64,000 bases of DNA from Acidisphaera sp. S103 (lineage in GTDB: Bacteria > Pseudomonadota > Alphaproteobacteria > Acetobacterales > Acetobacteraceae), in NCBI RefSeq assembly GCF_009765975.1, contig NZ_LMUJ01000108.1:128646-192645 (forward strand), read 5' to 3'. The position numbers were made by a program, and so were the translations under genes. Below the pieces are notes generated by a model. It worked only from the letters and a program-made list of their open reading frames with translations. It did not search any database and was not told where the DNA came from. The stretch's first letter is position 1. Each line of letters begins with the position of its first letter. Positions 1 through 64,000 of the stretch are shown one piece after another.

Positions 1-185
1 CACACAGGGCAGTCGGCCGGATGGCCCGGCGCCTTCGACGGCGCACCGCCATCGTCGGTGTGGCACAGCATGCCGACGCCCGCGATCGGATCGATCCGCG
101 GCACGGTGGCACCGGCGCCAAGCTGCGCCATCAGCGCCAGCAGCACCGCGAACAGCCCGGACAGGTGGAACCGGCGGTTCAGCAT
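1..185 (-). CDS. DUF2946-like secreted protein, C-terminus beyond the window
   Basis: Read on the minus strand from an ATG at 185, this encodes a short N-terminal hydrophobic signal segment (residues about 8-25, LFAVLLALMAQLGAGA) followed by a region with CHTDDGG and, near the window edge, PGHPADCPVC. A small exported protein with spaced Cys/His pairs of the form CH...DCPxC is typical of the DUF2946 family, which is often found near metal-handling genes; its role is not established. The gene lies 66 bases downstream of moaB on the same strand and is cut off by the window edge, so its length and C-terminal cysteines cannot be checked. Family assignment is by motif recognition only. Confidence 0.6.
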   Translation of the reverse strand, partial: MLNRRFHLSGLFAVLLALMAQLGAGATVPRIDPIAGVGMLCHTDDGGAPSKAPGHPADCPV

Positions 186-225
186 CGCGCGGCAACCTAC
201 AGCGATTCAGAAGCCGGATGGAATA

Positions 226-241
226 CCCCGGACTCGCCGGG
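226..241 (-). terminator. possible terminator hairpin after moaB
   Basis: A 5-bp GC stem (CCCGG at 227-231, CCGGG at 237-241, loop ACTCG) lies just beyond the moaB stop codon. There is no clear U-tract after it, so it may be only a weak or Rho-assisted stop, or chance. Confidence 0.3.
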
Positions 242-251
242 TCCTTGGCGC

Positions 252-800
252 CTATCCCGCCGCCGTGGCCAGGTGTTCCTGTAAACGCGGCATCAGTTCG
301 ACCAGGTTGCAAGGCCGATGGCGGTTGTCCAACTGCGACACCAGGATATCGTCCCAACCATCCTTCACCGCGCCGGTGCTGCCCGGCAACGCAAACAGAT
401 ACGTCCCCCCGGCCACGCCGCCAATCGCCCGGGACTGCATCGTCGAGGTCCCGATCTTCTGGTAGCTCAGCATCCGGAACAGCTCGCCGAACCCCTCGAT
501 GCGCTTTTCCATCACGTGCTCGAACGCTTCCGGCGTCACGTCGCGGCCAGTGATCCCGGTGCCCCCGGTGGTGATCACCACGTCGATCTCCGGATCGACG
601 ATCCAGCGGCGCAGCAGCGTCTCGATCGCGGCGGTCTCGTCCTTCTCGATCGCGCGAACGGCGACCCGATGCCCCGCCTTGACGATGCGTTCAGCCAAGG
701 TGTCGCCCGATGTGTCATTGGCGGCGGTGCGCGTGTCCGACACCGTCAGCACGGCGATGTTGACCGCGATGAACGGGCGGCTTTCGTCGATACGGGCCAT
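252..800 (-). CDS. moaB: molybdenum cofactor biosynthesis protein MoaB
   Basis: 182 residues, the usual length for MoaB. The MoCF/MPT-binding fold is marked by TVSDTR (about residues 19-24) and by the glycine-rich signature TTGGTGITGRD (about 77-87), followed by LPGSTGAVKDGWD near the C-terminus. MoaB-type proteins bind molybdopterin and in some bacteria catalyse its adenylylation before molybdate insertion. It is cytosolic. It starts at the ATG at 800 and lies 32 bases downstream of the lytic transglycosylase on the same strand, so the two may be cotranscribed. A molybdopterin enzyme subunit (7.4-9.7 kb) that would need the cofactor is encoded nearby, but no other moa/moe gene is in the window. 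Confidence 0.93.
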   Translation of the reverse strand: MARIDESRPFIAVNIAVLTVSDTRTAANDTSGDTLAERIVKAGHRVAVRAIEKDETAAIETLLRRWIVDPEIDVVITTGGTGITGRDVTPEAFEHVMEKRIEGFGELFRMLSYQKIGTSTMQSRAIGGVAGGTYLFALPGSTGAVKDGWDDILVSQLDNRHRPCNLVELMPRLQEHLATAAG

Positions 801-832
801 GGCTTGTCCTCCGGCGGATGATCGCGCCGGGA

Positions 833-2710
833 CTAGTCGAGCCCCGGCATCAGCGACGCCATTCTGCGCCGTGGCACATGGGGCGTGAAGCGGGGGAATT
901 CACCCGCCGACAACGCGTCCAGGCTAGTGGACGGCAAGTGCATCCGGGCCGCATAAAGCCACGAATACACCAGCACATGGCGCACGAAAGCGCGTGTCTC
1001 CGGTACCGGAATCGCCTCCATGAACAGCAGCGGGTCGTCATGGTCGTGCAGGTCGGCACCCCAGCGGCCGAAACTGCCCGGCCCGGAGTTATAGCTGGCA
1101 AGCACCCGCAGCAGATCGCCGCCGATTCCGTCCTGCCGCGCCAGATAGGCCACGTAGCGCTGGCCGATCTCCAGGTTGACCGAAGGCTCGTCCAGCCGAT
1201 CCGGCGCCTGCGACAGATCGCCCGAGATATAGCGTGCCGTCGCCGGCATAATCTGCATCAGCCCGCGCGCCCCCACGGGCGACGTCGCCGCACTATCGAA
1301 ATTGGATTCCGACCGAGCCAGCGCATACACCAGCGGCGGATCGATACTGAACCCACCGGCCGGCCGCAGCCGCGGCATCGGGAAGCGCAGTTCCTCATGA
1401 CTGAGGCCATCCCGCGATTGCAGCGCGGTCGCCATTTCGGCGGCACAGTCCGGCAACCCGGCGGCAGAGGCGACCATCATCAGCGACCGCGCGAAAACCG
1501 GATCGGCATCCACCTGCGGCCACAGCATCCGCAGTTCTGCCTCGGCCCGATCCCGTTGGCCGATCTGCAGCAGGGCAAAAGCACGCCATCCGCGCGGCGT
1601 CGCGGCGACAGCATCGACATCCGCCTGGCTGACCAGGTCGCCGCTTCGCACGATACCGGTGTCCATCCGTAGGATGCGGCGCGCCAACAGGCCATGCAGG
1701 GTCAGACGCTCCTGCGCCGCGACATGCAGCCACCTCACCGTGCTGACCGCGTCATGCATCGCCCGGCTCGCCCGAGACGCCCAGAACGCCGAAGCCGCAT
1801 GCAGGCGCGGCGACGTGCTGGTCGCTTCCGCGCCATCCTGAAACAGCGAACGCGCGACATCGATATTGCCCAGGCGCCAGGCGGCAAGGCCGCCGATATA
1901 GAACCCAAGCGCGGGCTGCTCGGCTGTCGGCGTGTCGCTCAGCGCCACGCGGGCAACACGCAGGGCCTCGGCATCTTCATTCCGGGTAAACAACACACGA
2001 GCCACTTCGGCCCGCAGTTGCGCCCCATAGGCTCGGGAAATTCCGCGCGTCGTCGTGATCAGCCGCAACGCCGACGCCGTCCTCCCGCTTTCGGCACGAT
2101 CGAGAACGGTTCGATCCAGAACCGGGTTTCGCGTCAGGTCGTTACGCGGCGGATCGATATCTTCCGGCACCGGCTCAGGGTCGGTCGGACGAACCAGCGT
2201 AACGGCTTCAGGCGCCGGCGGCGCCGTGGCACCCTTGGGCAGCCTGGTCAGCAACAACGCGTGAATGGCCGACGCATCGGCCTCATCGCCATACCGTGCC
2301 AACCAGTCGGTCAGTTCGCTAGCGGAAGAACGGTGATAGCGGCCCAGATAACGATCGGCGAGCGCGGCCCCCATCAGCAACTTGTCATCAAGGTCGGCCG
2401 AGGCCTTGATCGCATCCGGAATATCGCCGCGATCCTGAAACGCGAAAACGCGCTTCATCAACGCAACGTCACTGGGCCGTAACGGTTGCGGAAACGCCAC
2501 CCCGGGCGCCCCGTCATGCGGGACGCGCGGAACGGCAAACGCAACCTCATCGGTTCGCGCGCTATCCGCAGCTTGTGTCCCGTTGCCATCCTTCGATCCG
2601 GACGTTTGTCCATACGCGGCGGACGTAAGAGCCCCCGCAAGAATCGCGGCCCCGGCGAACAATGCCCGAGCCGTAGGAAGGCGGGAGAACGTGTGACCGA
2701 TCCCTCGCAT
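833..2710 (-). CDS. slt: soluble lytic murein transglycosylase
   Basis: 625 residues. An N-terminal export signal (about residues 1-35, ending near AAYGQ) is followed by a long alpha-helical superhelical (U/L-type) region and a C-terminal GEWL-like catalytic domain. The catalytic glutamate is about E468 in ARSESNFD, followed by the family motifs GARGLMQIMPATA and LASYNSGPG. Such enzymes cleave the MurNAc-GlcNAc bond of peptidoglycan, releasing 1,6-anhydro products, in the periplasm during wall turnover. The overall length and domain order fit Slt70-type proteins. The gene precedes moaB on the minus strand with a 32-base gap. Confidence 0.93.
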   Translation of the reverse strand: MRGIGHTFSRLPTARALFAGAAILAGALTSAAYGQTSGSKDGNGTQAADSARTDEVAFAVPRVPHDGAPGVAFPQPLRPSDVALMKRVFAFQDRGDIPDAIKASADLDDKLLMGAALADRYLGRYHRSSASELTDWLARYGDEADASAIHALLLTRLPKGATAPPAPEAVTLVRPTDPEPVPEDIDPPRNDLTRNPVLDRTVLDRAESGRTASALRLITTTRGISRAYGAQLRAEVARVLFTRNEDAEALRVARVALSDTPTAEQPALGFYIGGLAAWRLGNIDVARSLFQDGAEATSTSPRLHAASAFWASRASRAMHDAVSTVRWLHVAAQERLTLHGLLARRILRMDTGIVRSGDLVSQADVDAVAATPRGWRAFALLQIGQRDRAEAELRMLWPQVDADPVFARSLMMVASAAGLPDCAAEMATALQSRDGLSHEELRFPMPRLRPAGGFSIDPPLVYALARSESNFDSAATSPVGARGLMQIMPATARYISGDLSQAPDRLDEPSVNLEIGQRYVAYLARQDGIGGDLLRVLASYNSGPGSFGRWGADLHDHDDPLLFMEAIPVPETRAFVRHVLVYSWLYAARMHLPSTSLDALSAGEFPRFTPHVPRRRMASLMPGLD

Positions 2711-2827
2711 GCCGTCTCGCTAGCCGCTCCGACGATGAGACGCAACCACCAGTAGCGTGACGATCATCGATATTTGAGACAAAATATGAAAATACGCGAC
2801 TTATCCGCGTGTAAATCAGCTTCACGT

Positions 2828-3607
2828 TTACGTTTGATGACCGTCCAGAGTGCGGCGCAGCATGCGCAATCCAGCCCACGCATCCCGCCTCAGCAGCGGG
2901 GTTTTCAGCATCTCGGTAAGGCCCGGAAGCGCCAGGATGGGCAGCGTCTGGTGCAATCCTGGTATGCTAACTTCAACCCACCCACGCGGATTCCGCCGCC
3001 GATTTGGGGTCTGAGGCAGCAAAACGCGTGCCGTGGTGCCCCCGAACACCACGATACGGTGCGGTTTGAGCAACACGATCAGCCGGTGCAGGAACGGCAG
3101 GCAGATGGCGATTTCCGCGACGGACGCCGGGCGGCCGCCGGGCGGACGCCACGGCAGCAGCGGCGTCAGCATCAATTCCGCACGCGTCAGGCCGATACTG
3201 GCAAGCATCTGGTCGAGCAACTGACCCTCGGGTCCGGCGAACGGGTGACCGCTGCGATCTTCCTCCCGCCCCGGAGGCTCGCCGACGATCAGGGTGGTGC
3301 TGGCGGGATCGCCCTCGGCGAACACGAGGTTGCTGGCGGTATCCCGCAGGGCACAGCCGTCGAAGTCGGCAAGGGCCGCGCGGAGATCGTCCAACGACGC
3401 CGCCTGCCCCGCCAGGCCGACCGCCCGCTCCCCCGGCGTGCCCTTCGGGGGGGCGGCGAGGGGCGTGTCTTTCGTAACGGGCGCGGGTCGCAACAGTGGA
3501 ACCGGTTTGGACTCGACCGGCCGCAAGCGATCGATGGGGTCGAGGTCGATCGCCTCGTCCGCGCCCCATTCGACCTGTAGGCGCAACAATGTGAAATCGT
3601 CATCCAA
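2828..3607 (-). CDS. uracil-DNA glycosylase family 4-like protein with altered motifs
   Basis: 259 residues. The C-terminal 180 residues follow the alphaproteobacterial family-4 UDG pattern: GC-L-x-TA-x-x-LVFAEG, a GEPPGREEDRSG loop (about 109-120) and LPWRPPGGR (about 151-159). Several expected residues are missing. The second motif, normally (Y/F)HPxxLL, reads ALPGLTEML (about 226-234), so the catalytic-loop His is absent. The Asn expected before PWRPPGNR is replaced, with TPLLPWRPPGGR in its place. Few cysteines remain for the usual Fe-S cluster. It may be a divergent or inactive repair protein. The start used is a TTG at 3607, which overlaps the upstream TPP-enzyme gene by 8 bases; the true start is uncertain. 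Confidence 0.72.
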   Translation of the reverse strand: MDDDFTLLRLQVEWGADEAIDLDPIDRLRPVESKPVPLLRPAPVTKDTPLAAPPKGTPGERAVGLAGQAASLDDLRAALADFDGCALRDTASNLVFAEGDPASTTLIVGEPPGREEDRSGHPFAGPEGQLLDQMLASIGLTRAELMLTPLLPWRPPGGRPASVAEIAICLPFLHRLIVLLKPHRIVVFGGTTARVLLPQTPNRRRNPRGWVEVSIPGLHQTLPILALPGLTEMLKTPLLRRDAWAGLRMLRRTLDGHQT

Positions 3608-4214
3608 GCAAGGCGGCCCGGAAACGATCCCGTTCTATATGAGGAACGAGGTTCTTTTTGCCGTCATGCGTCGCCGGGCCTTCGGTGACGCGCAACAGGA
3701 TGAAGGACAGGCTGCCGCCCTCGCGCACCAGCCGGCGGCCCTCGGCCATGTCAGCCTCGGTGTTGATCACATGCACGACGGGAAATCCGCAACCGGCGGC
3801 AACGACATCCAGCCGCACGCCAAGACCGGTATGAGAATCCTGGTTGCCGGTTTCGCCGTAGTGACCATTGTCCACACAGATGATGGTCAGGTTGGGCGGG
3901 TTCTGTAACGCGATCGTTGCCAGCGCGCCGACATTCATCAGCAGTTCGCCGTCACCGGTGGCCACCAGGACGCGCCGTTTCGGCTGTGCCAGCGCCAGAC
4001 CCAGGCCGATCATCGGCGCCGCCCCCATGGCGCCCCCCAGACCGAACAGGCTGGGGGATTCATGGGTCAGCGCGGACAGTTCCCACGCGGTTCCGGCTAG
4101 GCCGGCCACCATCAGGAAATCGCCGGGCCGCTCGATCAACGCCGGAACCGCCTGGCGGCGATCCAGCACCGCGTCCGGCAAAGTCGCTGTCTGCAGCTTG
4201 TTCAATTTGGCCAT
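3600..4214 (-). CDS. thiamine pyrophosphate enzyme, C-terminal-type (beta) subunit, sulfopyruvate/phosphonopyruvate decarboxylase-like
   Basis: 204 residues with the TPP- and Mg-binding motif GDG (about 87-89) and DNGHYG (about 115-120), the spacing expected for the pyrophosphate-binding domain of ThDP enzymes. The companion pyrimidine-binding domain is a separate gene immediately upstream (4228-4752; 13-base gap), so the two should form an alpha-beta enzyme like ComD/ComE sulfopyruvate decarboxylase or split phosphonopyruvate decarboxylase. The natural 2-oxo acid is not deducible from sequence. No coenzyme M or phosphonate genes adjoin; the phn genes at the far end of the window are 58 kb away. 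It overlaps the start of the glycosylase gene by 8 bases. Confidence 0.85.
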   Translation of the reverse strand: MAKLNKLQTATLPDAVLDRRQAVPALIERPGDFLMVAGLAGTAWELSALTHESPSLFGLGGAMGAAPMIGLGLALAQPKRRVLVATGDGELLMNVGALATIALQNPPNLTIICVDNGHYGETGNQDSHTGLGVRLDVVAAGCGFPVVHVINTEADMAEGRRLVREGGSLSFILLRVTEGPATHDGKKNLVPHIERDRFRAALLG

Positions 4215-4227
4215 GATACAGCGCCCC

Positions 4228-4752
4228 TCAAAACTTCTTGGCGCCGATCAGGCGCTGGGTCAGCAACACGGCGACCTGCTGGCCGGACTGGAAAGCCATG
4301 GTGATGGCGGCGGTAACGGCGGTGATCACCTCCGACGGCTGTTCCGCCCGCAATACGATGACGCCCATCGCCTTCAGCACCGGTTCCACCGCCTGGCCCA
4401 TGGCGAACTGCCAGGGATTGCCTTCGCCATACTCCCCACGCATCGACACCAGGGTCAGGAATGGAAACCGGCAGCCCTGGGTCAACGACAGCATGTTGAT
4501 GGTATTGCCGACGCCGGAAGACTGCATCAGCAGCACCGCCCGATTGCCGCCCAGGTCCGCCCCGGCGACCATCGCCACGCCTTCCTCCTCGGTGGTCAGC
4601 GGTACTGAGTGCACATCCGGATCGGCCAGCGACCGGTCGATCAGCACCTTGTGCCCGGCATCCGGCACATAGCAGAACTGGGTGACGTTATTCGCCCGCA
4701 GCAAGTCGTACAGTGCACTGGGCCAAGTCTCTTTCGTGATCGCATCCGGCAT
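4228..4752 (-). CDS. thiamine pyrophosphate enzyme, N-terminal-type (alpha) subunit, sulfopyruvate/phosphonopyruvate decarboxylase-like
   Basis: About 174 residues from the ATG at 4752 (MPDAITKETWP). That start avoids an overlap with rdgB and has a CGGGA-like ribosome site. The sequence has the pyrimidine-binding half of a ThDP decarboxylase: PLTTEEEGVAMVAGA carries the glutamate that activates the thiamine ring, followed by LLMQSSGVGNTIN and MRGEYGEGNPWQ. These patterns match ComD-type subunits. It pairs with the beta subunit directly downstream. An in-frame start at 4788 would add 12 residues and overlap rdgB by 13 bases; I consider it less likely. Substrate unknown. Confidence 0.84.
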   Translation of the reverse strand: MPDAITKETWPSALYDLLRANNVTQFCYVPDAGHKVLIDRSLADPDVHSVPLTTEEEGVAMVAGADLGGNRAVLLMQSSGVGNTINMLSLTQGCRFPFLTLVSMRGEYGEGNPWQFAMGQAVEPVLKAMGVIVLRAEQPSEVITAVTAAITMAFQSGQQVAVLLTQRLIGAKKF

Positions 4753-4775
4753 CGCATTGTCCCGTTTCAAATAAC

Positions 4776-5375
4776 TCACCCAAAGCAAGCCATCAGCAAC
4801 TGAGCAAACGCTCGCGCCCGATGACTGACAGCATGTTTCTGGTCCGGCTCGATCTCGCCGAACGTCTGCCCCGAACCAGCAGGGACAAACATCGGATCGT
4901 ATCCAAACCCCTTATCCCCCCGAGGCGGCCAGACAACCGCCCCGTCAATACGGCCAAGGAATGTCTCAGTATGTCCGTCCGGCCACGCCAGGCACAGCGC
5001 TGCAACGAACCACGCCCGCCGGTCGGGGTTGTCGCCGATGCGTTCATGCACCGAGGTCATCGCCTGGCCGAAATCCTTGGCCGGCCCCGCCCAACGCGCC
5101 GAATACACCCCCGGCGCACCATCCAGCGCCGCGACGCAAAACCCGGAATCATCGGACAAAGCCGGCAACCCCGTCGCGATCGCCGCCGCCAACGCCTTGA
5201 TCCTGGCATTGCCGGCAAAATCCGGCGCATCTTCCTCCGGTTCCGGCAAGCCCAGCGCCCCGGCTGAGACAACCTCGATCCCCAACGGCCGCAACAGCGC
5301 CTCGATCTCGCGCAACTTGCCCTTGTTATGGCTGGCCAGGACCAGCTTCCGCGCCGGAGTAAGCTTCCGTGGCAT
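4776..5375 (-). CDS. rdgB: RdgB/HAM1 non-canonical purine NTP pyrophosphatase
   Basis: 199 residues, the normal length. The N-terminal [16 protein letters not shown] and the central [24 protein letters not shown] are the family signatures, and [11 protein letters not shown] and SHRARAF complete the active site. The enzyme hydrolyses dITP, dXTP and related deaminated nucleotides to monophosphates, keeping them out of DNA. Its ATG shares one base with the rph stop codon (TGATG at 5373-5377), showing translational coupling in an rph-rdgB operon, the common alphaproteobacterial arrangement. Confidence 0.96.
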
Positions 5376-6091
5376 CAGTCCCCCAGCGCCTTAAGCTGCT
5401 GCACGAACAGCGCTTCCGTCCCCGCTCGGGCCAACCCCAGCAGCGCATGGAAATGCGCCTCGTCGAAGGCGGTCTTCTCCGCCGTGGCCTGGATTTCAAC
5501 GATGCCCCCGCCACTGGTCAGCACAAAGTTGGAGTCGGCGTCCGCGCCGGAATCCTCATCATAGTCCAGGTCCAAAACCGGCGTGCCTCCGACGATACCG
5601 CAGGACACAGCGGCCACCTGCCCTGTCAGCGGGACGGTCTTCAGCACGTTCATCTTCACCAGGTGCCGGAACGCCAGCGACAGCGCGACCCAGGCGCCGG
5701 TGATCGACGCGCAGCGCGTGCCGCCGTCAGCGTTCAGCACGTCACAGTCCAAGGTGATCGACATCTCCCCCATCGCGGCACGATCCACCACCGCCCGCAG
5801 GCTGCGGCCGATCAGCCGCTGGATTTCCTGTGTGCGCCCAGACTGCTTACCCCTGGCGGCCTCGCGATCGCCGCGCGTATGGGTCGCCCGAGGCAGCATG
5901 CCGTACTCGGCAGTGACCCAGCCCAGCCCGGTGTTGCGCAGGAACGGCGGCACCCGGGTTTCGACGCTGGCGACGCACAGCACCTCGGTATTGCCCATCC
6001 GGATCAGCGCGGACCCCTCGGCATGCCGGGCAAACCCGGTGGTGATGGAGACTTTCCGTAACTCGTCGGCGGCGCGGCCGGAAGGGCGCAT
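5375..6091 (-). CDS. rph: ribonuclease PH
   Basis: 238 residues, as usual for RNase PH. Diagnostic stretches are [12 protein letters not shown] at the N-terminus, [11 protein letters not shown], the phosphate/RNA-binding [19 protein letters not shown] region and [16 protein letters not shown]. The enzyme trims the 3' ends of tRNA and other RNAs by phosphorolysis and forms hexamers in the cytosol. It is the first gene of a minus-strand pair with rdgB. In many alphaproteobacteria it lies divergent to hrcA-grpE; here the divergent neighbour is instead a flavin reductase, 121 bases away. Confidence 0.96.
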
Positions 6092-6212
6092 GGATCTTGA
6101 TCCTCGGGATGGGTTCAGGCCGGACCATACAGCGTCGTCAGCCTACCGCAACCTGGACAGCGGCCAGTCCGCCGCGTAACCCTGCGCCCCAACAATCAAA
6201 ACGAGGCAAACC

Positions 6213-6860
6213 ATGCTGTTCGATTTCGTCGATATCAAGAACGAGAACATCTACAAGCTGCTGACCTCCACCATCGGCCCCCGTCCCATCGCCTGGGTGA
6301 CGACACAGGACACCGACGGGACCATCAACGCCGCCCCGTTCTCCTTCTTCAACGCGATGTCCGGCAATCCGCCGGTGCTGGCGTTCGGCATCGGCGGAAG
6401 AGGCCCCGGCGACGTCAAGGACACCGGTGGTAACATCCGCCGCACTGGCCAGTTCGTCATCAACCTGGTCAGCTACGAGCTCGCCGAACCGATGAACGTC
6501 ACCGCCATCGACTTCCCCAAGAATGTCGATGAACTGAAGGAAGCCGGCCTGACCACCGCACCGTCGCTGCACGTCAAGCCGCCCCGGATCGCCGAAGCGC
6601 CGGTATCGTTCGAGTGCGAACGCCTCGTCATCGTCGATGTCGGCATCGACCGGGCGGTGGTGCTGGGCAAGGTGCTGGCGATCTACGTGCGGGACGACTG
6701 CGTGCTGGACAAGGACCGCTGCTACATCGACACACCGAAGCTGGATCTGATCGGACGCCTGCACGGCGGCGGCTGGTATGCCAGGGTCACCGACCGCTTC
6801 GAGTTGCCGCGTATCCCCGTCGACGAATGGCCGGCACGCAAAGCAAAGGCAGCCGAATAG
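6213..6860 (+). CDS. flavin reductase family protein (FMN-binding split barrel)
   Basis: 215 residues beginning MLFDFVDIKNENIYKLL. The split-barrel pattern is seen in TIGPRPIAWVTTQD, NAAPFSFFNAMSGNPP and GQFVINLVSYELAEPMN, characteristic of the flavin reductase/DIM6-NTAB family. Members bind FMN and supply reduced flavin to oxygenases or act as stand-alone oxidoreductases; the partner is not evident here. It is divergent from rph and followed by a 250-base gap before a small ORF. Confidence 0.88.
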   Translation: MLFDFVDIKNENIYKLLTSTIGPRPIAWVTTQDTDGTINAAPFSFFNAMSGNPPVLAFGIGGRGPGDVKDTGGNIRRTGQFVINLVSYELAEPMNVTAIDFPKNVDELKEAGLTTAPSLHVKPPRIAEAPVSFECERLVIVDVGIDRAVVLGKVLAIYVRDDCVLDKDRCYIDTPKLDLIGRLHGGGWYARVTDRFELPRIPVDEWPARKAKAAE

Positions 6861-7110
6861 CTCGGCGGTTGGATTTGTTTCATTAACGATTTTTAACTGC
6901 ATCGGCTTACAGGTGGAAATCGCACCATTCGACCCCCAAACGCGGCCTTACGGGCAAGAATGGTGCCGATCCGCCACGCCTCTACCCAAAAACACCTGGC
7001 TCTCGCAAAAAATTGCCCGGTCGAGGGCAATGTTAAGACACAATTCATTTCCACAGTGTTGAAGAGCAAGGGCTAAGCTGCCCTTGTGCTTAATGGGAAT
7101 GGTGACAGCG

Positions 7111-7293
7111 ATGTGCACGGCGACGATCAGCACACTGACCTTGGCGGGATTGCTACAGGACCCGTTGATCCAGATGGTGATGCGCAGCGACAAAGTATCG
7201 GAGTCAGATCATTCTGAATTGCTGCACCGCGTCAAAAATTCACTGACAATGCGTGCGTCCGCCAGACAGCCAGAATTGGAAGCCGCGATCTAA
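7111..7293 (+). CDS. small conserved-looking hypothetical protein
   Basis: 60 residues from the ATG at 7111, chosen because a GGTGA element lies 5 bases upstream; in-frame starts at 7093 and 7099 are possible. The core reads LAGLLQDPLIQMVMRSDKV then SELLHRVKNSL, which resembles short DPLIxxVMxSDxV...L-LLxxV proteins I have seen annotated as hypothetical in Acetobacteraceae. No membrane segment, cofactor motif or known domain is visible. It ends just before a strong hairpin at 7305-7346. Function unknown. Confidence 0.55.
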   Translation: MCTATISTLTLAGLLQDPLIQMVMRSDKVSESDHSELLHRVKNSLTMRASARQPELEAAI

Positions 7294-7300
7294 TTCATGG

Positions 7301-7347
7301 GATCGAAGGGGCCACCGGCCCCTTCGCGGGTGCGGGCAGAGCCCGCC
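7301..7347. terminator. double hairpin between convergent genes, probable bidirectional terminator and dispersed repeat
   Basis: Two adjacent hairpins separate the small plus-strand ORF from the minus-strand molybdoenzyme gene. The first has a perfect 9-bp stem (GAAGGGGCC 7305-7313, GGCCCCTTC 7317-7325). The second has GCGGGC 7332-7337 paired with GCCCGC 7341-7346. The first hairpin with its flanks (GGATC before, GCGGGT after) resembles the hairpin at 48376-48404, so it also looks like a copy of a dispersed element. Confidence 0.65.
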
Positions 7348-7352
7348 CCTCC

Positions 7353-9719
7353 CTAAACGCTGGCCCTGATCGCCTGCCAAACCCGAAGCGGTGTAGCCGG
7401 CATATCGATATGCGTAATGCCATACGCCGAAAGCGCATCCACCAGCGCGTTCATCACCGCCGGCAGCGCACCCGCACACCCGGCCTCGCCGCAACCCTTG
7501 GACCCCAGCAAGTTGGTCTTCGCCGGCACCGGATGCGAAGCAAAATTGAACATCGGCGCATCGTTCGCCCGAGGCAGCGCGTAATCCATATACGACCCGG
7601 TCATCGGCTGACCACTCTCGTCATAGACCACATGCTCCAGGAAGGCCTGGCCGATACCCTGCACGATGCCGCCATGCGCCTGCCCCTCGACCAGCATGGG
7701 GTTCACGATCACACCAAAATCGTTAACCATGTGATAGCGAACCACCTCGCTGACGCCGGTCTCCGGATCGACCTCGACCTCGGCGATATGGCATCCGTTG
7801 GGGTAGGCGAACGGCGGACCCTCGGCGACATGCGAAACCGACAGGGTCTGCGGCACCCCTTCCGGCAACGACACCGTGCCCGACCGGATCTGATCCGCCA
7901 ACGCCATGATCCCGATCGCCCGATCGGTCCCGGCGATGCGGAACCGGCCGCCGCCACGGACGATCTCGAACTCGATATCGGCCTCGGCCGCCTCCAGCAC
8001 GTGGGCGGCGATTTTCACCCCCGCCTCGCGCACCTTCTCAGCCCCCTCCACGATCGCGGTGCCGCTGGCCATCAGCGATTTCGACCCGCCGGTGCCCCCC
8101 CCGGCCAGCAGTTCATCGGAATCGCCCTGCAGCAGGTTGATCTTCTCAAACGGGATACCCAGCCGAGACGCCAGCACCTGCGCGAACGGTGATGCATGCC
8201 CCTGCCCGTAATCCAGCGTGCCGGTGATGATGGTAACCGTGCCATCGGCCTCGAACCGGATGCCGCCCATCTCCTGTGACGGCGGGCCGGTGACCTCCAG
8301 ATACTGGCCGATGCCGCGTCCACGCAGCTTGCCGCGTTCGGCGCTATCCTTCTTACGAGCGGGAAACCCGTCCCAGTCCGCCGCGGCCAGTGCCTTGTCC
8401 AGGATCGTCGGAAAATCACCGCTGTCATACGTGGTACCAGCGGGGGTCTTGTACGGAAAAGCATCAGGCTGGATGTGATTGCGCCGGCGGATGTCGGCGG
8501 GATCGATTTTCATCTCCCGCGCCGCCGTATCCAGCAAACGCTCGATATAATAGTTGCCCTCCGGCCGCCCGGCGCCCCGGTACGGGCCGACAGGGCTGGT
8601 ATTGGTGAACATCGCCTTGGCGGTCACCTCCTGCAGCGGCGTCGCATACACGCCGATCGTGTTGCGGACGATGTTGCCCGTGGGCTGCAACACGGTCCCA
8701 TTGGACAAATAGGCCCCAATGTTGCCGTAGCCGGTGACCCGCAGCGCCAGGATGCGGCCGTCGGCATTCAGCGCGAGTTCCTGTTCCATGTCATGGTCGC
8801 GCCCATGGCTGTCGGACAGGAAGCTTTCGCCGCGCTCATCCGTCCATTTCACCGGGCGCCCCAGCACGCGCGACGCATGCAGGATGGCGGGATATTCCGG
8901 ATAGCACGACGATTTCATGCCAAACGACCCGCCGACATTGCCCGTCAGCACGCGGATCTTGTCGACCGCGGCCTTCAACGGCCCAGTCAGCAGTTGCCGC
9001 ATGTTGAACACGCCCTGCGACCCGACACGCAGCGTCCAGCGCTGGGTTTCCGGGTCATAGGCGCCGATCGCGGACCGCGGCTCCATCGGACAGACGACAA
9101 CGCGGCTGTTGCGGATTTTCAGCCGGGTCACATGCGCGGCCTTGGCAAACGCGGCCTCCACCGCCGCCCCATCGCCATGATGGAAATCCAGGATCACATT
9201 GCCCGGTGTTCCCTCATGCACCAGCGGAGCACCTGGAACGGCAGCCGATGCGGCATCGGTCACCGCCGGCAGGGTGTCGATATCGACGAACACAGCCTCG
9301 GCGCCGTCCTTCGCCTGCTTGACTGTCTCCGCGACCACCACGGCCACCGGATCGCCAACGAAACGGACCTTGTCGGTGGTCAGGATCGGCTGCGTGGGTT
9401 TCGGCATATCGCTGCCGTCGCGCATCTTGAACGCCATCCCCGACGGCATGTTGCCCAATCCAGCGTCGATCAGGTCCTGACCGGTCAGAACAGCCAGAAC
9501 GCCCGCCATCCCCTTCGCCGCGCTGGTGTCGATCGACCGGATAACACCATGTGCGGCGTTCGAACGCACCATCACCGCGTACGCCTGACCGGGCAAATTG
9601 AGGTCATCGGAGTAGCGCCCCTCACCCCGCAGCAGCGTCGGATCTTCCTTGCGAGGCACGGGCTGACCGACGGCGTATCTCTCCTCGGCGAACTGGCTCA
9701 GGTCGACGTGTACGTTCAT
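7353..9719 (-). CDS. xanthine dehydrogenase/CO dehydrogenase-family molybdopterin-binding (large) subunit
   Basis: 788 residues from the ATG at 9719 (MNVHVDLSQF), which has an AAGGA ribosome site; an in-frame start 35 residues further upstream lacks one. The sequence has the aldehyde oxidase/xanthine dehydrogenase a/b hammerhead, the molybdopterin-binding domain with NVGGSFGMK, and the GPYRGAGRPEG loop (about 379-387). This loop marks form II CoxL-like proteins rather than true CO dehydrogenase, which has AYXCSFR there. GCGEAGCAGALPA near the C-terminus carries the catalytic glutamate. Such subunits hydroxylate aldehydes or N-heterocycles, normally with an Fe-S subunit and a FAD subunit. Neither partner is adjacent, so electron transfer must rely on genes elsewhere. 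Substrate unknown. Confidence 0.9.
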   Translation of the reverse strand: MNVHVDLSQFAEERYAVGQPVPRKEDPTLLRGEGRYSDDLNLPGQAYAVMVRSNAAHGVIRSIDTSAAKGMAGVLAVLTGQDLIDAGLGNMPSGMAFKMRDGSDMPKPTQPILTTDKVRFVGDPVAVVVAETVKQAKDGAEAVFVDIDTLPAVTDAASAAVPGAPLVHEGTPGNVILDFHHGDGAAVEAAFAKAAHVTRLKIRNSRVVVCPMEPRSAIGAYDPETQRWTLRVGSQGVFNMRQLLTGPLKAAVDKIRVLTGNVGGSFGMKSSCYPEYPAILHASRVLGRPVKWTDERGESFLSDSHGRDHDMEQELALNADGRILALRVTGYGNIGAYLSNGTVLQPTGNIVRNTIGVYATPLQEVTAKAMFTNTSPVGPYRGAGRPEGNYYIERLLDTAAREMKIDPADIRRRNHIQPDAFPYKTPAGTTYDSGDFPTILDKALAAADWDGFPARKKDSAERGKLRGRGIGQYLEVTGPPSQEMGGIRFEADGTVTIITGTLDYGQGHASPFAQVLASRLGIPFEKINLLQGDSDELLAGGGTGGSKSLMASGTAIVEGAEKVREAGVKIAAHVLEAAEADIEFEIVRGGGRFRIAGTDRAIGIMALADQIRSGTVSLPEGVPQTLSVSHVAEGPPFAYPNGCHIAEVEVDPETGVSEVVRYHMVNDFGVIVNPMLVEGQAHGGIVQGIGQAFLEHVVYDESGQPMTGSYMDYALPRANDAPMFNFASHPVPAKTNLLGSKGCGEAGCAGALPAVMNALVDALSAYGITHIDMPATPLRVWQAIRASV

Positions 9720-9843
9720 GCAGCGGTCCTTGATGTCATTGTGCTGTGCAACATGGCGCCGGTTTCCCGGACCGGCAACCCGGTCTCTGGCCTGTCGCCG
9801 CGGGAAATGGCAGTATGGGAACAACGGATGACGGAGGATTTGG

Positions 9844-10080
9844 ATGCCAACCTATGAATACGAATGCCCCGATTGCGGCCCGTTCAGCGACGTCCGTCCG
9901 ATGGCGGAATTCGACCAACCGCAGCCCTGCCCGGATTGCGAGCAGCCCGCCCCCCGCCTGTTGACGGCACCGGCGCTGGCTGGCAGCGCACAGGAAACAA
10001 CAGCAGGCTCATCGGCCCCGGCCCACGCGGGCGGCTGTGCCTGCTGCATGCCCCGGCGCCTGTCAGCCGAGGCGGTCTAG
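9844..10080 (+). CDS. FmdB-family zinc ribbon protein
   Basis: 78 residues starting MPTYEYECPDCG, the hallmark of the FmdB regulatory-protein family. A zinc ribbon is formed by CPDCG (about 8-12) and CPDCE (about 29-33). The C-terminal half is low in complexity (Ala/Gly/Ser) with GGCACCMP. Family members are small cytosolic proteins first linked to formamidase operons; most have no proven role. It is divergent from the molybdoenzyme subunit with a 124-base gap and is followed after 117 bases by an aldehyde dehydrogenase. Confidence 0.9.
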   Translation: MPTYEYECPDCGPFSDVRPMAEFDQPQPCPDCEQPAPRLLTAPALAGSAQETTAGSSAPAHAGGCACCMPRRLSAEAV

Positions 10081-10197
10081 CACCCCGTCAAACGCCGAGA
10101 AAAAGATCCCGGGCTCTCTCCGTTTCGGAGCCGTGCTCAAAAAACACGTGCCGATCGAACCACCGGCCAATAAACCGAAACGCCTTGGGAGGGGATC

Positions 10198-11640
10198 ATG
10201 GAAATCGATTTCATCATCGACGGCAAAGCGGCCCGCTCCAGCGACGACCGCACATTTGAGCGTTTTGATCCGGTAACGGGCGAATTGGCCACCAGGGGCG
10301 CCGCCGCCAGCCTCACAGATATCGAAACAGTCGTCGCCTCCGCGGCAAAAGCCTTCACCACCTGGTCGGAAACCGGTCCAACCACCCGCCGAACACTGCT
10401 GCTGAAAGCGGCCGACCTGATGGAAAGCCGCACCGCCGACTTCATCCGGCTGATGCTGGCGGAAACCGGCGCCACCGTCCCCTGGGCCGGCTTCAACGTC
10501 CATCTCGCCGCCGGCATCCTGCGCGAAGCCGCCGCCCTGACGACGCAAATCACCGGCGAGGTCATCCCCTCCGACAAACCCGGCATCCTCTCCATGGCCA
10601 TCCGCCAGCCGGTCGGCGTGGTGCTCGGTATGGCGCCCTGGAACGCCCCGGTCATCCTCGGCACACGCGCCGTGGCGGCAGCGCTGGCCTGCGGCAACAC
10701 CGTAATACTGCGCTCGTCGGAGACATGTCCCGCCACGCATCACCTGATCGGCCAAACCCTGAACGATGCTGGCTTCCCGCCCGGCGTCGTCAACGTCATC
10801 TCCAACGCTCCGGCCGACGCACCAGCGATCGTCGAGGCCCTGATCGCCCACAAAGCGATCAAGCGGATCAATTTCACCGGCTCGACCAAGGTCGGCAAGA
10901 TCATCGCGAAACTGGCCGCCGAACATTTGAAACCGGTGCTGTTGGAACTCGGTGGCAAGGCGCCACTGATCGTGCTGGACGACGCCGATCTGGACCAGGC
11001 GGTCGATGCCGCCGCATTCGGCGCGTTCGTGAACCAGGGCCAGATCTGCATGTCCACCGAACGCCTGGTGGTCGACGAAACCGTCGCCGACGCGTTCGTC
11101 GCCAAGCTTGCCGCGAAAGCCTCCAAACTGCCCGCCGGCGATCCCCGCGGCCACGTTGTCCTCGGTTCCATGATCGACCTCCAACCAGCCGAGAAAATGG
11201 ACGCATTGATCGCCGACGCCCTGGCGAAAGGCGCGGTTCTGGTCTGCGGCGGCCACCGGCAGGGCACCATCGTCGAGGCCACGCTGCTGGATCACGTCAC
11301 TCCGGCCATGCGGATCTATCAGGAGGAATCATTCGGCCCCGTGAAGCCGATCGTCCGCGTCAAAGGCGTGGACGAAGCCGTCCAAGTCGCCAACGACACG
11401 GAATACGGTTTATCCGCCGCGGTGTTCGGCAAGGATATCCAGCGCGCGCTCTCGGTCGCCAAGCGGATCGAATCCGGCATCTGCCACATCAACGGACCCA
11501 CAGTCGCCGACGAGGCACAAATCCCATTCGGCGGCATGAAAGCCAGCGGCTACGGCCGGTTCGGCGGCAAGGCGGTCATCGATGAGTTCACCGAACTGCG
11601 ATGGATCACCATCGAAGGCCCCCAACACTACCCGTTCTGA
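10198..11640 (+). CDS. NAD(P)-dependent aldehyde dehydrogenase, salicylaldehyde/vanillin dehydrogenase-like
   Basis: 480 residues. Hallmarks of the ALDH superfamily are present: the APWNAP substrate/cofactor loop, FTGSTKVG, the general base Glu in LELGGKAP, the nucleophilic Cys in NQGQICMST and ESFGPV. The CMSTER context after the Cys and the overall pattern resemble aromatic-aldehyde dehydrogenases (vanillin or salicylaldehyde), but the substrate is not certain. Start at the ATG at 10198 is supported by GGGAGGGG just upstream. It converges with an MFS gene, overlapping its 3' end by 13 bases. Confidence 0.9.
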   Translation: MEIDFIIDGKAARSSDDRTFERFDPVTGELATRGAAASLTDIETVVASAAKAFTTWSETGPTTRRTLLLKAADLMESRTADFIRLMLAETGATVPWAGFNVHLAAGILREAAALTTQITGEVIPSDKPGILSMAIRQPVGVVLGMAPWNAPVILGTRAVAAALACGNTVILRSSETCPATHHLIGQTLNDAGFPPGVVNVISNAPADAPAIVEALIAHKAIKRINFTGSTKVGKIIAKLAAEHLKPVLLELGGKAPLIVLDDADLDQAVDAAAFGAFVNQGQICMSTERLVVDETVADAFVAKLAAKASKLPAGDPRGHVVLGSMIDLQPAEKMDALIADALAKGAVLVCGGHRQGTIVEATLLDHVTPAMRIYQEESFGPVKPIVRVKGVDEAVQVANDTEYGLSAAVFGKDIQRALSVAKRIESGICHINGPTVADEAQIPFGGMKASGYGRFGGKAVIDEFTELRWITIEGPQHYPF

Positions 11641-12818
11641 ACCGAACCCCTTGACTGGCCAAAACCCCACATCAGCAGAATAACCAGCGGCATCACCGCA
11701 CCCATCAGACAAAGCCCGGTCCAGCCGGCGACCGCGAAGCTGCCGCTGGCGATCGCCGAACCGGCCGCCGCGCCAATGAACGCCGAGGTCATGTAAACCG
11801 CCGTTATGCGCGAACGCGCGTGCGGCGCCAGCCGGTAGATCACCGACTGGTGCGTCACCTGAAGCCCCTGTGCGCCGACGTCGAGCAAAAAGACGCCAAC
11901 CCCAACCGCCCAGATCGAAAGACCGCCCGCCGCCAACACCCCCCAGGACAGCAGCAGCACGGCCGCGAACGCACCGGTGGACTTGTTGACATGGCCGCGG
12001 TCGCTCAGCCGTCCAGCCTCATTCGCCGCCACCGCACCGGCGGCCCCTAGCAGACCGAACAGGCCAATCCTCGCCTCGGAATAGTGGTAGGGCGCGCCGC
12101 TCAGCAGGAACGTCAGGCCCGTCCACAGCGTGCTGAAACTGCCCAGTCCGAGCGCCGTGTAGACCGATCGGCGCCGGAGTTCCGGTTCGCTTCTGGCAAG
12201 GTCCAGCAGTGACCATAACAGCCTGCGATAGACCAGGCGGCCCCGTGCGCCTTCCGGCGGGATGGCCACGTGCAACGCCACCAGCAACACGGCGACGGCC
12301 ACCGCGGCGATCAGATACATCGACCGCCAGCCGGCCCAGACCGCCACGAAGCCCGACACCGTGCGCGCCAGCAGAATCCCCAGCAGCAGCCCGGTCATGA
12401 TCTGCCCGATGGTGCGGCCGCGCGTCGCCTCCGGCGCCTTGGACGCCGCATAGGGAATGACCACCATGGCAGCGCTGGACGTGCAACCCGTCACTAGACT
12501 TGCCGCCGCGAAGCTGCCAAAACCGGGACTGACGGCGGCGGCCACCAGGCCAACGACATTAATCACCAGCATCCCCGACAGCAGCCGGCGGCGATCCAGC
12601 ACGTCACCCAGCGGCACCACCAGAAGCAGGCCCAGTGCGTACCCAAGCTGGGTGAACGTGACCAGATAGCCCGCGCTGGTGACGCTGCGGCCAAACGACG
12701 ACGCCACCGCGGCCAGCAGCGGCTGAACGTAGTAGAGATTGGCGACCAGGATGCCGGTCGTCACAGCGAACAGCAACACTCGCCACCGATCGAGCAACCC
12801 CGCCTCGGCGTCAGGCAT
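11628..12818 (-). CDS. MFS transporter (DHA1-like exporter family)
   Basis: 396 residues with 12 predicted membrane segments. LGYALGLLLVVPLGDVLDRRRLL carries the loop 2-3 signature typical of the major facilitator superfamily, and TGCTSSAAMVVIPYAA and RGRTIGQIMTGLLLGI follow the YnfM/AraJ-type pattern. It is likely an inner-membrane proton-coupled efflux or uptake system of unknown substrate. It lies 12 bases downstream of an aldehyde dehydrogenase on the same strand, suggesting that transport and oxidation of one compound are coupled. Its 3' end overlaps the convergent aldehyde dehydrogenase gene by 13 bases. Confidence 0.88.
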   Translation of the reverse strand: MPDAEAGLLDRWRVLLFAVTTGILVANLYYVQPLLAAVASSFGRSVTSAGYLVTFTQLGYALGLLLVVPLGDVLDRRRLLSGMLVINVVGLVAAAVSPGFGSFAAASLVTGCTSSAAMVVIPYAASKAPEATRGRTIGQIMTGLLLGILLARTVSGFVAVWAGWRSMYLIAAVAVAVLLVALHVAIPPEGARGRLVYRRLLWSLLDLARSEPELRRRSVYTALGLGSFSTLWTGLTFLLSGAPYHYSEARIGLFGLLGAAGAVAANEAGRLSDRGHVNKSTGAFAAVLLLSWGVLAAGGLSIWAVGVGVFLLDVGAQGLQVTHQSVIYRLAPHARSRITAVYMTSAFIGAAAGSAIASGSFAVAGWTGLCLMGAVMPLVILLMWGFGQSRGSVQNG

Positions 12819-12830
12819 CGGCCAGGCTTG

Positions 12831-14285
12831 TCAAAGGCCGGTGTTGATCCACACCACCTTCGGTTCGGTGAAATTCTCGATGGCCATATCGCCGTGCTCC
12901 CGGCCGAACCCTGAATCGCGCGACCCGCCCCACGGCAACCGCACATCCGTCGGACCGAACGTATTCACCCACACCGTTCCCGCCTTCAGCTTGCGCACGA
13001 AACGATGCACCCGAACCATATCCCCGCTCCAAACCCCGGCGGCGAGGCTATAGCGCGTCCCGTTGGCGATCCGGATCGCATCGGCATCGTCGCTGAATTT
13101 AATCACCGCCGCGACCGGCCCAAAAATCTCCTCCTGCGAGATGCGCATGTCATGGCCGACATTGGCGAACACGGTCGGACTGACGAAATACCCCTCCTCC
13201 CCGATGCGGCCACCGCCGGTCACCAGGGACGCGCCTTCCTGTCGTCCGACATCGATATAGTCGAGGACGCGGTTCATCTGCACCTCCGACACCAGCGGCC
13301 CCATGGCTGTTCCAGGCTGCCTGGGATCGCCGATACGGATGGCTGCCGCGCGCGCCGCCAGCCGCTCCACGACCTCATCGTAGACCGCTTCATGCACCAG
13401 GATGCGAGACCCGGCGGAACAAACCTGCCCGCTGTTGAAGAAGATTCCGGACCCGGCCGCCTTCACCGCCGCATCCAGATCGGCGTCAGGGAAGATGATG
13501 TTGGCTGACTTGCCACCCAGTTCCAACGTCACGCGCTTCAGGTTCCCAGCCGCGCCCCGCAGGATCTGCCGTCCAACGGCAGGTGAACCGGTGAACGTCA
13601 CCTTGTCCACATCCGGATGATCGACCAACGCGGCACCAGCAACCTTGCCGAACCCGGGAACGACATTAAGAACCCCCGGCGGCAACCCAGCCTGCAACGC
13701 CAGTTCTCCCAGCCGGAGAGCGGTCATCGGCGTGATCTCGGCCGGCTTCAGAACGACGGTGCAGCCGCAAGCCAAGGCCGGCGCGATCTTCCACATGCCG
13801 ATCATCAGTGGGAAATTCCACGGCACGATGGCTCCGACGACCCCAAGCGGCTCCCGCACGGTGTAAGTCAGTGCGTCGCCACGCACGGGAATGACCTGGC
13901 CGTTGATTTTGTCCGCCAGCCCCGCGTAGTAGGCCAGCGTGTCCAGCACCGCCGGCATATCCTGGCGCCGGATCGCCGACACCGGCTTGCCGGAATCGAG
14001 ACTCTCCAATTCTACCAGTTCGTCCTGCGCCCCGCGGATCGCATCAGCGAACTTCAGTAGCAGACGACCGCGATCGGCCGCCCGCATCTGTCCCCACGCG
14101 CCTTCCAGCGCCGCTCGGGATGACCGGACGGCGCGATCCACGTCTTCCGCATCCGCCTCGGCAACGCGCGCGACAACCTGTTCGGTCGCCGGATTGACCG
14201 TGTCGAAATAGCGCCCGGAAGCCGGCGCGACGCGCTGTCCGTCAATCAGCAGATTTTGCTGGCCGTCCAAGAGATCGAAGGGCAT
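12831..14285 (-). CDS. aldehyde dehydrogenase family protein (betaine/aminoaldehyde-type)
   Basis: 484 residues. It has VPWNFPLMIGMWK, FTGSPAVG, the general base in LELGGKSAN, the nucleophile in NSGQVCSAGSR, and EEIFGPV. The C-terminal WVNTFGPTDVRLPWGGSRDSGFGRE resembles ALDH classes that act on betaine aldehyde, gamma-aminobutyraldehyde or phenylacetaldehyde; the exact aldehyde cannot be told. It is cotranscribed with the downstream MFS gene and divergent, over a 165-base gap, from a ModE-like regulator that may control it. Confidence 0.92.
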   Translation of the reverse strand: MPFDLLDGQQNLLIDGQRVAPASGRYFDTVNPATEQVVARVAEADAEDVDRAVRSSRAALEGAWGQMRAADRGRLLLKFADAIRGAQDELVELESLDSGKPVSAIRRQDMPAVLDTLAYYAGLADKINGQVIPVRGDALTYTVREPLGVVGAIVPWNFPLMIGMWKIAPALACGCTVVLKPAEITPMTALRLGELALQAGLPPGVLNVVPGFGKVAGAALVDHPDVDKVTFTGSPAVGRQILRGAAGNLKRVTLELGGKSANIIFPDADLDAAVKAAGSGIFFNSGQVCSAGSRILVHEAVYDEVVERLAARAAAIRIGDPRQPGTAMGPLVSEVQMNRVLDYIDVGRQEGASLVTGGGRIGEEGYFVSPTVFANVGHDMRISQEEIFGPVAAVIKFSDDADAIRIANGTRYSLAAGVWSGDMVRVHRFVRKLKAGTVWVNTFGPTDVRLPWGGSRDSGFGREHGDMAIENFTEPKVVWINTGL

Positions 14286-14450
14286 TTGTCTCTACCATAT
14301 ATGCACAAAACATCATATCCTATGGACCATCGGTAGCCCCAGGATAGCAGTTCAGCATGATAGATAGTGCTAAGTTCCCCGGTGTGAATATGATATGTGG
14401 TGCCTATTCCGGGTTCCGGGCGGTCAGCGGAATGACAGGGACGCGGCATC
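14286..14450. promoter_or_regulatory. divergent promoter/operator region between ALDH-MFS and the ModE-like regulator
   Basis: This 165-base gap is clearly AT-richer than its surroundings. It holds imperfectly inverted half-sites: ACATCATATCC near 14308 and ATATGATATGTGG near 14390. Divergent promoters and a binding site for the adjacent regulator are expected here, but no box is certain. Confidence 0.35.
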
Positions 14451-15536
14451 ATGATTCGAATTGAAATCGAGCCTGTCTGGCGCTTCACCAACGGCACCGA
14501 CTCACAGTCGATGCAGGCGATGCTGGATTTCCTGAACGAAATTAGGGTGACCGGCAAAATAACCCAGGCAGCCGATCGGGCACACATGTCCTATCGCCAC
14601 GCCTGGAATTCAATCGAGAAATGGTCTGCATTCTTCGAAACCCCGCTGGTGGAACGCCGGCAAGGCCACGGCACCACGCTCACCCCGTTCGGAGACAAAC
14701 TTGTCTGGGCCGCGCAGCGCCTCCGCGCTCGTTTGAAGCCACAGCTTGAAAATCTGTCGCAGGAACTGGAAACCGAAATCAGGCCCTTCCTGCCGCACGA
14801 CCCGTGGATCATTCGAGTCCATGCCAGCCACGGATTTGCCGTGGCAAAACTGCGCGAACTGCTGACAAGGCACGGCGAAATGGGCGTCGAGCTGCGATAC
14901 GTCAGCAACCAGACAGCATTGGCATCGCTGACCCGCAACGAATGCGACCTGGCCGGCATGCATCTGCCACAAGGTGCCTTGCGCCAGCAAAGCCTCGCGG
15001 CCTGCAAGGCGTGGCTGCAGCCGAATGTCCACCGCGTGATCGGTTTCGTTACGCGCGAAATGGGCCTCATGGTCAAGCGCGGCAACCCGCTGGGCATCGA
15101 TTCGCTGCAACGTCTGCTCGACCCGTCGGTCCGCTTCGTCAATCGCGATCCCAATTCGGGCACCGGTCTTTTGTTCGACCAGTTGCTGGCACAGCACCGA
15201 ATCGATGGCGCGCGCATCAACGGCTATTCCCAGATTGAGTTCACCCATGCCGCGGTCGCCGCCTACGTCGCCAGCGACATGGCCGACGCCTGCTTCGGTG
15301 TCGAAGCCGCCGCCCGTCAGTTCGACCTCGATTTCGTCCGCTTGTTGACAGAGGATTACGTGTTTGTTTGCATCAAGCCGACGCTGGACACCGCACCAAT
15401 GAAACGTCTGCTCGGGGTGATGCGCGATCCCGAATTTCACGCCGCCGTCGCCGGCTTGCCCGGCTACGCAATCAAGGATTCCGGGGTCGTCAAGGCAGTG
15501 CGCGACGTGTTCCGCAAATCCGCGGACGTCGATTAG
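14451..15536 (+). CDS. one-component regulator: ModE-type winged helix fused to a periplasmic-binding-protein-like domain
   Basis: 361 residues. Residues about 20-85 form a ModE/LysR-type winged helix: MSYRHAWNSIEKW is the ModE recognition-helix pattern and LVERRQGHGTTLTPFG the wing. Residues about 100-350 resemble the PBP_like (type 2 binding protein) domain seen with molybdate/tungstate-related regulators, with FVNRDPNSGTGLLFDQLL as its most typical stretch. No signal peptide, so the binding domain is a cytosolic ligand sensor. The ligand could be an oxyanion or a small organic molecule. Divergent from the ALDH-MFS pair and 14 bases upstream of an M24 peptidase gene. Confidence 0.86.
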   Translation: MIRIEIEPVWRFTNGTDSQSMQAMLDFLNEIRVTGKITQAADRAHMSYRHAWNSIEKWSAFFETPLVERRQGHGTTLTPFGDKLVWAAQRLRARLKPQLENLSQELETEIRPFLPHDPWIIRVHASHGFAVAKLRELLTRHGEMGVELRYVSNQTALASLTRNECDLAGMHLPQGALRQQSLAACKAWLQPNVHRVIGFVTREMGLMVKRGNPLGIDSLQRLLDPSVRFVNRDPNSGTGLLFDQLLAQHRIDGARINGYSQIEFTHAAVAAYVASDMADACFGVEAAARQFDLDFVRLLTEDYVFVCIKPTLDTAPMKRLLGVMRDPEFHAAVAGLPGYAIKDSGVVKAVRDVFRKSADVD

Positions 15537-15550
15537 AGAGGAAAACGATT

Positions 15551-16240
15551 TTGCCACACGATCACCGCATAGCTTCACTTCTCGCCGCCGAAAAGAAAGC
15601 CGAGGCTTTGTTCGACGCCATCGAAGCCGCCGGCTTCATCGCGCCCGGCCGAACCGAACGCGCGGTGGAACAGGACATATACGCGCTGGCGGAACAATCG
15701 TTCGGCGTCACCAAACATTGGCACAAGCGTATCGTCCGTTCCGGCATCAACACGCTACGCACCGCGGGAGACAATCCGCCAATCCTGGAAATCGCCGAGG
15801 ATGACACCGTGTTCCTCGATCTGGGCCCGGTCTTCGATGAGTGGGAGGCCGATGTCGGCCGCACCTACGCCCTGGGAACGGACCCGCGGAAGCATCGCCT
15901 GTGCGCCGACCTCGAACCAATTTTCGAGGACATCAAGCGGCACTTCGACGACCATCCCGATATCACCGGTGCCGAACTCTACGCCCACGCCCAGCGCGCG
16001 GCCGACGCCGCCGGTTGGCTGTTCGGCGGCGCCATCGCCGGCCACATCGTCGGCGAGTTCCCCCACGCCCACATCCCCGGCGAGAAGGATCATTACCGAA
16101 TCAGCCCGGCCAACCCCACCCGCATGCGTGATCCGGACGCCACCGGACAAACCAAACACTGGATCATCGAGGTCCACCTGGTCGACCGCGATCAGACCTT
16201 CGGCGGCTTCTACGAACGGTTGCTGGTCCCCACGGCATGA
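15551..16240 (+). CDS. M24-family metallopeptidase-like (pita-bread fold) protein
   Basis: 229 residues from a TTG at 15551, chosen because AGAGGAAAA lies just upstream and the preceding regulator ends at 15536. The M24 pattern is visible in order: FLDLGPVFDEWEADVGRTY holds the two Asp metal ligands, GHIVGEFPHAHIP the His, and HWIIEVHLVD the Glu. Members include aminopeptidases, prolidases and creatinase-like hydrolases; this short form lacks an N-terminal creatinase domain and may act on small amide substrates. Directly follows the ModE-like regulator, so it is likely coexpressed with it. Confidence 0.8.
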   Translation: MPHDHRIASLLAAEKKAEALFDAIEAAGFIAPGRTERAVEQDIYALAEQSFGVTKHWHKRIVRSGINTLRTAGDNPPILEIAEDDTVFLDLGPVFDEWEADVGRTYALGTDPRKHRLCADLEPIFEDIKRHFDDHPDITGAELYAHAQRAADAAGWLFGGAIAGHIVGEFPHAHIPGEKDHYRISPANPTRMRDPDATGQTKHWIIEVHLVDRDQTFGGFYERLLVPTA

Positions 16241-16265
16241 CGTGATCGTCACACCGGAAACCATA

Positions 16266-16976
16266 TCAGCCCGTATCCGCCAACCACCGGCCGAACACCG
16301 TCTCGGCCTGCTGACGCAGACCTTCAGCCACCTTGGCGGTGTCACGCCGGAGCGCCGGTACCGACACCTTCGCGGCCGCCAATTCGACGGCATGCCCAAC
16401 ATACCATTCCTCCACCCAGCTCGGATCGGCCTCAAGGTGGAACTGCAGGCCAAGACCATATCTGCCATAGGCAAACGCCTGGTTTTCATAGTTCGCCGTC
16501 GATGCCAGCCGCACGGCGTTGTCCGGCAGATCGAACGTATCGCCATGCCAGTGCAGCACCGGACCGCCCGCCCCCAACGCCGCCAGACAGGATGCCTTGC
16601 CATCGGTCGTCAGTTCGATCGGCGCCCAACCAATCTCCTTGACCACGCCGGGAAACACCCGCGCCCCCAAGGCACGCGCCATCAACTGACTACCCAGGCA
16701 AATCCCCAGTGTCGGCCGATCCCGGCCCAGGCGCCGCTCCAAAACCCGTGTTTCCGCCTCCAGAAACGGATAGGCGACGCCATCGTAAGCACCGATCGGA
16801 CCGCCGAGAACCACTAAAAGATCGGCATCGGCGATGGAACGATGTGCCAAATCGTTAACCGACGCATCGCAATACGACACCGTCCAGCCCGCCCGATCCA
16901 GAATGGTCGACAACAACCCCAGATCCTCAAACGCCACGTGACGGATGGCAACGGCGGTACGTCGGGACGAAGACAT
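16266..16976 (-). CDS. class I glutamine amidotransferase-like protein (GMP synthase-type domain)
   Basis: 236 residues. LVVLGGPIGAYD, the nucleophile elbow GICLGSQLMARA (Cys about 93) and the catalytic His in GLQFHLEADP define the class I GATase triad. There is no synthetase domain, so it belongs to the stand-alone group that includes gamma-glutamyl-polyamine hydrolases and uncharacterised GMP-synthase-like amidotransferases. A possible role is cleavage of gamma-glutamyl compounds. It is convergent with the M24 gene and lies about 70 bases downstream of the decayed DipZ-like gene. Confidence 0.87.
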   Translation of the reverse strand: MSSSRRTAVAIRHVAFEDLGLLSTILDRAGWTVSYCDASVNDLAHRSIADADLLVVLGGPIGAYDGVAYPFLEAETRVLERRLGRDRPTLGICLGSQLMARALGARVFPGVVKEIGWAPIELTTDGKASCLAALGAGGPVLHWHGDTFDLPDNAVRLASTANYENQAFAYGRYGLGLQFHLEADPSWVEEWYVGHAVELAAAKVSVPALRRDTAKVAEGLRQQAETVFGRWLADTG

Positions 16977-17043
16977 CAGGCAACAACTCTCTCGTGGTCT
17001 TTGGTTGTTATAGCCGACAGGGAACAGCGATCACACCCGGCAC

Positions 17044-17514
17044 TCAGCCAAACGTAAATGCAAACGCCTGCACACCGGGGTCAAGGAACCGGATTTCGGA
17101 GATAAGGGATCGCCCGCAGACAGTTGATGCAGGAATACGTCCAAAAATCGACAAGCACGACCTTGCCCGTCAGCGGCGGCGAGTTCGGCCAGGTCGTCGC
17201 CCCATCCAAAGGCGGTATATCGTCCTCAACGGCAAGACGAGAGGCTTCGGGGCCGCCGTCATCACAGTGCCGCCCGACGGAACCGGGGCATCCGACATAG
17301 CCACAACCGGCTTATGCTGCCGCGCATCCGCTGCGGGATGAAGCCGCTCCAGCAGGCCTTGTTCCAGCGACGTCGTGCTGGCTGCCGACACCTGGGTGAG
17401 GAACCCGGTGTCGAGACCCAATCCGATCACGATGACAGCGGCGATAACCACGGTCCCAGGCCGCGGCGAACCCATTGGCCAACGCCCAGGGATCGTCGGG
17501 GCGAAGTCGTTCAT
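17044..17514 (-). pseudogene. remnant of a DipZ-like thioredoxin family protein (frameshift plus internal deletion)
   Basis: Three pieces of one protein lie in order in shifting minus-strand frames. (1) From ATG 17514: MNDFAPTIPGRW followed by a membrane anchor VVIAAVIVIGLGL. (2) From about 17260, in another frame: [18 protein letters not shown] then [19 protein letters not shown], which carries the thioredoxin CxxC. (3) In a third frame, ending at 17044: [17 protein letters not shown], the typical C-terminal tail. A DipZ-like protein is usually over 300 residues, so the central part has been deleted. The remnant lies 169 bases downstream of doxX. Piece identification is by eye. Confidence 0.72.
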
Positions 17515-17683
17515 GCGGTAAGGCATGTCGTGACCATGCAAATCGTCCATACCAATGACGGCGAATCGTCGCCCATCGCGAATTTCGACGTGTTTTTTGT
17601 GGGAATAGCGCGCTCTAAAAGCAAGTGAAAGAAATGTCACGATAGCTGCGCCATCAGAATGGATCTGCGATACGTTGCCGCCC

Positions 17684-18175
17684 TCAGTCTGATAGGCGGT
17701 TGACAAGAAACCGGTCCAACGCCAACGGACCCGATCCGCCCAGCACCAATGCCGCTAAACCCGCAAGATACAGAAGATCCGTCTCATACCCCGGTTGCCC
17801 GAAATGGGCACCGGCACCGTCGACGGACAACAGCTTGATCGAACTGAAGCCGTTGGGGATGTGAACGGAAAATATCGCCACTAGCAGAACGATGGCCATC
17901 GGTATGCTTGCAAGCGGAATAAAAAGGCCCAGGAGCACGGCAGCGCCACAGAATAACTCGACGAGGATCGTGGCCCACCCGAGGATAAAGGGTGCCGGGA
18001 CCTGTAAAACGTGAAGGATATTGATGAATGCATTAGGGCCATGCAGGATTTTTGCGTAGCCGTGCTCCATGAACCCATATCCCACGATAAGCCGCAGCGG
18101 GATCGCATAGGCCGCGTGCCAGTTCGCCGGAACAAGTTGACTGCAGCGATTTATGAAGTTTGTCATGGATGGCAT
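17684..18175 (-). CDS. DoxX family membrane protein
   Basis: 163 residues with four predicted membrane helices. LRLIVGYGFMEHGYAKI and GWATILVELFCGAAVLLGLF match the DoxX/SURF4-like pattern. DoxX-family proteins are small inner-membrane proteins linked to thiol or thiosulfate redox chemistry in several systems. The nearby decayed DipZ-like gene on the same strand suggests an ancestral thiol-redox pair. Start ATG 18175; ATG 18166 is an alternative. Divergent from a TetR-family regulator 120 bases away, its likely controller. Confidence 0.88.
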   Translation of the reverse strand: MPSMTNFINRCSQLVPANWHAAYAIPLRLIVGYGFMEHGYAKILHGPNAFINILHVLQVPAPFILGWATILVELFCGAAVLLGLFIPLASIPMAIVLLVAIFSVHIPNGFSSIKLLSVDGAGAHFGQPGYETDLLYLAGLAALVLGGSGPLALDRFLVNRLSD

Positions 18176-18295
18176 ACCATTCCGTTAAAACAATATTTGT
18201 GCCTAAGGCGCGTCGTGCCGGTGGCGGCCCATGCACAGCCTCTTGCCAACCGGCCCGATGTTTTATAGCGTCCGCTTCAATACAACGCAAACCGG

Positions 18296-18919
18296 ATGGA
18301 TCAGGATTTGGCCCGGCCTCGTGAATTTGATGAAGGCGTCGCCCTGGAAGCCGCGATGCAGCGGTTTTGGGCGGACGGCTATGCCTCCACGTCCGTGCGC
18401 GACCTTGGCGACGCCATGGGGCTTGGCCAGGCCAGCGTCTACAATGCTTTCGGCGACAAACGGACGCTGTTCACGCAATGCCTCGATCGGTACCTGGACG
18501 CCAATATGCGGTCTCGGATCGCCCGGGTCGAAAGCACATTGCCACCGCGTCAGGCCATCGAGGCCTTTCTGTCCGAAATCGTGGAACGCTCGATGGAAAG
18601 CCGCCTCGGTTGCCTCCTGGCCAATGCGGCGCTGGAAGTGGCACCGCACGATACGGACATCGCCGACGTGGTCGCCGAACGCATGGCTGAACTGGAGTCA
18701 TTCTTTCGCCGATGCGTGATCGCGGGTCGGAAGGACGGTAGCATATCGCCTGATGCCGACCCGGCTGATGCCGCGCAACTGTTCCTTACCACCGTGATGG
18801 GGCTGCGCGTTCTCGCCCGCGGTTATCCAAAACGGGCAGTGCTCGAAGGCGCCGTTCGCCAGGCACTCAGCGTGCTCGGCAAGCCCAGACGCAAACCAAA
18901 TCCATCCACCCGCACATAA
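18296..18919 (+). CDS. TetR/AcrR family transcriptional regulator
   Basis: 207 residues. The N-terminal DNA-binding domain (about 10-60) reads FDEGVALEAAMQRFWADGY, TSVRDLGDAMGLGQASVYN and AFGDKRTLF, a classic TetR helix-turn-helix. The C-terminal ligand/dimer domain resembles the TetR_C group found in regulators of NAD(P)-linked or detoxification genes. It probably represses divergent doxX and the downstream glutathione transferase gene, 15 bases away. Start at ATG 18296 keeps the complete N-terminal helix; no strong ribosome site is visible. Confidence 0.9.
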   Translation: MDQDLARPREFDEGVALEAAMQRFWADGYASTSVRDLGDAMGLGQASVYNAFGDKRTLFTQCLDRYLDANMRSRIARVESTLPPRQAIEAFLSEIVERSMESRLGCLLANAALEVAPHDTDIADVVAERMAELESFFRRCVIAGRKDGSISPDADPADAAQLFLTTVMGLRVLARGYPKRAVLEGAVRQALSVLGKPRRKPNPSTRT

Positions 18920-18934
18920 CGGAGAAAAACCAAG

Positions 18935-19639
18935 ATGATCCGCTTCTATTTCCATCCGACGCCAAACCCGGCAAAGATTTCGCTGTTTCTCGAGGAAGCC
19001 GGCCTGCCCTATGAGGTGATACCGATCGACACCAGCAAGGGTCAGCAGCACGACGCCGCCTTCAGGAAAATCAATCCGAACGGCAAGGTGCCGGCGATCG
19101 TCGACACGGAAGGCCCCGGCGGCAAGGAAGCGCGCGTGTTCGATTCCAGCGCGATCCTGCTCTATCTGGCCGATAAGACCGGGAAATTCCTTGGCGCGCC
19201 GGAAGACCGGCCGGAACTGCTGTCCTGGCTGTTCTTCATCGCATCCGGACTTGGCCCTTTCTCAGGCCAGGCGGTGCATTTCCAGTTCGCCGCACCCCAG
19301 GGCCTGGACTACGCGCGCAACCGCTACCGGCGGGAAGCAGAGCGGCACTACCAAGTAGTGGAAGACCATCTTTCCGGCCGCAAATTCCTCGTGGGCAACA
19401 GCTACACGATCGCCGACATGTCGCTGTGGGGCTGGATCGACCGTGCCTCTCGGGTCCTGAAGGGCGATGACGATCCGCTCGCCGCATATCCCAACATCAA
19501 GACGTGGTTCGACGCGGTCGAGGCACGCCCGGCGGTTGCCCGCGCACGCGCCGTCGGCACGGACCACGCTTTCAAACAGGAACGGGACGAAGAGGCGATG
19601 CGGGCGTTGTTCCCATCAAACTATCCCGCCGTCGCCTGA
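18935..19639 (+). CDS. glutathione S-transferase family protein
   Basis: 234 residues. The N-terminal thioredoxin-like domain (about 1-85) has FYFHPTPNPAKISLFLEEA, the cis-proline motif NGKVPAIVD and FDSSAILLYLADKTG for glutathione binding; the all-helical C-terminal domain ends with YTIADMSLWGWIDRA. It resembles the YghU/YfcG-like GSTs involved in disulfide-bond reduction and peroxide defence. GGAGAAAAACC precedes the ATG. It forms a probable two-gene unit with the TetR regulator. Confidence 0.92.
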   Translation: MIRFYFHPTPNPAKISLFLEEAGLPYEVIPIDTSKGQQHDAAFRKINPNGKVPAIVDTEGPGGKEARVFDSSAILLYLADKTGKFLGAPEDRPELLSWLFFIASGLGPFSGQAVHFQFAAPQGLDYARNRYRREAERHYQVVEDHLSGRKFLVGNSYTIADMSLWGWIDRASRVLKGDDDPLAAYPNIKTWFDAVEARPAVARARAVGTDHAFKQERDEEAMRALFPSNYPAVA

Positions 19640-19707
19640 CGGGTCGCCACCAACCCTGTCGATCGGCGCGCCGGCAAATCGTTGCCAGGGTGCCGATCGG
19701 CTCCGGG

Positions 19708-21189
19708 CTACCGCATGATAAAGGGATTCGCCGGCACGTCCTTGGTGGTGGAGATCCAAACGCTCTTCGTTTCCAAATATTCGCGGATCGCCTCGACCCC
19801 ACTCTCGCGTCCAAGTCCCGACCGCTTCATGCCACCAAACGGCATCATATAGCTGACCGCCCGGTAGGTATTGACCCACACGGTCCCGGCCTTCAACGCG
19901 GACGACATCCGAAGCGCCCTGCCGATATCCGTCGTCCAGACACCCGCGGCCAGGCCGTACAGCGTATCGTTCGCAAGCCTGACGGCCTCAGCCTCATCCT
20001 CAAACCCGAGGATCGACAGCACGGGTCCGAAAACCTCCTCGCGGGCAATACGCATCCCAGGCGTTACATCGACGAATATCGTTGGCTCAACGAACTGACC
20101 ACCCGGAAGGTCCGGCGACGTGGCCGGTCCTCCACCCAGGATGCAGCGCGCGCCTTCTGCCTTCGCGATCTCGATGTATTCAAGGATTTTCCGGTACTGC
20201 GGCGCCGTGGTTACCGGTCCGATATTGGTGTCAGGCAACATCGGGTCGCCTTTGCGTGCGCTGCGTCCAAGTTCGGCAAGACGCTGGCTGAACGCTTCCC
20301 TGATCGAGTTCTGCACAAGCACACGGGAACCGGCAATGCAGGTTTGGCCAGTGGCCGCGAAGATCCCGGAAATCACCCCGGCCAGCGCGGCGTCGATGTC
20401 GCAGTCGTCAAACACGATATTCGGGGACTTGCCGCCGAGCTCAAGCGACACGCGCTTCAGGCTCTGCGCCGCCTGGGCGTAGATGCGGGCGCCTGTCGTG
20501 TCCGATCCGGTAAATGTGATCTTCGCCACGTCGCGGTGATCGACCAACGCTGACCCCGCCTCCGGTCCATAGCCGCTCACGACATTGAACACGCCGTCGG
20601 GGAAGCCCGCCTCCTTGGTGAGCGCGGCAAATTCCAGCGTCGAGGCGGACGCGAATTCAGACGGCTTCACCACCACGCTGCAACCGGCCGCGATCGCCGG
20701 TGCGCACTTCCACGCGACGAATATCAACGGCGAATTCCAGGCGGTCAACGCCCCCACCACGCCCACCGGTTCATGCCGGGTGAAGGCGAACATCTCGGGC
20801 TTGTCGATCGGCATCACGGCGCCCTCGACCTTGTCGGCCAGGCCCCCGAAATACCGCCACCACTCCGGATGATAGCGAAGCTGCCCAAGCATCTCCGCCA
20901 TCAGCTTGCCATTGTCACGCACCTCGACCTCGGCAAGACGTTCCGCGTTCGCGGCCACCAGGTCGGCAAGGCGCAGCATCAGCTTGCCCCGTGCGGATGC
21001 GTTCATCGTCGCCCATGGACCTTCCCGCATGGCACGCGACGCGGCCGCCACCGCACGGTCGACGTCATCGGCGCACCCTTGGGGAATACGCGCCCAGACC
21101 TCCCCCGTGTAGGGATTGAAGCTGTCGATCCACTTGCCCTTAAGCGGTTCGACATAGGCGCCATCAATAAAATGGCCGTAGGTCTTCAT
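19708..21189 (-). CDS. aldehyde dehydrogenase family protein
   Basis: 493 residues. TAWNSPLIFVAWK, FTGSDTTGARIYAQA, the general base Glu in LELGGKSPN, nucleophile Cys in TGQTCIAGSR and EEVFGPVLS are all in place, so it should be active with NAD(P). AGGAGGATATC precedes the ATG at 21189. It is the third gene of a minus-strand series (D-aminoacylase-like, aldo/keto reductase, ALDH; gaps of 73 and 63 bases), which suggests oxidation of an aldehyde released further up the pathway. Exact substrate unknown. Confidence 0.92.
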   Translation of the reverse strand: MKTYGHFIDGAYVEPLKGKWIDSFNPYTGEVWARIPQGCADDVDRAVAAASRAMREGPWATMNASARGKLMLRLADLVAANAERLAEVEVRDNGKLMAEMLGQLRYHPEWWRYFGGLADKVEGAVMPIDKPEMFAFTRHEPVGVVGALTAWNSPLIFVAWKCAPAIAAGCSVVVKPSEFASASTLEFAALTKEAGFPDGVFNVVSGYGPEAGSALVDHRDVAKITFTGSDTTGARIYAQAAQSLKRVSLELGGKSPNIVFDDCDIDAALAGVISGIFAATGQTCIAGSRVLVQNSIREAFSQRLAELGRSARKGDPMLPDTNIGPVTTAPQYRKILEYIEIAKAEGARCILGGGPATSPDLPGGQFVEPTIFVDVTPGMRIAREEVFGPVLSILGFEDEAEAVRLANDTLYGLAAGVWTTDIGRALRMSSALKAGTVWVNTYRAVSYMMPFGGMKRSGLGRESGVEAIREYLETKSVWISTTKDVPANPFIMR

Positions 21190-21252
21190 GATATCCTCCT
21201 GCCCGAAAAATCTAAGGCATCAGGCGGCGATACGGCGTTATCCGATCGTATC

Positions 21253-22206
21253 CTATGCAGCCTTGCTCGCTGCTTCGATCTTCTGAATCGACTCCGCATC
21301 CAGCTCGATCTCCGCCGCTTCGACCAATTCCGCGACCTGCTCCAACGTCGTAGCACTCGCGATCGGTGCCGTAACGCTCGGTCGAGCGATCAGCCACGCC
21401 AGCGCGATCTGCCCCGGCTTCGCCTCGTATCGTGCCGCCACCTCATCCAGTGCCCTCAACACACCGAAGCCATGGTCGTTCAGGTATTTCGCCACACCCG
21501 GCCCTCTGGCCCGCCCTTCCGTATCCGCTCGAGAACGATATTTACCCGTCAGGAATCCACTCGCCAGCGAGTAAAACCCGATCACGCCCACGTTCTCCGC
21601 CAGGCACAAATCTTCCAGCGCGCCCTCGAAACCGGTGCGCTCCACCAGGCTGTATTGCGGCTGCAGGCTCTGGTAACGCGGCAACCCCTTGTCGGTACTG
21701 ATCTTCAACGACTCAGCCAGCCGGTCAGCCGAGAAATTCGACGCCCCGATCTCCCGCACCTTGCCCTGCTTGATCAGGTCGGCATAAGACGACAACGTTT
21801 CCTCGATCGGGGTTTCCGGATCGTCGCGGTGCGATTGGTACAGATCGATATAATCAGTCTGCAACCGGCGCAGCGAATCCGCCACCGCCGTCTGCATATA
21901 GGCCCGGGATAGTCCCTTTTTCCCCGGCACCATCTCGATTCCCAGCTTGGTCGCCAGCACGATTTTGTCGCGATTACCTCGGGCCTTCATCCACTTGCCG
22001 ATGATCGTTTCCGATTCGCCGCCGCTGTTGCCCTTGGCCCAGCGCGCATAGACGTCGGCCGTGTCCAGGAAGTTGAACCCGGCATCCAGCCACGCATCCA
22101 GCAGGGCGAAGGACGCTTTCTCATCAGCGGTCCAACCGAACACGTTACACCCGAAAGTGATCGGCGGGACGTTCAGTGATGACTGACCCAATCTGCGCTT
22201 TTCCAT
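21253..22206 (-). CDS. aldo/keto reductase
   Basis: 317 residues forming a TIM barrel. The catalytic tetrad is visible: Asp and Tyr in FLDTADVYARW, Lys in LATKLGIE and His in YQSHRDDPETP. The NADPH-binding C-terminus has FYSLASGFLTGKYR and IASATTLEQV. The pattern matches the YhdN/AKR11-like group of general carbonyl reductases. GGGGACGGA lies upstream of the ATG. It lies between the D-aminoacylase-like and aldehyde dehydrogenase genes on the same strand. Confidence 0.92.
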   Translation of the reverse strand: MEKRRLGQSSLNVPPITFGCNVFGWTADEKASFALLDAWLDAGFNFLDTADVYARWAKGNSGGESETIIGKWMKARGNRDKIVLATKLGIEMVPGKKGLSRAYMQTAVADSLRRLQTDYIDLYQSHRDDPETPIEETLSSYADLIKQGKVREIGASNFSADRLAESLKISTDKGLPRYQSLQPQYSLVERTGFEGALEDLCLAENVGVIGFYSLASGFLTGKYRSRADTEGRARGPGVAKYLNDHGFGVLRALDEVAARYEAKPGQIALAWLIARPSVTAPIASATTLEQVAELVEAAEIELDAESIQKIEAASKAA

Positions 22207-22279
22207 ATTCCGTCCCCTGCTTTACGCAACGGAACGGGCGGCACCGGCAGCACCGCCCATCCCATCGATCGACTTTAAC

Positions 22280-23998
22280 CTATCGCCCGGACGCGCGTAC
22301 CAGCCGCCCCGGCGTCGCGCCGGTATAGACGCCGTTCTCGAATGTCGAAAGTCCCGACACGAATGTGTTCCGATACCCATCTACCCGCTGCACCAGCCGC
22401 CGCCCATTCATCGGCAGATCGTAACGGACTTCCGGAATGTGCAGGCGCAGCGCTTCATAGTCGATCACGTTGACATCCGCCTTCTTCCCAACCGCCAGCC
22501 GGCCGCGATCGTGGAAGCCGAAGAAATCCGCCGTCTCGCTGGTCTGCCGTTTCACCATCAGCTCCAGCGGCAACTTCGGCCCGCGGGAGCGATCCCGAGC
22601 CCAGTGGATCAGCATCCAGCTTGGCACGCTGGCATCGACGATGGAGGAACAATGTGCCCCGCCATCCGACAGCCCAAGGATCGTAGCGTCATCCGTCAGC
22701 ATCGAATGGATGACATCCAGATTGTCCTCGTTGTAGCCGACGATCGGGAAGAACAGGAACCGTTCCGCCCCGCCCGCGAGGTAGTCATATGCGACCTCAT
22801 CCGGCGTATGGTTCGACCGCGCCGCCATCGCCGCGATGCTGTCCTTTTCCTCGGGCTCGTAATTCGGCGGATTGCCCATCGGGAACATGCGGTTCCAGCG
22901 GGTAACGATATGCTGGCGGAACTGCGATAACCGGTTCAACAGCGCCTGCGACGGCGCCTCCGACAAGATCTGTGCCCGCAGCACCGGATCCTGCATCCGC
23001 CTGATCCGCTCCGCCACCGGCAATTTCAGCAAGGCCTGATAGCTGGGCCGGATGGAAAACGGGTTCAGTGCGGTATCGATCCCAAGCATCACCCCGACCG
23101 GCCGGCCGGCGATCTGCGCGGTGACCATCGCGCCCTCGGAACGGGCCTTATGCACCCCATCCATCAGCCGCCGCCACCGCACCAGATCGGTAGGCCGGTC
23201 GGTCAGCAGGAACCACACCGGGCGGCCGGTATCCTGCCCCAGCTTGGTCATCCATTTCAGTTCCTCGGCTTCGTTGTCGAAGTCGCTGTTCACGCCGAAC
23301 GCGCCATAGTTCAACCCCTTGAAGGCCGAACCGATCCCCAGCAGTTCCTCAACTTCCGAATAGCGCCCCGGCACCATGTCGCCGCTGGGGGTCTTGTGCG
23401 AATTGGTGCGCGACGTCGTGAAACCGAACGCGCCCGCTTGTAGTCCGGCCCGGACCGCATCGCGCATCGCCGTGATATCATCCGCCGTCGCCGCCTCACG
23501 ATTGATCGCTCGTTCGCCCATCACATAGACGCGCAACGGATGATGCGGGATCTGCGCGGCGATATCGATCGCTCGCGGCATCTGGTCCAGCGCATCAAGG
23601 TATTGCGGGAACGTCTCCCAGTTCCATTTCAGACCATCGGCCAGCGTGATGCCGGGAATTTCCTCGATCGATTCCATCATGCCGATCAGGGCGGAATGGT
23701 CCTCGTTCCGCACCGGCGCAAAACCGACACCGCAATTGCCAAACAGGATCGTCGTGACGCCATGCCAGGACGACGGCGCCAATTCCGAATCCCAGGTCGC
23801 CTGGCCGTCATAATGCGTATGAACATCGACCCAGCCGGGCGTAACCAGCAGGCCAGCGGCGTCGATTTCCCGCTTACCCGGTCCAGCCTTGCCACCAACC
23901 TGGGCGATCTTTCCGCCATCCAGCGCGACATCGCCCGTGTAGGCTGCTTTCCCGGTCCCATCGACGATGGTGCCGCCTCGGATCACCGTTTCATGCAT
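22280..23998 (-). CDS. N-acyl-D-amino-acid deacylase / D-aminoacylase family amidohydrolase
   Basis: 572 residues. The amidohydrolase fold is shown by the metal site WVDVHTHYDGQATWD (HxH), NCGVGFAPV with the cysteine/acid metal ligand of the D-aminoacylase group, the His-bearing central strands and LSDGGAHCS with the final Asp. The family removes acyl groups from N-acyl-D-amino acids, though many long members act on other amides. GGGAGTG precedes the ATG. First gene of the series with aldo/keto reductase and ALDH; divergent from a haem-binding GlcG-like gene. Confidence 0.9.
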   Translation of the reverse strand: MHETVIRGGTIVDGTGKAAYTGDVALDGGKIAQVGGKAGPGKREIDAAGLLVTPGWVDVHTHYDGQATWDSELAPSSWHGVTTILFGNCGVGFAPVRNEDHSALIGMMESIEEIPGITLADGLKWNWETFPQYLDALDQMPRAIDIAAQIPHHPLRVYVMGERAINREAATADDITAMRDAVRAGLQAGAFGFTTSRTNSHKTPSGDMVPGRYSEVEELLGIGSAFKGLNYGAFGVNSDFDNEAEELKWMTKLGQDTGRPVWFLLTDRPTDLVRWRRLMDGVHKARSEGAMVTAQIAGRPVGVMLGIDTALNPFSIRPSYQALLKLPVAERIRRMQDPVLRAQILSEAPSQALLNRLSQFRQHIVTRWNRMFPMGNPPNYEPEEKDSIAAMAARSNHTPDEVAYDYLAGGAERFLFFPIVGYNEDNLDVIHSMLTDDATILGLSDGGAHCSSIVDASVPSWMLIHWARDRSRGPKLPLELMVKRQTSETADFFGFHDRGRLAVGKKADVNVIDYEALRLHIPEVRYDLPMNGRRLVQRVDGYRNTFVSGLSTFENGVYTGATPGRLVRASGR

Positions 23999-24161
23999 GG
24001 TTCACTCCCGATTTTGCTCTTCCAGGTTAATATGGGAGACCGCCGCGGCCCACTGGTCAAGGTTTCGGCGCCAAACGGGGTGTATTGCCGGGGAACCGTT
24101 TCGGACGTACGACGCCGTCACCGTCATCGAAACGGACGAAACAAACGGGAGGCTTCCACCA

Positions 24162-24683
24162 ATGCGTATCGCCGCCGCAATCATCGCCACGACACTTCTC
24201 GCCGTGCCTTTGGCCCATGCCCAGGCCCCCGCGCCTGCCGCGGTGCCGGAGGTCATGCCGTTCGACATTCCATACGGCACGCCGATCAACCTGGACACGG
24301 CGCAGAAAGCGATCGCAGCGGCGCAGGCCGAAGCCAAGAAGCACAACTGGAAAATGGCGATCGCCATTCTCGATCCGGCCGGCAACATGGTCGCCGAGGC
24401 CACGATGGACGGCACCCAGTATGCGTCGATCGCCATCGCCCAGGGCAAGGCGCGCACCGCCGCGCTGTTCCGCCGGCCCTCCGGCGTGTTCCAGACCGCG
24501 GTTAACGGCGGCGGGGCGAACGGCCTCAGCCTGCTGGCGCTCAGCGGCGGCGTCGCCAGCGAGGGCGGATTCCCGATCGTTGTGGACGGCAAGCTCGTGG
24601 GCGCGATCGGTTGCAGCGGCGGGATCTTCACCCAAGACGCCGCGACCTGCAAAGGCGGGCTTGCGGAACTCGGGGTGAAATAG
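24162..24683 (+). CDS. GlcG/HbpS family (DUF336) secreted protein
   Basis: 173 residues from the ATG at 24162, placed by GGGAGG 9 bases upstream. An N-terminal Sec signal (residues 1-20, IIATTLLAVPLAHAQ) is followed by the GlcG/HbpS fold: DTAQKAIAAAQAEAKKHNW, AILDPAGNMVAEATMDG and SEGGFPIVVDGKLVGAIGCSG. HbpS-type members bind haem or cobalamin; others accompany glycolate or diol metabolism. The export signal indicates a periplasmic location. Divergent from the D-aminoacylase-like gene (163-base gap). Confidence 0.9.
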   Translation: MRIAAAIIATTLLAVPLAHAQAPAPAAVPEVMPFDIPYGTPINLDTAQKAIAAAQAEAKKHNWKMAIAILDPAGNMVAEATMDGTQYASIAIAQGKARTAALFRRPSGVFQTAVNGGGANGLSLLALSGGVASEGGFPIVVDGKLVGAIGCSGGIFTQDAATCKGGLAELGVK

Positions 24684-24758
24684 TCAGCCCGCTTGTCCGC
24701 CGCAACCTTGGGCGCTACGCAACACTTTAAGGTATCAGGCAGACGATAGGGACAGACC

Positions 24759-26291
24759 ATGACGATCCGACCGGTGATGCTGATGATCCTCGACGGCTTC
24801 GGCTGGCGTGAGGATAGCGCTGACAACGCCGTCCGCCAGGCGAAAACGCCGACCTTCACCGGTCTGTGGGAATCCGGCCCGCACGCCTTCCTGCGCACCT
24901 CCGGCCGCGATGTCGGATTGCCTGACGGCCAGATGGGCAACTCCGAGGTCGGCCACCTGAACATCGGCGCCGGCCGGGTCGTGAAACAAGAACTGGTGCG
25001 CATCGGCGATGCGGTGGGCGACGGCAGCATCGCCAAGGCGCCGGCATTCATCGCGCTGACCGAGGCGCTGAAGAAGACCGGCGGCACCTGCCACCTGATC
25101 GGCCTGGTGTCGCCCGGCGGCGTGCATTCGCACCAAGACCACGGCGCCGCGCTTGCTGGATATCTGCACAAGGCCGGGTGTAAGACCGTGGTCCACGCCA
25201 TCACCGACGGGCGCGACACGCCGCCACAATCCGCCGATGAGGACCTGAAACGCCTGCAAGCCGCGCTGCCGAAAGACGTGCCCATCGCCACCGTCATCGG
25301 CCGCTACTTCGCCATGGACCGCGACAAGCGCTGGGACCGGGTGTCCCAGGCCTACGCCGCCATAGCCGACGCCAAGGGTGTCCATGCCGCATCCCCCGAA
25401 GCGGCCATTCAGGCCGCCTATGCCGCCGGGAAATTCGACGAATTCGTGCCGGCCTCAGTCATCGGCGACTACGCCGGGATGAAGGACGGCGACGCCATCC
25501 TGTGCTTCAATTTCCGAGCCGACCGGGTGCGGGAAATCCTGGCCGCCCTGCTGGATCCGGCGTTCGACGGCTTCCCCCGCAAGCATGTGCGGAAATTGAC
25601 CGCCGCCGTCGGCATGACCCGCTATTCCGACGCACTGGCACCATTCCTCGGCGTACTGTTCGCCCCGGATCATCTGTCCAACATCCTGGGTGAGGTCGTC
25701 GCCAACGCCGGCAAAGCCCAACTCCGCATGGCGGAAACCGAAAAATTCCCCCACGTCACCTACTTCCTGAATGGCGGCCGGGAAACTCTCTACGACGGCG
25801 AGGACCGCATCATGGTCCCCTCCCCCAAGGTCGCCACCTACGATCTGCAACCGGAAATGTCCGCCCCCGAACTGACCGACAAGGCGGTTGAGGCGATCGA
25901 CAGCAAGAAATACGACCTGATCGTGCTGAATTTCGCCAATCCCGACATGGTCGGCCACACCGGCGTCCTGTCCGCCGCGATCAAGGCGGTGGAAACCGTG
26001 GACACCGGCCTCGGCCGCATCGCCGACGCGGTCAAACGCCAGGGCGGCGCGCTGCTGGTCACCGCCGACCATGGCAATTGCGAGCTGATGAAAGACCCCG
26101 AAACCGGCGGTCCACACACCGCCCACACCACCAACCTGGTCCCGGTCGTGCTGATGGGCGGCGGTGCGACTGCGATCCATGATGGTCGCCTCGCCGATCT
26201 GGCCCCGACGCTGCTGGCCCTGATGGGCCTGCCCCAGCCAAAAGAAATGACGGGACATTCCATCATCGGCAACGCCGGTACCACAAAGTAA
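24759..26291 (+). CDS. gpmI: 2,3-bisphosphoglycerate-independent phosphoglycerate mutase
   Basis: 510 residues, the standard length. [13 protein letters not shown] carries the first metal ligands, and [19 protein letters not shown] the active-site serine that forms the phosphoenzyme. [23 protein letters not shown] and [21 protein letters not shown] complete the alkaline-phosphatase-like core. It interconverts 3- and 2-phosphoglycerate in glycolysis using Mn2+ and needs no bisphosphoglycerate. AGGGA precedes the ATG. Followed after 19 bases by a DUF1348 gene. Confidence 0.97.
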
Positions 26292-26310
26292 CGTCAGGCA
26301 GGAGCCACCG

Positions 26311-26784
26311 ATGTCCACAGACCGCCCGCCTTTCCCGCCGTTCACCCTTGAGACCGCACGTCAGAAAGTCCGCGGCGCCGAGGATGGCTGGAACACCCGC
26401 AATCCCGAACGCGTGTCCCTGGCCTACACGGAGGACAGCGTCTGGCGGAACCGCAGCGAATTCGTGCGGGGCCGTCCGGCCATCGTCACCTTCCTGACCC
26501 GCAAGTGGAACCGGGAACTGGACTACCGTCTGATCAAGGAACTCTGGGCATTTACCGATAATCGCATCGCCGTACGCTTCGCCTACGAATACCACGACGA
26601 TTCAGGCAACTGGTTCAGAGCGTACGGCAATGAGAACTGGAAGTTCGATGACCACGGACTGATGCGCACCCGCCATGCCAGCATCAACGACCTGCCGATC
26701 AACCCCGACGCTCGGTTGTTCCACTGGGATTCCAGCGCGCCCCGGCCGACGGATCATCCGGGGCTAACCGAATTGGGCCTGTGA
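26311..26784 (+). CDS. nuclear transport factor 2-like, DUF1348 family protein
   Basis: 157 residues; the whole protein matches the DUF1348 pattern: [53 protein letters not shown] and YGNENWEF-like [14 protein letters not shown]. The fold is a small alpha+beta cone (NTF2/SnoaL-like). Its biochemical role is unknown. AGGCAGGAG lies upstream of the ATG. It likely shares a transcript with gpmI and converges with the MFS gene at 26798. Confidence 0.92.
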
Positions 26785-26797
26785 CGCGGCGCACGGT

Positions 26798-28120
26798 TCA
26801 TCGCCGAACCGGCGCCAACGCGCCCGCCGACACCGCCCCTCGCGGCATCCACAACGCGCACCCCAACGCGGTCAGCGTCGAAACGAATGCCGCCCCGGCC
26901 AGAACATAAAGCCCAGCCTGGAAGCTGCCGGTCGCATCCTTCGCATAGCCCACGGCGATCGGCCCCAGATACCCGGCGAAGTTGCCCAGCGAGTTGATCA
27001 GCGCCAACCCAGCCGCCAACGCCGTTCCAGTCAGGAACGTCGAGGGCAGCGGCCAGAACGGCGACTTCATTCCGTAGAATCCGGTCGTCGCCATCGCGAA
27101 CGCCGCCAGCACCCACAAGCTGTCGTGCAGCATCGCCGCCAGCACCATGCCGATCGTCGAAAGCCCGCAGGTCACCACCAGCGTCCAGTACCGGTCCGTG
27201 GCTTTGTCCGACAGATGGCCGCACACCACGATCGCGATGGTTCCGAACACATACGGCACTCCCGTCAGCAATCCGGCCTGCGTGTTCGACACGCCGATCG
27301 ACTTCAAAATCTGCGGCAGGAACAGCACGGTGCCTACGCCAGCCATACCAATGCCCGCGAAGATCACCGTCAGAACCAGCACCCTCGGGTTGGTCATCGC
27401 CGAGAAAACCGAGTGGCTGCGCACCTTTTCGATCGCATGCACTTCCCGCCGCAGCGCGTCGTCCAGCCAGGCTCGCTGTTCAGGCGCCAGCCATTTGGCC
27501 TCCGACGGCCGCTCAGTCAGGCAAAACAGGACAGCGACGCCGACCAGCGTGGTGGGTATGCCTTCGCCCACGAACATCCACTGCCAGCCATGCAGGCCCC
27601 AGACACCATCCATCTGTAGGAACGCAGTCGAGAGCGGCGCACCGATAGCCGTCGCCAACGGCAGGCCGGTCAGGAACCAGCCGACGACGCGGCCGCGATG
27701 TTGCTGCGGGAACCACCGATGGAAATACAGCAACAGCCCCGGAAACAATCCCGCCTCCGCCACACCCAACAGCACGCGGACGACAAAGAAGCTCTTCGGA
27801 CCGGTCACCAGCGCGGTCGCGGCCGACAGCAACCCCCAGGAAATCATGATGCGCGCGATCCAGAGTCGCGCTCCGACTTTTTCCAGTATGATGTTTGAGG
27901 GCACCTCCAGCAGGCAGTAACCCCAGAAGAACGCGCCGGCCGCCAGGCCATAAACATAGGCACTCAGGCCCAGATCGCGGTTCATCGTCAGCGCCGCGAA
28001 GCTGACGTTGATGCGATCGACATAGCAAAGAATGTAAAGCAAAAAGCAGAACGGCACCACGCGCAGATAGACTTTGCGAAGTGTTGCTCGTTCCAAAGCC
28101 GAGACCTCGGGTGCGTCCAT
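26798..28120 (-). CDS. MFS transporter, anion:cation symporter (ACS) family
   Basis: 440 residues with 12 predicted membrane helices. YILCYVDRINVSFAALTMN, GLAAGAFFWGYCLLEVPSN and LLGVAEAGLFPGLLLYFHRWF are signature stretches of the ACS family, which imports organic anions such as tartrate, phthalate, glucarate or hexuronates with protons. GGGAGGAGG sits upstream of the ATG. It is divergent, over 221 bases, from the argE-like/astE-like/amidohydrolase operon and may import its substrate. Confidence 0.93.
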   Translation of the reverse strand: MDAPEVSALERATLRKVYLRVVPFCFLLYILCYVDRINVSFAALTMNRDLGLSAYVYGLAAGAFFWGYCLLEVPSNIILEKVGARLWIARIMISWGLLSAATALVTGPKSFFVVRVLLGVAEAGLFPGLLLYFHRWFPQQHRGRVVGWFLTGLPLATAIGAPLSTAFLQMDGVWGLHGWQWMFVGEGIPTTLVGVAVLFCLTERPSEAKWLAPEQRAWLDDALRREVHAIEKVRSHSVFSAMTNPRVLVLTVIFAGIGMAGVGTVLFLPQILKSIGVSNTQAGLLTGVPYVFGTIAIVVCGHLSDKATDRYWTLVVTCGLSTIGMVLAAMLHDSLWVLAAFAMATTGFYGMKSPFWPLPSTFLTGTALAAGLALINSLGNFAGYLGPIAVGYAKDATGSFQAGLYVLAGAAFVSTLTALGCALWMPRGAVSAGALAPVRR

Positions 28121-28341
28121 GATCGCCTCCTCCCGCCCGTTATTCTCATGACGATGTCATTCGGGCACCGCCCGAAGCAAGGACTATCGGCACGCCGCAC
28201 CCGCCCGCACGGCCTCACCGGAATGTGAGGAGCGCCGCTTCCTCCGGCTTTCGCCGCCGGGATCGTCGTTTTCCCGTCCTTTGTGCCCCACTCGACCCCA
28301 CCCTCGGTTGCCGCCCGCGCGGACCCGTATAAAGTGCAGTT

Positions 28342-29520
28342 ATGGATACCGCCCAAACCGCCGCGCCCCGAATGACCACCGCTGAACTGCTGGAACGGCT
28401 GGTGGCCTTCGACACGACGAGCCGCAATTCGAACCTGAAGCTGATCAGCTTTATCCGCGAATATCTCGACGGCCTTGGCGTGGCCTATCGCGTCAGCACC
28501 GACGCGGCGGGGCAGAAAGCCAATATCCACGCCATCATCGGCCCACAGACAGCCGGCGGCCTGGCGCTCAGCGGCCACGTCGATACGGTGCCGGTCGACG
28601 GCCAAGCCTGGACCGGCGATCCGTTTGCCCTGCGCCGCCGCGACGGCAAACTGTTCGCCCGCGGCAGTTGCGACATGAAGGGCTTCGTCGCCGCCTGCCT
28701 GTCCGCCGTGCCGGATTTCCAGGCCCGCGAGCTGGTGCGTCCGCTGCATCTGTTCATCAGCTATGACGAGGAAGTCGGCTGCGGCGGTGCCAAGCGCCTG
28801 ATCCAGGATCTGGCCGAGTCCGGCCTGCGTCCCGATCTGTGCGTGGTCGGCGAACCCTCCAGCATGAAGCCGATCCTGGCGCACAAGGGCAAACTCAACC
28901 TCAACGTGACGGTGCGCGGCCTGCCCGGCCATTCCAGTGAGCCGGCGAAGGGCGTCAACGCCGTCCAGGCCGCCGGCGAGGCGATCGCCTGGGTCGCCCG
29001 CGAAGCCCGCCGCCTGGCCGCCGAAGGTCCGTTCGAGGATGGTTTCGATCCGGCCTACACCACCATCCATGTTGGCACGGTCGAAGGCGGCACCATCCTG
29101 AACATCATTCCGGAACGGGCGGCGTTCACCATGGAATGGCGGCCGATCCCGGGGGATTCGCCGTATCGTCACCTCGACCGGATGAAAGCGCAGATCGCCG
29201 AAACGATCGAGCCGGCAATGAAGGCCGTGCATCCCGACTGCGGTTTCACCTACGAAATCGGACTGGAAATGCCGGGCATGGCGTTGCCGGCGGACCACGC
29301 GCTCGCCACCGAGGTAAAGCACGTCGTCGGGTCCAACAGTGCGGGCAAGGTCGCCTATGGCACCGAGGGCGGTTTCTACGAAAATGCCGGCATCCCAACG
29401 ATCATCTGCGGACCCGGCGACATCGCCCAGGCGCATCAGCCGGACGAGTGGATCGCCGAATCCGAGTTGGAAGCCTGTGACAAATTCATCCGCCGTCTTG
29501 CGGATCGGCTGCTAGTCTGA
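28342..29520 (+). CDS. argE: M20 family metallopeptidase, acetylornithine deacetylase (ArgE)-like
   Basis: 392 residues. The dinuclear zinc site reads GHVDTVPVDG (His, Asp), GSCDMKGFVAA, SYDEEVGCGG (catalytic Glu pair) and near the C-terminus CGPGDIAQAHQPDEW with the last His. This is the ArgE/DapE group; ArgE hydrolyses N-acetylornithine. Neighbours are an aspartoacylase-like gene 14 bases downstream and an amidohydrolase, not arginine-biosynthesis genes, so the substrate may be another N-acyl amino acid. No clear ribosome site is visible ahead of the ATG. Confidence 0.87.
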   Translation: MDTAQTAAPRMTTAELLERLVAFDTTSRNSNLKLISFIREYLDGLGVAYRVSTDAAGQKANIHAIIGPQTAGGLALSGHVDTVPVDGQAWTGDPFALRRRDGKLFARGSCDMKGFVAACLSAVPDFQARELVRPLHLFISYDEEVGCGGAKRLIQDLAESGLRPDLCVVGEPSSMKPILAHKGKLNLNVTVRGLPGHSSEPAKGVNAVQAAGEAIAWVAREARRLAAEGPFEDGFDPAYTTIHVGTVEGGTILNIIPERAAFTMEWRPIPGDSPYRHLDRMKAQIAETIEPAMKAVHPDCGFTYEIGLEMPGMALPADHALATEVKHVVGSNSAGKVAYGTEGGFYENAGIPTIICGPGDIAQAHQPDEWIAESELEACDKFIRRLADRLLV

Positions 29521-29534
29521 TCCAAGATAAGCAA

Positions 29535-30500
29535 ATGGGTTCTCTCAACACCCCTGCCGCGCTGCCGGAATTCAAGGTTCGCATCTGCCGGCCTGATATT
29601 TCCCCGTGGGTGGCGGGTAATACGGGCATCACCGGCGTCACGACGCTGGAGTCCGGCTGTCCGGGCCCGCACGTGGCCCTGTTCTCGCTGATGCACGGCA
29701 ACGAACTCGCCGGTGCGATCGTGCTGGATCGACTGCTGCGCGCCGGCCTGACACCGACAAAGGGAAAATTGTCGTTCGGCTTCCTGAACCTGACCGCGTT
29801 CGATCGCTTCGATCCCCAGCGGCCCACCGCGTCACGCTTCATCGATGAAGACATGAATCGAGTCTGGGACGAAACAATCCTGCAAGGCCCCCGCCACTCC
29901 ATCGAACTCGACCGTGCCAGGGAAATCCGTTCATTTGTCGATACCATCGATGTGCTGCTGGATTTGCACTCCATGCTGTGGCCGTCCGAAGCGCTGATCC
30001 TCAGCGGCGCGCCCGCCAAGGGCCGGTCCCTCGCACAGGCGATCGGCACCCCCCCGTTGGTGGTGGCCGATCATGGTCACGTCAACGGCCGGCGCCTGAT
30101 CGATTTCCCCCGGTTTTCCAGCCCCGAGACCCCCTACGCCGCCTGCCTGGTCGAAGCCGGCCAGCATTGGGAACAAATCACCATCGACACCATAGCGGCG
30201 TGCGTGGCCTGCCTGCTGCGGCACCTGGGCATCGTCGGTTCGGACGCGCCGCTGCCACCCGCACCCGCCCCGGCGGTGGCACGCACCGCAACGGTAACGA
30301 CCGCGGTGACGGCGATGACCTCCAGCTTCGCCTTCGTGCAGACCTACCGGGGGGGCGACATCATCCCCCGCCGCAATACCCTGATCGCGATGGACGGGGA
30401 CACCGAAATCCGTACACCGCACGACAACTGCCTTCTGGTGATGCCCAGCCTGCGCCCAAGCCGAGGACATACCGCGGTGCGGCTGGGACGGTTCGAGTAA
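29535..30500 (+). CDS. succinylglutamate desuccinylase/aspartoacylase family protein
   Basis: 321 residues. Zinc ligands are seen in LMHGNELAGAI (His, Glu) and LLDLHSMLW (His), with the catalytic Glu in CLVEAGQHWE, as in AstE/ASPA. The family removes succinyl or acetyl groups from amino acids, or acts as a small M14-like carboxypeptidase. The C-terminal beta domain (about 250-321) is separated by an Ala/Pro/Thr-rich linker. It lies between ArgE-like and ACMSD-like genes, so all three probably act on one acylated or amide compound. Confidence 0.86.
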   Translation: MGSLNTPAALPEFKVRICRPDISPWVAGNTGITGVTTLESGCPGPHVALFSLMHGNELAGAIVLDRLLRAGLTPTKGKLSFGFLNLTAFDRFDPQRPTASRFIDEDMNRVWDETILQGPRHSIELDRAREIRSFVDTIDVLLDLHSMLWPSEALILSGAPAKGRSLAQAIGTPPLVVADHGHVNGRRLIDFPRFSSPETPYAACLVEAGQHWEQITIDTIAACVACLLRHLGIVGSDAPLPPAPAPAVARTATVTTAVTAMTSSFAFVQTYRGGDIIPRRNTLIAMDGDTEIRTPHDNCLLVMPSLRPSRGHTAVRLGRFE

Positions 30501-30542
30501 GCCCGCCAACAACCCAAGAAACCATTAAGGGGAGAAACCAAA

Positions 30543-31601
30543 ATGCCCATCATCACCAGCGCCCTGGCCGGCCTCGCATTCGTCGGCTGCGCGATATCCA
30601 GCGTGACCCAGCCACCCACCGCACAACCGCGCCGCCGTGAAACCGTGATCAACGGCAAACGAGTCAAGACCATCGACATCCACGCCCATTGCATCGTCCC
30701 GGCCGCCGCCGCGCTGATCAACCATCCGCTGGAAGCGCCCGGCTTGCTGATGACCGACACCAGCACCCGCATCGCCGCGATGGATGCGCAAGGCATCGAT
30801 GTCGAAGCCCTCAGCATCAATCCCTACTGGTACCGAGCCGAACGTGACGTCGCCGCCCAACTGATCAAGACCCAGAACGAAGCACTGGTGGAATTCTGCA
30901 CCGCCAGCCCCGACCGGTTCGTTGCCTTCGCAACCGCGTCGCTGCAACATCCCGACCTGGCCGCCGAACAAGTCGAACACGCCGTCAAAAAGCTCGGTTT
31001 TCGCGGTGTCGGTGTCGCCGGCAGCGTCGCCGGCGAGGAACTCGCCAACCCCCGCTTCCATCCGTTCTGGGCGAAATGCGAGGAACTCGGCGTCCTCGTC
31101 TTCATGCATCCGCTCGGCACCCGCGAACTGGAACCCAGCGGCCGACTCGCCGGCAATGGCCTGTTGACCAACACGATCGGCAACCCGCTCGAAACCACCA
31201 TTGCGCTGTCGCACCTGATTTTCGAAGGCACGCTCGACCGCTTTCCCGGCCTCAAGATTTGTGCCGCACACGGCGGCGGCTTCCTGGCATCCTATGCCAA
31301 CCGCTCGGACGCGGTCATGCGCACCTTCCCCGACCGGGTCGGCCCATTCCCCAAGAAAAACCCGACCGCCTATCTCAAGGACGGTCAACTCTACTTCGAC
31401 ACGATCGTCTTCACGCCCGAAGCGCTGCGTCACCTCATCGCCGAAACCGGCCCCGGCCAGATCATGCTGGGCACCGACTATCCGTTCCCGTGGACCAGCA
31501 CCGAAGTCGACCTGATACTCAACACGCCCGGACTGACCGACGATCAGCGCGTCGCCATGCTCGGCGGCACCGCGGCCAAACTGCTGGGCATCGCGTCCTG
31601 A
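30543..31601 (+). CDS. amidohydrolase family protein, ACMSD-like, with an N-terminal export-like segment
   Basis: 352 residues. The barrel begins at IDIHAHCIVP (HxH metal site), has LVFMHPLG, ICAAHGGGFLASY and the final Asp in MLGTDYPFPW, which is the amidohydrolase_2/ACMSD pattern of decarboxylases and hydrolases. Unusually, residues 1-35 look like a hydrophobic signal (LAGLAFVGCAISS) followed by a Pro/Arg-rich linker, possibly a lipoprotein-type leader. AAGGGGAGAAACC upstream fixes the start at 30543. Third gene of the argE-like series. Confidence 0.87.
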   Translation: MPIITSALAGLAFVGCAISSVTQPPTAQPRRRETVINGKRVKTIDIHAHCIVPAAAALINHPLEAPGLLMTDTSTRIAAMDAQGIDVEALSINPYWYRAERDVAAQLIKTQNEALVEFCTASPDRFVAFATASLQHPDLAAEQVEHAVKKLGFRGVGVAGSVAGEELANPRFHPFWAKCEELGVLVFMHPLGTRELEPSGRLAGNGLLTNTIGNPLETTIALSHLIFEGTLDRFPGLKICAAHGGGFLASYANRSDAVMRTFPDRVGPFPKKNPTAYLKDGQLYFDTIVFTPEALRHLIAETGPGQIMLGTDYPFPWTSTEVDLILNTPGLTDDQRVAMLGGTAAKLLGIAS

Positions 31602-31650
31602 CCGTTCGAGGAGAAACAACCGCTGCACGGGAGGCACCGCCGCCCAATCC

Positions 31651-31680
31651 CGTCATGGCGTGCGAAGGCTCCCCATGACG
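31651..31680. repeat. hairpin repeat, CGTCAT family (degenerate copy)
   Basis: CGTCATGG at 31651-31658 and CCATGACG at 31673-31680 form a perfect 8-bp stem around a GC-rich loop. It lies between convergent genes. Flanking CGTCAT and the GAAG in the loop place it with the copies at 34389, 44369, 59933 and 62190, but its inner arms no longer pair. Confidence 0.55.
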
Positions 31681-31730
31681 ATGAGAGGCTGCGGCGGTCG
31701 TCAAACGATTTGGTTATTGTTGCGTCCCGC

Positions 31731-32570
31731 CTAAAGCAGATCCAACCCGACTTTCCGTGACGGCGGCCGATGCGCCGCATCGATCGCCGTCAAATCCTCT
31801 GCTGTCAGCGTAATCTCCCCGGCCGCGGCATTCTCCCGCACATGCGCCAGGTCAGCCGCTTTCGGAATAGAAATGACTTGGCCAGCCCGCATGCCCCAGG
31901 CAATCGCGATCTGCGCCGGCGTCGCACCATGCCGCGCGGCCACCGCCTGCAACGCCGACGATCCCAGCAACCGCCGCACATGATGCCCCAGCGGCGAATA
32001 CGCCATCACCGGAATGGCGTGGGCAGCACACCAGGGCAGCAGATCGAACTCGATACCCCGGCTATCCGGATGATACAGCACCTGGTTGGCCGCGCACGCT
32101 GATCCGCCAGGCACCGCGACCAGTTCTTCCATGTCGGCGGTGTCCAGGTTCGACACGCCCCAATACCGGATCTTCCCGGCCGCCTTCAAAGCCTGGAACG
32201 CCCCGACCGTCTCCGCCAACGGATGTCCGCCCCGCCAGTGCAGCAGATACAGATCGATCCGATCCGTCGCCAGCCGCTTCAAGCTCCGCTCGCAGGCCGC
32301 TACGGTCCCCGCAAGCGAAGCATTCTGCGGCAGCACCTTGCTGACGATGAACACGCGATCCCGAATGCCCCGAACCGCCTGCGCGACAACCTGCTCCGCC
32401 CCGCCGGACGCATACATCTCCGCCGTGTCGAGCAGCGTCATCCCCAGGTCGACACCCAGCCGCAGCGCATCGGCTTCCTTAGCTGCCTCGCCACGCCGCT
32501 CACCCATATACCAGGTCCCCTGCCCAAGCGCGGGAACCGTCTCACCCCCTGGCAGTGCAACCGTTCGCAT
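31731..32570 (-). CDS. aldo/keto reductase
   Basis: About 279 residues from the ATG at 32570; a GTG one codon earlier is possible. The tetrad is in place: LLDTAEMYASGG (Asp, Tyr), IVSKVLPQ (Lys) and LYLLHWRGG (His). MAYSPLGHH and IPKAADLAHVREN form the NADPH site. It resembles the YeaE/AKR5-like methylglyoxal and 2,5-diketogluconate reductases. Its start codon shares a base with the stop of the upstream dipeptidase gene (TGATG), so the two are translationally coupled. Confidence 0.92.
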   Translation of the reverse strand: MRTVALPGGETVPALGQGTWYMGERRGEAAKEADALRLGVDLGMTLLDTAEMYASGGAEQVVAQAVRGIRDRVFIVSKVLPQNASLAGTVAACERSLKRLATDRIDLYLLHWRGGHPLAETVGAFQALKAAGKIRYWGVSNLDTADMEELVAVPGGSACAANQVLYHPDSRGIEFDLLPWCAAHAIPVMAYSPLGHHVRRLLGSSALQAVAARHGATPAQIAIAWGMRAGQVISIPKAADLAHVRENAAAGEITLTAEDLTAIDAAHRPPSRKVGLDLL

Positions 32571-33598
32571 CACTGTGCCAACCCCTCCGCCACCCGCATC
32601 ACCCGGAGGAAATTACCCCCCCACAACTTCTCCAGCGCCCCACGGTCATAGCCGCGCCGCACCAGTTCGATCGTGATGTTCGGACACTGACTGGCATCAT
32701 GCCAGTCGGAGAACCCACCGCCGCCGTCGAAATCCGATGAAATCCCGACATGGTCGATTCCAATCCGCTTCACCGCGTAGTCGATATGATCGGCAAAGTC
32801 GGAAACGGTTACTTCCTCCGGCTTGGCGTTCGGCTTCACGAACGCGGCCACGGCGGTGATCTGGATCACCCCGCGCACGTCCCGGATCACATCCAACTGC
32901 CAGTCCGTCATGTTGCGGGAATGATCGCACAACGCACTGACACAAGAATGTGTCGAAACGATCGGCGACCGGGACTCCTCCGCCGCCTGCACCATCGTGT
33001 CGCGAGACGTATGCGCCACATCCACCAGCATGCCGACCCGGTTCATCGCCGCCACCGCCGCCCGCCCCAACGCCGACAGCCCCCCGTGCTCGGTTTCCCG
33101 ATCCCCCAGGTCACGCCGAGGGTTGCAGGAATCCGCCAGCGCGTTATGGCCATTATGCGTCATGGTCATGTAAACTGCCCCGCGCGCGCGAAATTCGGCG
33201 ATGCGCGACAAATCCGCCCCCACCGCAAACCCGTTCTCGACACAGGGCACGATGGCCAGCACCCCGTCCCGCTTCGCCGCCACGATCGCATCGGCTCGGG
33301 TCGTGACCCGCATCGGGATCTGGGACGGCATACGCTCCATCCCGCCGATTTGGTCCAGCATCGCCGCCGCGCGCAGATAGGCCGCGTCTTCGGACGCCGG
33401 GGAGCGGACAACTTGCGGCACATACGCCACAAAACAGGCAGCACTCAGGCCACCGCGAATCATCTTTGGCAAATCGACCCGCCGTGGACCATCCTGGAAC
33501 GGGTCCGGACCCGTCGGCCAGGGAATATCGATATGCGTATCCAGCGTCACGATGGTCCGGTGGATCGAGAGTGCGTCAGGCTGTATGGCGTCGTTCAT
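32570..33598 (-). CDS. membrane dipeptidase (peptidase family M19)
   Basis: 342 residues from the ATG at 33598; a GTG two codons earlier also fits. The renal dipeptidase family is shown by the first metal motif DTHIDIPW, YMTMTHNGHNALADS, MLVDVAHTSRDTM and STHSCVSALCDHSRNM, then GISSDFDGGGG. Such zinc enzymes hydrolyse dipeptides, including D-amino acid-containing ones, and some beta-lactams. No signal peptide or anchor is visible, so it is probably cytosolic. Coupled to the aldo/keto reductase downstream. Confidence 0.92.
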   Translation of the reverse strand: MNDAIQPDALSIHRTIVTLDTHIDIPWPTGPDPFQDGPRRVDLPKMIRGGLSAACFVAYVPQVVRSPASEDAAYLRAAAMLDQIGGMERMPSQIPMRVTTRADAIVAAKRDGVLAIVPCVENGFAVGADLSRIAEFRARGAVYMTMTHNGHNALADSCNPRRDLGDRETEHGGLSALGRAAVAAMNRVGMLVDVAHTSRDTMVQAAEESRSPIVSTHSCVSALCDHSRNMTDWQLDVIRDVRGVIQITAVAAFVKPNAKPEEVTVSDFADHIDYAVKRIGIDHVGISSDFDGGGGFSDWHDASQCPNITIELVRRGYDRGALEKLWGGNFLRVMRVAEGLAQ

Positions 33599-33651
33599 AC
33601 CCACACGCTCGCAGATAAACGAGCATCACGAAAGAGGCGCGCAAGGACAAA

Positions 33652-34344
33652 ATGAGGACAACATCCGCTTTGCTGCTTGGATTGCTGGTCTGCATCGGAA
33701 CCGCACGAGCCGCGCCGCCACCGCATATCGGTAGTTGGGTACTGACCTGTTCAGCCACGTCCATCTGCCGGTTGCGGGCCGAAAAGCGGTTTGTCGACAA
33801 GGACGGGGTCACTGTGGAGCTGGACGTGCTGTCGGATAGGACAGCGCTGGTGCCGGTACTGGCGCTGCGTGGACTGCCGGCCCAGGCCGTAATGATGGCC
33901 TCGGCGATGGGGACGGTGGGGGCATGGATCCAATTGGACGGCGGTGTTCGACGGGCGCTGGAATGTGCGCCGAATCTGGACGGGTATTTCTGCACGCCGC
34001 GCGGTGACGCGGCTCGAGCGCTCGCGGCGGGACTGCCAACCGCGCGAACGATGACCGCTCGGGTGGAGGCGACTGTCACCGGAATGAAACCGCTACCGGT
34101 AGAGCAGAAAACTCTGGCGCTGGTGGACACGCGGCAGGCGCTGGCAACGCTGGCCGCGGCGGGAGCGGAGCCGGTACCCGATGCGCGGGTAGCGGCGGCC
34201 TCACGGTTGCTACCGCGGACATCCCCCAGCACGCTGGCGGCGATGGCGGACACGGCACTGAAGGCCGCTGGCTACCGCGACGGCCTGGGCGACCTGCCAG
34301 CGCTGATGTCGAAGTACAGGAACAGTAATACGAACCCGCGTTGA
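33652..34344 (+). CDS. secreted protein resembling the invasion-associated locus B (IalB) family
   Basis: 230 residues with a clear Sec signal (residues 1-20, LLLGLLVCIGTARAA). The mature part begins HIGSWVLTC-x7-CRLR, and later has LECAPNLDGYFC. The pattern W-x-L-x-C...C and paired cysteines is seen in IalB-like periplasmic proteins of alphaproteobacteria. The remaining C-terminal 90 residues are Ala/Thr-rich and unrecognised. It has no operon partner: divergent from the dipeptidase gene (53 bases) and convergent with the NAPRT gene. Confidence 0.55.
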   Translation: MRTTSALLLGLLVCIGTARAAPPPHIGSWVLTCSATSICRLRAEKRFVDKDGVTVELDVLSDRTALVPVLALRGLPAQAVMMASAMGTVGAWIQLDGGVRRALECAPNLDGYFCTPRGDAARALAAGLPTARTMTARVEATVTGMKPLPVEQKTLALVDTRQALATLAAAGAEPVPDARVAAASRLLPRTSPSTLAAMADTALKAAGYRDGLGDLPALMSKYRNSNTNPR

Positions 34345-34388
34345 GGCCGATTCTTGCTTCGCCACCTAATTCGCCAGCCCCCTTAATT

Positions 34389-34420
34389 CGTCATGGCCCG
34401 GCGAAGTCCGGGCCATCCGC
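34389..34420. repeat. hairpin repeat, CGTCAT family
   Basis: A perfect 9-bp stem (ATGGCCCGG 34393-34401, CCGGGCCAT 34408-34416, loop CGAAGT) flanked by CGTC and CCGC, in the gap between two convergent genes. Same outer sequence as other copies but different arm bases. May act as a bidirectional terminator. Confidence 0.75.
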
Positions 34421-34491
34421 CCCAGTAACGAACTGAACCAGATGGCCCAAGACCAGGCTGATGTGTCAACATCAACAACCACCTGTACAAT

Positions 34492-35646
34492 TCAATGTCC
34501 GTTGCGTTTCCGTGCCCCATTCTTCCGCAACAGAAACTCCCGCCCGATCTTCACCATCGGTACCCCGTCATATTCCACGATATCCGCCGTGGCGTACGTT
34601 TCATGCCACGAGTCCGGAATAAAACTCCCCGTCCCCACAACATCGATCGGCGCCTTCGCATCCGCCATCACTCGGCACTTCTCCACGCCAAACCCCGACG
34701 AGGCGACAATCCGAACCTTCGGATACCCAGCCTGGTCCAGCGCCTCCCGCATCCGCCAGATCGCCGCGGCGGAGACCCCGGTTCCCACCAGCGCGCGCAA
34801 TTCCGAATCACTGCGGTACCGCCGGATCGCCCCTGGTGCGTAACGTTCCAGCACCGCGTAGCTTTCCGCCGGATCCAGCCCCTCCAGGAACCGCCCGCCA
34901 TGCGTGTCCAGCCGGAACGCCATGTCCCCGGCCGCCGACACGTCCGGGAACCGGGCGCAGACCGCCAATGCGTCGGTGATTTCGCGTCCAAAATAATCCA
35001 CCAGCACCGTCATCGGCTCATTCGGATACGTCTCCCGGAACATCTCGGCCGCCCGCACCGTCGAGCCGGCATAGCCGATCAACGAATGCGGCATCGTCCC
35101 GAATCCCTTGGACGCGCCGAACCAATGCGCGGTGCCATCGTTGGCGTTGCCGATGAAGCCCTTCGCCCCCTCCTGCCTGGCCGCCGCGCTGCCGACGGAC
35201 GCGGCATACGCCATCATGTCCTGCATCTCGGCCCCCGCGCAGTGCCTGGCCTCCATCGCCATGAAGGCAACCCCGGGCAACGACAGCGCCATCTGGTAGG
35301 CATTGTGCGCAGCGACGCAGACCGGTCCGATCTTCTGCAACAAGATGGTTTCGAGATCAGACAGTTGCACCAGGCTGCCGGTCAGATACACGATCGGCTC
35401 ACCGGCACCGACCCAGTCGCCTTCCTGGTAGATCAGATCGACATCAATCTCGGTGCCGCGCCGGTCGGCCGCCGTCTTCAGCCAGTCCAGCATCAGCCTT
35501 GGCGCGCAGATCACCGGCCGGCGCAGGAACAGCGCATAGGTAACCCGCTTGTCGCCGAAACGCGCAACGATTTCTTTGGTGCGGTTGAAGTAACTGTCGG
35601 TCCTGGCGGTTATATCCGCCCCCAGGTCCTCATCCCGCTTGCTCAC
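34492..35646 (-). CDS. nicotinate phosphoribosyltransferase family protein
   Basis: 384 residues from a GTG at 35646. TARTDSYFNRTKEIV at the N-terminus, EARHCAGAEMQDMMAYAAS with the active-site His, GFIGNANDGTAHWFG and SSGFGVEKCR, VDVVGTGSFIPDS match the NAPRTase fold. It would convert nicotinate and PRPP to nicotinate mononucleotide for NAD salvage. The start lies one base after the stop of the class II DAHP synthase gene, so the two are probably cotranscribed. Length agrees with short bacterial NAPRT forms. Confidence 0.88.
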   Translation of the reverse strand: MSKRDEDLGADITARTDSYFNRTKEIVARFGDKRVTYALFLRRPVICAPRLMLDWLKTAADRRGTEIDVDLIYQEGDWVGAGEPIVYLTGSLVQLSDLETILLQKIGPVCVAAHNAYQMALSLPGVAFMAMEARHCAGAEMQDMMAYAASVGSAAARQEGAKGFIGNANDGTAHWFGASKGFGTMPHSLIGYAGSTVRAAEMFRETYPNEPMTVLVDYFGREITDALAVCARFPDVSAAGDMAFRLDTHGGRFLEGLDPAESYAVLERYAPGAIRRYRSDSELRALVGTGVSAAAIWRMREALDQAGYPKVRIVASSGFGVEKCRVMADAKAPIDVVGTGSFIPDSWHETYATADIVEYDGVPMVKIGREFLLRKNGARKRNGH

Positions 35647-35647
35647 G

Positions 35648-37060
35648 TCACTGGGCCGCGAGCGCCGGCGCCGAGGGCGGCAGGCGGCGCCGCTTCAATT
35701 CCTCGGCCACCAGGAAGGCCAGTTCCAGCGACTGTTCCGCATTCAGCCTGGGATCGCAGAACGTCTCATACCGCGAACCCAGATCGGCCTCGGACAACCG
35801 GTGCGCCCCGCCGATGCACTCGGTCACGTCCTGACCCGTCATCTCCACATGCACGCCACCAGCCCAGGTGCCCTCCGCCGCATGGATGTCGAAGAAACCA
35901 CGCACCTCCTGCAGGATGGAATCGAAGTTCCGCGTCTTTACCTTGGACGAGGTGCTGATCGTGTTGCCGTGCATCGGATCGGACAGCCAGACCACCTTGT
36001 GGCCGGACCGTTGCACCGCCCGCACCAGCGGGGTCAGCTTCGACCCCACCTTGTCGGCACCCATGCGGCTGATCAGCGTGATCCGGCCGGCCTCATTTGC
36101 CGGATTGAGAATATCCAGCAGCCGCAGCAGGTCGTCGGGTTCCTGCGTCGGCCCGACCTTCATCCCCAGCGGGTTCTGCAGGCCACGCAGGAATTCGACA
36201 TGCGCGCCCTCCGCCTGGCGCGTGCGGTCGCCGATCCACAGGAAATGCGCCGAACAGCCATACCAGTCGCCGGTCGTGGAATCGACCCGAGCCAACGCCT
36301 GCTCATAGGGCAGCAGCAGCGCTTCGTGGCTGATGTAGAAATCGGTCTCCCGCAGGTCGCGCGTGGTGGTGCTGGTCATGCCGCACGCCGCCATGAACGA
36401 CAGCGTCTCATCGATCCGCGACGCCAGGTCCTGGTATCGCTCCACCAGCGGCGAGCGCTCGACGAAATCCAGGTTCCACCGATGCACCTCGTGCAAATCG
36501 GCATAGCCACCCGACGAGAACGCACGGAGCAGGTTCAACGTGCTGGCCGACTGGAAATAGCCGAATTCCATCCGCGCCGGGTCGGGAATTCGGGAAACCT
36601 CGGAAAATTCCGGCCCATTGATGATATCGCCCCGATAGCTTGGCAGCGTCACATCCCCCTGAGTCTCGGTGTCGGACGAACGCGGCTTGGCGAATTGCCC
36701 CGCCATGCGGCCGATCTTCACCACCGGCAAGGACGCGCCGAACGTCAGCACCACCGCCATCTGCAACAACACGCGGAACGTGTCGCGGATGATGTTGGCG
36801 GTGAAGTCGGAAAAACTCTCGGCGCAGTCGCCGCCTTGCAGCACGAACGCCTTGCCCTCGGCGGCCAGCGCCAGATGCGCCTTCAGCCGGCGAGCCTCGC
36901 CGGCGAAAACCAGCGGCGGATACTTGCCCAAACGGGCTTCCATGTCCCGCAGCTTCGCCACGTCAGGATAGGTCGGAACCTGGCGAATGGGGCAATCGCG
37001 CCAGGAATCCGGGTTCCACGGACGCGGGGATGCGGCTGCAGCGGGCGATGTTGTCGGCAT
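35648..37060 (-). CDS. class II 3-deoxy-7-phosphoheptulonate synthase
   Basis: About 470 residues from the ATG at 37060, fixed by TTGAGGAGA 7 bases upstream. Class II (plant-type) DAHP synthase features: [27 protein letters not shown] with the metal cysteine, [14 protein letters not shown], and the C-terminal SDPMHGNTI and [15 protein letters not shown]. The enzyme condenses phosphoenolpyruvate and erythrose 4-phosphate, the first step of aromatic amino acid synthesis. Followed by the NAPRT gene after one base. Divergent from the ABC importer operon. Confidence 0.95.
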
Positions 37061-37291
37061 AAACGGTCTCCTCAACCTGCTTTATGTCGCCAAACCGTCC
37101 AAATGGCTACTGCCGCCGGAGGCCACCAGCCCCTGCCCGGGCCACGGGCACCACCAAATGTCGTAATCATCATGATGCATGATGCCTAATTCCTCACGGT
37201 CGCTTGAGCATGCGATGGGTACCCGGTATGACACCCCCCGAAACACAAGCAGCCCCCAACGGGCGGCCGGCCCGGAGGCAGCGGAAACCAA
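37061..37291. promoter_or_regulatory. divergent promoter region between DAHP synthase and the ABC importer operon
   Basis: 231 bases between divergent genes. It contains the ribosome site for the DAHP synthase (around 37068-37074) and an AT-richer stretch with overlapping palindromes (ATCATGATGCATGATG, about 37170-37185) that could be an operator. No −35/−10 pair is clear. Confidence 0.35.
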
Positions 37292-38247
37292 GTGGACCTC
37301 GAGATTCTGATCGAGAACGTGCTGAACGCGCTCGCCGCGGGCATCACCATCGGCTGTATCTACGGACTGATGTGCATCGGCCTCGGGCTGATTTTCGGTA
37401 TTATGCGCATCGTCAATTTTGCTCAAGGTGAATTGCTGATGCTGGGGATGTTCTCCAGCCTCTACCTCGTCACCGGCGCCGGCGCGCTGGCGTTCCTCGG
37501 CCCCTATATCGGCCCGTTCGTGGGGGCCCTGCTCGCCGGCCCGATCGTATTCGCCTTCGGTGCGCTGCTGCACAAATTTCTCATCGCCCGCGTATCCGGC
37601 CTGCGCACCGCCGGCTCCATTGACGACGGCCATTTCGGCCAATTGGTCGTCACCCTGGGGATCTCGCTGATCCTGCAAAACGGCGGCCTGATCCTGTTTG
37701 GATCCAGCCCGGCCACAGTGCGCACCCCGCTCGCCTCCAGCGCGATCGAGATCGGTCCCATCTATGGCGACGCCACCGTCTTCCTGAACAAGGCGAGGCT
37801 GATCGCGTGTGCGGTCGCCATCATCATCGCCGTGTCGCTGTATCTGGTGCTGGAATACACGCGGATGGGCAAAGCGCTGCGCGCCGCGGCCGATAATCCC
37901 ACCGCCGCCACCTACATGGGCATCGACACCGACAAGACCTATCGCCTTGCCTTCGCACTCGGCTGCGGCATCACCGCCATCGCCGGCGGCCTGATGGCGA
38001 CCTACCTGTCGTTCGGGCCGTTCATCGGTCTCGATTACGTCATCATCATGTATTCCGGCGTGGTGCTGGGCGGCATGGGCAGTATCCTCGGCGCCTTCTG
38101 GGGCGGCCTGACCGTCGGTTTCGTCCAGCAGTGTTCGGCCCTGGTGCTGCCACCGCAGCTGCAGAACGCCGCGATCTTCGTCGTCTTCCTGCTGATCATC
38201 CTGCTGCGCCCGCAAGGCCTGTTCGGCCGTTCGGCGGAGCGCGCGTA

Positions 38248-38248
<1 letters not shown>
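37292..38248 (+). CDS. livH: branched-chain amino acid-type ABC transporter permease (LivH)
   Basis: 318 residues from a GTG at 37292. About eight membrane helices; ITIGCIYGLMCIGLGLIFGI and IVNFAQGELLMLG are LivH signatures, and EYTRMGKALRAAADNPTAA is the cytoplasmic loop that contacts the ATPase. YVIIMYSGVVLGGMGSILGA closes the domain. It forms the membrane channel with the LivM domain of the next gene; its TAA overlaps that gene's ATG (TAATG). First gene of a seven-gene plus-strand run ending in D-tartrate dehydratase. Confidence 0.94.
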
Positions 38249-40006
<1,758 letters not shown>

Positions 40007-40014
<8 letters not shown>

Positions 40015-40717
40015 GGTCACTAATCTGTCAGTCTCCTACGGCGGCCTGCGCGCGCTGACCGACGTCACGCTGTCGGTCAAGGAAGGCCAGTTCGTCACCG
40101 TCGTTGGCCCGAACGGCGCCGGCAAATCGACGCTGTTCAAGACGATCTCGGGCATCGTTCCGCCCGCGGCCGGCCAGATCACCTTCATGGGCACCAGCCT
40201 CTTCGGGCTGCCCCCCGCGAAGCGCGCGCATCTCGGGATCGCCCATGTTCCGGAGGGCCGTCAGGTGTTCAAAACCCTGACCGTGCTGGAAAACCTCGAA
40301 ATGGGTGCCTATCCGAAGGCCGGACGCGAGGCCTGGCATCACACGCTGGACCGCATCCACACGCTGTTTCCCATCTTGTCCGAACGCGCCGGGCAGCTTG
40401 CCGGCACGCTGTCGGGCGGGGAGCAGCAGATGGTCGCCATCGGCCGCGGCCTGGCCTGCGCGCCACGGCTGCTGATGCTGGACGAACCGTCGATGGGCCT
40501 CGCCCCCGCCGTCGCCGACACGATCTTCGAACGCGTATCGCAGATCCACCGGGAAGACGGCGTCACCATCCTGCTGGTCGAACAGCGCGTCGCGGAGGCA
40601 CTGGAACTGTCCGACCACGGCTACGTGCTGGAGACCGGCCACATGGTGCTGGACGGACCGTATGAGACGCTGCTGCAGGACGACCGTGTCCGCAAATCCT
40701 ATCTGGGCCTGAGCTGA
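40007..40717 (+). CDS. livF: branched-chain amino acid-type ABC transporter ATPase (LivF)
   Basis: 236 residues from the ATG at 40007. Walker A GPNGAGKSTLF, Q-loop region HVPEGRQVFKTLTVLENLEMGA (typical of LivF), ABC signature TLSGGEQQMVAIGRGLA, Walker B LLMLDEPSMGL and H-loop-position LLVEQRV are intact. It pairs with the LivG half of the fused protein to energise import. It overlaps the preceding gene by 8 bases and is followed by the binding protein gene after 38 bases. Confidence 0.95.
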
Positions 40718-40755
40718 CCGTCCTATGAGACACCACAAGAAACTGGAGAAACGCC

Positions 40756-41991
40756 ATGACTGACCTATCCCGTCGTTCGACCGTGGGCCTCGGCCTGGCT
40801 ACCGCCGCCGCGCTGGCTTCAAGCCGAGCCCGTGCCCAAACGCCCGCCGAGGTGAAGATCGCGATGCTGGTGCCGCTGTCCGGCCCCTGGGCGCGCCAGG
40901 GCATCCTGGAGCAGATGGGCGCCCGCCTGGCCATCGACGACGTCAACGCCGCCGGCGGCATCAAGTCGATGGGCGGCGCCAAGCTGAAGCTGGTCGAGTA
41001 CGATACGCAGGACAGCGCGGAAAAGGCCAAGGACGCCGCCCAGCGCATGATCGCGCAGGAACCCGACCTCGTCGGCGGCTTCGGCTGCTGGCTGTCGACC
41101 TTCACCCTGGCGGCCACCGAGGTCACGGAACGCGCCGGGCTGCCCTGGCTGACACTGTCCTATTCCGACGCGATCACCGGGCGCGGTTTCAAGCACGTGT
41201 TCCAATCGTCCCCCACCGCCGACGCCCAGGCGGAGGAAACGCTGCCGATGGTGATGGAACTGGCGCAGAAGGCGACCGGCAAGAAGCCGACCAAAGTCGC
41301 CTTCGTCGGCGACAATACCGCCGCGTCGGTTAGCTTCATGAAGCCGGTCCGCGACCACGTGGTGAAAGACCTCGGCCTGACCACCGTCGCCGATGAGGTC
41401 TACACACCGCCGCTGGCCGACGCCACCACGATGGTTCAACACGTCCGCTCCGGCCGTCCGGACTTCCTGTTGTTCGGGTCCACCAACGTGCCGGACGACA
41501 AGCTGCTGGTCGACAAATTCGCGGAGTTCAACCTGAAAAGCGACCGGCTGCCGAAAATCGGCAACGGCGGCCACTGGGCCGTGCCGGAGCTGTTGAAAAA
41601 CGCCGGCGCGGAAAACCTGGAGGGCATCCTGGTGGGCCTGGCCAACTGGCCGGGCAAGCGCCAGGCCGACCTGGAACAGCGCTTCATGAAACGGACGGGC
41701 GAGCCCTGGTTCGGCCACGACTCCATCTTCGCCTACATTCACGTCATGATCCTCAAGGAAGCGCTGGAGAAATGCGGCGTTGCCGATCGGGCCAAGGTCA
41801 GCGACGCGATCCATGCGCTCGACATGACCGACGGCCCCGCCCTGTTCTTCCCCGACGGCCGCCTGAAATACGATGAAAAAGGCCGCCGGGTCGGCGCCAA
41901 GCTGTGCGTCGTGCAATGGCGCGGCGGCAAGCCCGTGCCGGTCTTTCCGGCTGCGATCGCCACCCAGGACGTGCTGTGGCCGAAAGCCTGA
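40756..41991 (+). CDS. ABC transporter substrate-binding protein, branched-chain amino acid (HAAT) type, Tat signal
   Basis: 411 residues. The leader has a twin-arginine motif (SRRSTVGLGLA) and ends near ARAQ. The mature protein has the type 1 periplasmic-binding fold: VKIAMLVPLSGPWARQG, AIDDVNAAGGI, YDTQDSAEKAKDAAQRMI and LPWLTLSYSDAITGRGF, a family that binds amino acids, amides or aromatic acids. Ligand identity cannot be read from sequence; the D-tartrate dehydratase in the same run hints at hydroxy acids. GGAG lies upstream of the ATG. Confidence 0.93.
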   Translation: MTDLSRRSTVGLGLATAAALASSRARAQTPAEVKIAMLVPLSGPWARQGILEQMGARLAIDDVNAAGGIKSMGGAKLKLVEYDTQDSAEKAKDAAQRMIAQEPDLVGGFGCWLSTFTLAATEVTERAGLPWLTLSYSDAITGRGFKHVFQSSPTADAQAEETLPMVMELAQKATGKKPTKVAFVGDNTAASVSFMKPVRDHVVKDLGLTTVADEVYTPPLADATTMVQHVRSGRPDFLLFGSTNVPDDKLLVDKFAEFNLKSDRLPKIGNGGHWAVPELLKNAGAENLEGILVGLANWPGKRQADLEQRFMKRTGEPWFGHDSIFAYIHVMILKEALEKCGVADRAKVSDAIHALDMTDGPALFFPDGRLKYDEKGRRVGAKLCVVQWRGGKPVPVFPAAIATQDVLWPKA

Positions 41992-42695
41992 CAGCCCACC
42001 CCACACCACGCGACCAGACCCCGATCAGGCTCGTCATCTTCGACTGCGATGGCGTCCTGATCGACAGCGAGGCACTGTGCGACCGCGTTGTCTCGGAGGA
42101 ACTGCGCCGCGTGGGGTGGGATCTGTCGCCGGCCGACTGCCATCGGCTGTTCCTCGGCCTGACCTTCCCCGATACCCAACTCGCCGCCGAAGCGCATCTA
42201 GGCACCTCGTTCGGTTCTGACTGGGTTCAACGCGTCGTCCGGCGCGTCACCGAAGTAATGGGCGCCGAGGCCGAACCCATCCCCGGCGCCCGTGACGCCT
42301 TGCTGGCGACGGCCGCGCTGGGGCTGCCGTTTCGCATCGCTTCCAATTCCTCACACGCGGAAATGGCCGCCAAATTTAGACGAGCCGGGCTGTCCGACCT
42401 GATGAACGGCCGCATCCACAGCGCCTACGATATGATCGCCCTGGGGAAACAGGGCAAACCGGCCCCCGACCTGTTCCTGGCCGCGGCCACCGCCGAAGGC
42501 ATCCCCCCAGCCGCCTGCGTCGTCATCGAGGACTCCGTTCCCGGCGTCCAGGCCGCCATCGCCGCCGGGATGACCTGCCTCGGCTTCAGTCCCGAAACCG
42601 ACGGGTCCCACCTGCGTGCGGTGGGTGCCCTTCCCTTCGCCGCCATGTCCGCGCTACCAGACCTGCTGCGCCGCATGCTGTCCGGGACGAGATGA
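41976..42695 (+). CDS. HAD family hydrolase (beta-phosphoglucomutase/phosphoglycolate phosphatase-like)
   Basis: 239 residues from a GTG at 41976 that overlaps the end of the binding-protein gene by 16 bases. Motif I VIFDCDGVLIDSEA (nucleophile Asp and general acid Asp), motif II SNSSH, motif III Lys in KQGKPAPDLF and motif IV VVIEDSVPGVQAA identify subfamily IA. The helical cap (about 25-95) is of the small C1 type. It should dephosphorylate a small sugar phosphate or similar metabolite. The downstream hemJ gene overlaps it by ATGA. Confidence 0.9.
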   Translation: MAESLTAHPTPRDQTPIRLVIFDCDGVLIDSEALCDRVVSEELRRVGWDLSPADCHRLFLGLTFPDTQLAAEAHLGTSFGSDWVQRVVRRVTEVMGAEAEPIPGARDALLATAALGLPFRIASNSSHAEMAAKFRRAGLSDLMNGRIHSAYDMIALGKQGKPAPDLFLAAATAEGIPPAACVVIEDSVPGVQAAIAAGMTCLGFSPETDGSHLRAVGALPFAAMSALPDLLRRMLSGTR

Positions 42696-43144
42696 CCGTC
42701 GAGGCTTTCGCCTATTTGTATCCATGGACCAAGGCTTTCCACGTGATCTCGATGATCGCGTGGATGGCCGCGACCTTCTACATGCCCCGGCTGTTCGTTT
42801 ATCACTGCGACGTGAAGCCCGGCAGCGTCGAAAGCGAGCGCTTCAAGGTCATGGAATACCGGCTGTTCCGGCAGATCATGAACCCGGCCATGATCGCCAC
42901 CTGGACATTCGGCATCATCCTGGTGCTGACGCCGGGCATCATCGACTGGTCCGCCGGTTGGTGGCACGTGAAACTGCTGTGCGTTATCCTGATGTCGGGC
43001 TTCCACGGCGCCATGTCGCGCTGGCGCAGGGATTTCCTGAATGACGCCAATCGGCGCAGCCAGAAATTCTACCGGATCGCCAACGAAATCCCGACGCTGC
43101 TGGTGATCGTCATCGTCATCATGGTCATCGTCCGCCCCTTCTAA
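42692..43144 (+). CDS. hemJ: protoporphyrinogen IX oxidase HemJ
   Basis: 150 residues with four membrane helices. WTKAFHVISMIAWMAATFYM, RLFVYHCDVKPGS, MNPAMIATWTFG, SGFHGAMSRWRRDF and YRIANEIPTLLVI are the conserved HemJ (UPF0093) blocks, including the helix I His. HemJ oxidises protoporphyrinogen IX to protoporphyrin IX in the haem pathway at the inner membrane. It is unusually embedded in the ABC importer run, starting inside the HAD gene (ATGA at 42692), 12 bases before tarD. Confidence 0.94.
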   Translation: MTVEAFAYLYPWTKAFHVISMIAWMAATFYMPRLFVYHCDVKPGSVESERFKVMEYRLFRQIMNPAMIATWTFGIILVLTPGIIDWSAGWWHVKLLCVILMSGFHGAMSRWRRDFLNDANRRSQKFYRIANEIPTLLVIVIVIMVIVRPF

Positions 43145-43156
43145 GGAATCCCCGCC

Positions 43157-44326
43157 ATGCCCCTGCGCATCGTCGATGTCCGCGAGGTCACCAAGCCGAT
43201 CAGCTCCCCGATCCGCAACGCCTATATCGACTTCTCCAAGATGACCTCCAGCCTCGTCGCCGTGGTCACCAACGTGAAGCGCTACGGCAAGACGGTGGTC
43301 GGCTACGGCTTCAACTCCAACGGCCGCTACGGCCAGGGCGGGCTGATCCGCGAGCGCTTCGCCCCCCGCATCCTGGAAGCCGAACCGGCGACCCTGCTGG
43401 ATGAAACCGGCGACAACCTGGACCCCGACAAAGTCTGGGCCACCATGATGCGCAATGAAAAACCGGGCGGCCACGGTGACCGGTCCGTCGCCGTCGGCAC
43501 CATCGACATGGCGGTGTGGGACGCCGTCGCCAAGATCGCCGGCAAGCCGCTGTTCCGCTTGCTCGCCGAACGCCACGGCGTCACCGCCGATCAGAACATC
43601 TTCGTCTACGCCGCCGGCGGCTATTACTATCCCGGCAAGGACGATTCCGCCCTGTGCGCCGAGATGCGCACCTATCTGGAACGCGGCTATACGGTGGTCA
43701 AAATGAAGATCGGCGGCGAATCGATCGCCGAAGACCGCCGCCGTATCGAGGCCGTCCTGAAGGAAATCGCCCCGCACGCTCGGTTGGCCGTGGACGCCAA
43801 CGGACGTTTCGACCTGCAAACGGCGATCGACTACGCCCGGATGCTGCGCGATTACGACCTGTTCTGGTACGAGGAAGCTGGCGACCCGCTGGACTACCAG
43901 CTACAAGCGGCCCTGGCGGAATTCTATCCCGCACCGATGGCGACAGGCGAAAACCTGTTCAGCCACCAGGACGCTCGCAACCTAATCCGCCACGGCGGCA
44001 TGCGGCCGGATCGAGACTGGCTGCAATTCGACTGCGCTCTGTCCTACGGGCTGTGCGAGTATCAGCGCACGCTGGCGATGCTGAAAGACCATGGCTGGTC
44101 CTGGAAGCGCTGCATCCCGCACGGCGGCCACCAGATGTCGCTCAACATCGCTGCCGGCCTAGGGCTGGGCGGCAACGAAAGCTACCCCGACGTCTTCCAG
44201 CCCTACGGTGGGTTCCCCGACGGCACGCAGGTGCGCGACAGCATCGTGACCCTGCCCGATCTGCCGGGCATCGGCTTCGAGGCGAAGTCCGATCTGTATT
44301 CCATCATGCGGGAACTGGCGGTTTAA
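43157..44326 (+). CDS. tarD: D(-)-tartrate dehydratase, enolase superfamily
   Basis: 389 residues. All active-site elements of the Bradyrhizobium TarD type are present by my count: Lys102 in NEKPGGHG, the KMK motif with Lys184 (VVKMKIGG), metal ligands Asp213 (AVDANGRFD), Glu239 (WYEEAGDPLDY) and Glu265 (ATGENLFSHQ), and His322 in CIPHGGHQMSLN. The enzyme dehydrates D-tartrate to oxaloacetate. Close similarity runs the whole length, as far as I can recall the reference. Preceded by AAGGAATCC; last gene of the ABC importer run, suggesting the importer serves a hydroxy acid. Confidence 0.93.
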   Translation: MPLRIVDVREVTKPISSPIRNAYIDFSKMTSSLVAVVTNVKRYGKTVVGYGFNSNGRYGQGGLIRERFAPRILEAEPATLLDETGDNLDPDKVWATMMRNEKPGGHGDRSVAVGTIDMAVWDAVAKIAGKPLFRLLAERHGVTADQNIFVYAAGGYYYPGKDDSALCAEMRTYLERGYTVVKMKIGGESIAEDRRRIEAVLKEIAPHARLAVDANGRFDLQTAIDYARMLRDYDLFWYEEAGDPLDYQLQAALAEFYPAPMATGENLFSHQDARNLIRHGGMRPDRDWLQFDCALSYGLCEYQRTLAMLKDHGWSWKRCIPHGGHQMSLNIAAGLGLGGNESYPDVFQPYGGFPDGTQVRDSIVTLPDLPGIGFEAKSDLYSIMRELAV

Positions 44327-44368
44327 TCAGTCCGCCGAAGGACTGACGCACCGGCCCCTCCTCCTTCC

Positions 44369-44452
44369 CGTCATGGTGAGCGCAGGCTCACCATCCACGC
44401 CTTTGCTTGGGCTGGCAAAAGGCGTGGATACTGGCATTCGCCAGTATGACGG
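44369..44452. repeat. REPIN-like inverted doublet of the CGTCAT hairpin family
   Basis: Two hairpins in opposite orientation lie between convergent genes. The first has a 9-bp stem (ATGGTGAGC 44373-44381, GCTCACCAT 44386-44394). The second has an 8-bp stem (ATACTGGC 44428-44435, GCCAGTAT 44440-44447). Between them ATCCACGCCTTT (44393-44404) pairs perfectly with AAAGGCGTGGAT (44418-44429), so the doublet can also fold into one long cruciform. Confidence 0.82.
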
Positions 44453-44468
44453 GGGGGCTGGCACCTAC

Positions 44469-44903
44469 TCAGGCGTGCAACCGAGCGATATCGAGCAGCA
44501 CGTTGGCTTCCAGCGCCTTCTCGTCCAGTCGGTGCTTCACCAGATCGCCGATGCTGACGATGCCGACCAGGTGACCGTTGTCCACGACCGGCAGATGCCG
44601 GATACGCGCCATCGTCATCGCCGCCAGGGCGGTGTCGATACTGTCGTTCAGCCGGCAGGTGACCACCGGCGCACTCATCAACTTCTCCACCGGAAGACCC
44701 AGCGCGGCAGCACCGTGTTCGGCCACGGCGTTAACGAAATCCCGCTCCGAGAACACCCCGGCGTGACGCATCCACTGGTCCTCGACCACCACCGCGCCGA
44801 TACGTTGATCGGACAGCATCCGAACGGCGGTCTCGACGCTATCGGTCGTGCGCACCCTCACCACCTGATGGCCCTTACCATGCAGGACTTCGGAAATGGA
44901 CAT
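44469..44903 (-). CDS. CBS domain pair protein
   Basis: 144 residues from the ATG at 44903, set by AAAGGGAAA upstream. Two CBS motifs make up the protein: residues about 5-60 (VVRVRTTDSVETAVRML, IGAVVVED) and about 75-135 (PVVTCRLNDSIDTALAAM, HLPVVDNGHLVGIVSIGDLV). Such pairs bind AMP, ATP or SAM and act as energy sensors, usually as dimers. No partner domain is attached. Separated by 111 bases from alaX; function in this cell unknown. Confidence 0.92.
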   Translation of the reverse strand: MSISEVLHGKGHQVVRVRTTDSVETAVRMLSDQRIGAVVVEDQWMRHAGVFSERDFVNAVAEHGAAALGLPVEKLMSAPVVTCRLNDSIDTALAAMTMARIRHLPVVDNGHLVGIVSIGDLVKHRLDEKALEANVLLDIARLHA

Positions 44904-45014
44904 CGTCAGTTTCCCTTTCAGAGACGAACCGAGAACCATAGATAGGCATGGCGTCGGTCTATCCCAAGCGGGTGAACGATTGTTCAGATTTCCGCGACGA
45001 CGGTCGCCGGGCAT

Positions 45015-45728
45015 CTACCCCGGAACGATGGTGATCCGCCGGTTCTGCTTACCCTTGTTCTCGATCTTCGCCACCCGGATCGGCCCGATTTCCCCGGTTC
45101 GTGCGACATGCGTCCCGCCGCAAGGCTGCAGATCGACCAGAGTCTCGCCCTCGCCGATGCGCATCAGCCGCAACCGCCCGGTGCCACGCGGCGGCTGCAC
45201 CGACATGGTGCGCACCAGGCCCGGATCGGTATCCAGCACGGACTCGTCCACCCATTCGATCCGCACTGGGTGATCGGCAGCGATCAGAGCGTTCAACCCG
45301 GCCTCGATCTCCTCCTTCGGCGGCGGATTGGGCAGGTCGAAATCCAGCCGAGACTTGTCCGCGCCGACCGCCCCGCCGGTCACCGCGGCGCCCTTGATCA
45401 GGCTGCACAGCAAATGCATCGCGGTGTGCATACGCATATGAGCATGGCGGCGCTGCCAATCGATCGCCGCCTCCACCGTTGCACCCACCGGCGGCAGCGG
45501 CGCATCGGCGGCAACCAGGTGCCGGATCGCCTCGCCCTCGCCCTTCACCGCCTCAGTGATCGCGGTCTCCCCGCCATCCCAGCGCAGCATGCCGCTGTCG
45601 CCAGGCTGCCCACCGCCGCGCGCGTAAAACACGGTGCGATCCAGCACGACGCCATCCGGCCCGTTGGCAATCACCGTCGCCGACACGCTGGCCAGGGTCG
45701 GATCATCGAGGAAAAGCCGCTGGGTCAT
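45015..45728 (-). CDS. alaX: alanyl-tRNA editing protein AlaX
   Basis: 237 residues from the ATG at 45728. FYARGGGQPGDSG near the N-terminus, the zinc motif HTAMHLL (HxxxH) and CGGTHVARTGEIG near the C-terminus are the AlaRS editing-domain signatures. AlaX deacylates Ser- or Gly-tRNA(Ala) in trans. Its start overlaps the stop of the Nudix gene (ATGA at 45725-45728). It has no AlaRS synthetase core, as expected for a free-standing editor. Confidence 0.93.
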   Translation of the reverse strand: MTQRLFLDDPTLASVSATVIANGPDGVVLDRTVFYARGGGQPGDSGMLRWDGGETAITEAVKGEGEAIRHLVAADAPLPPVGATVEAAIDWQRRHAHMRMHTAMHLLCSLIKGAAVTGGAVGADKSRLDFDLPNPPPKEEIEAGLNALIAADHPVRIEWVDESVLDTDPGLVRTMSVQPPRGTGRLRLMRIGEGETLVDLQPCGGTHVARTGEIGPIRVAKIENKGKQNRRITIVPG

Positions 45729-46372
45729 ATCGTCATCCACTTCTGTCGAAGCCCGTCACGTTTCGAAGCCAACCAGAACAGGCCGATCGCGGTAATCGAG
45801 TTGGTAAAGTACCCGGCGAAAGCAGCCGCGATCGCCTCCTCGGCATCCCAGACCCGCACGCGGATATCCTCATTCTCAGACACCTCGCCGCCCAGGCCCA
45901 CGATCCCCTCACCATCACTCGGCGGCGCCACCACGCGCCCAACATACAAATGGCAGAACTCGTCCGCGCCGCCCGCGGTCAGCATGAACCCGCCGATCCG
46001 TTCGACACGATCGGCGTCCATCGCCATTTCCTCGCGCATCTCGCGCCGGATGGTGTCGGCTGGATCCTCATTGTCCTCACACAGGCCAGCCGGCAACTCG
46101 ACCAGCACCGGATCGACGCCAGCCGCCAATGCCGGGAACCGGAACTGCTCGATCAGCACCACCGCATCGGCGACGGGATCATACGGCAGCAGCGCGGACG
46201 CCTGTCCCCGCCGCCAAAGTTCCCACGTACGCAGGCCGGACATTGCGCCATCGAACCGCCGATGCCGGAATTCGACGACGTCCAGTGGAAATCGGCCGGA
46301 CCACACCCGTCGTTCGGATTCGATAACGACATCCGGATGCGGCGGGATCGGCGGGGTCGAGCGATGAGACAT
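45725..46372 (-). CDS. Nudix hydrolase, ADP-ribose pyrophosphatase-like
   Basis: 215 residues from the ATG at 46372 (MSHRSTPPIPP); an upstream in-frame ATG at 46408 is possible. The Nudix box reads GLCEDNEDPADTIRREMREE, with the REx2EE core and the expected spacing, although the usual final Gly is Ala/Met. The preceding VVLIEQFRFPAL and VELPAG are typical of ADP-ribose/nucleoside-diphosphate-sugar pyrophosphatases (NudF-like). It is translationally coupled to alaX downstream. Confidence 0.9.
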   Translation of the reverse strand: MSHRSTPPIPPHPDVVIESERRVWSGRFPLDVVEFRHRRFDGAMSGLRTWELWRRGQASALLPYDPVADAVVLIEQFRFPALAAGVDPVLVELPAGLCEDNEDPADTIRREMREEMAMDADRVERIGGFMLTAGGADEFCHLYVGRVVAPPSDGEGIVGLGGEVSENEDIRVRVWDAEEAIAAAFAGYFTNSITAIGLFWLASKRDGLRQKWMTI

Positions 46373-46455
46373 GACCGTCTGTAAAGGTCGCGCCCCGCCC
46401 CCTGTCAACCGCTACCCCTGACACGACGCCCGGTGAGAACCACTTCGGGCCGTCG

Positions 46456-47121
46456 TTACGCCAAACCGGCGTTGGCGTCCCCGATCGCCTCGTTCAACGC
46501 CTTCACCCCAGCCCCCGGCCCGTCCGGATGGTTCCAGACACACCCCACAACAGCCAGGAAATCCGTCCCCGCCCGCACCAGCGGCGCACAATTCTCCGGC
46601 GTGATCCCACCGATCGCGCAACTCGGCAGCTCCATCATTTCCGACCACCACCGAAGGATCTCGGGATCCAGCATCCCCGTCACCACCTTGGTCGTCGACG
46701 GATAAAACGCCCCGAATGCTACATAATCCGCCCCGTCCTCGCCAGCCTGCATCGCCAGGTCGCGGCTGCCCTTGCAGGTCACCCCCAGCGTCAGGTCTGG
46801 CCCCATCAGCTTCCTGGCCTCACGGGCCGGCATGTCATCCTGGCCGACATGGGCACCGTCGCAACCCGTCCCCCGTACCAGATCGGCTCGGTCGTTCAGC
46901 AGGAACGCCACCCCGCGAGACTGGCAGACCGGCCGCAGCGCATCGATCGCCCGCCGCCAGGCATCGTCGCCAACATCTTTCAGCCGAAGCTGCACCGCCG
47001 CCACATTGCCCGCGTCCAGCGCCGCCGCCAACAGACCGGCAAACGGCACAGGATCCAGCGCCGGCGGCGTGATCAGGTAGACGCGGCAACCCTGGGGCTC
47101 GTTGCTGCTCGCCGAAGACAT
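46456..47121 (-). CDS. thiE: thiamine phosphate synthase
   Basis: 221 residues from ATG 47121; ATG 47130 adds three. A TIM barrel with [44 protein letters not shown] and [10 protein letters not shown], the ThiE pattern for joining HMP-pyrophosphate and THZ-phosphate. CYS-rich deviations are minor. No thiamine (TPP) riboswitch consensus is visible upstream. It sits between the Nudix gene and a gene of unknown function on the same strand. Confidence 0.92.
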
Positions 47122-47263
47122 GACTCTCACGCCCCGCCGCGGGAGATACCGAACATCAGGCGCACGCGCATTGAAACTGCCTCTTCCCTGGACGAAACTC
47201 GATCGAGCCGTACCATGGTCCGACCCCTCAAATGATATCCACTAGCGCAGGGAATAATGCCTG

Positions 47264-47692
47264 TCACCCACCGCCGGATGCGCACAACCAGGCATGCAGC
47301 CGACGGATCGCATTGCGCTGCGCCATGTCCAACGCCGGCGGCGCCCCTCCCAGGACAAACCCACCCTGCCGCTCGGCGATCGCGGCCACGCCGGCCCATC
47401 CGGGCGCATCCGGCCACAGCACCAGCCGGCACACGCCACTGCGCAGCGCCCCCATCGCCATGCCGGACGCATCGGCACAATCCAAAATGTCGGTCGCCTC
47501 GGTTTCCGGATGCGCCATCCGAGCGGCAGCGACGATTTCCCGCCACCACAGGCATCCGGCGAACAGCGCCGCCCCGGGTGCTGACAGCAGCGTGACCGGC
47601 AGGCCAGGGGCGAGTGCCGCTTTCGCGTCCGCCACCCCATGGACGATCACCGCCGGATGAACAATCATATCGATCTTAATGGCGGATGCCAT
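47264..47692 (-). CDS. conserved hypothetical protein
   Basis: 142 residues from the ATG at 47692 (MASAIKID); ATG 47734 is an alternative. Recurrent features are LLSAPGAALFAGCLWWREIV, ILDCADASGMAMGALRSG and PPALDMAQ. I recall similar small proteins of unknown function beside thiE/aldolase genes in Rhodospirillales, but know no assigned activity. No signal peptide, membrane helix or cofactor motif. It lies 142 bases upstream of thiE and diverges from the small coiled-coil protein gene before zapA. Confidence 0.72.
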   Translation of the reverse strand: MASAIKIDMIVHPAVIVHGVADAKAALAPGLPVTLLSAPGAALFAGCLWWREIVAAARMAHPETEATDILDCADASGMAMGALRSGVCRLVLWPDAPGWAGVAAIAERQGGFVLGGAPPALDMAQRNAIRRLHAWLCASGGG

Positions 47693-47775
47693 CGTGACGT
47701 TCAACCTGTTGACCGCGTTCAGTTCACACGGCATCAGCAGCACGTATGCCACGGCATGGGGGAACAGAGGCGGAT

Positions 47776-47976
47776 ATGGCGGACGAGCCCGAGGATCCGG
47801 ATGCGGCGGCAGATCGGCTGGAGGCCGCGCTAGAACGGATCGCGCGCCTCGCGGCCGTGCAGCCGGCGGCCGTGCAGCCGGCGCCGTCGGACTCCGACCT
47901 GTCGGTGCCCGAGATCGCCGAACGCCTTGACGCGCTGATCGGCCGCCTGCGGGCGGCCCTCGATAAACCAGAATGA
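47776..47976 (+). CDS. small acidic coiled-coil protein upstream of zapA
   Basis: 66 residues from the ATG at 47776, with AGAGGCGG just upstream. Two amphipathic helices (RLEAALERIARLA and AERLDALIGRLRAAL) flank a Pro/Gln-rich linker with a duplicated AAVQP (about residues 27-36). A short heptad-rich protein directly ahead of zapA is common in alphaproteobacteria (DUF4164-like), suggesting a link to ZapA or division, but homology is not clear. Ends 19 bases before zapA. Confidence 0.68.
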   Translation: MADEPEDPDAAADRLEAALERIARLAAVQPAAVQPAPSDSDLSVPEIAERLDALIGRLRAALDKPE

Positions 47977-47995
47977 ACCACGGGAGAATGGCGCG

Positions 47996-48310
47996 ATGGC
48001 GCAGGTGACGCTTCGCATCAACGGTTACGCCTACACAATCGGATGCCAGGACGGTGAGGAACGGCACCTGGAGGCGATGGGGGAGGAAGTCAGCCGTCGC
48101 ATCGACGGCGTCCGCCTTGCCGCCGGACCAAGCGGTGAAGCCAGGATGCTGGTGATGGCGGCGCTGCTGATGGCCGATGATATTTTTGAGATGCGCGGCC
48201 GCCTGGAAGCGGTAGCCGGCCCCCAGAAACCCGACCCGAAGCTGGGCCGAAAACTCAGCCGCATGGCAAAACGCGCCGAAGAGATCGCCGAGGGGTTGGA
48301 GACAAAGTAA
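47996..48310 (+). CDS. zapA: cell division protein ZapA
   Basis: 104 residues. MAQVTLRINGYAYTIGCQDGEERHLEAM is the N-terminal ZapA globular domain and EARMLVMAALLMADDIFEM starts the coiled-coil tail, which runs to the C-terminus (about 60-104). ZapA tetramers bundle FtsZ filaments at the division site. GGGAG lies upstream of the ATG. Followed by the 6S RNA region, as in many proteobacteria. The stop codon lies inside the left arm of an inverted repeat. Confidence 0.94.
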   Translation: MAQVTLRINGYAYTIGCQDGEERHLEAMGEEVSRRIDGVRLAAGPSGEARMLVMAALLMADDIFEMRGRLEAVAGPQKPDPKLGRKLSRMAKRAEEIAEGLETK

Positions 48311-48429
48311 GCAAGGCAAGCGCTCCGCCCCTCAACCCCGCCAAGGGCCGTGCCCTCGGAACTCGGTTATGGGGGGATCAAAGGGGCAATGCCCCTTTGC
48401 GGGTCAAGGGCAGCGAACTTGCCTTGCTT
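48309..48429. repeat. MITE-like element with 12-bp inverted ends and an internal hairpin
   Basis: AAGCAAGGCAAG (48309-48320) and CTTGCCTTGCTT (48418-48429) are perfect inverted ends; adjacent CGCT/AGCG extend the pairing. Inside lies the hairpin AAAGGGGC (48380-48387)/GCCCCTTT (48391-48398), preceded by GGATC and followed by GCGGGT as at 7301-7330. It begins at the zapA stop codon and probably ends zapA transcription. No transposase is encoded; mobility is inferred only. Confidence 0.62.
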
Positions 48430-48451
48430 ATTCCACTCAGCGCACTAAGTT
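48424..48451 (+). promoter_or_regulatory. putative 6S RNA promoter
   Basis: TTGCTT (48424-48429) and TAAGTT (48446-48451), 16 bases apart, are placed about 7 bases before the predicted 6S RNA start. The −35 overlaps the right end of the inverted-repeat element. The −10 is a weak match. Confidence 0.4.
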
Positions 48452-48456
48452 CATTC

Positions 48457-48614
48457 GGCGGGGCTGCCCGGTTCGTCAGGCAAGCCATCCCCTGGGCCGT
48501 AAGCAACTTCCTCGGGCGCTGGCGCTGTCGGGATCCTGGTCTCGATATCTGGTGCCCACCTGCATACGCAGGCTCTGGGAGGATGCTAACGCCAACGGCC
48601 AGGGCGGCTCCGCA
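48457..48614 (+). ncRNA. ssrS: 6S RNA
   Basis: About 158 bases between zapA and the 5-formyl-THF cyclo-ligase gene, the classic ssrS position. GCGGGGCUGCCC (48458-48469) can pair over 12 bases, with two G-U pairs, with GGGCGGCUCCGC (48602-48613), giving the terminal helix. Inside, GUUCGUCAGGCA, CUGGGCCGUAAGCAAC and a central CUCGGGCGC...GGUGCCCACC part are typical of alphaproteobacterial 6S RNA, which mimics an open promoter and binds sigma-70 RNA polymerase. The 3' end lies immediately before the next start codon. Confidence 0.82.
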
Positions 48615-49178
48615 ATGACCTTTCCCACCCTCGACGACACCAAACGTTCCGCGCGCGACGCGGCATCCGCACGCCGGCACGGGCTGGACGCAACCGCCGC
48701 CGGCAGCGCGCTCGCCCAAAACGTCCTGCGTGACTGCCCCCCGCCGCCAGCCGCCGTCGTCTCCGGCTTCTGGCCGCTGGGCGAGGAAATCGACATCCGC
48801 CCACTGTTGCTCGCCCTGCACGCCCGAGGCCACCCCATCGCCCTTCCCGTCACGCCCAGGCGCGGCGAAGCCCTCACTTTCCGGGGCTGGCACCCTGGTG
48901 AAGTGCTGATCCCAGAACGCTTCGGGACGATGCGCCCGATCGGCGAGGTCCTGGTCCCCGATATCCTGCTGATCCCGCTGCTGGCGTTCGATGCCACGGG
49001 CGCACGCCTCGGCTACGGTGGCGGTTTCTACGACCGGACCCTCGCCGCCCTGCCGAACCGGTTCCGCCTAGGCTGCGCCTTCGCCGCACAACAAGTGGAC
49101 TCGGTGCCGGTTGGCCCCTACGACATAAGGCTCGATGCCGTCGCGACCGAGAACGGCATCATCCGCTGCGGGGGCTGA
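48615..49178 (+). CDS. fau: 5-formyltetrahydrofolate cyclo-ligase
   Basis: 187 residues from the ATG at 48615. VVSGFWPLGEEIDIRPLL, the basic-loop TPRRGEALTFR, and the terminal LLIPLLAFDATGARLGYGGGFYDRTLA match the 5-FCL (YgfA) family, which converts 5-formyl-THF to 5,10-methenyl-THF with ATP. The start codon lies one base after the predicted 6S RNA helix, so the usual ribosome-site region (GGGCGG) would be inside that helix. One base separates its stop from the TTG/GTG region of the next gene. Confidence 0.93.
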   Translation: MTFPTLDDTKRSARDAASARRHGLDATAAGSALAQNVLRDCPPPPAAVVSGFWPLGEEIDIRPLLLALHARGHPIALPVTPRRGEALTFRGWHPGEVLIPERFGTMRPIGEVLVPDILLIPLLAFDATGARLGYGGGFYDRTLAALPNRFRLGCAFAAQQVDSVPVGPYDIRLDAVATENGIIRCGG

Positions 49179-49179
49179 T

Positions 49180-49995
49180 GTGAGGATACTGTTTCTGGGC
49201 GACGTTCTAGGCCGATCCGGCAGGGATGCGGTCGCCGCCAGGCTACCGGGCCTGCGCCAGGACCTGCGGATCGACCTCGCGGTGGTGAATGCGGAGAACG
49301 CCTCGCACGGCTTCGGCCTGGCGCCCGACATGGCGCGCGCGCTGTTCGCCGCCGGGGCCGACGTCATCACCCTGGGCAACCACGCCTGGGACCGCAAGGA
49401 AATCATCCCCTACATCGCCGAGACCCCCCGCCTGCTGCGCCCGCTGAACTTCCCGCCCGGCACACCCGGCAACGGCTCCGTCCTGGTCGCCTTGCAGGAC
49501 GGCCGCAAGGCGCTGGTGCTTCAGGCGATGGGACGTCTCTATATGGACCCGCTGGACTGCCCGTTCCGCGGCACCGCCGAGGTGCTGTCGAAATACCGGC
49601 TGGGTGCCTCTGTGCAGGCGATCGTCGCTGATTTCCATGCGGAGGCCACCAGCGAGAAAATGGCCTACGGGCATATCTTTGACGGCCAGGTGTCGTTCGT
49701 CGTCGGCACCCACACCCATTGCCCGACCGCCGACGCGCAGATCCTGCCCGGTGGCACCGCATTCCAGTCCGATGCCGGGATGTGCGGCGACTACGACAGC
49801 GTCATCGGCATGGTGAAGGACGGCGCGACCCTGCGCTTCTGGCGCAAGATGCCCGGCGAAAAATTGGGACCGGCGGAAGGCGAGGCAACCGTCTGCGGCG
49901 TGTTCGTCGAAACCGACGACACCACGGGCCTCGCACGCCGCATCGAACCGATCCGCGTGGGCGGCCGCCTGTCCCAGACCATGCCGGCGGTGTAA
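49180..49995 (+). CDS. YmdB-family metallophosphoesterase (TIGR00282 type)
   Basis: 271 residues from the GTG at 49180. The dinuclear metal site is spread over LFLGDVLGRSGRDAV, VVNAENASHG, TLGNHAWDRKE, VDFHAEATSEK-like VADFHAEATSEKMA and VVGTHTHCPTADA, and SDAGMCGDYDSVIGM is a further family block. Members hydrolyse 2',3'-cyclic nucleotides; the B. subtilis protein YmdB affects biofilm choice. It starts right after fau and probably shares its transcript. Confidence 0.93.
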   Translation: MRILFLGDVLGRSGRDAVAARLPGLRQDLRIDLAVVNAENASHGFGLAPDMARALFAAGADVITLGNHAWDRKEIIPYIAETPRLLRPLNFPPGTPGNGSVLVALQDGRKALVLQAMGRLYMDPLDCPFRGTAEVLSKYRLGASVQAIVADFHAEATSEKMAYGHIFDGQVSFVVGTHTHCPTADAQILPGGTAFQSDAGMCGDYDSVIGMVKDGATLRFWRKMPGEKLGPAEGEATVCGVFVETDDTTGLARRIEPIRVGGRLSQTMPAV

Positions 49996-50094
49996 AACGA
50001 CACCGCGCCGACCTGACTGGGTTGAGCGTTTTGCCGTTGACGCATTGCGCGGTATGAAGCGCTCGTCCATCCACATGAAACTGATCGTCGACCC

Positions 50095-50844
50095 ATGGCA
50101 GGCCATTCCCAGTTCAAGAACATCATGCACCGCAAGGGTGCCCAGGACGCCCGTCGCGCCCGCCAGTTCGCGCGCCTGATCCGAGAGATCACCGTCTCCG
50201 CCCGCCACGGCCTGCCCGATCCCGCCTCCAACCCACGCCTGCGCGCGGCCGTCACCGCGGCGCGCCAGGCGAACATGCCGAAGGACACCGTCGATCGCGC
50301 CATCAAGAAGGCTGCCGGCGCCGGCAGCGGCGACGACTACGTGGACGTCCGCTATGAGGGCTACGGCCCCGCCGGCGTCGCCGTCATCGTCGAGGCCCTG
50401 ACCGACAACCGCAACCGCACCGCCTCCGACGTGCGCACCGCCTTCAACAAACATGGCGGCGCGCTGGGCGAGACGAACTCGGTCAGCTTCCTGTTCAACC
50501 GGCTGGGCGCCATCCGCTATCCTGCGTCGGTCGCCAGCGCCGACGACATGCTGGAAGCCGCGATCGAGGCCGGCGCCGAAAACGCCGAAAGCGATGACGA
50601 GGCGCACGAGATCACCTGCCCGATCGAGGATTTCTTCGCCGTCCGCGATGCCCTGGAAACCCGCTTCGGCGCCCCGGAAAGCGCCAGGCTGGACTGGCGG
50701 CCCACCACATCGGTTACCCTGGACGAAGATCGCGCCGCCGGTCTGCTAAAGCTGCTGGATGCTCTGGAAGAAAACGACGACGTGCAGAACGTCTATGCCA
50801 ACTTCGACATCCCCGACGCCGTTATGCAGAAACTGTCGAACTGA
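50095..50844 (+). CDS. yebC: YebC/PmpR family protein (translation factor / DNA-binding regulator)
   Basis: 249 residues, the standard length. [54 protein letters not shown] and [19 protein letters not shown] are conserved YebC blocks, and [14 protein letters not shown] closes the protein. YebC proteins help ribosomes through proline stretches and some act as transcriptional regulators. In alphaproteobacteria yebC normally precedes ruvC directly; here 3.2 kb of other genes intervene. Confidence 0.95.
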
Positions 50845-50916
50845 CGGCAGTCTTTGGAGTGGGTCTGGTCATCAGACTGTATAGGCGAATGGGATGCTTT
50901 TGTCGGGATCCGACCA

Positions 50917-52386
50917 TTAGATTGACTGCAACATGTTCTTGTAGATGCGTCCATCTTTCATGATGATCGAAAAATTGCGCCCGGCATCGATGATAAGATC
51001 AATGTTCGCTAAGGGGTCACCGTCGACCAAGATCATATCGGCGTATGCACCGGGTTCGATGACGCCGAGCTTGCCCGGGTAGGGATTGCGTGGCCCGGAC
51101 ATCGCAAGCAGTTCCGCGTTGACGCTTGTGCCCATCTTGAGCACTTCGGCATTCGAGTACCAACGTTTCATTTTCGCGAGCTGTTTTCCTTGCCGCGCCG
51201 CCAAGCTCGCACTGTGCAGAGTATCCGTGCCCCACGCGGTCTTCAGCTTGTATTTTTTCGCGAAATTGTAGGCCGCGTCCGTGCCCGCCGACATCTCCAA
51301 TTGCTTGGCACGGTTCGGCGTGCCGTCGGGATACGGATTGGCGTCCTCGTCGCCGAGGAAGGGCTGTGAGCTAAGCCAGATGCCCTTGTCAGCGAGCAGT
51401 TTCGCCGTGTCCTCATCCATCAATTGCCCGTGCTCGATACAGCGGACGCCGCCGCGCACCGCCGTTTGAATCGCGCGCGGCATATAGGCGTGAACCGCTA
51501 CATAGGTGCCCCAATTATCAGCCGCATCGGACGCCGCTCGGAACTCGGCCTCGGTATATTGCGAGGAGTCCAGAGGATCGTAATTGGAGGCGATGCCCCC
51601 GCCGGCTGCCAGTTTGACCTGGCTCGCACCCAGCATCAGTTGCTCGCGCACACGCTTGAGAACTTCAGGAACACCGTCGGCGATCATTCCAACACCCATA
51701 ATCTCAGGATGCGTTAACGGCGCATCGGATTGGGCAGGCACGTCGCTCGGCATACGGAAATCGCCATGTCCGGATGTCTGCGAAATCATGGCTCCCGATG
51801 GCCAAATGCGCGGGCCGGGAATAACACCGCTGTCAATCGCCCTTTTCATGCCGAAAGCTGGTCCGGCCATGTCACGAACGCTCGTGAAACCACGCATAAG
51901 GGTCTTTTCCGCTTCATCGGCAGCGACGAAGTTGATGTATCCAATATCTGCTGTGATCAAACCCTGGACGCTAATCACCGACATCATCGTATGCACATGC
52001 GCGTCGATCAGTCCCGGCATCAGCGTTCTGCCGCCGCAATCGATGACCTCGAAGCCCGTGCCAGGCGGATTATTGGCGGTATCGATCGATTTGATCTTAT
52101 TACCGTCGACAATCACCGTCAGGCCGGTACGCGCACTCGCCGAGACACCGTCGAACACACGGGCATTCGTGAAAGCGATCGGCGATTTTGGCGCGTCGGG
52201 GATGCGCGCGGAAGCCTTGGATGAGCCAAACGCGGCGGCTCCAAATCCGGCCGCCGCGCCCGTAAGAACGGAGCGGCGGGAGATCTTTTGGGTGATGAAG
52301 GCGTTTAGCCGAGCAAAGGCCGGACTATGGCAGAGGCATCCGGTGGCGGTTTGGATATCGTTCCTATCGGGCGAGCAAACGAACAT
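50917..52386 (-). CDS. Tat-exported amidohydrolase (imidazolonepropionase-like)
   Basis: 489 residues from the ATG at 52386, set by TGAGGAGAAGC just upstream. A twin-arginine signal SRRSVLTGAAAGFGAAAFG (about 37-55) is followed by GLIDAHVHTMM (HxH), QVKLAAGGG with the likely carboxylated Lys, AVHAYMP, CIEHGQLMD and WGTDTLHS. The pattern fits imidazolonepropionase-like hydrolases of cyclic amides or dipeptides (prolidase-like). Codon use is less GC-biased than in yebC or ruvC, so the gene may have been acquired. Confidence 0.88.
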   Translation of the reverse strand: MFVCSPDRNDIQTATGCLCHSPAFARLNAFITQKISRRSVLTGAAAGFGAAAFGSSKASARIPDAPKSPIAFTNARVFDGVSASARTGLTVIVDGNKIKSIDTANNPPGTGFEVIDCGGRTLMPGLIDAHVHTMMSVISVQGLITADIGYINFVAADEAEKTLMRGFTSVRDMAGPAFGMKRAIDSGVIPGPRIWPSGAMISQTSGHGDFRMPSDVPAQSDAPLTHPEIMGVGMIADGVPEVLKRVREQLMLGASQVKLAAGGGIASNYDPLDSSQYTEAEFRAASDAADNWGTYVAVHAYMPRAIQTAVRGGVRCIEHGQLMDEDTAKLLADKGIWLSSQPFLGDEDANPYPDGTPNRAKQLEMSAGTDAAYNFAKKYKLKTAWGTDTLHSASLAARQGKQLAKMKRWYSNAEVLKMGTSVNAELLAMSGPRNPYPGKLGVIEPGAYADMILVDGDPLANIDLIIDAGRNFSIIMKDGRIYKNMLQSI

Positions 52387-52461
52387 TTTGCTTCTCCTCA
52401 GGCCACATTGAAGCCGCAAATCTTTTCGCTACTCGAAAACCATCGCGTCTACCCAGTGCGA

Positions 52462-52863
52462 TTACATAAGCTTCCATTCGCCAGTTTTAGTGCGGCAAAC
52501 ATTTAGATTGAGCACCCTTGGGTGAGAGGTAGAATCCTTTTTATAACGGATTTCTGACCGCAGCCCGCGACAGTCCATTCCCTGCCGTTGAAATGTCTTC
52601 TGAACAGAAATGCTGCCCGTGTTGCCGGACGTGGGTCCGGCCCAATCCTCTGACTTACCGACCTGACCCTGATCGTCGTTCAAAAGTTTGCCGGCCGCCG
52701 CTCGGCCGGAGGCCAAATCCTCTTTACTAAGCGTAGGCCCTTTGTATCCACGAAAGGGGTTTATCTGGGCATGAGCGCCAGTTGACCAAGCAGACAGAAA
52801 ACCACCGACCATCAGCATGGCGATCAGTCGTGAGCGCCTAGTGGAATTTCGCAGATAAGTCAC
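52462..52863 (-). CDS. secreted hypothetical protein with surface-antigen-like C-terminus
   Basis: 133 residues from a GTG at 52863, chosen because AAAGGAAGGA lies about 9 bases upstream; ATG 52893 would add 10 residues without a good site. A signal peptide (LIAMLMVGGFLSAWSTGAHAQ) leads to a mature part ending CRGLRSEIRYKKD...LNVCRTKTGEWKLM. The final block resembles the C-terminus of 17-kDa surface-antigen-like proteins (YRNxxTGR...YCRxxDGTW), but the match is weak. Low GC codon use. Lies 75 bases upstream of the amidohydrolase gene on the same strand. Confidence 0.62.
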   Translation of the reverse strand: MTYLRNSTRRSRLIAMLMVGGFLSAWSTGAHAQINPFRGYKGPTLSKEDLASGRAAAGKLLNDDQGQVGKSEDWAGPTSGNTGSISVQKTFQRQGMDCRGLRSEIRYKKDSTSHPRVLNLNVCRTKTGEWKLM

Positions 52864-53246
52864 GGCAGAATTCCTTCCTTTAGGAGAATGCATTCGTTTA
52901 CGCTACCAACCATTCACCGTCGTGCAGGCATCACGCCGGAGCGGGCCGAGATCTGTCCGGTGGCAAGGCTAGAGTCGGGACGGCGGCCCTGATATCATGT
53001 TCAACTCAGTGATCGAGCGGAACACTAATGGCTTAAGTCGTGTCGGTGAAGGCACCCCCCCGACACCGCGATTCTTATGCATGATACCGTCCTTTGCCAT
53101 GCGTGAAATACGGAGACGCAGGTGATGCACCTTAACCGGCAAACAGCGGTCCCGTTGAACAACACCCGCTAAAACCAAAGAACACACCAACCCGCCATCG
53201 CCCCCCTTACTCGCCGATCTCAACGCGCATACCGCTTCGCGCCCGC
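52864..53246. other. 383-base gap without a recognised gene
   Basis: I see no gene I can support. A 43-codon minus-strand ORF (MAKDGIMHKNRG..., about 52970-53100) has no ribosome site. An inverted repeat GTGTCGG (53040-53046)/CCGACAC (53060-53066) with a 13-base loop could be a terminator or a worn element end. Base composition is mixed. Confidence 0.5.
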
Positions 53247-53915
53247 CTACTGATAATGCTCCCCGTGCAGATCGACCCGGTCGATCGCACCCGGCGGCGG
53301 CGTCTCGCCGATCAGCCGGTAATGCGAGGCATGCCGCGTCCGGTAGCAAATCGTGGCCTTGTCCAGGAAGCCAAGCCGAGCACCGGCGTTCTTCATGTGG
53401 GTCCACACATGCTGGTCCATGACCGCCGCCTGGTCCTGGCCGAGCAGCACCCAGGCAAGCAGATGGTGGAACGCCGACTTCATCACCAGCAGGGAACTCG
53501 TATCGATATAAGGCCGGCCGTTCACCGTCGGGCATTTAGTCATGTACGACCCGTCCGGCCGATGCAGCGTACGAGCGGACGAACACGCATCAAGCCGGTT
53601 ATCCCGCGCGAAACGCTCCAGGTTCTCCAGGTGATCGGGCTGGAACCAGTTGTCGCCGTCCAGGAATGCGATCGCATCGGCGTCCCGGGCGATCGCGCTA
53701 TAGCAGCCGATCAGCCGAGGCGTGTTGCCGTAATCCTTGTAGTTGCGTTGCAGGATGATGTGCGTGCCCTGAAACGCCTCGATCTGGGCGGGCGCCGACC
53801 CATCGCAGACCATGATGTGATGCGCCGCAACGGTTTGGCCGCGCACGCTGGCGTGCCCCTGCCGCAGCCAGGATTCTTCGGTCTCAAAATAGGGCGTTAC
53901 GACGTGGATTTTCAT
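53247..53915 (-). CDS. glycosyltransferase family 2-like protein
   Basis: 222 residues from the ATG at 53915 (MKIHVVTPYFETEE). GT-A fold features: VTPYF at strand one, HHIMVCDGSAPAQ, NTPRLIGCYSAIARDADAIAFLDGDNWF where DGDN is the metal/nucleotide-sugar Asp motif, and a later RTRHASHYR. It transfers a sugar from a nucleotide donor to an unknown acceptor. It has no partner polysaccharide genes here and stands divergent to ruvC (95 bases) in the block that splits yebC from ruvC. Confidence 0.85.
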   Translation of the reverse strand: MKIHVVTPYFETEESWLRQGHASVRGQTVAAHHIMVCDGSAPAQIEAFQGTHIILQRNYKDYGNTPRLIGCYSAIARDADAIAFLDGDNWFQPDHLENLERFARDNRLDACSSARTLHRPDGSYMTKCPTVNGRPYIDTSSLLVMKSAFHHLLAWVLLGQDQAAVMDQHVWTHMKNAGARLGFLDKATICYRTRHASHYRLIGETPPPGAIDRVDLHGEHYQ

Positions 53916-54010
53916 GCGTGGCGGCTTTCGGCAATAAACAAGGATAGCATGGCGTGTCCCGCCGCACCTGTATAAGCATGCATTCGCCCATTGAGGAATG
54001 CGATTCGCCA

Positions 54011-54523
54011 ATGATCAGACTGCTGGGCATCGATCCTGGCCTGCGCTTCACCGGCTGGGGCCTGATCGACGTTGATGGTAACCGCCTGAAGCACGTCGCC
54101 GACGGCGTGATCGCCACCGACAGCACCTGCTCCGTACCCGCCAGGCTGAAGGTCCTGCACGATGCGCTGATGGCATTGCTGACCCTGCACCGCCCCGCCG
54201 AGGCCGCCGTTGAGGAAACCTACGTGAACCGCAACGGCGCAGCGACCCTGAAGCTCGGTTATGCCCGCGGCGTGGCGCTGCTGACCCCGGCCCTCGCCGG
54301 CGTCGCGGTCACCGAGTATGCCGCCAAAACGGTGAAACTGGCGGTCGTCGGCACCGGCGGCGCCGAGAAGGAGCAGGTCGCCATGATGGTGCGCCGGCTT
54401 CTCCCCGGCGCCACGCTGCGCCGAGCCGACGCGTCGGACGCGCTGGCGGTGGCGATCTGCCACGCGCATCACCGGTCCTCCCGGCTCGCCTGGGCCGCCG
54501 CGAAGGTGGCGGCAGGCGATTAA
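54011..54523 (+). CDS. ruvC: Holliday junction endodeoxyribonuclease RuvC
   Basis: 170 residues from the ATG at 54011. The RNase H-like active site is complete: Asp in LLGIDPGLRFTGWG, Glu in AAVEETYVNRNG, and the C-terminal Asp pair in ADASDALAVAICHAHH. RuvC dimers resolve Holliday junctions after RuvAB branch migration. ruvA and ruvB are not downstream; a LysR gene follows on the opposite strand. An AGGA element lies about 14 bases ahead of the start, rather far. Confidence 0.95.
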   Translation: MIRLLGIDPGLRFTGWGLIDVDGNRLKHVADGVIATDSTCSVPARLKVLHDALMALLTLHRPAEAAVEETYVNRNGAATLKLGYARGVALLTPALAGVAVTEYAAKTVKLAVVGTGGAEKEQVAMMVRRLLPGATLRRADASDALAVAICHAHHRSSRLAWAAAKVAAGD

Positions 54524-54581
54524 CGTCCCTTGCTTCAACCCGAGGGCACCGGGCAACAACCCGAAGCAGTCGACCCGCACG

Positions 54582-55529
54582 TTACACCGGAGCCACGGCA
54601 CCATCCGGGTCGCTGCTCGCGATCATCGTGTCCCGGATACTCTCGGCAAACAGCTCCGCCGCGAGCGACAGCGCGGTATCCGCCCGAGCATACAGGCCCA
54701 GCTCGCTATAAATCGGCCCCCGGCCGCGCCGTAGTGGCACGTGGATCAGCCGCCCCGAATCCAGCTCCGTCTCCAACCCGACCCGGGTCATGAACGCCAC
54801 GCCAAGACCACGCAGCGCCAACTCCTTCATCAGCTCGATCGAGCCAGCCTCATACCGCCCGCTGCTGCTCAACCCCGCCTCGAACATGATCGGATGCAAT
54901 TGGTTTCGATTGGCGAAATTCCGCTTCGGCAGCACCGCCGGGAAATCCCGGCAGTCGTTCAGCGTCACCCACGCCTTCGTCGCCAGCGGCGACGCCGGCG
55001 TGACCACCGCGCCCAGCCGATACCGCGCCACCGCGATGCGCCGCAGGTCAGGCCGAGGCCGAACCTCAAAAGCCAGCCCCAGATGCGCGTCACCATTGGC
55101 CACGGCGTTGGGGATTTCCTCGGTCGCCAGGATATCGACCCCGATACTCACCCGAGGCGCACGCAACGCCAGCGCGGCGATCGCGCCCGGGACGATGCGA
55201 TGGCAAAGCCCCTCCAGCGTTACCAGTTCCACCGCCCCAGCCCGCAGCCCATGCAGCGCGTCCAATGCCGATTCCGTCCGTTCGGCATCGCGCAGCACGG
55301 TAATCACGTGATGCGCCAGGATTTCGCCGGCCGCCGTCAGCTTCAGCCCCACCGGCAGGCGGTCGAACAGTGGCGCCCCGATCTCCGCCTCCAGGTTCAG
55401 GATCTGGCGGTTCACCGCCGACGACGCCACGTTCAATCGCCGCGCCGCCGCCCGGATCGACCCCGCTCGGCGCACCGCGTCGAAGTAGTGCAAGGCGGCG
55501 GCATGAATGCGTAGATGCCGGGCTTTCAT
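54582..55529 (-). CDS. LysR family transcriptional regulator
   Basis: 315 residues from the ATG at 55529; a GTG three codons earlier is possible. N-terminal winged helix (about 8-65) with YFDAVRRAGSIRAAARRLNVASSAVNRQI, and a C-terminal effector-binding domain (about 90-295) with GLAFEV and ALRGLGVAFMT. It is divergent from a transporter/dihydroorotate dehydrogenase operon over 119 bases, which makes that operon its probable target and the operon's substrate its likely inducer. Confidence 0.92.
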   Translation of the reverse strand: MKARHLRIHAAALHYFDAVRRAGSIRAAARRLNVASSAVNRQILNLEAEIGAPLFDRLPVGLKLTAAGEILAHHVITVLRDAERTESALDALHGLRAGAVELVTLEGLCHRIVPGAIAALALRAPRVSIGVDILATEEIPNAVANGDAHLGLAFEVRPRPDLRRIAVARYRLGAVVTPASPLATKAWVTLNDCRDFPAVLPKRNFANRNQLHPIMFEAGLSSSGRYEAGSIELMKELALRGLGVAFMTRVGLETELDSGRLIHVPLRRGRGPIYSELGLYARADTALSLAAELFAESIRDTMIASSDPDGAVAPV

Positions 55530-55648
55530 CGGCAACACGACCCTGATGCTGAATCGGCATCACTATGCACGATTTCTTCTGCTTGTTCGAGCAGCTAGAT
55601 AAGGTGCAACGTTTCAACTTCGCACGCGACCATTCCAGGAGAACGACC
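55530..55648. promoter_or_regulatory. divergent promoter region, LysR regulator and orotate-type operon
   Basis: 119 bases between divergent genes. It contains AGGAGA (about 55636-55641) ahead of the TTG start of the transporter. A LysR-type T-N11-A site is expected, but several weak candidates exist and none stands out. Confidence 0.4.
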
Positions 55649-56899
55649 TTGGCGACGTTTCCCGACCACGCACTGCCCGCAACGCTGCCGGGGTCCGACG
55701 ATGGCGTCGTCACGCGCGAGGCGTGGAAGGCACTCGCCGGTTCCGCCATCGGTTACGCGATGGATGGTTTCGACCTGCTGATCCTTGGTTTCATGCTGCG
55801 CCTTATTGGCCCCGCGCTTCATCTGACGACGACCCAGGCTGCCACGCTGGTGACCGCGACGCTGGTGGGCGCGGTGATCGGTGGCATCGGATTCGGGATA
55901 TTGTCCGACCGGATGGGGCGGGTGCGGGTGCTGACCTGGACCATCGTGCTGTTCGCCGTGTTCACCGGGCTTTGCGCGCTGGCGCAGGGCTATTGGGATC
56001 TGCTGCTCTACCGGACGATATCCGGCGTCGGGCTTGGCGGCGAATTCGGTATCGGCATGGCGCTGGTGGCCGAGGCATGGCCCGCATCGAAACGGGCTCG
56101 CGCGTCATCCTATGTCGGGCTTGGCTGGCAAGCCGGCGTCCTGGCTGCGGCGCTGCTGACGCCTATGCTGCTGCCGGTGATCGGCTGGCGTGGGATGTTC
56201 GTGATTGGCCTGTTCCCCGCCATCGCCGCGTATTTCATCCGGAAGGATTTGCACGAGCCGGAGATATTCGTCGAACGCACCGCCAGGGCGCCGGCGCAAT
56301 CGTCACTGCGGCTGCTGGTGGCAGATGCGGAAACGGCGCGGGTCAGCCTGGGGATGATCGTCCTCTGCAGCGTGCAGAACTTTGGCTATTACGGTGTGAT
56401 GATCTGGCTGCCGAGCTATCTGTCGTCGCGGTTCGGCTTCGGACTGACGCAGTCGGCGACCTGGACGGTGGTCACCATCCTCGGCATGGCGGTGGGCATC
56501 TACGGCTTCGGCCACGCAGCGGATCGCCTGGGCCGCAAGCCCGCGTTCATCGGCTGGATGGTGGGCGCAGCCGTCATGGTCGTGGTCTACTCCCGGCTGA
56601 CCGACCCGATGGCGCTGCTTGTCGCAGGCGCCGTGATGGGCTTCTTCGTCAACGGCATGCTGGGTGGTTACGGCGCGCTGATGAGCGAGCTGTATCCCAC
56701 GAGCACCCGCGCCACCGCGCAGAATGTACTGTGGAACATCGGTAGAGCGATCGGCGGATTCGGGCCGGTTGTGGTGGGCGCGATCGCCGGCGCATGGGGA
56801 TTTCAGACCGCGATCGCCCTGCTGGCCGTGCTGTACCTGCTCGATATCGTTGCGGTGTGGCTGCTGATCCCGGAGCGCAAGGGGCAGGAACTGGCATGA
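55649..56899 (+). CDS. MFS transporter (AAHS/sialate-type proton symporter)
   Basis: 416 residues from a TTG at 55649, chosen because AGGAGA lies 7 bases upstream; an in-frame ATG at 55565 has none. Twelve membrane helices; YAMDGFDLLILGFML is the first-helix pattern of aromatic-acid/sialate MFS transporters, with SDRMGRVRVL and RAIGGFGPVVVG later. Likely imports a carboxylate with protons. Its stop overlaps the pyrK-like start (ATGA, 56896-56899), so transport and the downstream enzymes are coexpressed; orotate is a reasonable candidate substrate. Confidence 0.88.
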   Translation: MATFPDHALPATLPGSDDGVVTREAWKALAGSAIGYAMDGFDLLILGFMLRLIGPALHLTTTQAATLVTATLVGAVIGGIGFGILSDRMGRVRVLTWTIVLFAVFTGLCALAQGYWDLLLYRTISGVGLGGEFGIGMALVAEAWPASKRARASSYVGLGWQAGVLAAALLTPMLLPVIGWRGMFVIGLFPAIAAYFIRKDLHEPEIFVERTARAPAQSSLRLLVADAETARVSLGMIVLCSVQNFGYYGVMIWLPSYLSSRFGFGLTQSATWTVVTILGMAVGIYGFGHAADRLGRKPAFIGWMVGAAVMVVVYSRLTDPMALLVAGAVMGFFVNGMLGGYGALMSELYPTSTRATAQNVLWNIGRAIGGFGPVVVGAIAGAWGFQTAIALLAVLYLLDIVAVWLLIPERKGQELA

Positions 56900-57702
56900 A
56901 CTTTTGTCCCAGCGTTGTCCGGGAACGCGCTGAGGTCCTGTCCAACACCCTGGTCAACAGCGAATACCGGCATCTTGTCGCGGCATGCGGTCCCCTCGCC
57001 GCATCCGCCGCACCAGGCCAGTTCTTCCAGCTTCTCTGTCCTGCATCGCCCGGCAACGCGCCGTTCTTTCGCCGCCCCATGAGCCTCTACGGGGCCGATC
57101 CGGCAAAACGCCAGGTGGAATTCCTCTACAAGGTCACCGGCGCCGGCACCCGCGGCCTCGCCGACCTTCATCCCGGCGACCGGCTGGACATGATGGGCCC
57201 GCTCGGGCGTGGCTTCGTGCTGGATCCGGCATGGAAAAGCATCGTCGCGGTCGGCCGAGGCGCCGGACTTGCCACATTGGCGCCATTGGCCCAGGCCGCC
57301 CAGGCGCTGGGGATCGCGGTCACCGCCATCCTGTCCGCGCGGCGGCCGGATCTGGTGGTCTCCGACGCCCTGTTCCGGTCTCGCGGCGCGACGGTCCTGA
57401 CGGTAACCGACACCGAAGGCACCAGCGGTCCCGCCCACGTGGAAGGACTGCTGCGCGGCCTGATCGGACAGGGAAGCTGCGATGCGTTCTTCACCTGCGG
57501 ATCGTCCCGCCTGTTGCGCGTGCAGCAGCGCCTGGCCCGCGAATTCAACCTGCCCGGCAGCGTCGCCATGGAGCAGCAAATGGCCTGCGGCCTGGGCATG
57601 TGCTTCTGCTGCGTCCGCGATTTCAACGTCGGCGGCGAAATCGTCCACAAACGGGTCTGCTGGGACGGACCCGTGTTCGATGTCCTGGAGGCATTGCCAT
57701 GA
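56896..57702 (+). CDS. pyrK: dihydroorotate dehydrogenase electron-transfer subunit PyrK
   Basis: 268 residues from the ATG at 56896. FAD-binding is shown by FFRRPMSLYG (RxxS type), the NAD-binding lobe by VAVGRGAGLATLAPL, and the [2Fe-2S] site by CGLGMCFCC and the later CWDGPVF. PyrK passes electrons from the class 1B PyrD to NAD+. Note GRGAGLA in place of the usual GGGIGxA. It overlaps both neighbours by ATGA, so a 1:1 complex is expected. Confidence 0.91.
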   Translation: MNFCPSVVRERAEVLSNTLVNSEYRHLVAACGPLAASAAPGQFFQLLCPASPGNAPFFRRPMSLYGADPAKRQVEFLYKVTGAGTRGLADLHPGDRLDMMGPLGRGFVLDPAWKSIVAVGRGAGLATLAPLAQAAQALGIAVTAILSARRPDLVVSDALFRSRGATVLTVTDTEGTSGPAHVEGLLRGLIGQGSCDAFFTCGSSRLLRVQQRLAREFNLPGSVAMEQQMACGLGMCFCCVRDFNVGGEIVHKRVCWDGPVFDVLEALP

Positions 57703-58661
57703 TGGACCGTGGCACAACCGACATGGCGGTGACGATCGGCGGCGTCCGGCTGGCCAACCCCGTCATGCCCGCATCCGGCACCTTCGCCGAGGGCCTGTCC
57801 TCGGTCGTTGACCTCAATCGTCTGGGCGCGCTGGTGACCAAGACCATCACGCGCGAACTGCGGACCGGCAATCCCTTGCCCCGCGTTGCCGAAGTGGACA
57901 GCGGTATGCTGAACGCCATCGGCATCCCGTCGAAGGGCGTGCCGTATTTCCTGGAACACACGTTGCCACTGTACCGGCAATGGGTGCCGCCACTGGTCGT
58001 GTCGATCTCGGCCCCGTCCGCCGAACATTTTGCTCATCTGGCGGCCGAGGTCAGTGTGCCGGGTGTTACGGCGATCGAGGCCAACATCTCCTGCCCGAAC
58101 ATCGAGGAAGACGGCAAGGCATTCGCCATGCGGGCAACTTCGACCGAAACCGTGGTGCGGCACTTGCGGGCAGCAACGTCGTTACCGTTGTGGGTGAAAC
58201 TGACCCCGAACACCGGCGACATGGCAGAAGTGGCAAAGGCAGCCGAGGCCGCCGGCGCCGACGCCCTAGTGGTGGCCAACACCATTTTGGCGATGGCCAT
58301 CGACCTGCAAACCTTCAAGCCGCGCCTAGGCAACGTCATGGGCGGCCTGTCGGGACCGGCGATAAAGCCGATCGTCCTTCGCCAGGTCTACCAATGCGCG
58401 CGTGCCGTCCGCCTGCCGGTCATCGGCTGCGGCGGCATTTCCACAGCCGCGGACGCCGCCGAATACATGCTCGCCGGCGCCAGCGCAGTGCAGGTCGGCA
58501 CCGCGACGTTCCTTCACCCCGGCGCCATGATCGATGTGATCGACGGACTGGCCCGCTTCTGCGCGCTGCACGGCATGGCCAGCGTGACCGAACTGGTCGG
58601 CGCGATGAAGCGCGAGGAAGCGGACGAGGACGACGTGACGTGGGCGGAGCCGGTCGCATGA
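57699..58661 (+). CDS. pyrD: dihydroorotate dehydrogenase, class 1B catalytic subunit
   Basis: 320 residues from the ATG at 57699 (57702 also possible). An FMN TIM barrel with NPVMPASGTF, LGALVTKTITRE, MLNAIGIPSKGV, the active-site Cys in EANISCPNIEEDG, VKLTPN, VMGGLSGPAIKPI and GCGGISTAADAAEY. Cys rather than Ser as base marks class 1. It interconverts dihydroorotate and orotate with NAD through PyrK. Co-location with a ureido-acid amidase and a transporter suggests catabolic use in the orotate-reducing direction; the biosynthetic class 2 enzyme would be elsewhere. Confidence 0.92.
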   Translation: MMDRGTTDMAVTIGGVRLANPVMPASGTFAEGLSSVVDLNRLGALVTKTITRELRTGNPLPRVAEVDSGMLNAIGIPSKGVPYFLEHTLPLYRQWVPPLVVSISAPSAEHFAHLAAEVSVPGVTAIEANISCPNIEEDGKAFAMRATSTETVVRHLRAATSLPLWVKLTPNTGDMAEVAKAAEAAGADALVVANTILAMAIDLQTFKPRLGNVMGGLSGPAIKPIVLRQVYQCARAVRLPVIGCGGISTAADAAEYMLAGASAVQVGTATFLHPGAMIDVIDGLARFCALHGMASVTELVGAMKREEADEDDVTWAEPVA

Positions 58662-59899
58662 CATTCGCAACGGAACTGTTTGAGGCGCTGCATGCCTCCG
58701 GATGGGACGGTCAGGGCATCACCCGCGACACCTACGGCGTGGGCGAAAGCGCGGCACTGGACATCATCGAAAGCGCCGCCGGAACGCATGGGCTGGAAAC
58801 CGAACGGGACGCCGCCGCCAACCTTGTGGTCACGCTGCCGGGCAGCGAGCCGGCGTTGCCGTTTCTCGCCTGCGGCTCCCATCTGGATTCGGTGCCGCAA
58901 GGCGGTAATTTCGACGGCGCGGCGGGGGTGATTGCCGGGTTGACGGCGGTGGTGCGGATGCGCGCCGAGGGCATCGTGCCGCGGCGGACAATCCGGGTCT
59001 ACGGCCTGCGCGGCGAGGAAAGTGCCGCCTTCGGCCGGTCGTATATCGGATCTTCGGCATTGTTCGGCGTGCTGCCAGCCGCCGACCTGAACCTGCGGCA
59101 TGCCGTCTCCGGCGACACATTACGCGACCGCATGCGCTCGGTTGGCGCTGATGTTGACCGGATCGAGCGGGGCGAAGTGTTGTTACCGCCCGCGTCCGTG
59201 GCCGCTTGGCTGGAACTGCACATCGAACAAGGACCCGTGCTGGTCGCCCGCGAGATACCGGTCGCGGTCGTGACCGGCATTCGCGGCAATGTCCGACACC
59301 GTACGGTCGAATGCATCGGGGAGGCCGGTCATTCCGGCGCCGTGCCCAGAAGCCTGCGCCACGATACGGTCTTCGCCGTGGCCGAGTTGCTGACACTGCT
59401 CGATCACGCCTGGCAATCGTTCCTGACCTCAGGCAGCGACCTTGTCGTCACCGCCGGAGTCCTGGGCACCGAACCGGCGGAACACGCCATCGCCCGCATC
59501 CCCGGCCGCATGCACTTTTCGTTCGAGGCGCGCAGCGAGTCCCAGGTCACGCTGGACCGCTATTACGCACTGTTCCTGGCCGGATGCCGGCGGATCGAGG
59601 CAGAGCGTGGCGTGCGCTTCGTGCCAGGCCCACCCCTGCACACGGCGCCCGCCGTCATGGACCCAAACTGGGTAGACCGGCTGCGCGACGTGGTGCGACG
59701 CCTCGACCTGTCCGACCAGCCCATGGCCAGCGGCGCCGGCCACGACGCCGCCGTCTTCGCCAACTCGGGTGTCCCGAGCGCTATGATTTTTATCCGAAAC
59801 GAACACGGCTCCCACAATCCATTGGAAGCCATGGACATGAGCGACTTCAACAAAGGTGCCGAAGTGCTGCGAATGGCCCTCATCGAAGGGTGCGCATAA
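58658..59899 (+). CDS. Zn-dependent M20 amidase, N-carbamoyl-L-amino acid/allantoate hydrolase type
   Basis: 413 residues. The bimetal site is read from CGSHLDSVPQGGNFDGAAG, LRGEESAAFG (Glu pair), LELHIEQGPVL, GEAGHSGAVP and the last His in HGSHNPLEAM, with MASGAGHDAA for substrate carboxylate binding. This group hydrolyses ureido compounds (allantoate, N-carbamoyl amino acids, beta-ureidopropionate). Behind PyrK/PyrD, N-carbamoyl-aspartate is the natural guess. ATGA overlap with pyrD at 58658. Confidence 0.91.
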   Translation: MTFATELFEALHASGWDGQGITRDTYGVGESAALDIIESAAGTHGLETERDAAANLVVTLPGSEPALPFLACGSHLDSVPQGGNFDGAAGVIAGLTAVVRMRAEGIVPRRTIRVYGLRGEESAAFGRSYIGSSALFGVLPAADLNLRHAVSGDTLRDRMRSVGADVDRIERGEVLLPPASVAAWLELHIEQGPVLVAREIPVAVVTGIRGNVRHRTVECIGEAGHSGAVPRSLRHDTVFAVAELLTLLDHAWQSFLTSGSDLVVTAGVLGTEPAEHAIARIPGRMHFSFEARSESQVTLDRYYALFLAGCRRIEAERGVRFVPGPPLHTAPAVMDPNWVDRLRDVVRRLDLSDQPMASGAGHDAAVFANSGVPSAMIFIRNEHGSHNPLEAMDMSDFNKGAEVLRMALIEGCA

Positions 59900-59932
59900 G
59901 CGTCAGAATATCGATGGCCAGCACACTCTCAC

Positions 59933-59965
59933 CGTCATGGCCGGGCGCGTCCCGGCCATCTGCGC
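59933..59965. repeat. hairpin repeat, CGTCAT family
   Basis: A perfect 9-bp stem (ATGGCCGGG 59937-59945, CCCGGCCAT 59951-59959, loop CGCGT) follows the amidase gene by 34 bases. The CGTC flank is shared with other copies. This copy separates two genes on the same strand and may end the upstream operon. Confidence 0.75.
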
Positions 59966-60052
59966 ACCGGCAGACGAAGCACGCCGGCCGCGGCTCCACC
60001 TTTCCCCCAATCGGTGATAGACCGGTTGCCCTGTCAGGGGGAACGAACAACC

Positions 60053-61447
60053 ATGTCATTAAGCCGGGACTTCGCGGCATTCGTCGCCAATCTGCGTTAC
60101 GAGGACCTGCCCGCGGCCGTCATTGACCGAGCCAAGGGCGTCATCCTGCAAGGTTTGATCTCGGCGCTGGTGGCACACGACATGCCCGCCAGCCGGCAGG
60201 CATTGGCGTTGATGCAGGACGAAGAAGCCGGCGGCGGCGGCGGCGCGACCGCGTTGTGCAGCGGGGCGAAACTCACCAAGGCCGGCGCGGCCTTCGTCAA
60301 TGCGGAAATGCTGCTGGCCGGCGGCAAATGGGACACGTTCCGCATGCTGACCCATCCCGGAACCGCCATCCTGCCCGCCGCCCTGGTCGCGGCCGAAATG
60401 ACCGGATGTTCGGGGAAACAACTGCTAACCGGCGTTGCCGCGGCCTATGAGGTCATGGAGCGCATGGCGTCCGAATTCATCCCCACTGTGATGTCGCGCG
60501 GCTTCCATGCCGGCCCCGTCTTCGGGATTTTTGGCGCCGCCGTCGCCGCCGCGAAAATCGAGGGCCTGAACGCCGACCAACTGAACAGTGCCATCGCCCA
60601 GTGCGTCAACCTGGCGGCCGGCAACTTGGAAGGTGCTCGCAGCGGCGGACGGTCGTTACGAGAAGGCGGCGCGGTACGCAACGCCCTGCTCGCTGTCGCG
60701 ATGGCTCGACACGGCACACCAGGCGGCGAAACCACCCTGGAAGGCGACGCCGGTTTCTACCACGCCTATACCGGCAACAATCACGGTGACCTGCGCTATA
60801 GTTACACCGGAGACAACCGGACCGATCTGACCAACATAACGAAAGACCTAGGCAAAAACTGGATCTTCCTGGAAACCCTGTACCGCATCTACTCCACCGC
60901 CGGCTTCAACATCGCCCATGTCGACGTCACCGCTGCGCTTTGCGAGCAACACAATCTGACCTATGCCGACATCGACCGTATCGAGGCCGTTGTGAACTGG
61001 TTCGAAACCGAATACCCCAGCCCCGCCTTTCCAACCCCCGGCAGCGACGGCAAGGCACGGGTAGGGGCCACCCAATACTTTACCGCCTACGGTGCCGTCA
61101 CCCGAGGCTACCCACTGTTGCGCGGCGACCGGCCTGGCCCGGGCGAAAGCGACCCACCCGAGGTCCTGGACCTGATGCAACGCGTCACCCTGATCCCCAT
61201 GGTACGGCGCACCTTGTTCGGTCCCCGGATCACCATCTTCACCAAGGACGACCGCACCCTGACCCGCGAAGGAACCGGCCGCGAGTTCATCTGGGATTTC
61301 GAGGAACACACAAGCCGCATGCAACCCGTTCGATCCGGACTGGCGATTTCGCCCTCGCAATATGATGCCCTGGTCGATACCTGCCGAGGATTGGACACAA
61401 TCGAGACCGCCGGGCCAAAGCTGGTTTCGCTAACCGTCCCCGGGTAG
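60053..61447 (+). CDS. MmgE/PrpD family protein
   Basis: 464 residues. The all-helical MmgE/PrpD domain is clear: RAKGVILQGLISAL, FVNAEMLLAGGKWDTFRM, THPGTAILPAALVAAEM, SRGFHAGPVFGIFGAAVAAAKI and a smaller C-terminal alpha/beta domain with ADIDRIEAVVNWFE. The family includes 2-methylcitrate dehydratase and cis-aconitate decarboxylase; the GKWDTFRMLTHPG variant of the usual D(D/T)-x-H segment leaves the substrate open. It is followed after 75 bases by a cupin-like gene. Confidence 0.9.
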   Translation: MSLSRDFAAFVANLRYEDLPAAVIDRAKGVILQGLISALVAHDMPASRQALALMQDEEAGGGGGATALCSGAKLTKAGAAFVNAEMLLAGGKWDTFRMLTHPGTAILPAALVAAEMTGCSGKQLLTGVAAAYEVMERMASEFIPTVMSRGFHAGPVFGIFGAAVAAAKIEGLNADQLNSAIAQCVNLAAGNLEGARSGGRSLREGGAVRNALLAVAMARHGTPGGETTLEGDAGFYHAYTGNNHGDLRYSYTGDNRTDLTNITKDLGKNWIFLETLYRIYSTAGFNIAHVDVTAALCEQHNLTYADIDRIEAVVNWFETEYPSPAFPTPGSDGKARVGATQYFTAYGAVTRGYPLLRGDRPGPGESDPPEVLDLMQRVTLIPMVRRTLFGPRITIFTKDDRTLTREGTGREFIWDFEEHTSRMQPVRSGLAISPSQYDALVDTCRGLDTIETAGPKLVSLTVPG

Positions 61448-61522
61448 CGCCGGTCTTGCCGCGTCATCCACTCGGTAGTAGTGGATTGTCACCCACGATC
61501 ATTGAAAAATAAGAGGGAAGTC

Positions 61523-62110
61523 ATGGCCGAAGACTCGAACCTGCCATTGTTGGATCATGAACTGGCGGATGACGAACTGAATTGGATCAAGGCTGTTCAT
61601 AGGGATTTCACTGCGGCCCGGGCAGGACTCGCCGGCCAGGAAAACGGAACCAACCTCAAGCAAACCCTGCGGGAGGTGGTCGGCCGCAAGGAACACCTGC
61701 TTGCAAACCCCATGGAGCTGTCAGGCGACGGCCCCTGGCGGCTTGGCAAAAATAACCACGATCGCTCGGTCGCCTGTGTGTTCCTGAAGAAAATCGAGCT
61801 GCACAAACACGCAAAAAGCCGGACCGATCAGTTCGCCATGTACGTGGTTGGAGAGGCAGACGCGTTCTCCCTGAACGATAAGTCGCAACCCATTCTGACG
61901 GCCGTGGAATCAGGCAGCCATTTCCACAATTCGCCCGGCGCGCCCCACGCGTTCCTGCCGAAAGTCGGTCAAAAGACCAACGACGACTGGGAAATCGCAT
62001 TCATCGCGATCACGCCACGCAATCTGAAAGAAGACACCCAGAAAGTTTCCGAAGAAACCAAGGCCGCCTACAAACAAGTTGTCGGCTACGACGCTCCGCT
62101 CGGCCTGTAA
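61523..62110 (+). CDS. cupin-fold hypothetical protein
   Basis: 195 residues from the ATG at 61523, with GAGGGAAG upstream. No named family recognised. Residues about 130-155 read SGSHFHNSPGAPHAFLPK, with HxH and a following His typical of a cupin metal site; earlier FLKKIELHKHAKSRTDQFAMYVVGEAD supplies the other beta-barrel motif. N-terminal 90 residues are helical and charged. May be a sensor or dioxygenase-like enzyme acting with the MmgE/PrpD protein. Confidence 0.65.
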   Translation: MAEDSNLPLLDHELADDELNWIKAVHRDFTAARAGLAGQENGTNLKQTLREVVGRKEHLLANPMELSGDGPWRLGKNNHDRSVACVFLKKIELHKHAKSRTDQFAMYVVGEADAFSLNDKSQPILTAVESGSHFHNSPGAPHAFLPKVGQKTNDDWEIAFIAITPRNLKEDTQKVSEETKAAYKQVVGYDAPLGL

Positions 62111-62151
62111 CATCAACCCACCCTAGAACCACCTCCTCAGCCGCACCACCC

Positions 62152-62220
62152 CGCCATACCGACCCTACCCCGTCATACCGACCCTCCCCCGTCATACCGA
62201 CGAAGGTCGGTATCCACGCC
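62152..62220. repeat. hairpin repeat, CGTCAT family, with tandem half-copies
   Basis: A complete copy at 62190-62220 has an 8-bp stem (ATACCGAC 62194-62201, GTCGGTAT 62206-62213, loop GAAG) followed by ATCCACGCC. In front, at 62152-62190, the left half (C-G-[CT]-C-ATACCGACCCT-x-CCC) is present twice in tandem. Between convergent cupin-like and phnM genes. Confidence 0.78.
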
Positions 62221-62327
62221 TTCTGCCGATCGAAACAATGGCACCAATGCCGGGACCTCCTCACTCTCCCGGCCCGATCAAACACCAAGGTCACGCCCCA
62301 GCCCGCGGGGCGTGGCCAACGACGTCT

Positions 62328-63464
62328 CTAAACCGTCAATCGCCGGCTTCCCTCCGCGGTTATAAACGCCACGCGTCCTCCAACAATCGTCGCGACCGCC
62401 CGAGACGTCGCCGGATCGACCACCACCAGATCCGCCCGCTTTCCCGCTTCGATCACACCCCGATCCGTCAGTCCCCCCGCCCGTGCCGGATTGCCCGAGA
62501 TCAACCGCCAGGACTTGGCCAAATCCAGCACCCCACGATCGGCCAGGACGAACGCCGCCCGCATCATCGCGGGATAGTAATAGTCAGACGTCAGAACGGT
62601 ACAGATCCCCGCCTCCGCCAACCTGGCCGCCGAGGCCCATCCAAGATGCGAGCCGCCCCGAACCACATTCGGACACCCCATCACGACGAAATCGCCAGCC
62701 TCGACCGCGGCACGTCCAACTTCCTCCGCCATCGGAAATTCACAAATCGCCGCACCACGCGCCCGATACGCATCCCGAACGGCAATACTGTCATCATCAT
62801 GACTTGCCATCGGCAGCCCAGCCGCACGCGCTGCCGCCGCGATCCTATCGAGCCCCGCCGGAACCGCCTCGGCCCGCGACGCAACCGCATCCGTCATCGC
62901 CCGAAACGCCTCCATCTTCATCCCCGCTCGGCCGCTATACTTGGCGCCCTCCACAGGGTCTTTCAGTTTCTTCAGTATAGATGGCGTGTGATCGTTGAAC
63001 GCCAACAGATGCACCCGCCCCGCCTCGATGTCGGCAACCGCGGTGTCCAGCGCCTCAAGATTGTAAGCCTCCCACCGCAGATGCACCCGCATGTCGCACG
63101 TCCAGGACCCGGCATCCAGCGCGTCCAACAGCGCCTGCCACGCGGTCAGGCTGCGCAGTCCCGGTTCCCAGGACAACGTGACACCATGAAACGCCGTGGT
63201 GATCCCGTTCGCCAGCAACTGCGATTCCGTATCCCGCAACGCCAGGTCAACCGGGAAATCCACCCCAGGCCGGGGCTGAATCTGCCGTTCGAATGCATCC
63301 CCATGCAGATCGACGATGCCAGGTAGCACCAGCAGCCCGGTCGCGTCGAACGACAGCCCACCACCCGAACCACCGATCCGGTCGATACCACCGTCCGCAA
63401 GCGTCAAATCCGTCCGCACCAGCCCGTCGGAGGCCAGCAGCACAGTCCCACCGGTAACGCGCAT
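62328..63464 (-). CDS. phnM: alpha-D-ribose 1-methylphosphonate 5-triphosphate diphosphatase PhnM
   Basis: 378 residues. LPGIVDLHGDAFERQIQPRPGV is the PhnM metal-site signature (HxD variant of the amidohydrolase motif); AFNDHTPSI, MASHDDDSI and VLTSDYYYPAMM complete it. The enzyme removes pyrophosphate from ribosyl phosphonate triphosphate ahead of C-P lyase. It lies 12 bases downstream of the phnF-like regulator on the same strand; other phn genes would be beyond the right edge. Confidence 0.95.
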   Translation of the reverse strand: MRVTGGTVLLASDGLVRTDLTLADGGIDRIGGSGGGLSFDATGLLVLPGIVDLHGDAFERQIQPRPGVDFPVDLALRDTESQLLANGITTAFHGVTLSWEPGLRSLTAWQALLDALDAGSWTCDMRVHLRWEAYNLEALDTAVADIEAGRVHLLAFNDHTPSILKKLKDPVEGAKYSGRAGMKMEAFRAMTDAVASRAEAVPAGLDRIAAAARAAGLPMASHDDDSIAVRDAYRARGAAICEFPMAEEVGRAAVEAGDFVVMGCPNVVRGGSHLGWASAARLAEAGICTVLTSDYYYPAMMRAAFVLADRGVLDLAKSWRLISGNPARAGGLTDRGVIEAGKRADLVVVDPATSRAVATIVGGRVAFITAEGSRRLTV

Positions 63465-63476
63465 ATTCAGTAACCT

Positions 63477-64000
63477 TTATGGTTCGAAAACGATTTGAAC
63501 GCGCGGTGTGGGATAACATCCCGTCGCGAATTCGATGATTGTGCCATCACGATCGACATTCACATTCTCGGTGATCAGCACGGGCCGGTTACGCGCCATG
63601 CGCAACAACCCGGCTTCCGTCTGAGTGGGCAACCGAGCCGTCACGCGGGTCTGTAGGCGAAGATAGTCATCGACGCCGACGGAACGCAGGGCCTCGGTAA
63701 TACGCGGCGTCGCCTGCAACGCCTGCAGCATCCCCTTCAGTCGCTGCGTCGGGAAATAATGTCGCGTCAAACTCACCGGGCGGTCGTCGGCGAAGCCCAG
63801 ACGTTCCAGCACAACCACCCGGCTGCCGCCTCGTATGCCCAGTCCGGCCGCAACACGCTGATCCGCCGGAACCTCCCGCAACTGCCGGACGACGCCCGAT
63901 GGTTCTTTATTATGCTTCCGTATCCACTCGGAAAATCTTGTTCTGGCCTCGACATTGTAGTCCAGCACGTCCTCGGCAACGAACGAACCCCGCCCTTGCT
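63477..64000 (-). CDS. phnF: GntR family regulator PhnF, N-terminal part beyond the window
   Basis: At least 174 residues open to the right edge with no start inside the window. The first visible residues, QGRGSFVAEDVLDYNV, are the end of a GntR winged helix (VRQGxGTFV). The remainder is a UTRA sensor domain: RTRFSEWIRKHNKEP, VVVLERLGFADDRPVSLTRHYFP and the C-terminal PVLITENVNVD and VQIVFE. PhnF regulators repress phosphonate-use genes. Precedes phnM. Confidence 0.9.
   Translation of the reverse strand, partial: QGRGSFVAEDVLDYNVEARTRFSEWIRKHNKEPSGVVRQLREVPADQRVAAGLGIRGGSRVVVLERLGFADDRPVSLTRHYFPTQRLKGMLQALQATPRITEALRSVGVDDYLRLQTRVTARLPTQTEAGLLRMARNRPVLITENVNVDRDGTIIEFATGCYPTPRVQIVFEP

Follow-up and report, generated by a model that had tools for sequence, protein, structure and literature searches.

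Five genes of Acidisphaera sp. S103 very probably constitute an inducible operon for the reductive catabolism of external orotate. They lie in a window of 64,000 nt, by which we mean the whole stretch of DNA that was analysed. The catabolic reading had been proposed in an earlier note on this DNA, and it is now supported by a second PyrD, of class 2, encoded elsewhere in the genome, by the recurrence of the gene set together with dihydroorotase in other bacteria and by the position of the amidase apart from AllC. In the proposed pathway, the MFS protein would import orotate, which PyrD would reduce to dihydroorotate with electrons that its FMN would receive from NAD(P)H by way of the FAD and the [2Fe-2S] cluster of PyrK. 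A dihydroorotase, here probably one of two encoded elsewhere, would open the ring to give N-carbamoyl-L-aspartate, which the Zn amidase would then hydrolyse, yielding L-aspartate, ammonia and CO2. Orotate or dihydroorotate is probably the signal for the divergent LysR protein, which would act at a palindromic operator to turn on the unit. The chemistry of orotate degradation is old, having been known since the 1950s, and the locus would supply candidate genes for this long-known pathway, the last enzyme included.

Gene organisation and regulation

A LysR gene on the minus strand is followed on the plus strand by genes for an MFS transporter, PyrK, a class 1B-type PyrD and an M20-type amidase (Table 1). 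The plus-strand genes are joined by three ATGA overlaps that can be read directly in the sequence (56896-56899, 57699-57702 and 58658-58661). This layout agrees in genes and coordinates with the earlier note, and is refined only in the MFS gene, whose frame is open from 55565 but whose likelier start is the TTG at 55649, preceded by AGGAG (55637-55641). Given that start, about 110 bases separate the divergent LysR and MFS genes.

The T-N11-A palindrome in this interval, absent from the earlier note, is a candidate LysR operator. LysR genes 63-68% identical stand at the matching place in L037, L038, L051-L054 and L056. Between LysR and the operon, the core GATGC-N7-GCATC is exact in the window and in 5 of these 7 relatives (L037, L051, L053, L054 and L056) and imperfect in the other 2 (L038 and L052, the latter from Roseomonas aerilata DSM 19363). 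A divergent LysR gene with a palindrome conserved in relatives is consistent with a LysR-regulated divergent operon. The second palindrome has the near-copy GCGCTTGTTCGAGCGC in L037 and an imperfect copy in L056. The core occurs exactly at 4 places in the genome; since, on our reading, the 3 besides this one fall within coding frames, they were rejected as a regulon.

No sigma-70-like promoter was found across 54500-62400 and no T-tailed terminator was found 3′ of the amidase. The hairpin located there has a 9-pair stem in the fold, and the region folds no better than shuffled sequences (z -0.55). The MmgE/PrpD gene (60014) was left out of the operon because it has close orthologues, 72-88% identical, in 16 other genomes of the genus, none of which carries the operon or its PyrK. 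ORF209 (61481) was also rejected as a member, its pair with the PrpD gene being kept together in two genomes (G023 and G010). The PhnM-like amidohydrolase (62328) was considered as the missing dihydroorotase and discarded, since it scores 424 bits (cut-off 253) with a PhnM-type model and only about 35 bits with dihydroorotase models; it adjoins phnF and what we take to be phn genes.

Table 1. Features of the proposed orotate operon (positions in the window)
Feature	Position	Strand	Basis
LysR-family regulator	54582..55538	-	PF00126 and PF03466; GTG start, ATG at 55529 possible
Candidate LysR operator, T-N11-A palindrome TGATGC-TGAATCG-GCATCA	55544..55562	.	Core recurs in relatives
Second palindrome CTGCTTGTTCGAGCAG, candidate activation half-site	55579..55594	.	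Near-copies in L037, L056
MFS transporter, candidate orotate importer	55649..56899	+	MFS_1; TIGR00895 below cut-off
PyrK-like FAD/[2Fe-2S] electron-transfer subunit	56896..57702	+	PF10418; invariant cysteines
Class 1B-type PyrD, proposed orotate-reducing subunit	57699..58661	+	NF005574, TIGR01037; kept motifs
M20-type Zn amidase, proposed N-carbamoyl-L-aspartate amidohydrolase	58658..59899	+	TIGR01879; conserved residues; operon-amidase branch
GC-rich hairpin 3′ of amidase, possible unit end (weak: without T run)	59937..59959	+	

The PyrK-PyrD pair

PyrK matches PF10418 (42.8 bits, cut-off 23.9) and shows, in an alignment of 11 sequences, the motif RG(V/A)GLAT and the cysteines C231, C236, C239 and C255, which are invariant (11/11); it falls below the cut-offs of all PyrK equivalog models, the best score being 126 of 314. 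PyrD exceeds the cut-offs of two class 1 models (NF005574, 350 bits, cut-off 269; TIGR01037, 296 bits, cut-off 270) and keeps the motifs GMLNAIG, NISCPN and VKLTPN, with the catalytic Cys of NxSCPN present. Together with a PyrK partner bearing the four [2Fe-2S] cysteines, these are the marks of class 1B, and we infer that the pair is NAD-linked and acts on orotate. That a uracil- or thymine-reducing pathway of the PreA/PydA kind has been mislabelled as PyrD is barely credible. PreA is indeed a homologue of PyrD, and some N-carbamoyl-beta-alanine amidohydrolases, such as 8c46 among the matches, are of the M20 type, but the 350 bits of NF005574 stand against 152 for PreA (cut-off 335), the partner is a PyrK with the [2Fe-2S] domain and not a PreT-type protein, and no dihydropyrimidinase gene was seen beside the unit.

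The proteins were compared with those of the last 18 loci (L113-L130) among the best 80 of 578 confirmed matches, labelled biosynthetic-type, whose PyrK is at most 35% identical. The GGGxG nucleotide-binding motif usual in biosynthetic-type PyrK is not present. In the census of near relatives described below, position 121 of PyrK is R in 54/54 amidase-linked members and G in 16/18 biosynthetic-type ones, and the motif is (G/A)RG(V/A)GLAT in place of GGGIGxAP, Arg thus standing for the second Gly of GGGxG; Ser also replaces Gly at 147 and 177. In PyrD, the loop after GMLN reads GIPSKG as opposed to GLQNPG. The two groups differ at near-fixed positions of the nucleotide-binding part. In a quick tree built without bootstrap, the 54 PyrDs cluster with 19 relatives that lack the amidase, and the 18 biosynthetic-type sequences fall outside this clade (values of 99 and 98). 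Relative to the biosynthetic PyrDK of Gram-positive bacteria, the subunits, cysteines and active-site motifs are alike, whereas the separate clade, the changed PyrK motif and PyrD loop and the presence in addition to a class 2 PyrD set the pair apart.

The amidase and the transporter

The amidase passes the hydantoinase/carbamoylase model TIGR01879 (254 bits, cut-off 204), and residues H75, D86, E120, E121, H188, H386 and R292 are conserved in 52/52 operon amidases. A placement with allantoate enzymes only would, according to the earlier note, have spoken against the pathway, and this was checked by tree and model score. A single branch (support 88) unites the 52 operon amidases inside a 55-row side of the tree without AllC, and E. 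coli AllC lies across a branch valued 100 in this quick, bootstrap-free tree with long branches. The AllC equivalog TIGR03176 gives 190 bits against a cut-off of 598. The second-best NCBIfam model is the 'allantoate amidohydrolase' subfamily NF006771 (359 bits, below the cut-off of 399). The amidase thus neither groups with AllC nor passes its model. It is proposed to be an N-carbamoyl-L-aspartate amidohydrolase, a substrate that fits the family (TIGR01879), although nothing in the sequence fixes the choice. In a search for a residue that might bind the second carboxylate of carbamoyl-aspartate, the polar residues R209, N211 and R280, peculiar to the operon branch, proved near-invariant in the 52 operon amidases and absent from two Bacillota operon amidases. 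We know of no sequence or gene for the classical ureidosuccinase (EC 3.5.1.7).

The transporter matches MFS_1 with 157 bits, and its nearest NCBIfam model is TIGR00895, aromatic acid/H+ symport (309 bits, below the cut-off of 419). An MFS gene 78% identical is also found 5′ of pyrK in L037.

Pyrimidine genes in the genome and in relatives

A class 2 PyrD is encoded elsewhere in the genome (C29, 354 aa, TIGR01036 361 bits, cut-off 200), as the earlier note had required for a catabolic role of the locus, and a class 2 PyrD was present in 26/26 tested genomes with relatives of the operon; the 1B pair is therefore extra in these genomes. Neither a dihydroorotase nor an orotate PRTase gene was found in or beside the window's unit, the former gap having been pointed out before. 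Two unlinked dihydroorotases encoded elsewhere in the genome look like housekeeping-type enzymes, one lying 3′ of a gene that we take to be pyrB and the other being of PRK09060 type. One clear pyrE is also located elsewhere (106.2 bits, just under the cut-off of 106.8). Within the genus, the operon is present in 1 of 33 genomes, that of Acidisphaera sp. S103.

The census of relatives covered the best 80 of 578 confirmed matches, that is, near relatives, and 10 of 179 plasmid records. PyrK-PyrD and the amidase occur together in at least 54 loci of this census, the window included. Near these 54, a dihydroorotase-family gene, the step absent here, was found in 25, an orotate PRTase in 35, one or the other in 45 and an MFS or TRAP transporter in 39; the 9 whose PyrD has neither a dihydroorotase nor a PRTase nearby include two on contigs shorter than 9 kb. 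By comparison, amidase and MFS/TRAP transporter are each near 0/18 biosynthetic-type loci. The census also counted 20 relatives of this PyrKD as having no such amidase adjoining, including L081 and L088 with a shorter amidase-like frame below the threshold. All neighbouring dihydroorotase and PRTase genes scanned pass at least one curated cut-off. The dihydroorotases belong to different families: TIGR00856 (L036, L042, L043 and L056), PRK09236 (L041 and L074) and the TIGR00857 type (L091). One of the 7 'multi' dihydroorotase hits, L070, adjoins a second amidase outside the unit. The order LysR-MFS-PyrK-PyrD-amidase, sought in relatives, was found in Roseomonas haemaphysalidis and in an Acetobacteraceae MAG. 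In two Bacillota versions, the PyrKD belongs to this clade but is paired with an amidase of another lineage; in L091, ordered MFS-amidase-dihydroorotase-PyrK-PyrD, PyrD falls in the clade (99 in the quick tree) and the amidase lineage is separate.

These neighbourhoods make it unlikely that the operon degrades some other carboxylated N-heterocycle or ureido acid to which PyrKD and the amidase are adapted, such as a substituted orotate or the dihydroorotate isomer carboxymethylhydantoin. Such a substrate would suit the breadth of the amidase family, whose closest non-operon members of known surroundings adjoin 5-oxoprolinase genes, and the clade-specific nucleotide-binding residues and loop, but the recurrent dihydroorotase and PRTase genes speak against it, and PyrD shares the GMLN, NISCPN and VKL(T/S)PN motifs with the biosynthetic type. 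A second NAD-linked route of pyrimidine biosynthesis or salvage, used at low oxygen or to bring external dihydroorotate or orotate to UMP, is very improbable. Many Gram-positive bacteria use class 1B enzymes for biosynthesis, and the PRTase near 35/54 loci of the census would fit such a route, but an amidase destroying carbamoyl-aspartate would oppose synthesis, all tested genomes have the class 2 enzyme, and the window's operon has no PRTase gene, the clear pyrE being elsewhere. Enterobacteria are known to salvage orotate to UMP (PMC13328217), which also favours this route. In the PRTase-bearing relatives, salvage may exist beside catabolism.

Orotate catabolism thus remains the preferred reading, and the distribution suggests that, in both Proteobacteria and Bacillota, a reaction of pyrimidine synthesis has been recruited in reverse alongside the class 2 enzyme that catalyses it. 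An NADP-linked catabolic dihydroorotate dehydrogenase (EC 1.3.1.15) was reportedly once described from aerobic bacteria. We advance tentatively, as a possibility somewhat short of probable, that the PyrKD clade represents an orotate reductase dedicated to catabolism, with a changed nucleotide site, possibly for NADPH, and would be a gene candidate for EC 1.3.1.15, with the amidase branch as that for ureidosuccinase; that the pathway was assembled at least twice, drawing on several dihydroorotase families and on different lineages of amidase; and that plasmids carry it, among them at least one from Klebsiella. No near match to the Klebsiella version was found in E. coli genomes.

Comparison with known pathways

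The fermentation of orotate by Clostridium (Zymobacterium) oroticum proceeds by a class 1B dihydroorotate dehydrogenase, a dihydroorotase and ureidosuccinase. The proposed chemistry and the class of the reducing enzyme are alike, but the present genes occur mostly in Proteobacteria, which also have a class 2 PyrD where tested, and form one operon with importer and regulator. C. oroticum appears among the class 1B entries of PMC10395836, which cites the paper on its enzyme. Reductive uracil degradation, as outlined in PMC7332683, employs PydA or PreAT, dihydropyrimidinase and ureidopropionase. It shares the three-step logic in which the ring is reduced and opened and the carbamoyl group removed; here, however, PyrD/PyrK would take the place of PydA/PreAT and dihydroorotase that of dihydropyrimidinase, and the end product would be aspartate instead of beta-alanine.

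Gene neighbourhood has placed the uncharacterised DHODH-like families X1 and X2 in the catabolism of purines or pyrimidines, and X1 occurs with an M20 hydrolase (PMC4016543). They too combine the DHODH superfamily with a catabolic neighbourhood, but in that published description they branch off on the side of PreA/PydA and X1 adjoins ygeW, ygeY and xdh homologues, which sets them apart from the 1B-type enzyme with PyrK described here. No report of such a gene cluster was found in the open PMC literature searched. Records of this kind carry the label 'dihydroorotate dehydrogenase, pyrimidine nucleotide biosynthetic process', which would mislead for the PyrKD clade if the catabolic reading is true. 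Many other bacteria carry the gene set as well, and the pathway, old as it is, has been little studied.

Additional observations in the relatives

A small protein of about 108 aa, absent from the window, is encoded near 21/54 loci of the census; no Pfam match above the family cut-off was found in five examples. In its first alignment, the rows of L037 and L038 were unlike the other six and were excluded from the reference set. In the four examples scanned with Pfam, the regulator scored as AraC in the census proved to be an HTH protein of the Cro/C1 type.

Gene organisation and protein families

Comparative genomics supports the reading of an earlier note, which took the genes for a transporter, PyrK, a class 1B-type PyrD and an M20-type amidase, together with a LysR gene, to be a putative orotate-catabolic operon. 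The three ATGA overlaps between the four plus-strand genes are real when the sequence is read directly, and the LysR gene is divergent from them, as had been claimed. In Pfam and NCBIfam scans, PyrD and the amidase each scored above curated family cut-offs, PyrK passed the Pfam iron-sulfur domain and fell under the cut-off of every PyrK equivalog listed, and the MFS protein had the aromatic acid/H+ symport subfamily as its closest model, with a score under that model's cut-off. The amidase passed TIGR01879, hydantoinase/carbamoylase (254, cut-off 204); its best two NCBIfam models, 'Zn-dependent hydrolase' (403 of 461) and the 'allantoate amidohydrolase' subfamily (359 of 399), were both under cut-off.

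Location of the features discussed (L, loci of other genomes or plasmids; other positions refer to the window)
Feature	Position	Strand	Remark
LysR	54582-55538	-	Divergent from the other four genes
Candidate LysR operator	55544-55562		TGATGCTGAATCGGCATCA; core GATGC-N7-GCATC
MFS transporter	55565-56899	+	Frame, from sequence; likely start TTG 55649
PyrK	56896-57702	+
PyrD	57699-58661	+
M20-type amidase	58658-59899	+
MmgE/PrpD gene and 209-aa protein	60014-62110
PhnM-like amidohydrolase	62328-63464		Adjoins phnF
Klebsiella pneumoniae plasmid locus	L043 (CP120874.1) 6533-13770		PyrK-PyrD-amidase-dihydroorotase, divergent MFS gene
Protein of ~105-110 aa	L039 12048-12371; L042 14013-14339; L043 13444-13770; L044 11931-12242
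Closest non-operon amidases with known surroundings	L184 4977-8787; L185 564-8445

Related loci

A tblastn search with PyrD matched 179 plasmid records, ten of which were opened for gene neighbourhood, and a PyrK-alignment scan of named genomes was kept to the best 80 of 578 loci. PyrK, PyrD and the amidase occur together at 54 loci: the window, one genome of the same class, nine plasmids and 43 of the 62 loci L051-L112. Neighbours were counted if they lay no more than 7 kb from PyrD and scored at least 55 bits. At these 54 loci (best 80 of 578 included), a dihydroorotase-family gene was near 25, an orotate phosphoribosyltransferase (PRTase) near 35, either of the two near 45, an MFS/TRAP transporter near 39 and a LysR or Cro/C1-type regulator near 39. 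The corresponding figures for 20 amidase-less relatives, with the same scan included, were 3, 2, 4, 9 and 6. The 18 biosynthetic-type loci within the best 80 of 578 had a dihydroorotase at six and a PRTase at three, and an amidase or an MFS/TRAP transporter at none of the 18. The same LysR-MFS-PyrK-PyrD-amidase order, which the earlier note proposed to look for in relatives, was found in a Roseomonas haemaphysalidis plasmid (L037) and an Acetobacteraceae MAG (L056).

Of the 179 plasmid records matched by PyrD, 57 are from Klebsiella, whose gene order is known from L043 alone; E. coli genomes gave no close match to this version. A protein of ~105-110 aa, which is not in the window's unit, lies near 21 of the 54 loci (best 80 of 578 included), and five examples had no Pfam match above cut-off. 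The amidase-less PyrKD relatives include L046, L069, L072, L073, L077, L084, L086, L089, L092, L094, L096, L097, L104 and L111. Because PyrKD of L046 adjoins an aromatic-ring dioxygenase, cupins and a xanthine-dehydrogenase-like enzyme, it perhaps serves another N-heterocycle pathway. In the phage collection, 23 records (MT839571.1 and MT838147.1 among them; 11 labelled 'Bacteriophage sp.') encode a dihydroorotate dehydrogenase less than 60% identical to PyrD, the best among those listed reaching 45%; the five records listed originate from human faecal samples, and some records may be bacterial DNA.

PyrD, PyrK and amidase lineages

Operon-clade PyrD retains GMLN(A/S)IG, NISCPN and VKL(T/S)PN, which we take to be the orotate- and flavin-contacting motifs. 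After the first motif it has GIPSKG versus GLQNPG, with I in 53 of 54 loci versus L in 18 of 18 biosynthetic-type ones (best 80 of 578 included). Over the same sets and scan, PyrK R121, S147 and S177 are each present in 54/54, and the biosynthetic-type loci have G at these sites in 16/18, 18/18 and 17/18, respectively. The nucleotide site of operon-clade PyrK thus seems to have changed.

Branch supports are those of quick trees without bootstrap. The PyrD tree of 92 rows placed the 18 biosynthetic-type rows on one side of a branch (98, starred) and 73 rows, 54 with and 19 without amidase, on a separate branch (99, starred); the Bacillota contig L108, which counts as amidase-less, grouped with the biosynthetic side. 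The window's PyrD fell within a nine-row set of Roseomonas and Acetobacteraceae (97, starred). In the amidase tree of 66 rows, a branch of 52 operon amidases (88, unstarred) lies inside a 55-row side (100, starred), whose remaining three rows are a paralogue of the window's own genome and two amidases adjoining 5-oxoprolinase genes. The opposite side holds E. coli AllC and the Bacillota operon amidases L091 and L101. Grouping with the allantoate enzyme AllC of E. coli, which would have spoken against the proposal, was not seen, in a tree where the tool flagged long branches, AllC's included. Our reading is that two different amidase lineages were joined to the same PyrKD clade. The amidases of L184 and L185 have pxpA, pxpB, an Xaa-Pro peptidase and a VOC protein as neighbours; these genes may form an N-carbamoyl or oxoproline pathway that is so far unstudied.

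Dihydroorotase and class 2 PyrD

No dihydroorotase was near 29 of the 54 loci (within 7 kb of PyrD, at least 55 bits; best 80 of 578 included), among them the window's, where the earlier note had already observed the gap. Two proteins elsewhere in its genome exceed the TIGR00857 cut-off: C113, directly after a gene read as pyrB, and C81, a PRK09060 equivalog (693 bits, cut-off 482). Two lower matches scored best to dihydropyrimidinase models, and the TIGR00856 type was not found in this genome. Because the dihydroorotase reaction is reversible, an unlinked enzyme could supply the ring-opening step. The dihydroorotases scanned beside operon relatives belong to differing families: TIGR00856 (L036, L042, L043, L056), the PRK09236 equivalog (Pseudomonas loci L041, L074) and a TIGR00857 type (Alicyclobacillus L091).

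A PF01180 search of the genome gave five places, the window's PyrD included. The second, class 2 pyrD to be sought is present as C29 (354 aa; TIGR01036, 361 bits, cut-off 200); C92 was under cut-off for all four models listed, C104 passed a 'dihydroorotate dehydrogenase-like' subfamily and C110 was under the PF01180 cut-off. As class 2 PyrD was above cut-off in 26 of 26 genomes tested from the 43 amidase-bearing loci in L051-L112 (25 isolate-type titles and one titled MAG, L110), the 1B pair is extra where tested.

Orotate-degradation chemistry is known in C. oroticum, and old reports describe dihydroorotate dehydrogenases of aerobic bacteria that are catabolic and even linked to NADP. Among the matches listed in open PMC papers, no description of an orotate-catabolic gene cluster was recognised, and 'Ureidosuccinase' had no match there.

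Candidate operator and proposed origin

The core of the candidate operator is exact between LysR and operon in L037, L051, L053, L054 and L056 and imperfect in L038 and L052, these seven being the relatives for which the neighbour count gave a LysR gene. Exact matches to the pattern GATGCYGNNNCGGCATC number four in the genome, one of them in the window and the three others within coding frames, as read; with two mismatches allowed, the count in the window does not exceed chance. Because the pattern was derived from these same sites, such counts serve as description. A search of 54500-62400 gave no sigma-70-like promoter.

Among 33 genomes of the genus, PyrK was found at E 1e-15 or better in this genome only, and in a sample of 385 genomes from the class, 11 had it at 1e-40 or better, this one included. 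RuvC is present in 32 of the 33, with YebC adjoining in many, and for the MmgE/PrpD gene there are close orthologues in 16 further genomes of the genus, in two of which (G023, G010) it is shown next to ORF209, the 209-aa protein. G+C is 0.65-0.68 across the operon versus 0.56-0.63 in the flanks shown. From this distribution, the conserved flanks and the G+C contrast, the operon is read, short of proof, as acquired between ruvC and PrpD; its nearest kin are in Acetobacteraceae and Roseomonas. At E 0.001, neither Pfam nor NCBIfam gave a match for the 209-aa protein. By eye, the phn cluster just past the window seems to include another PhnM-like sequence (L137).
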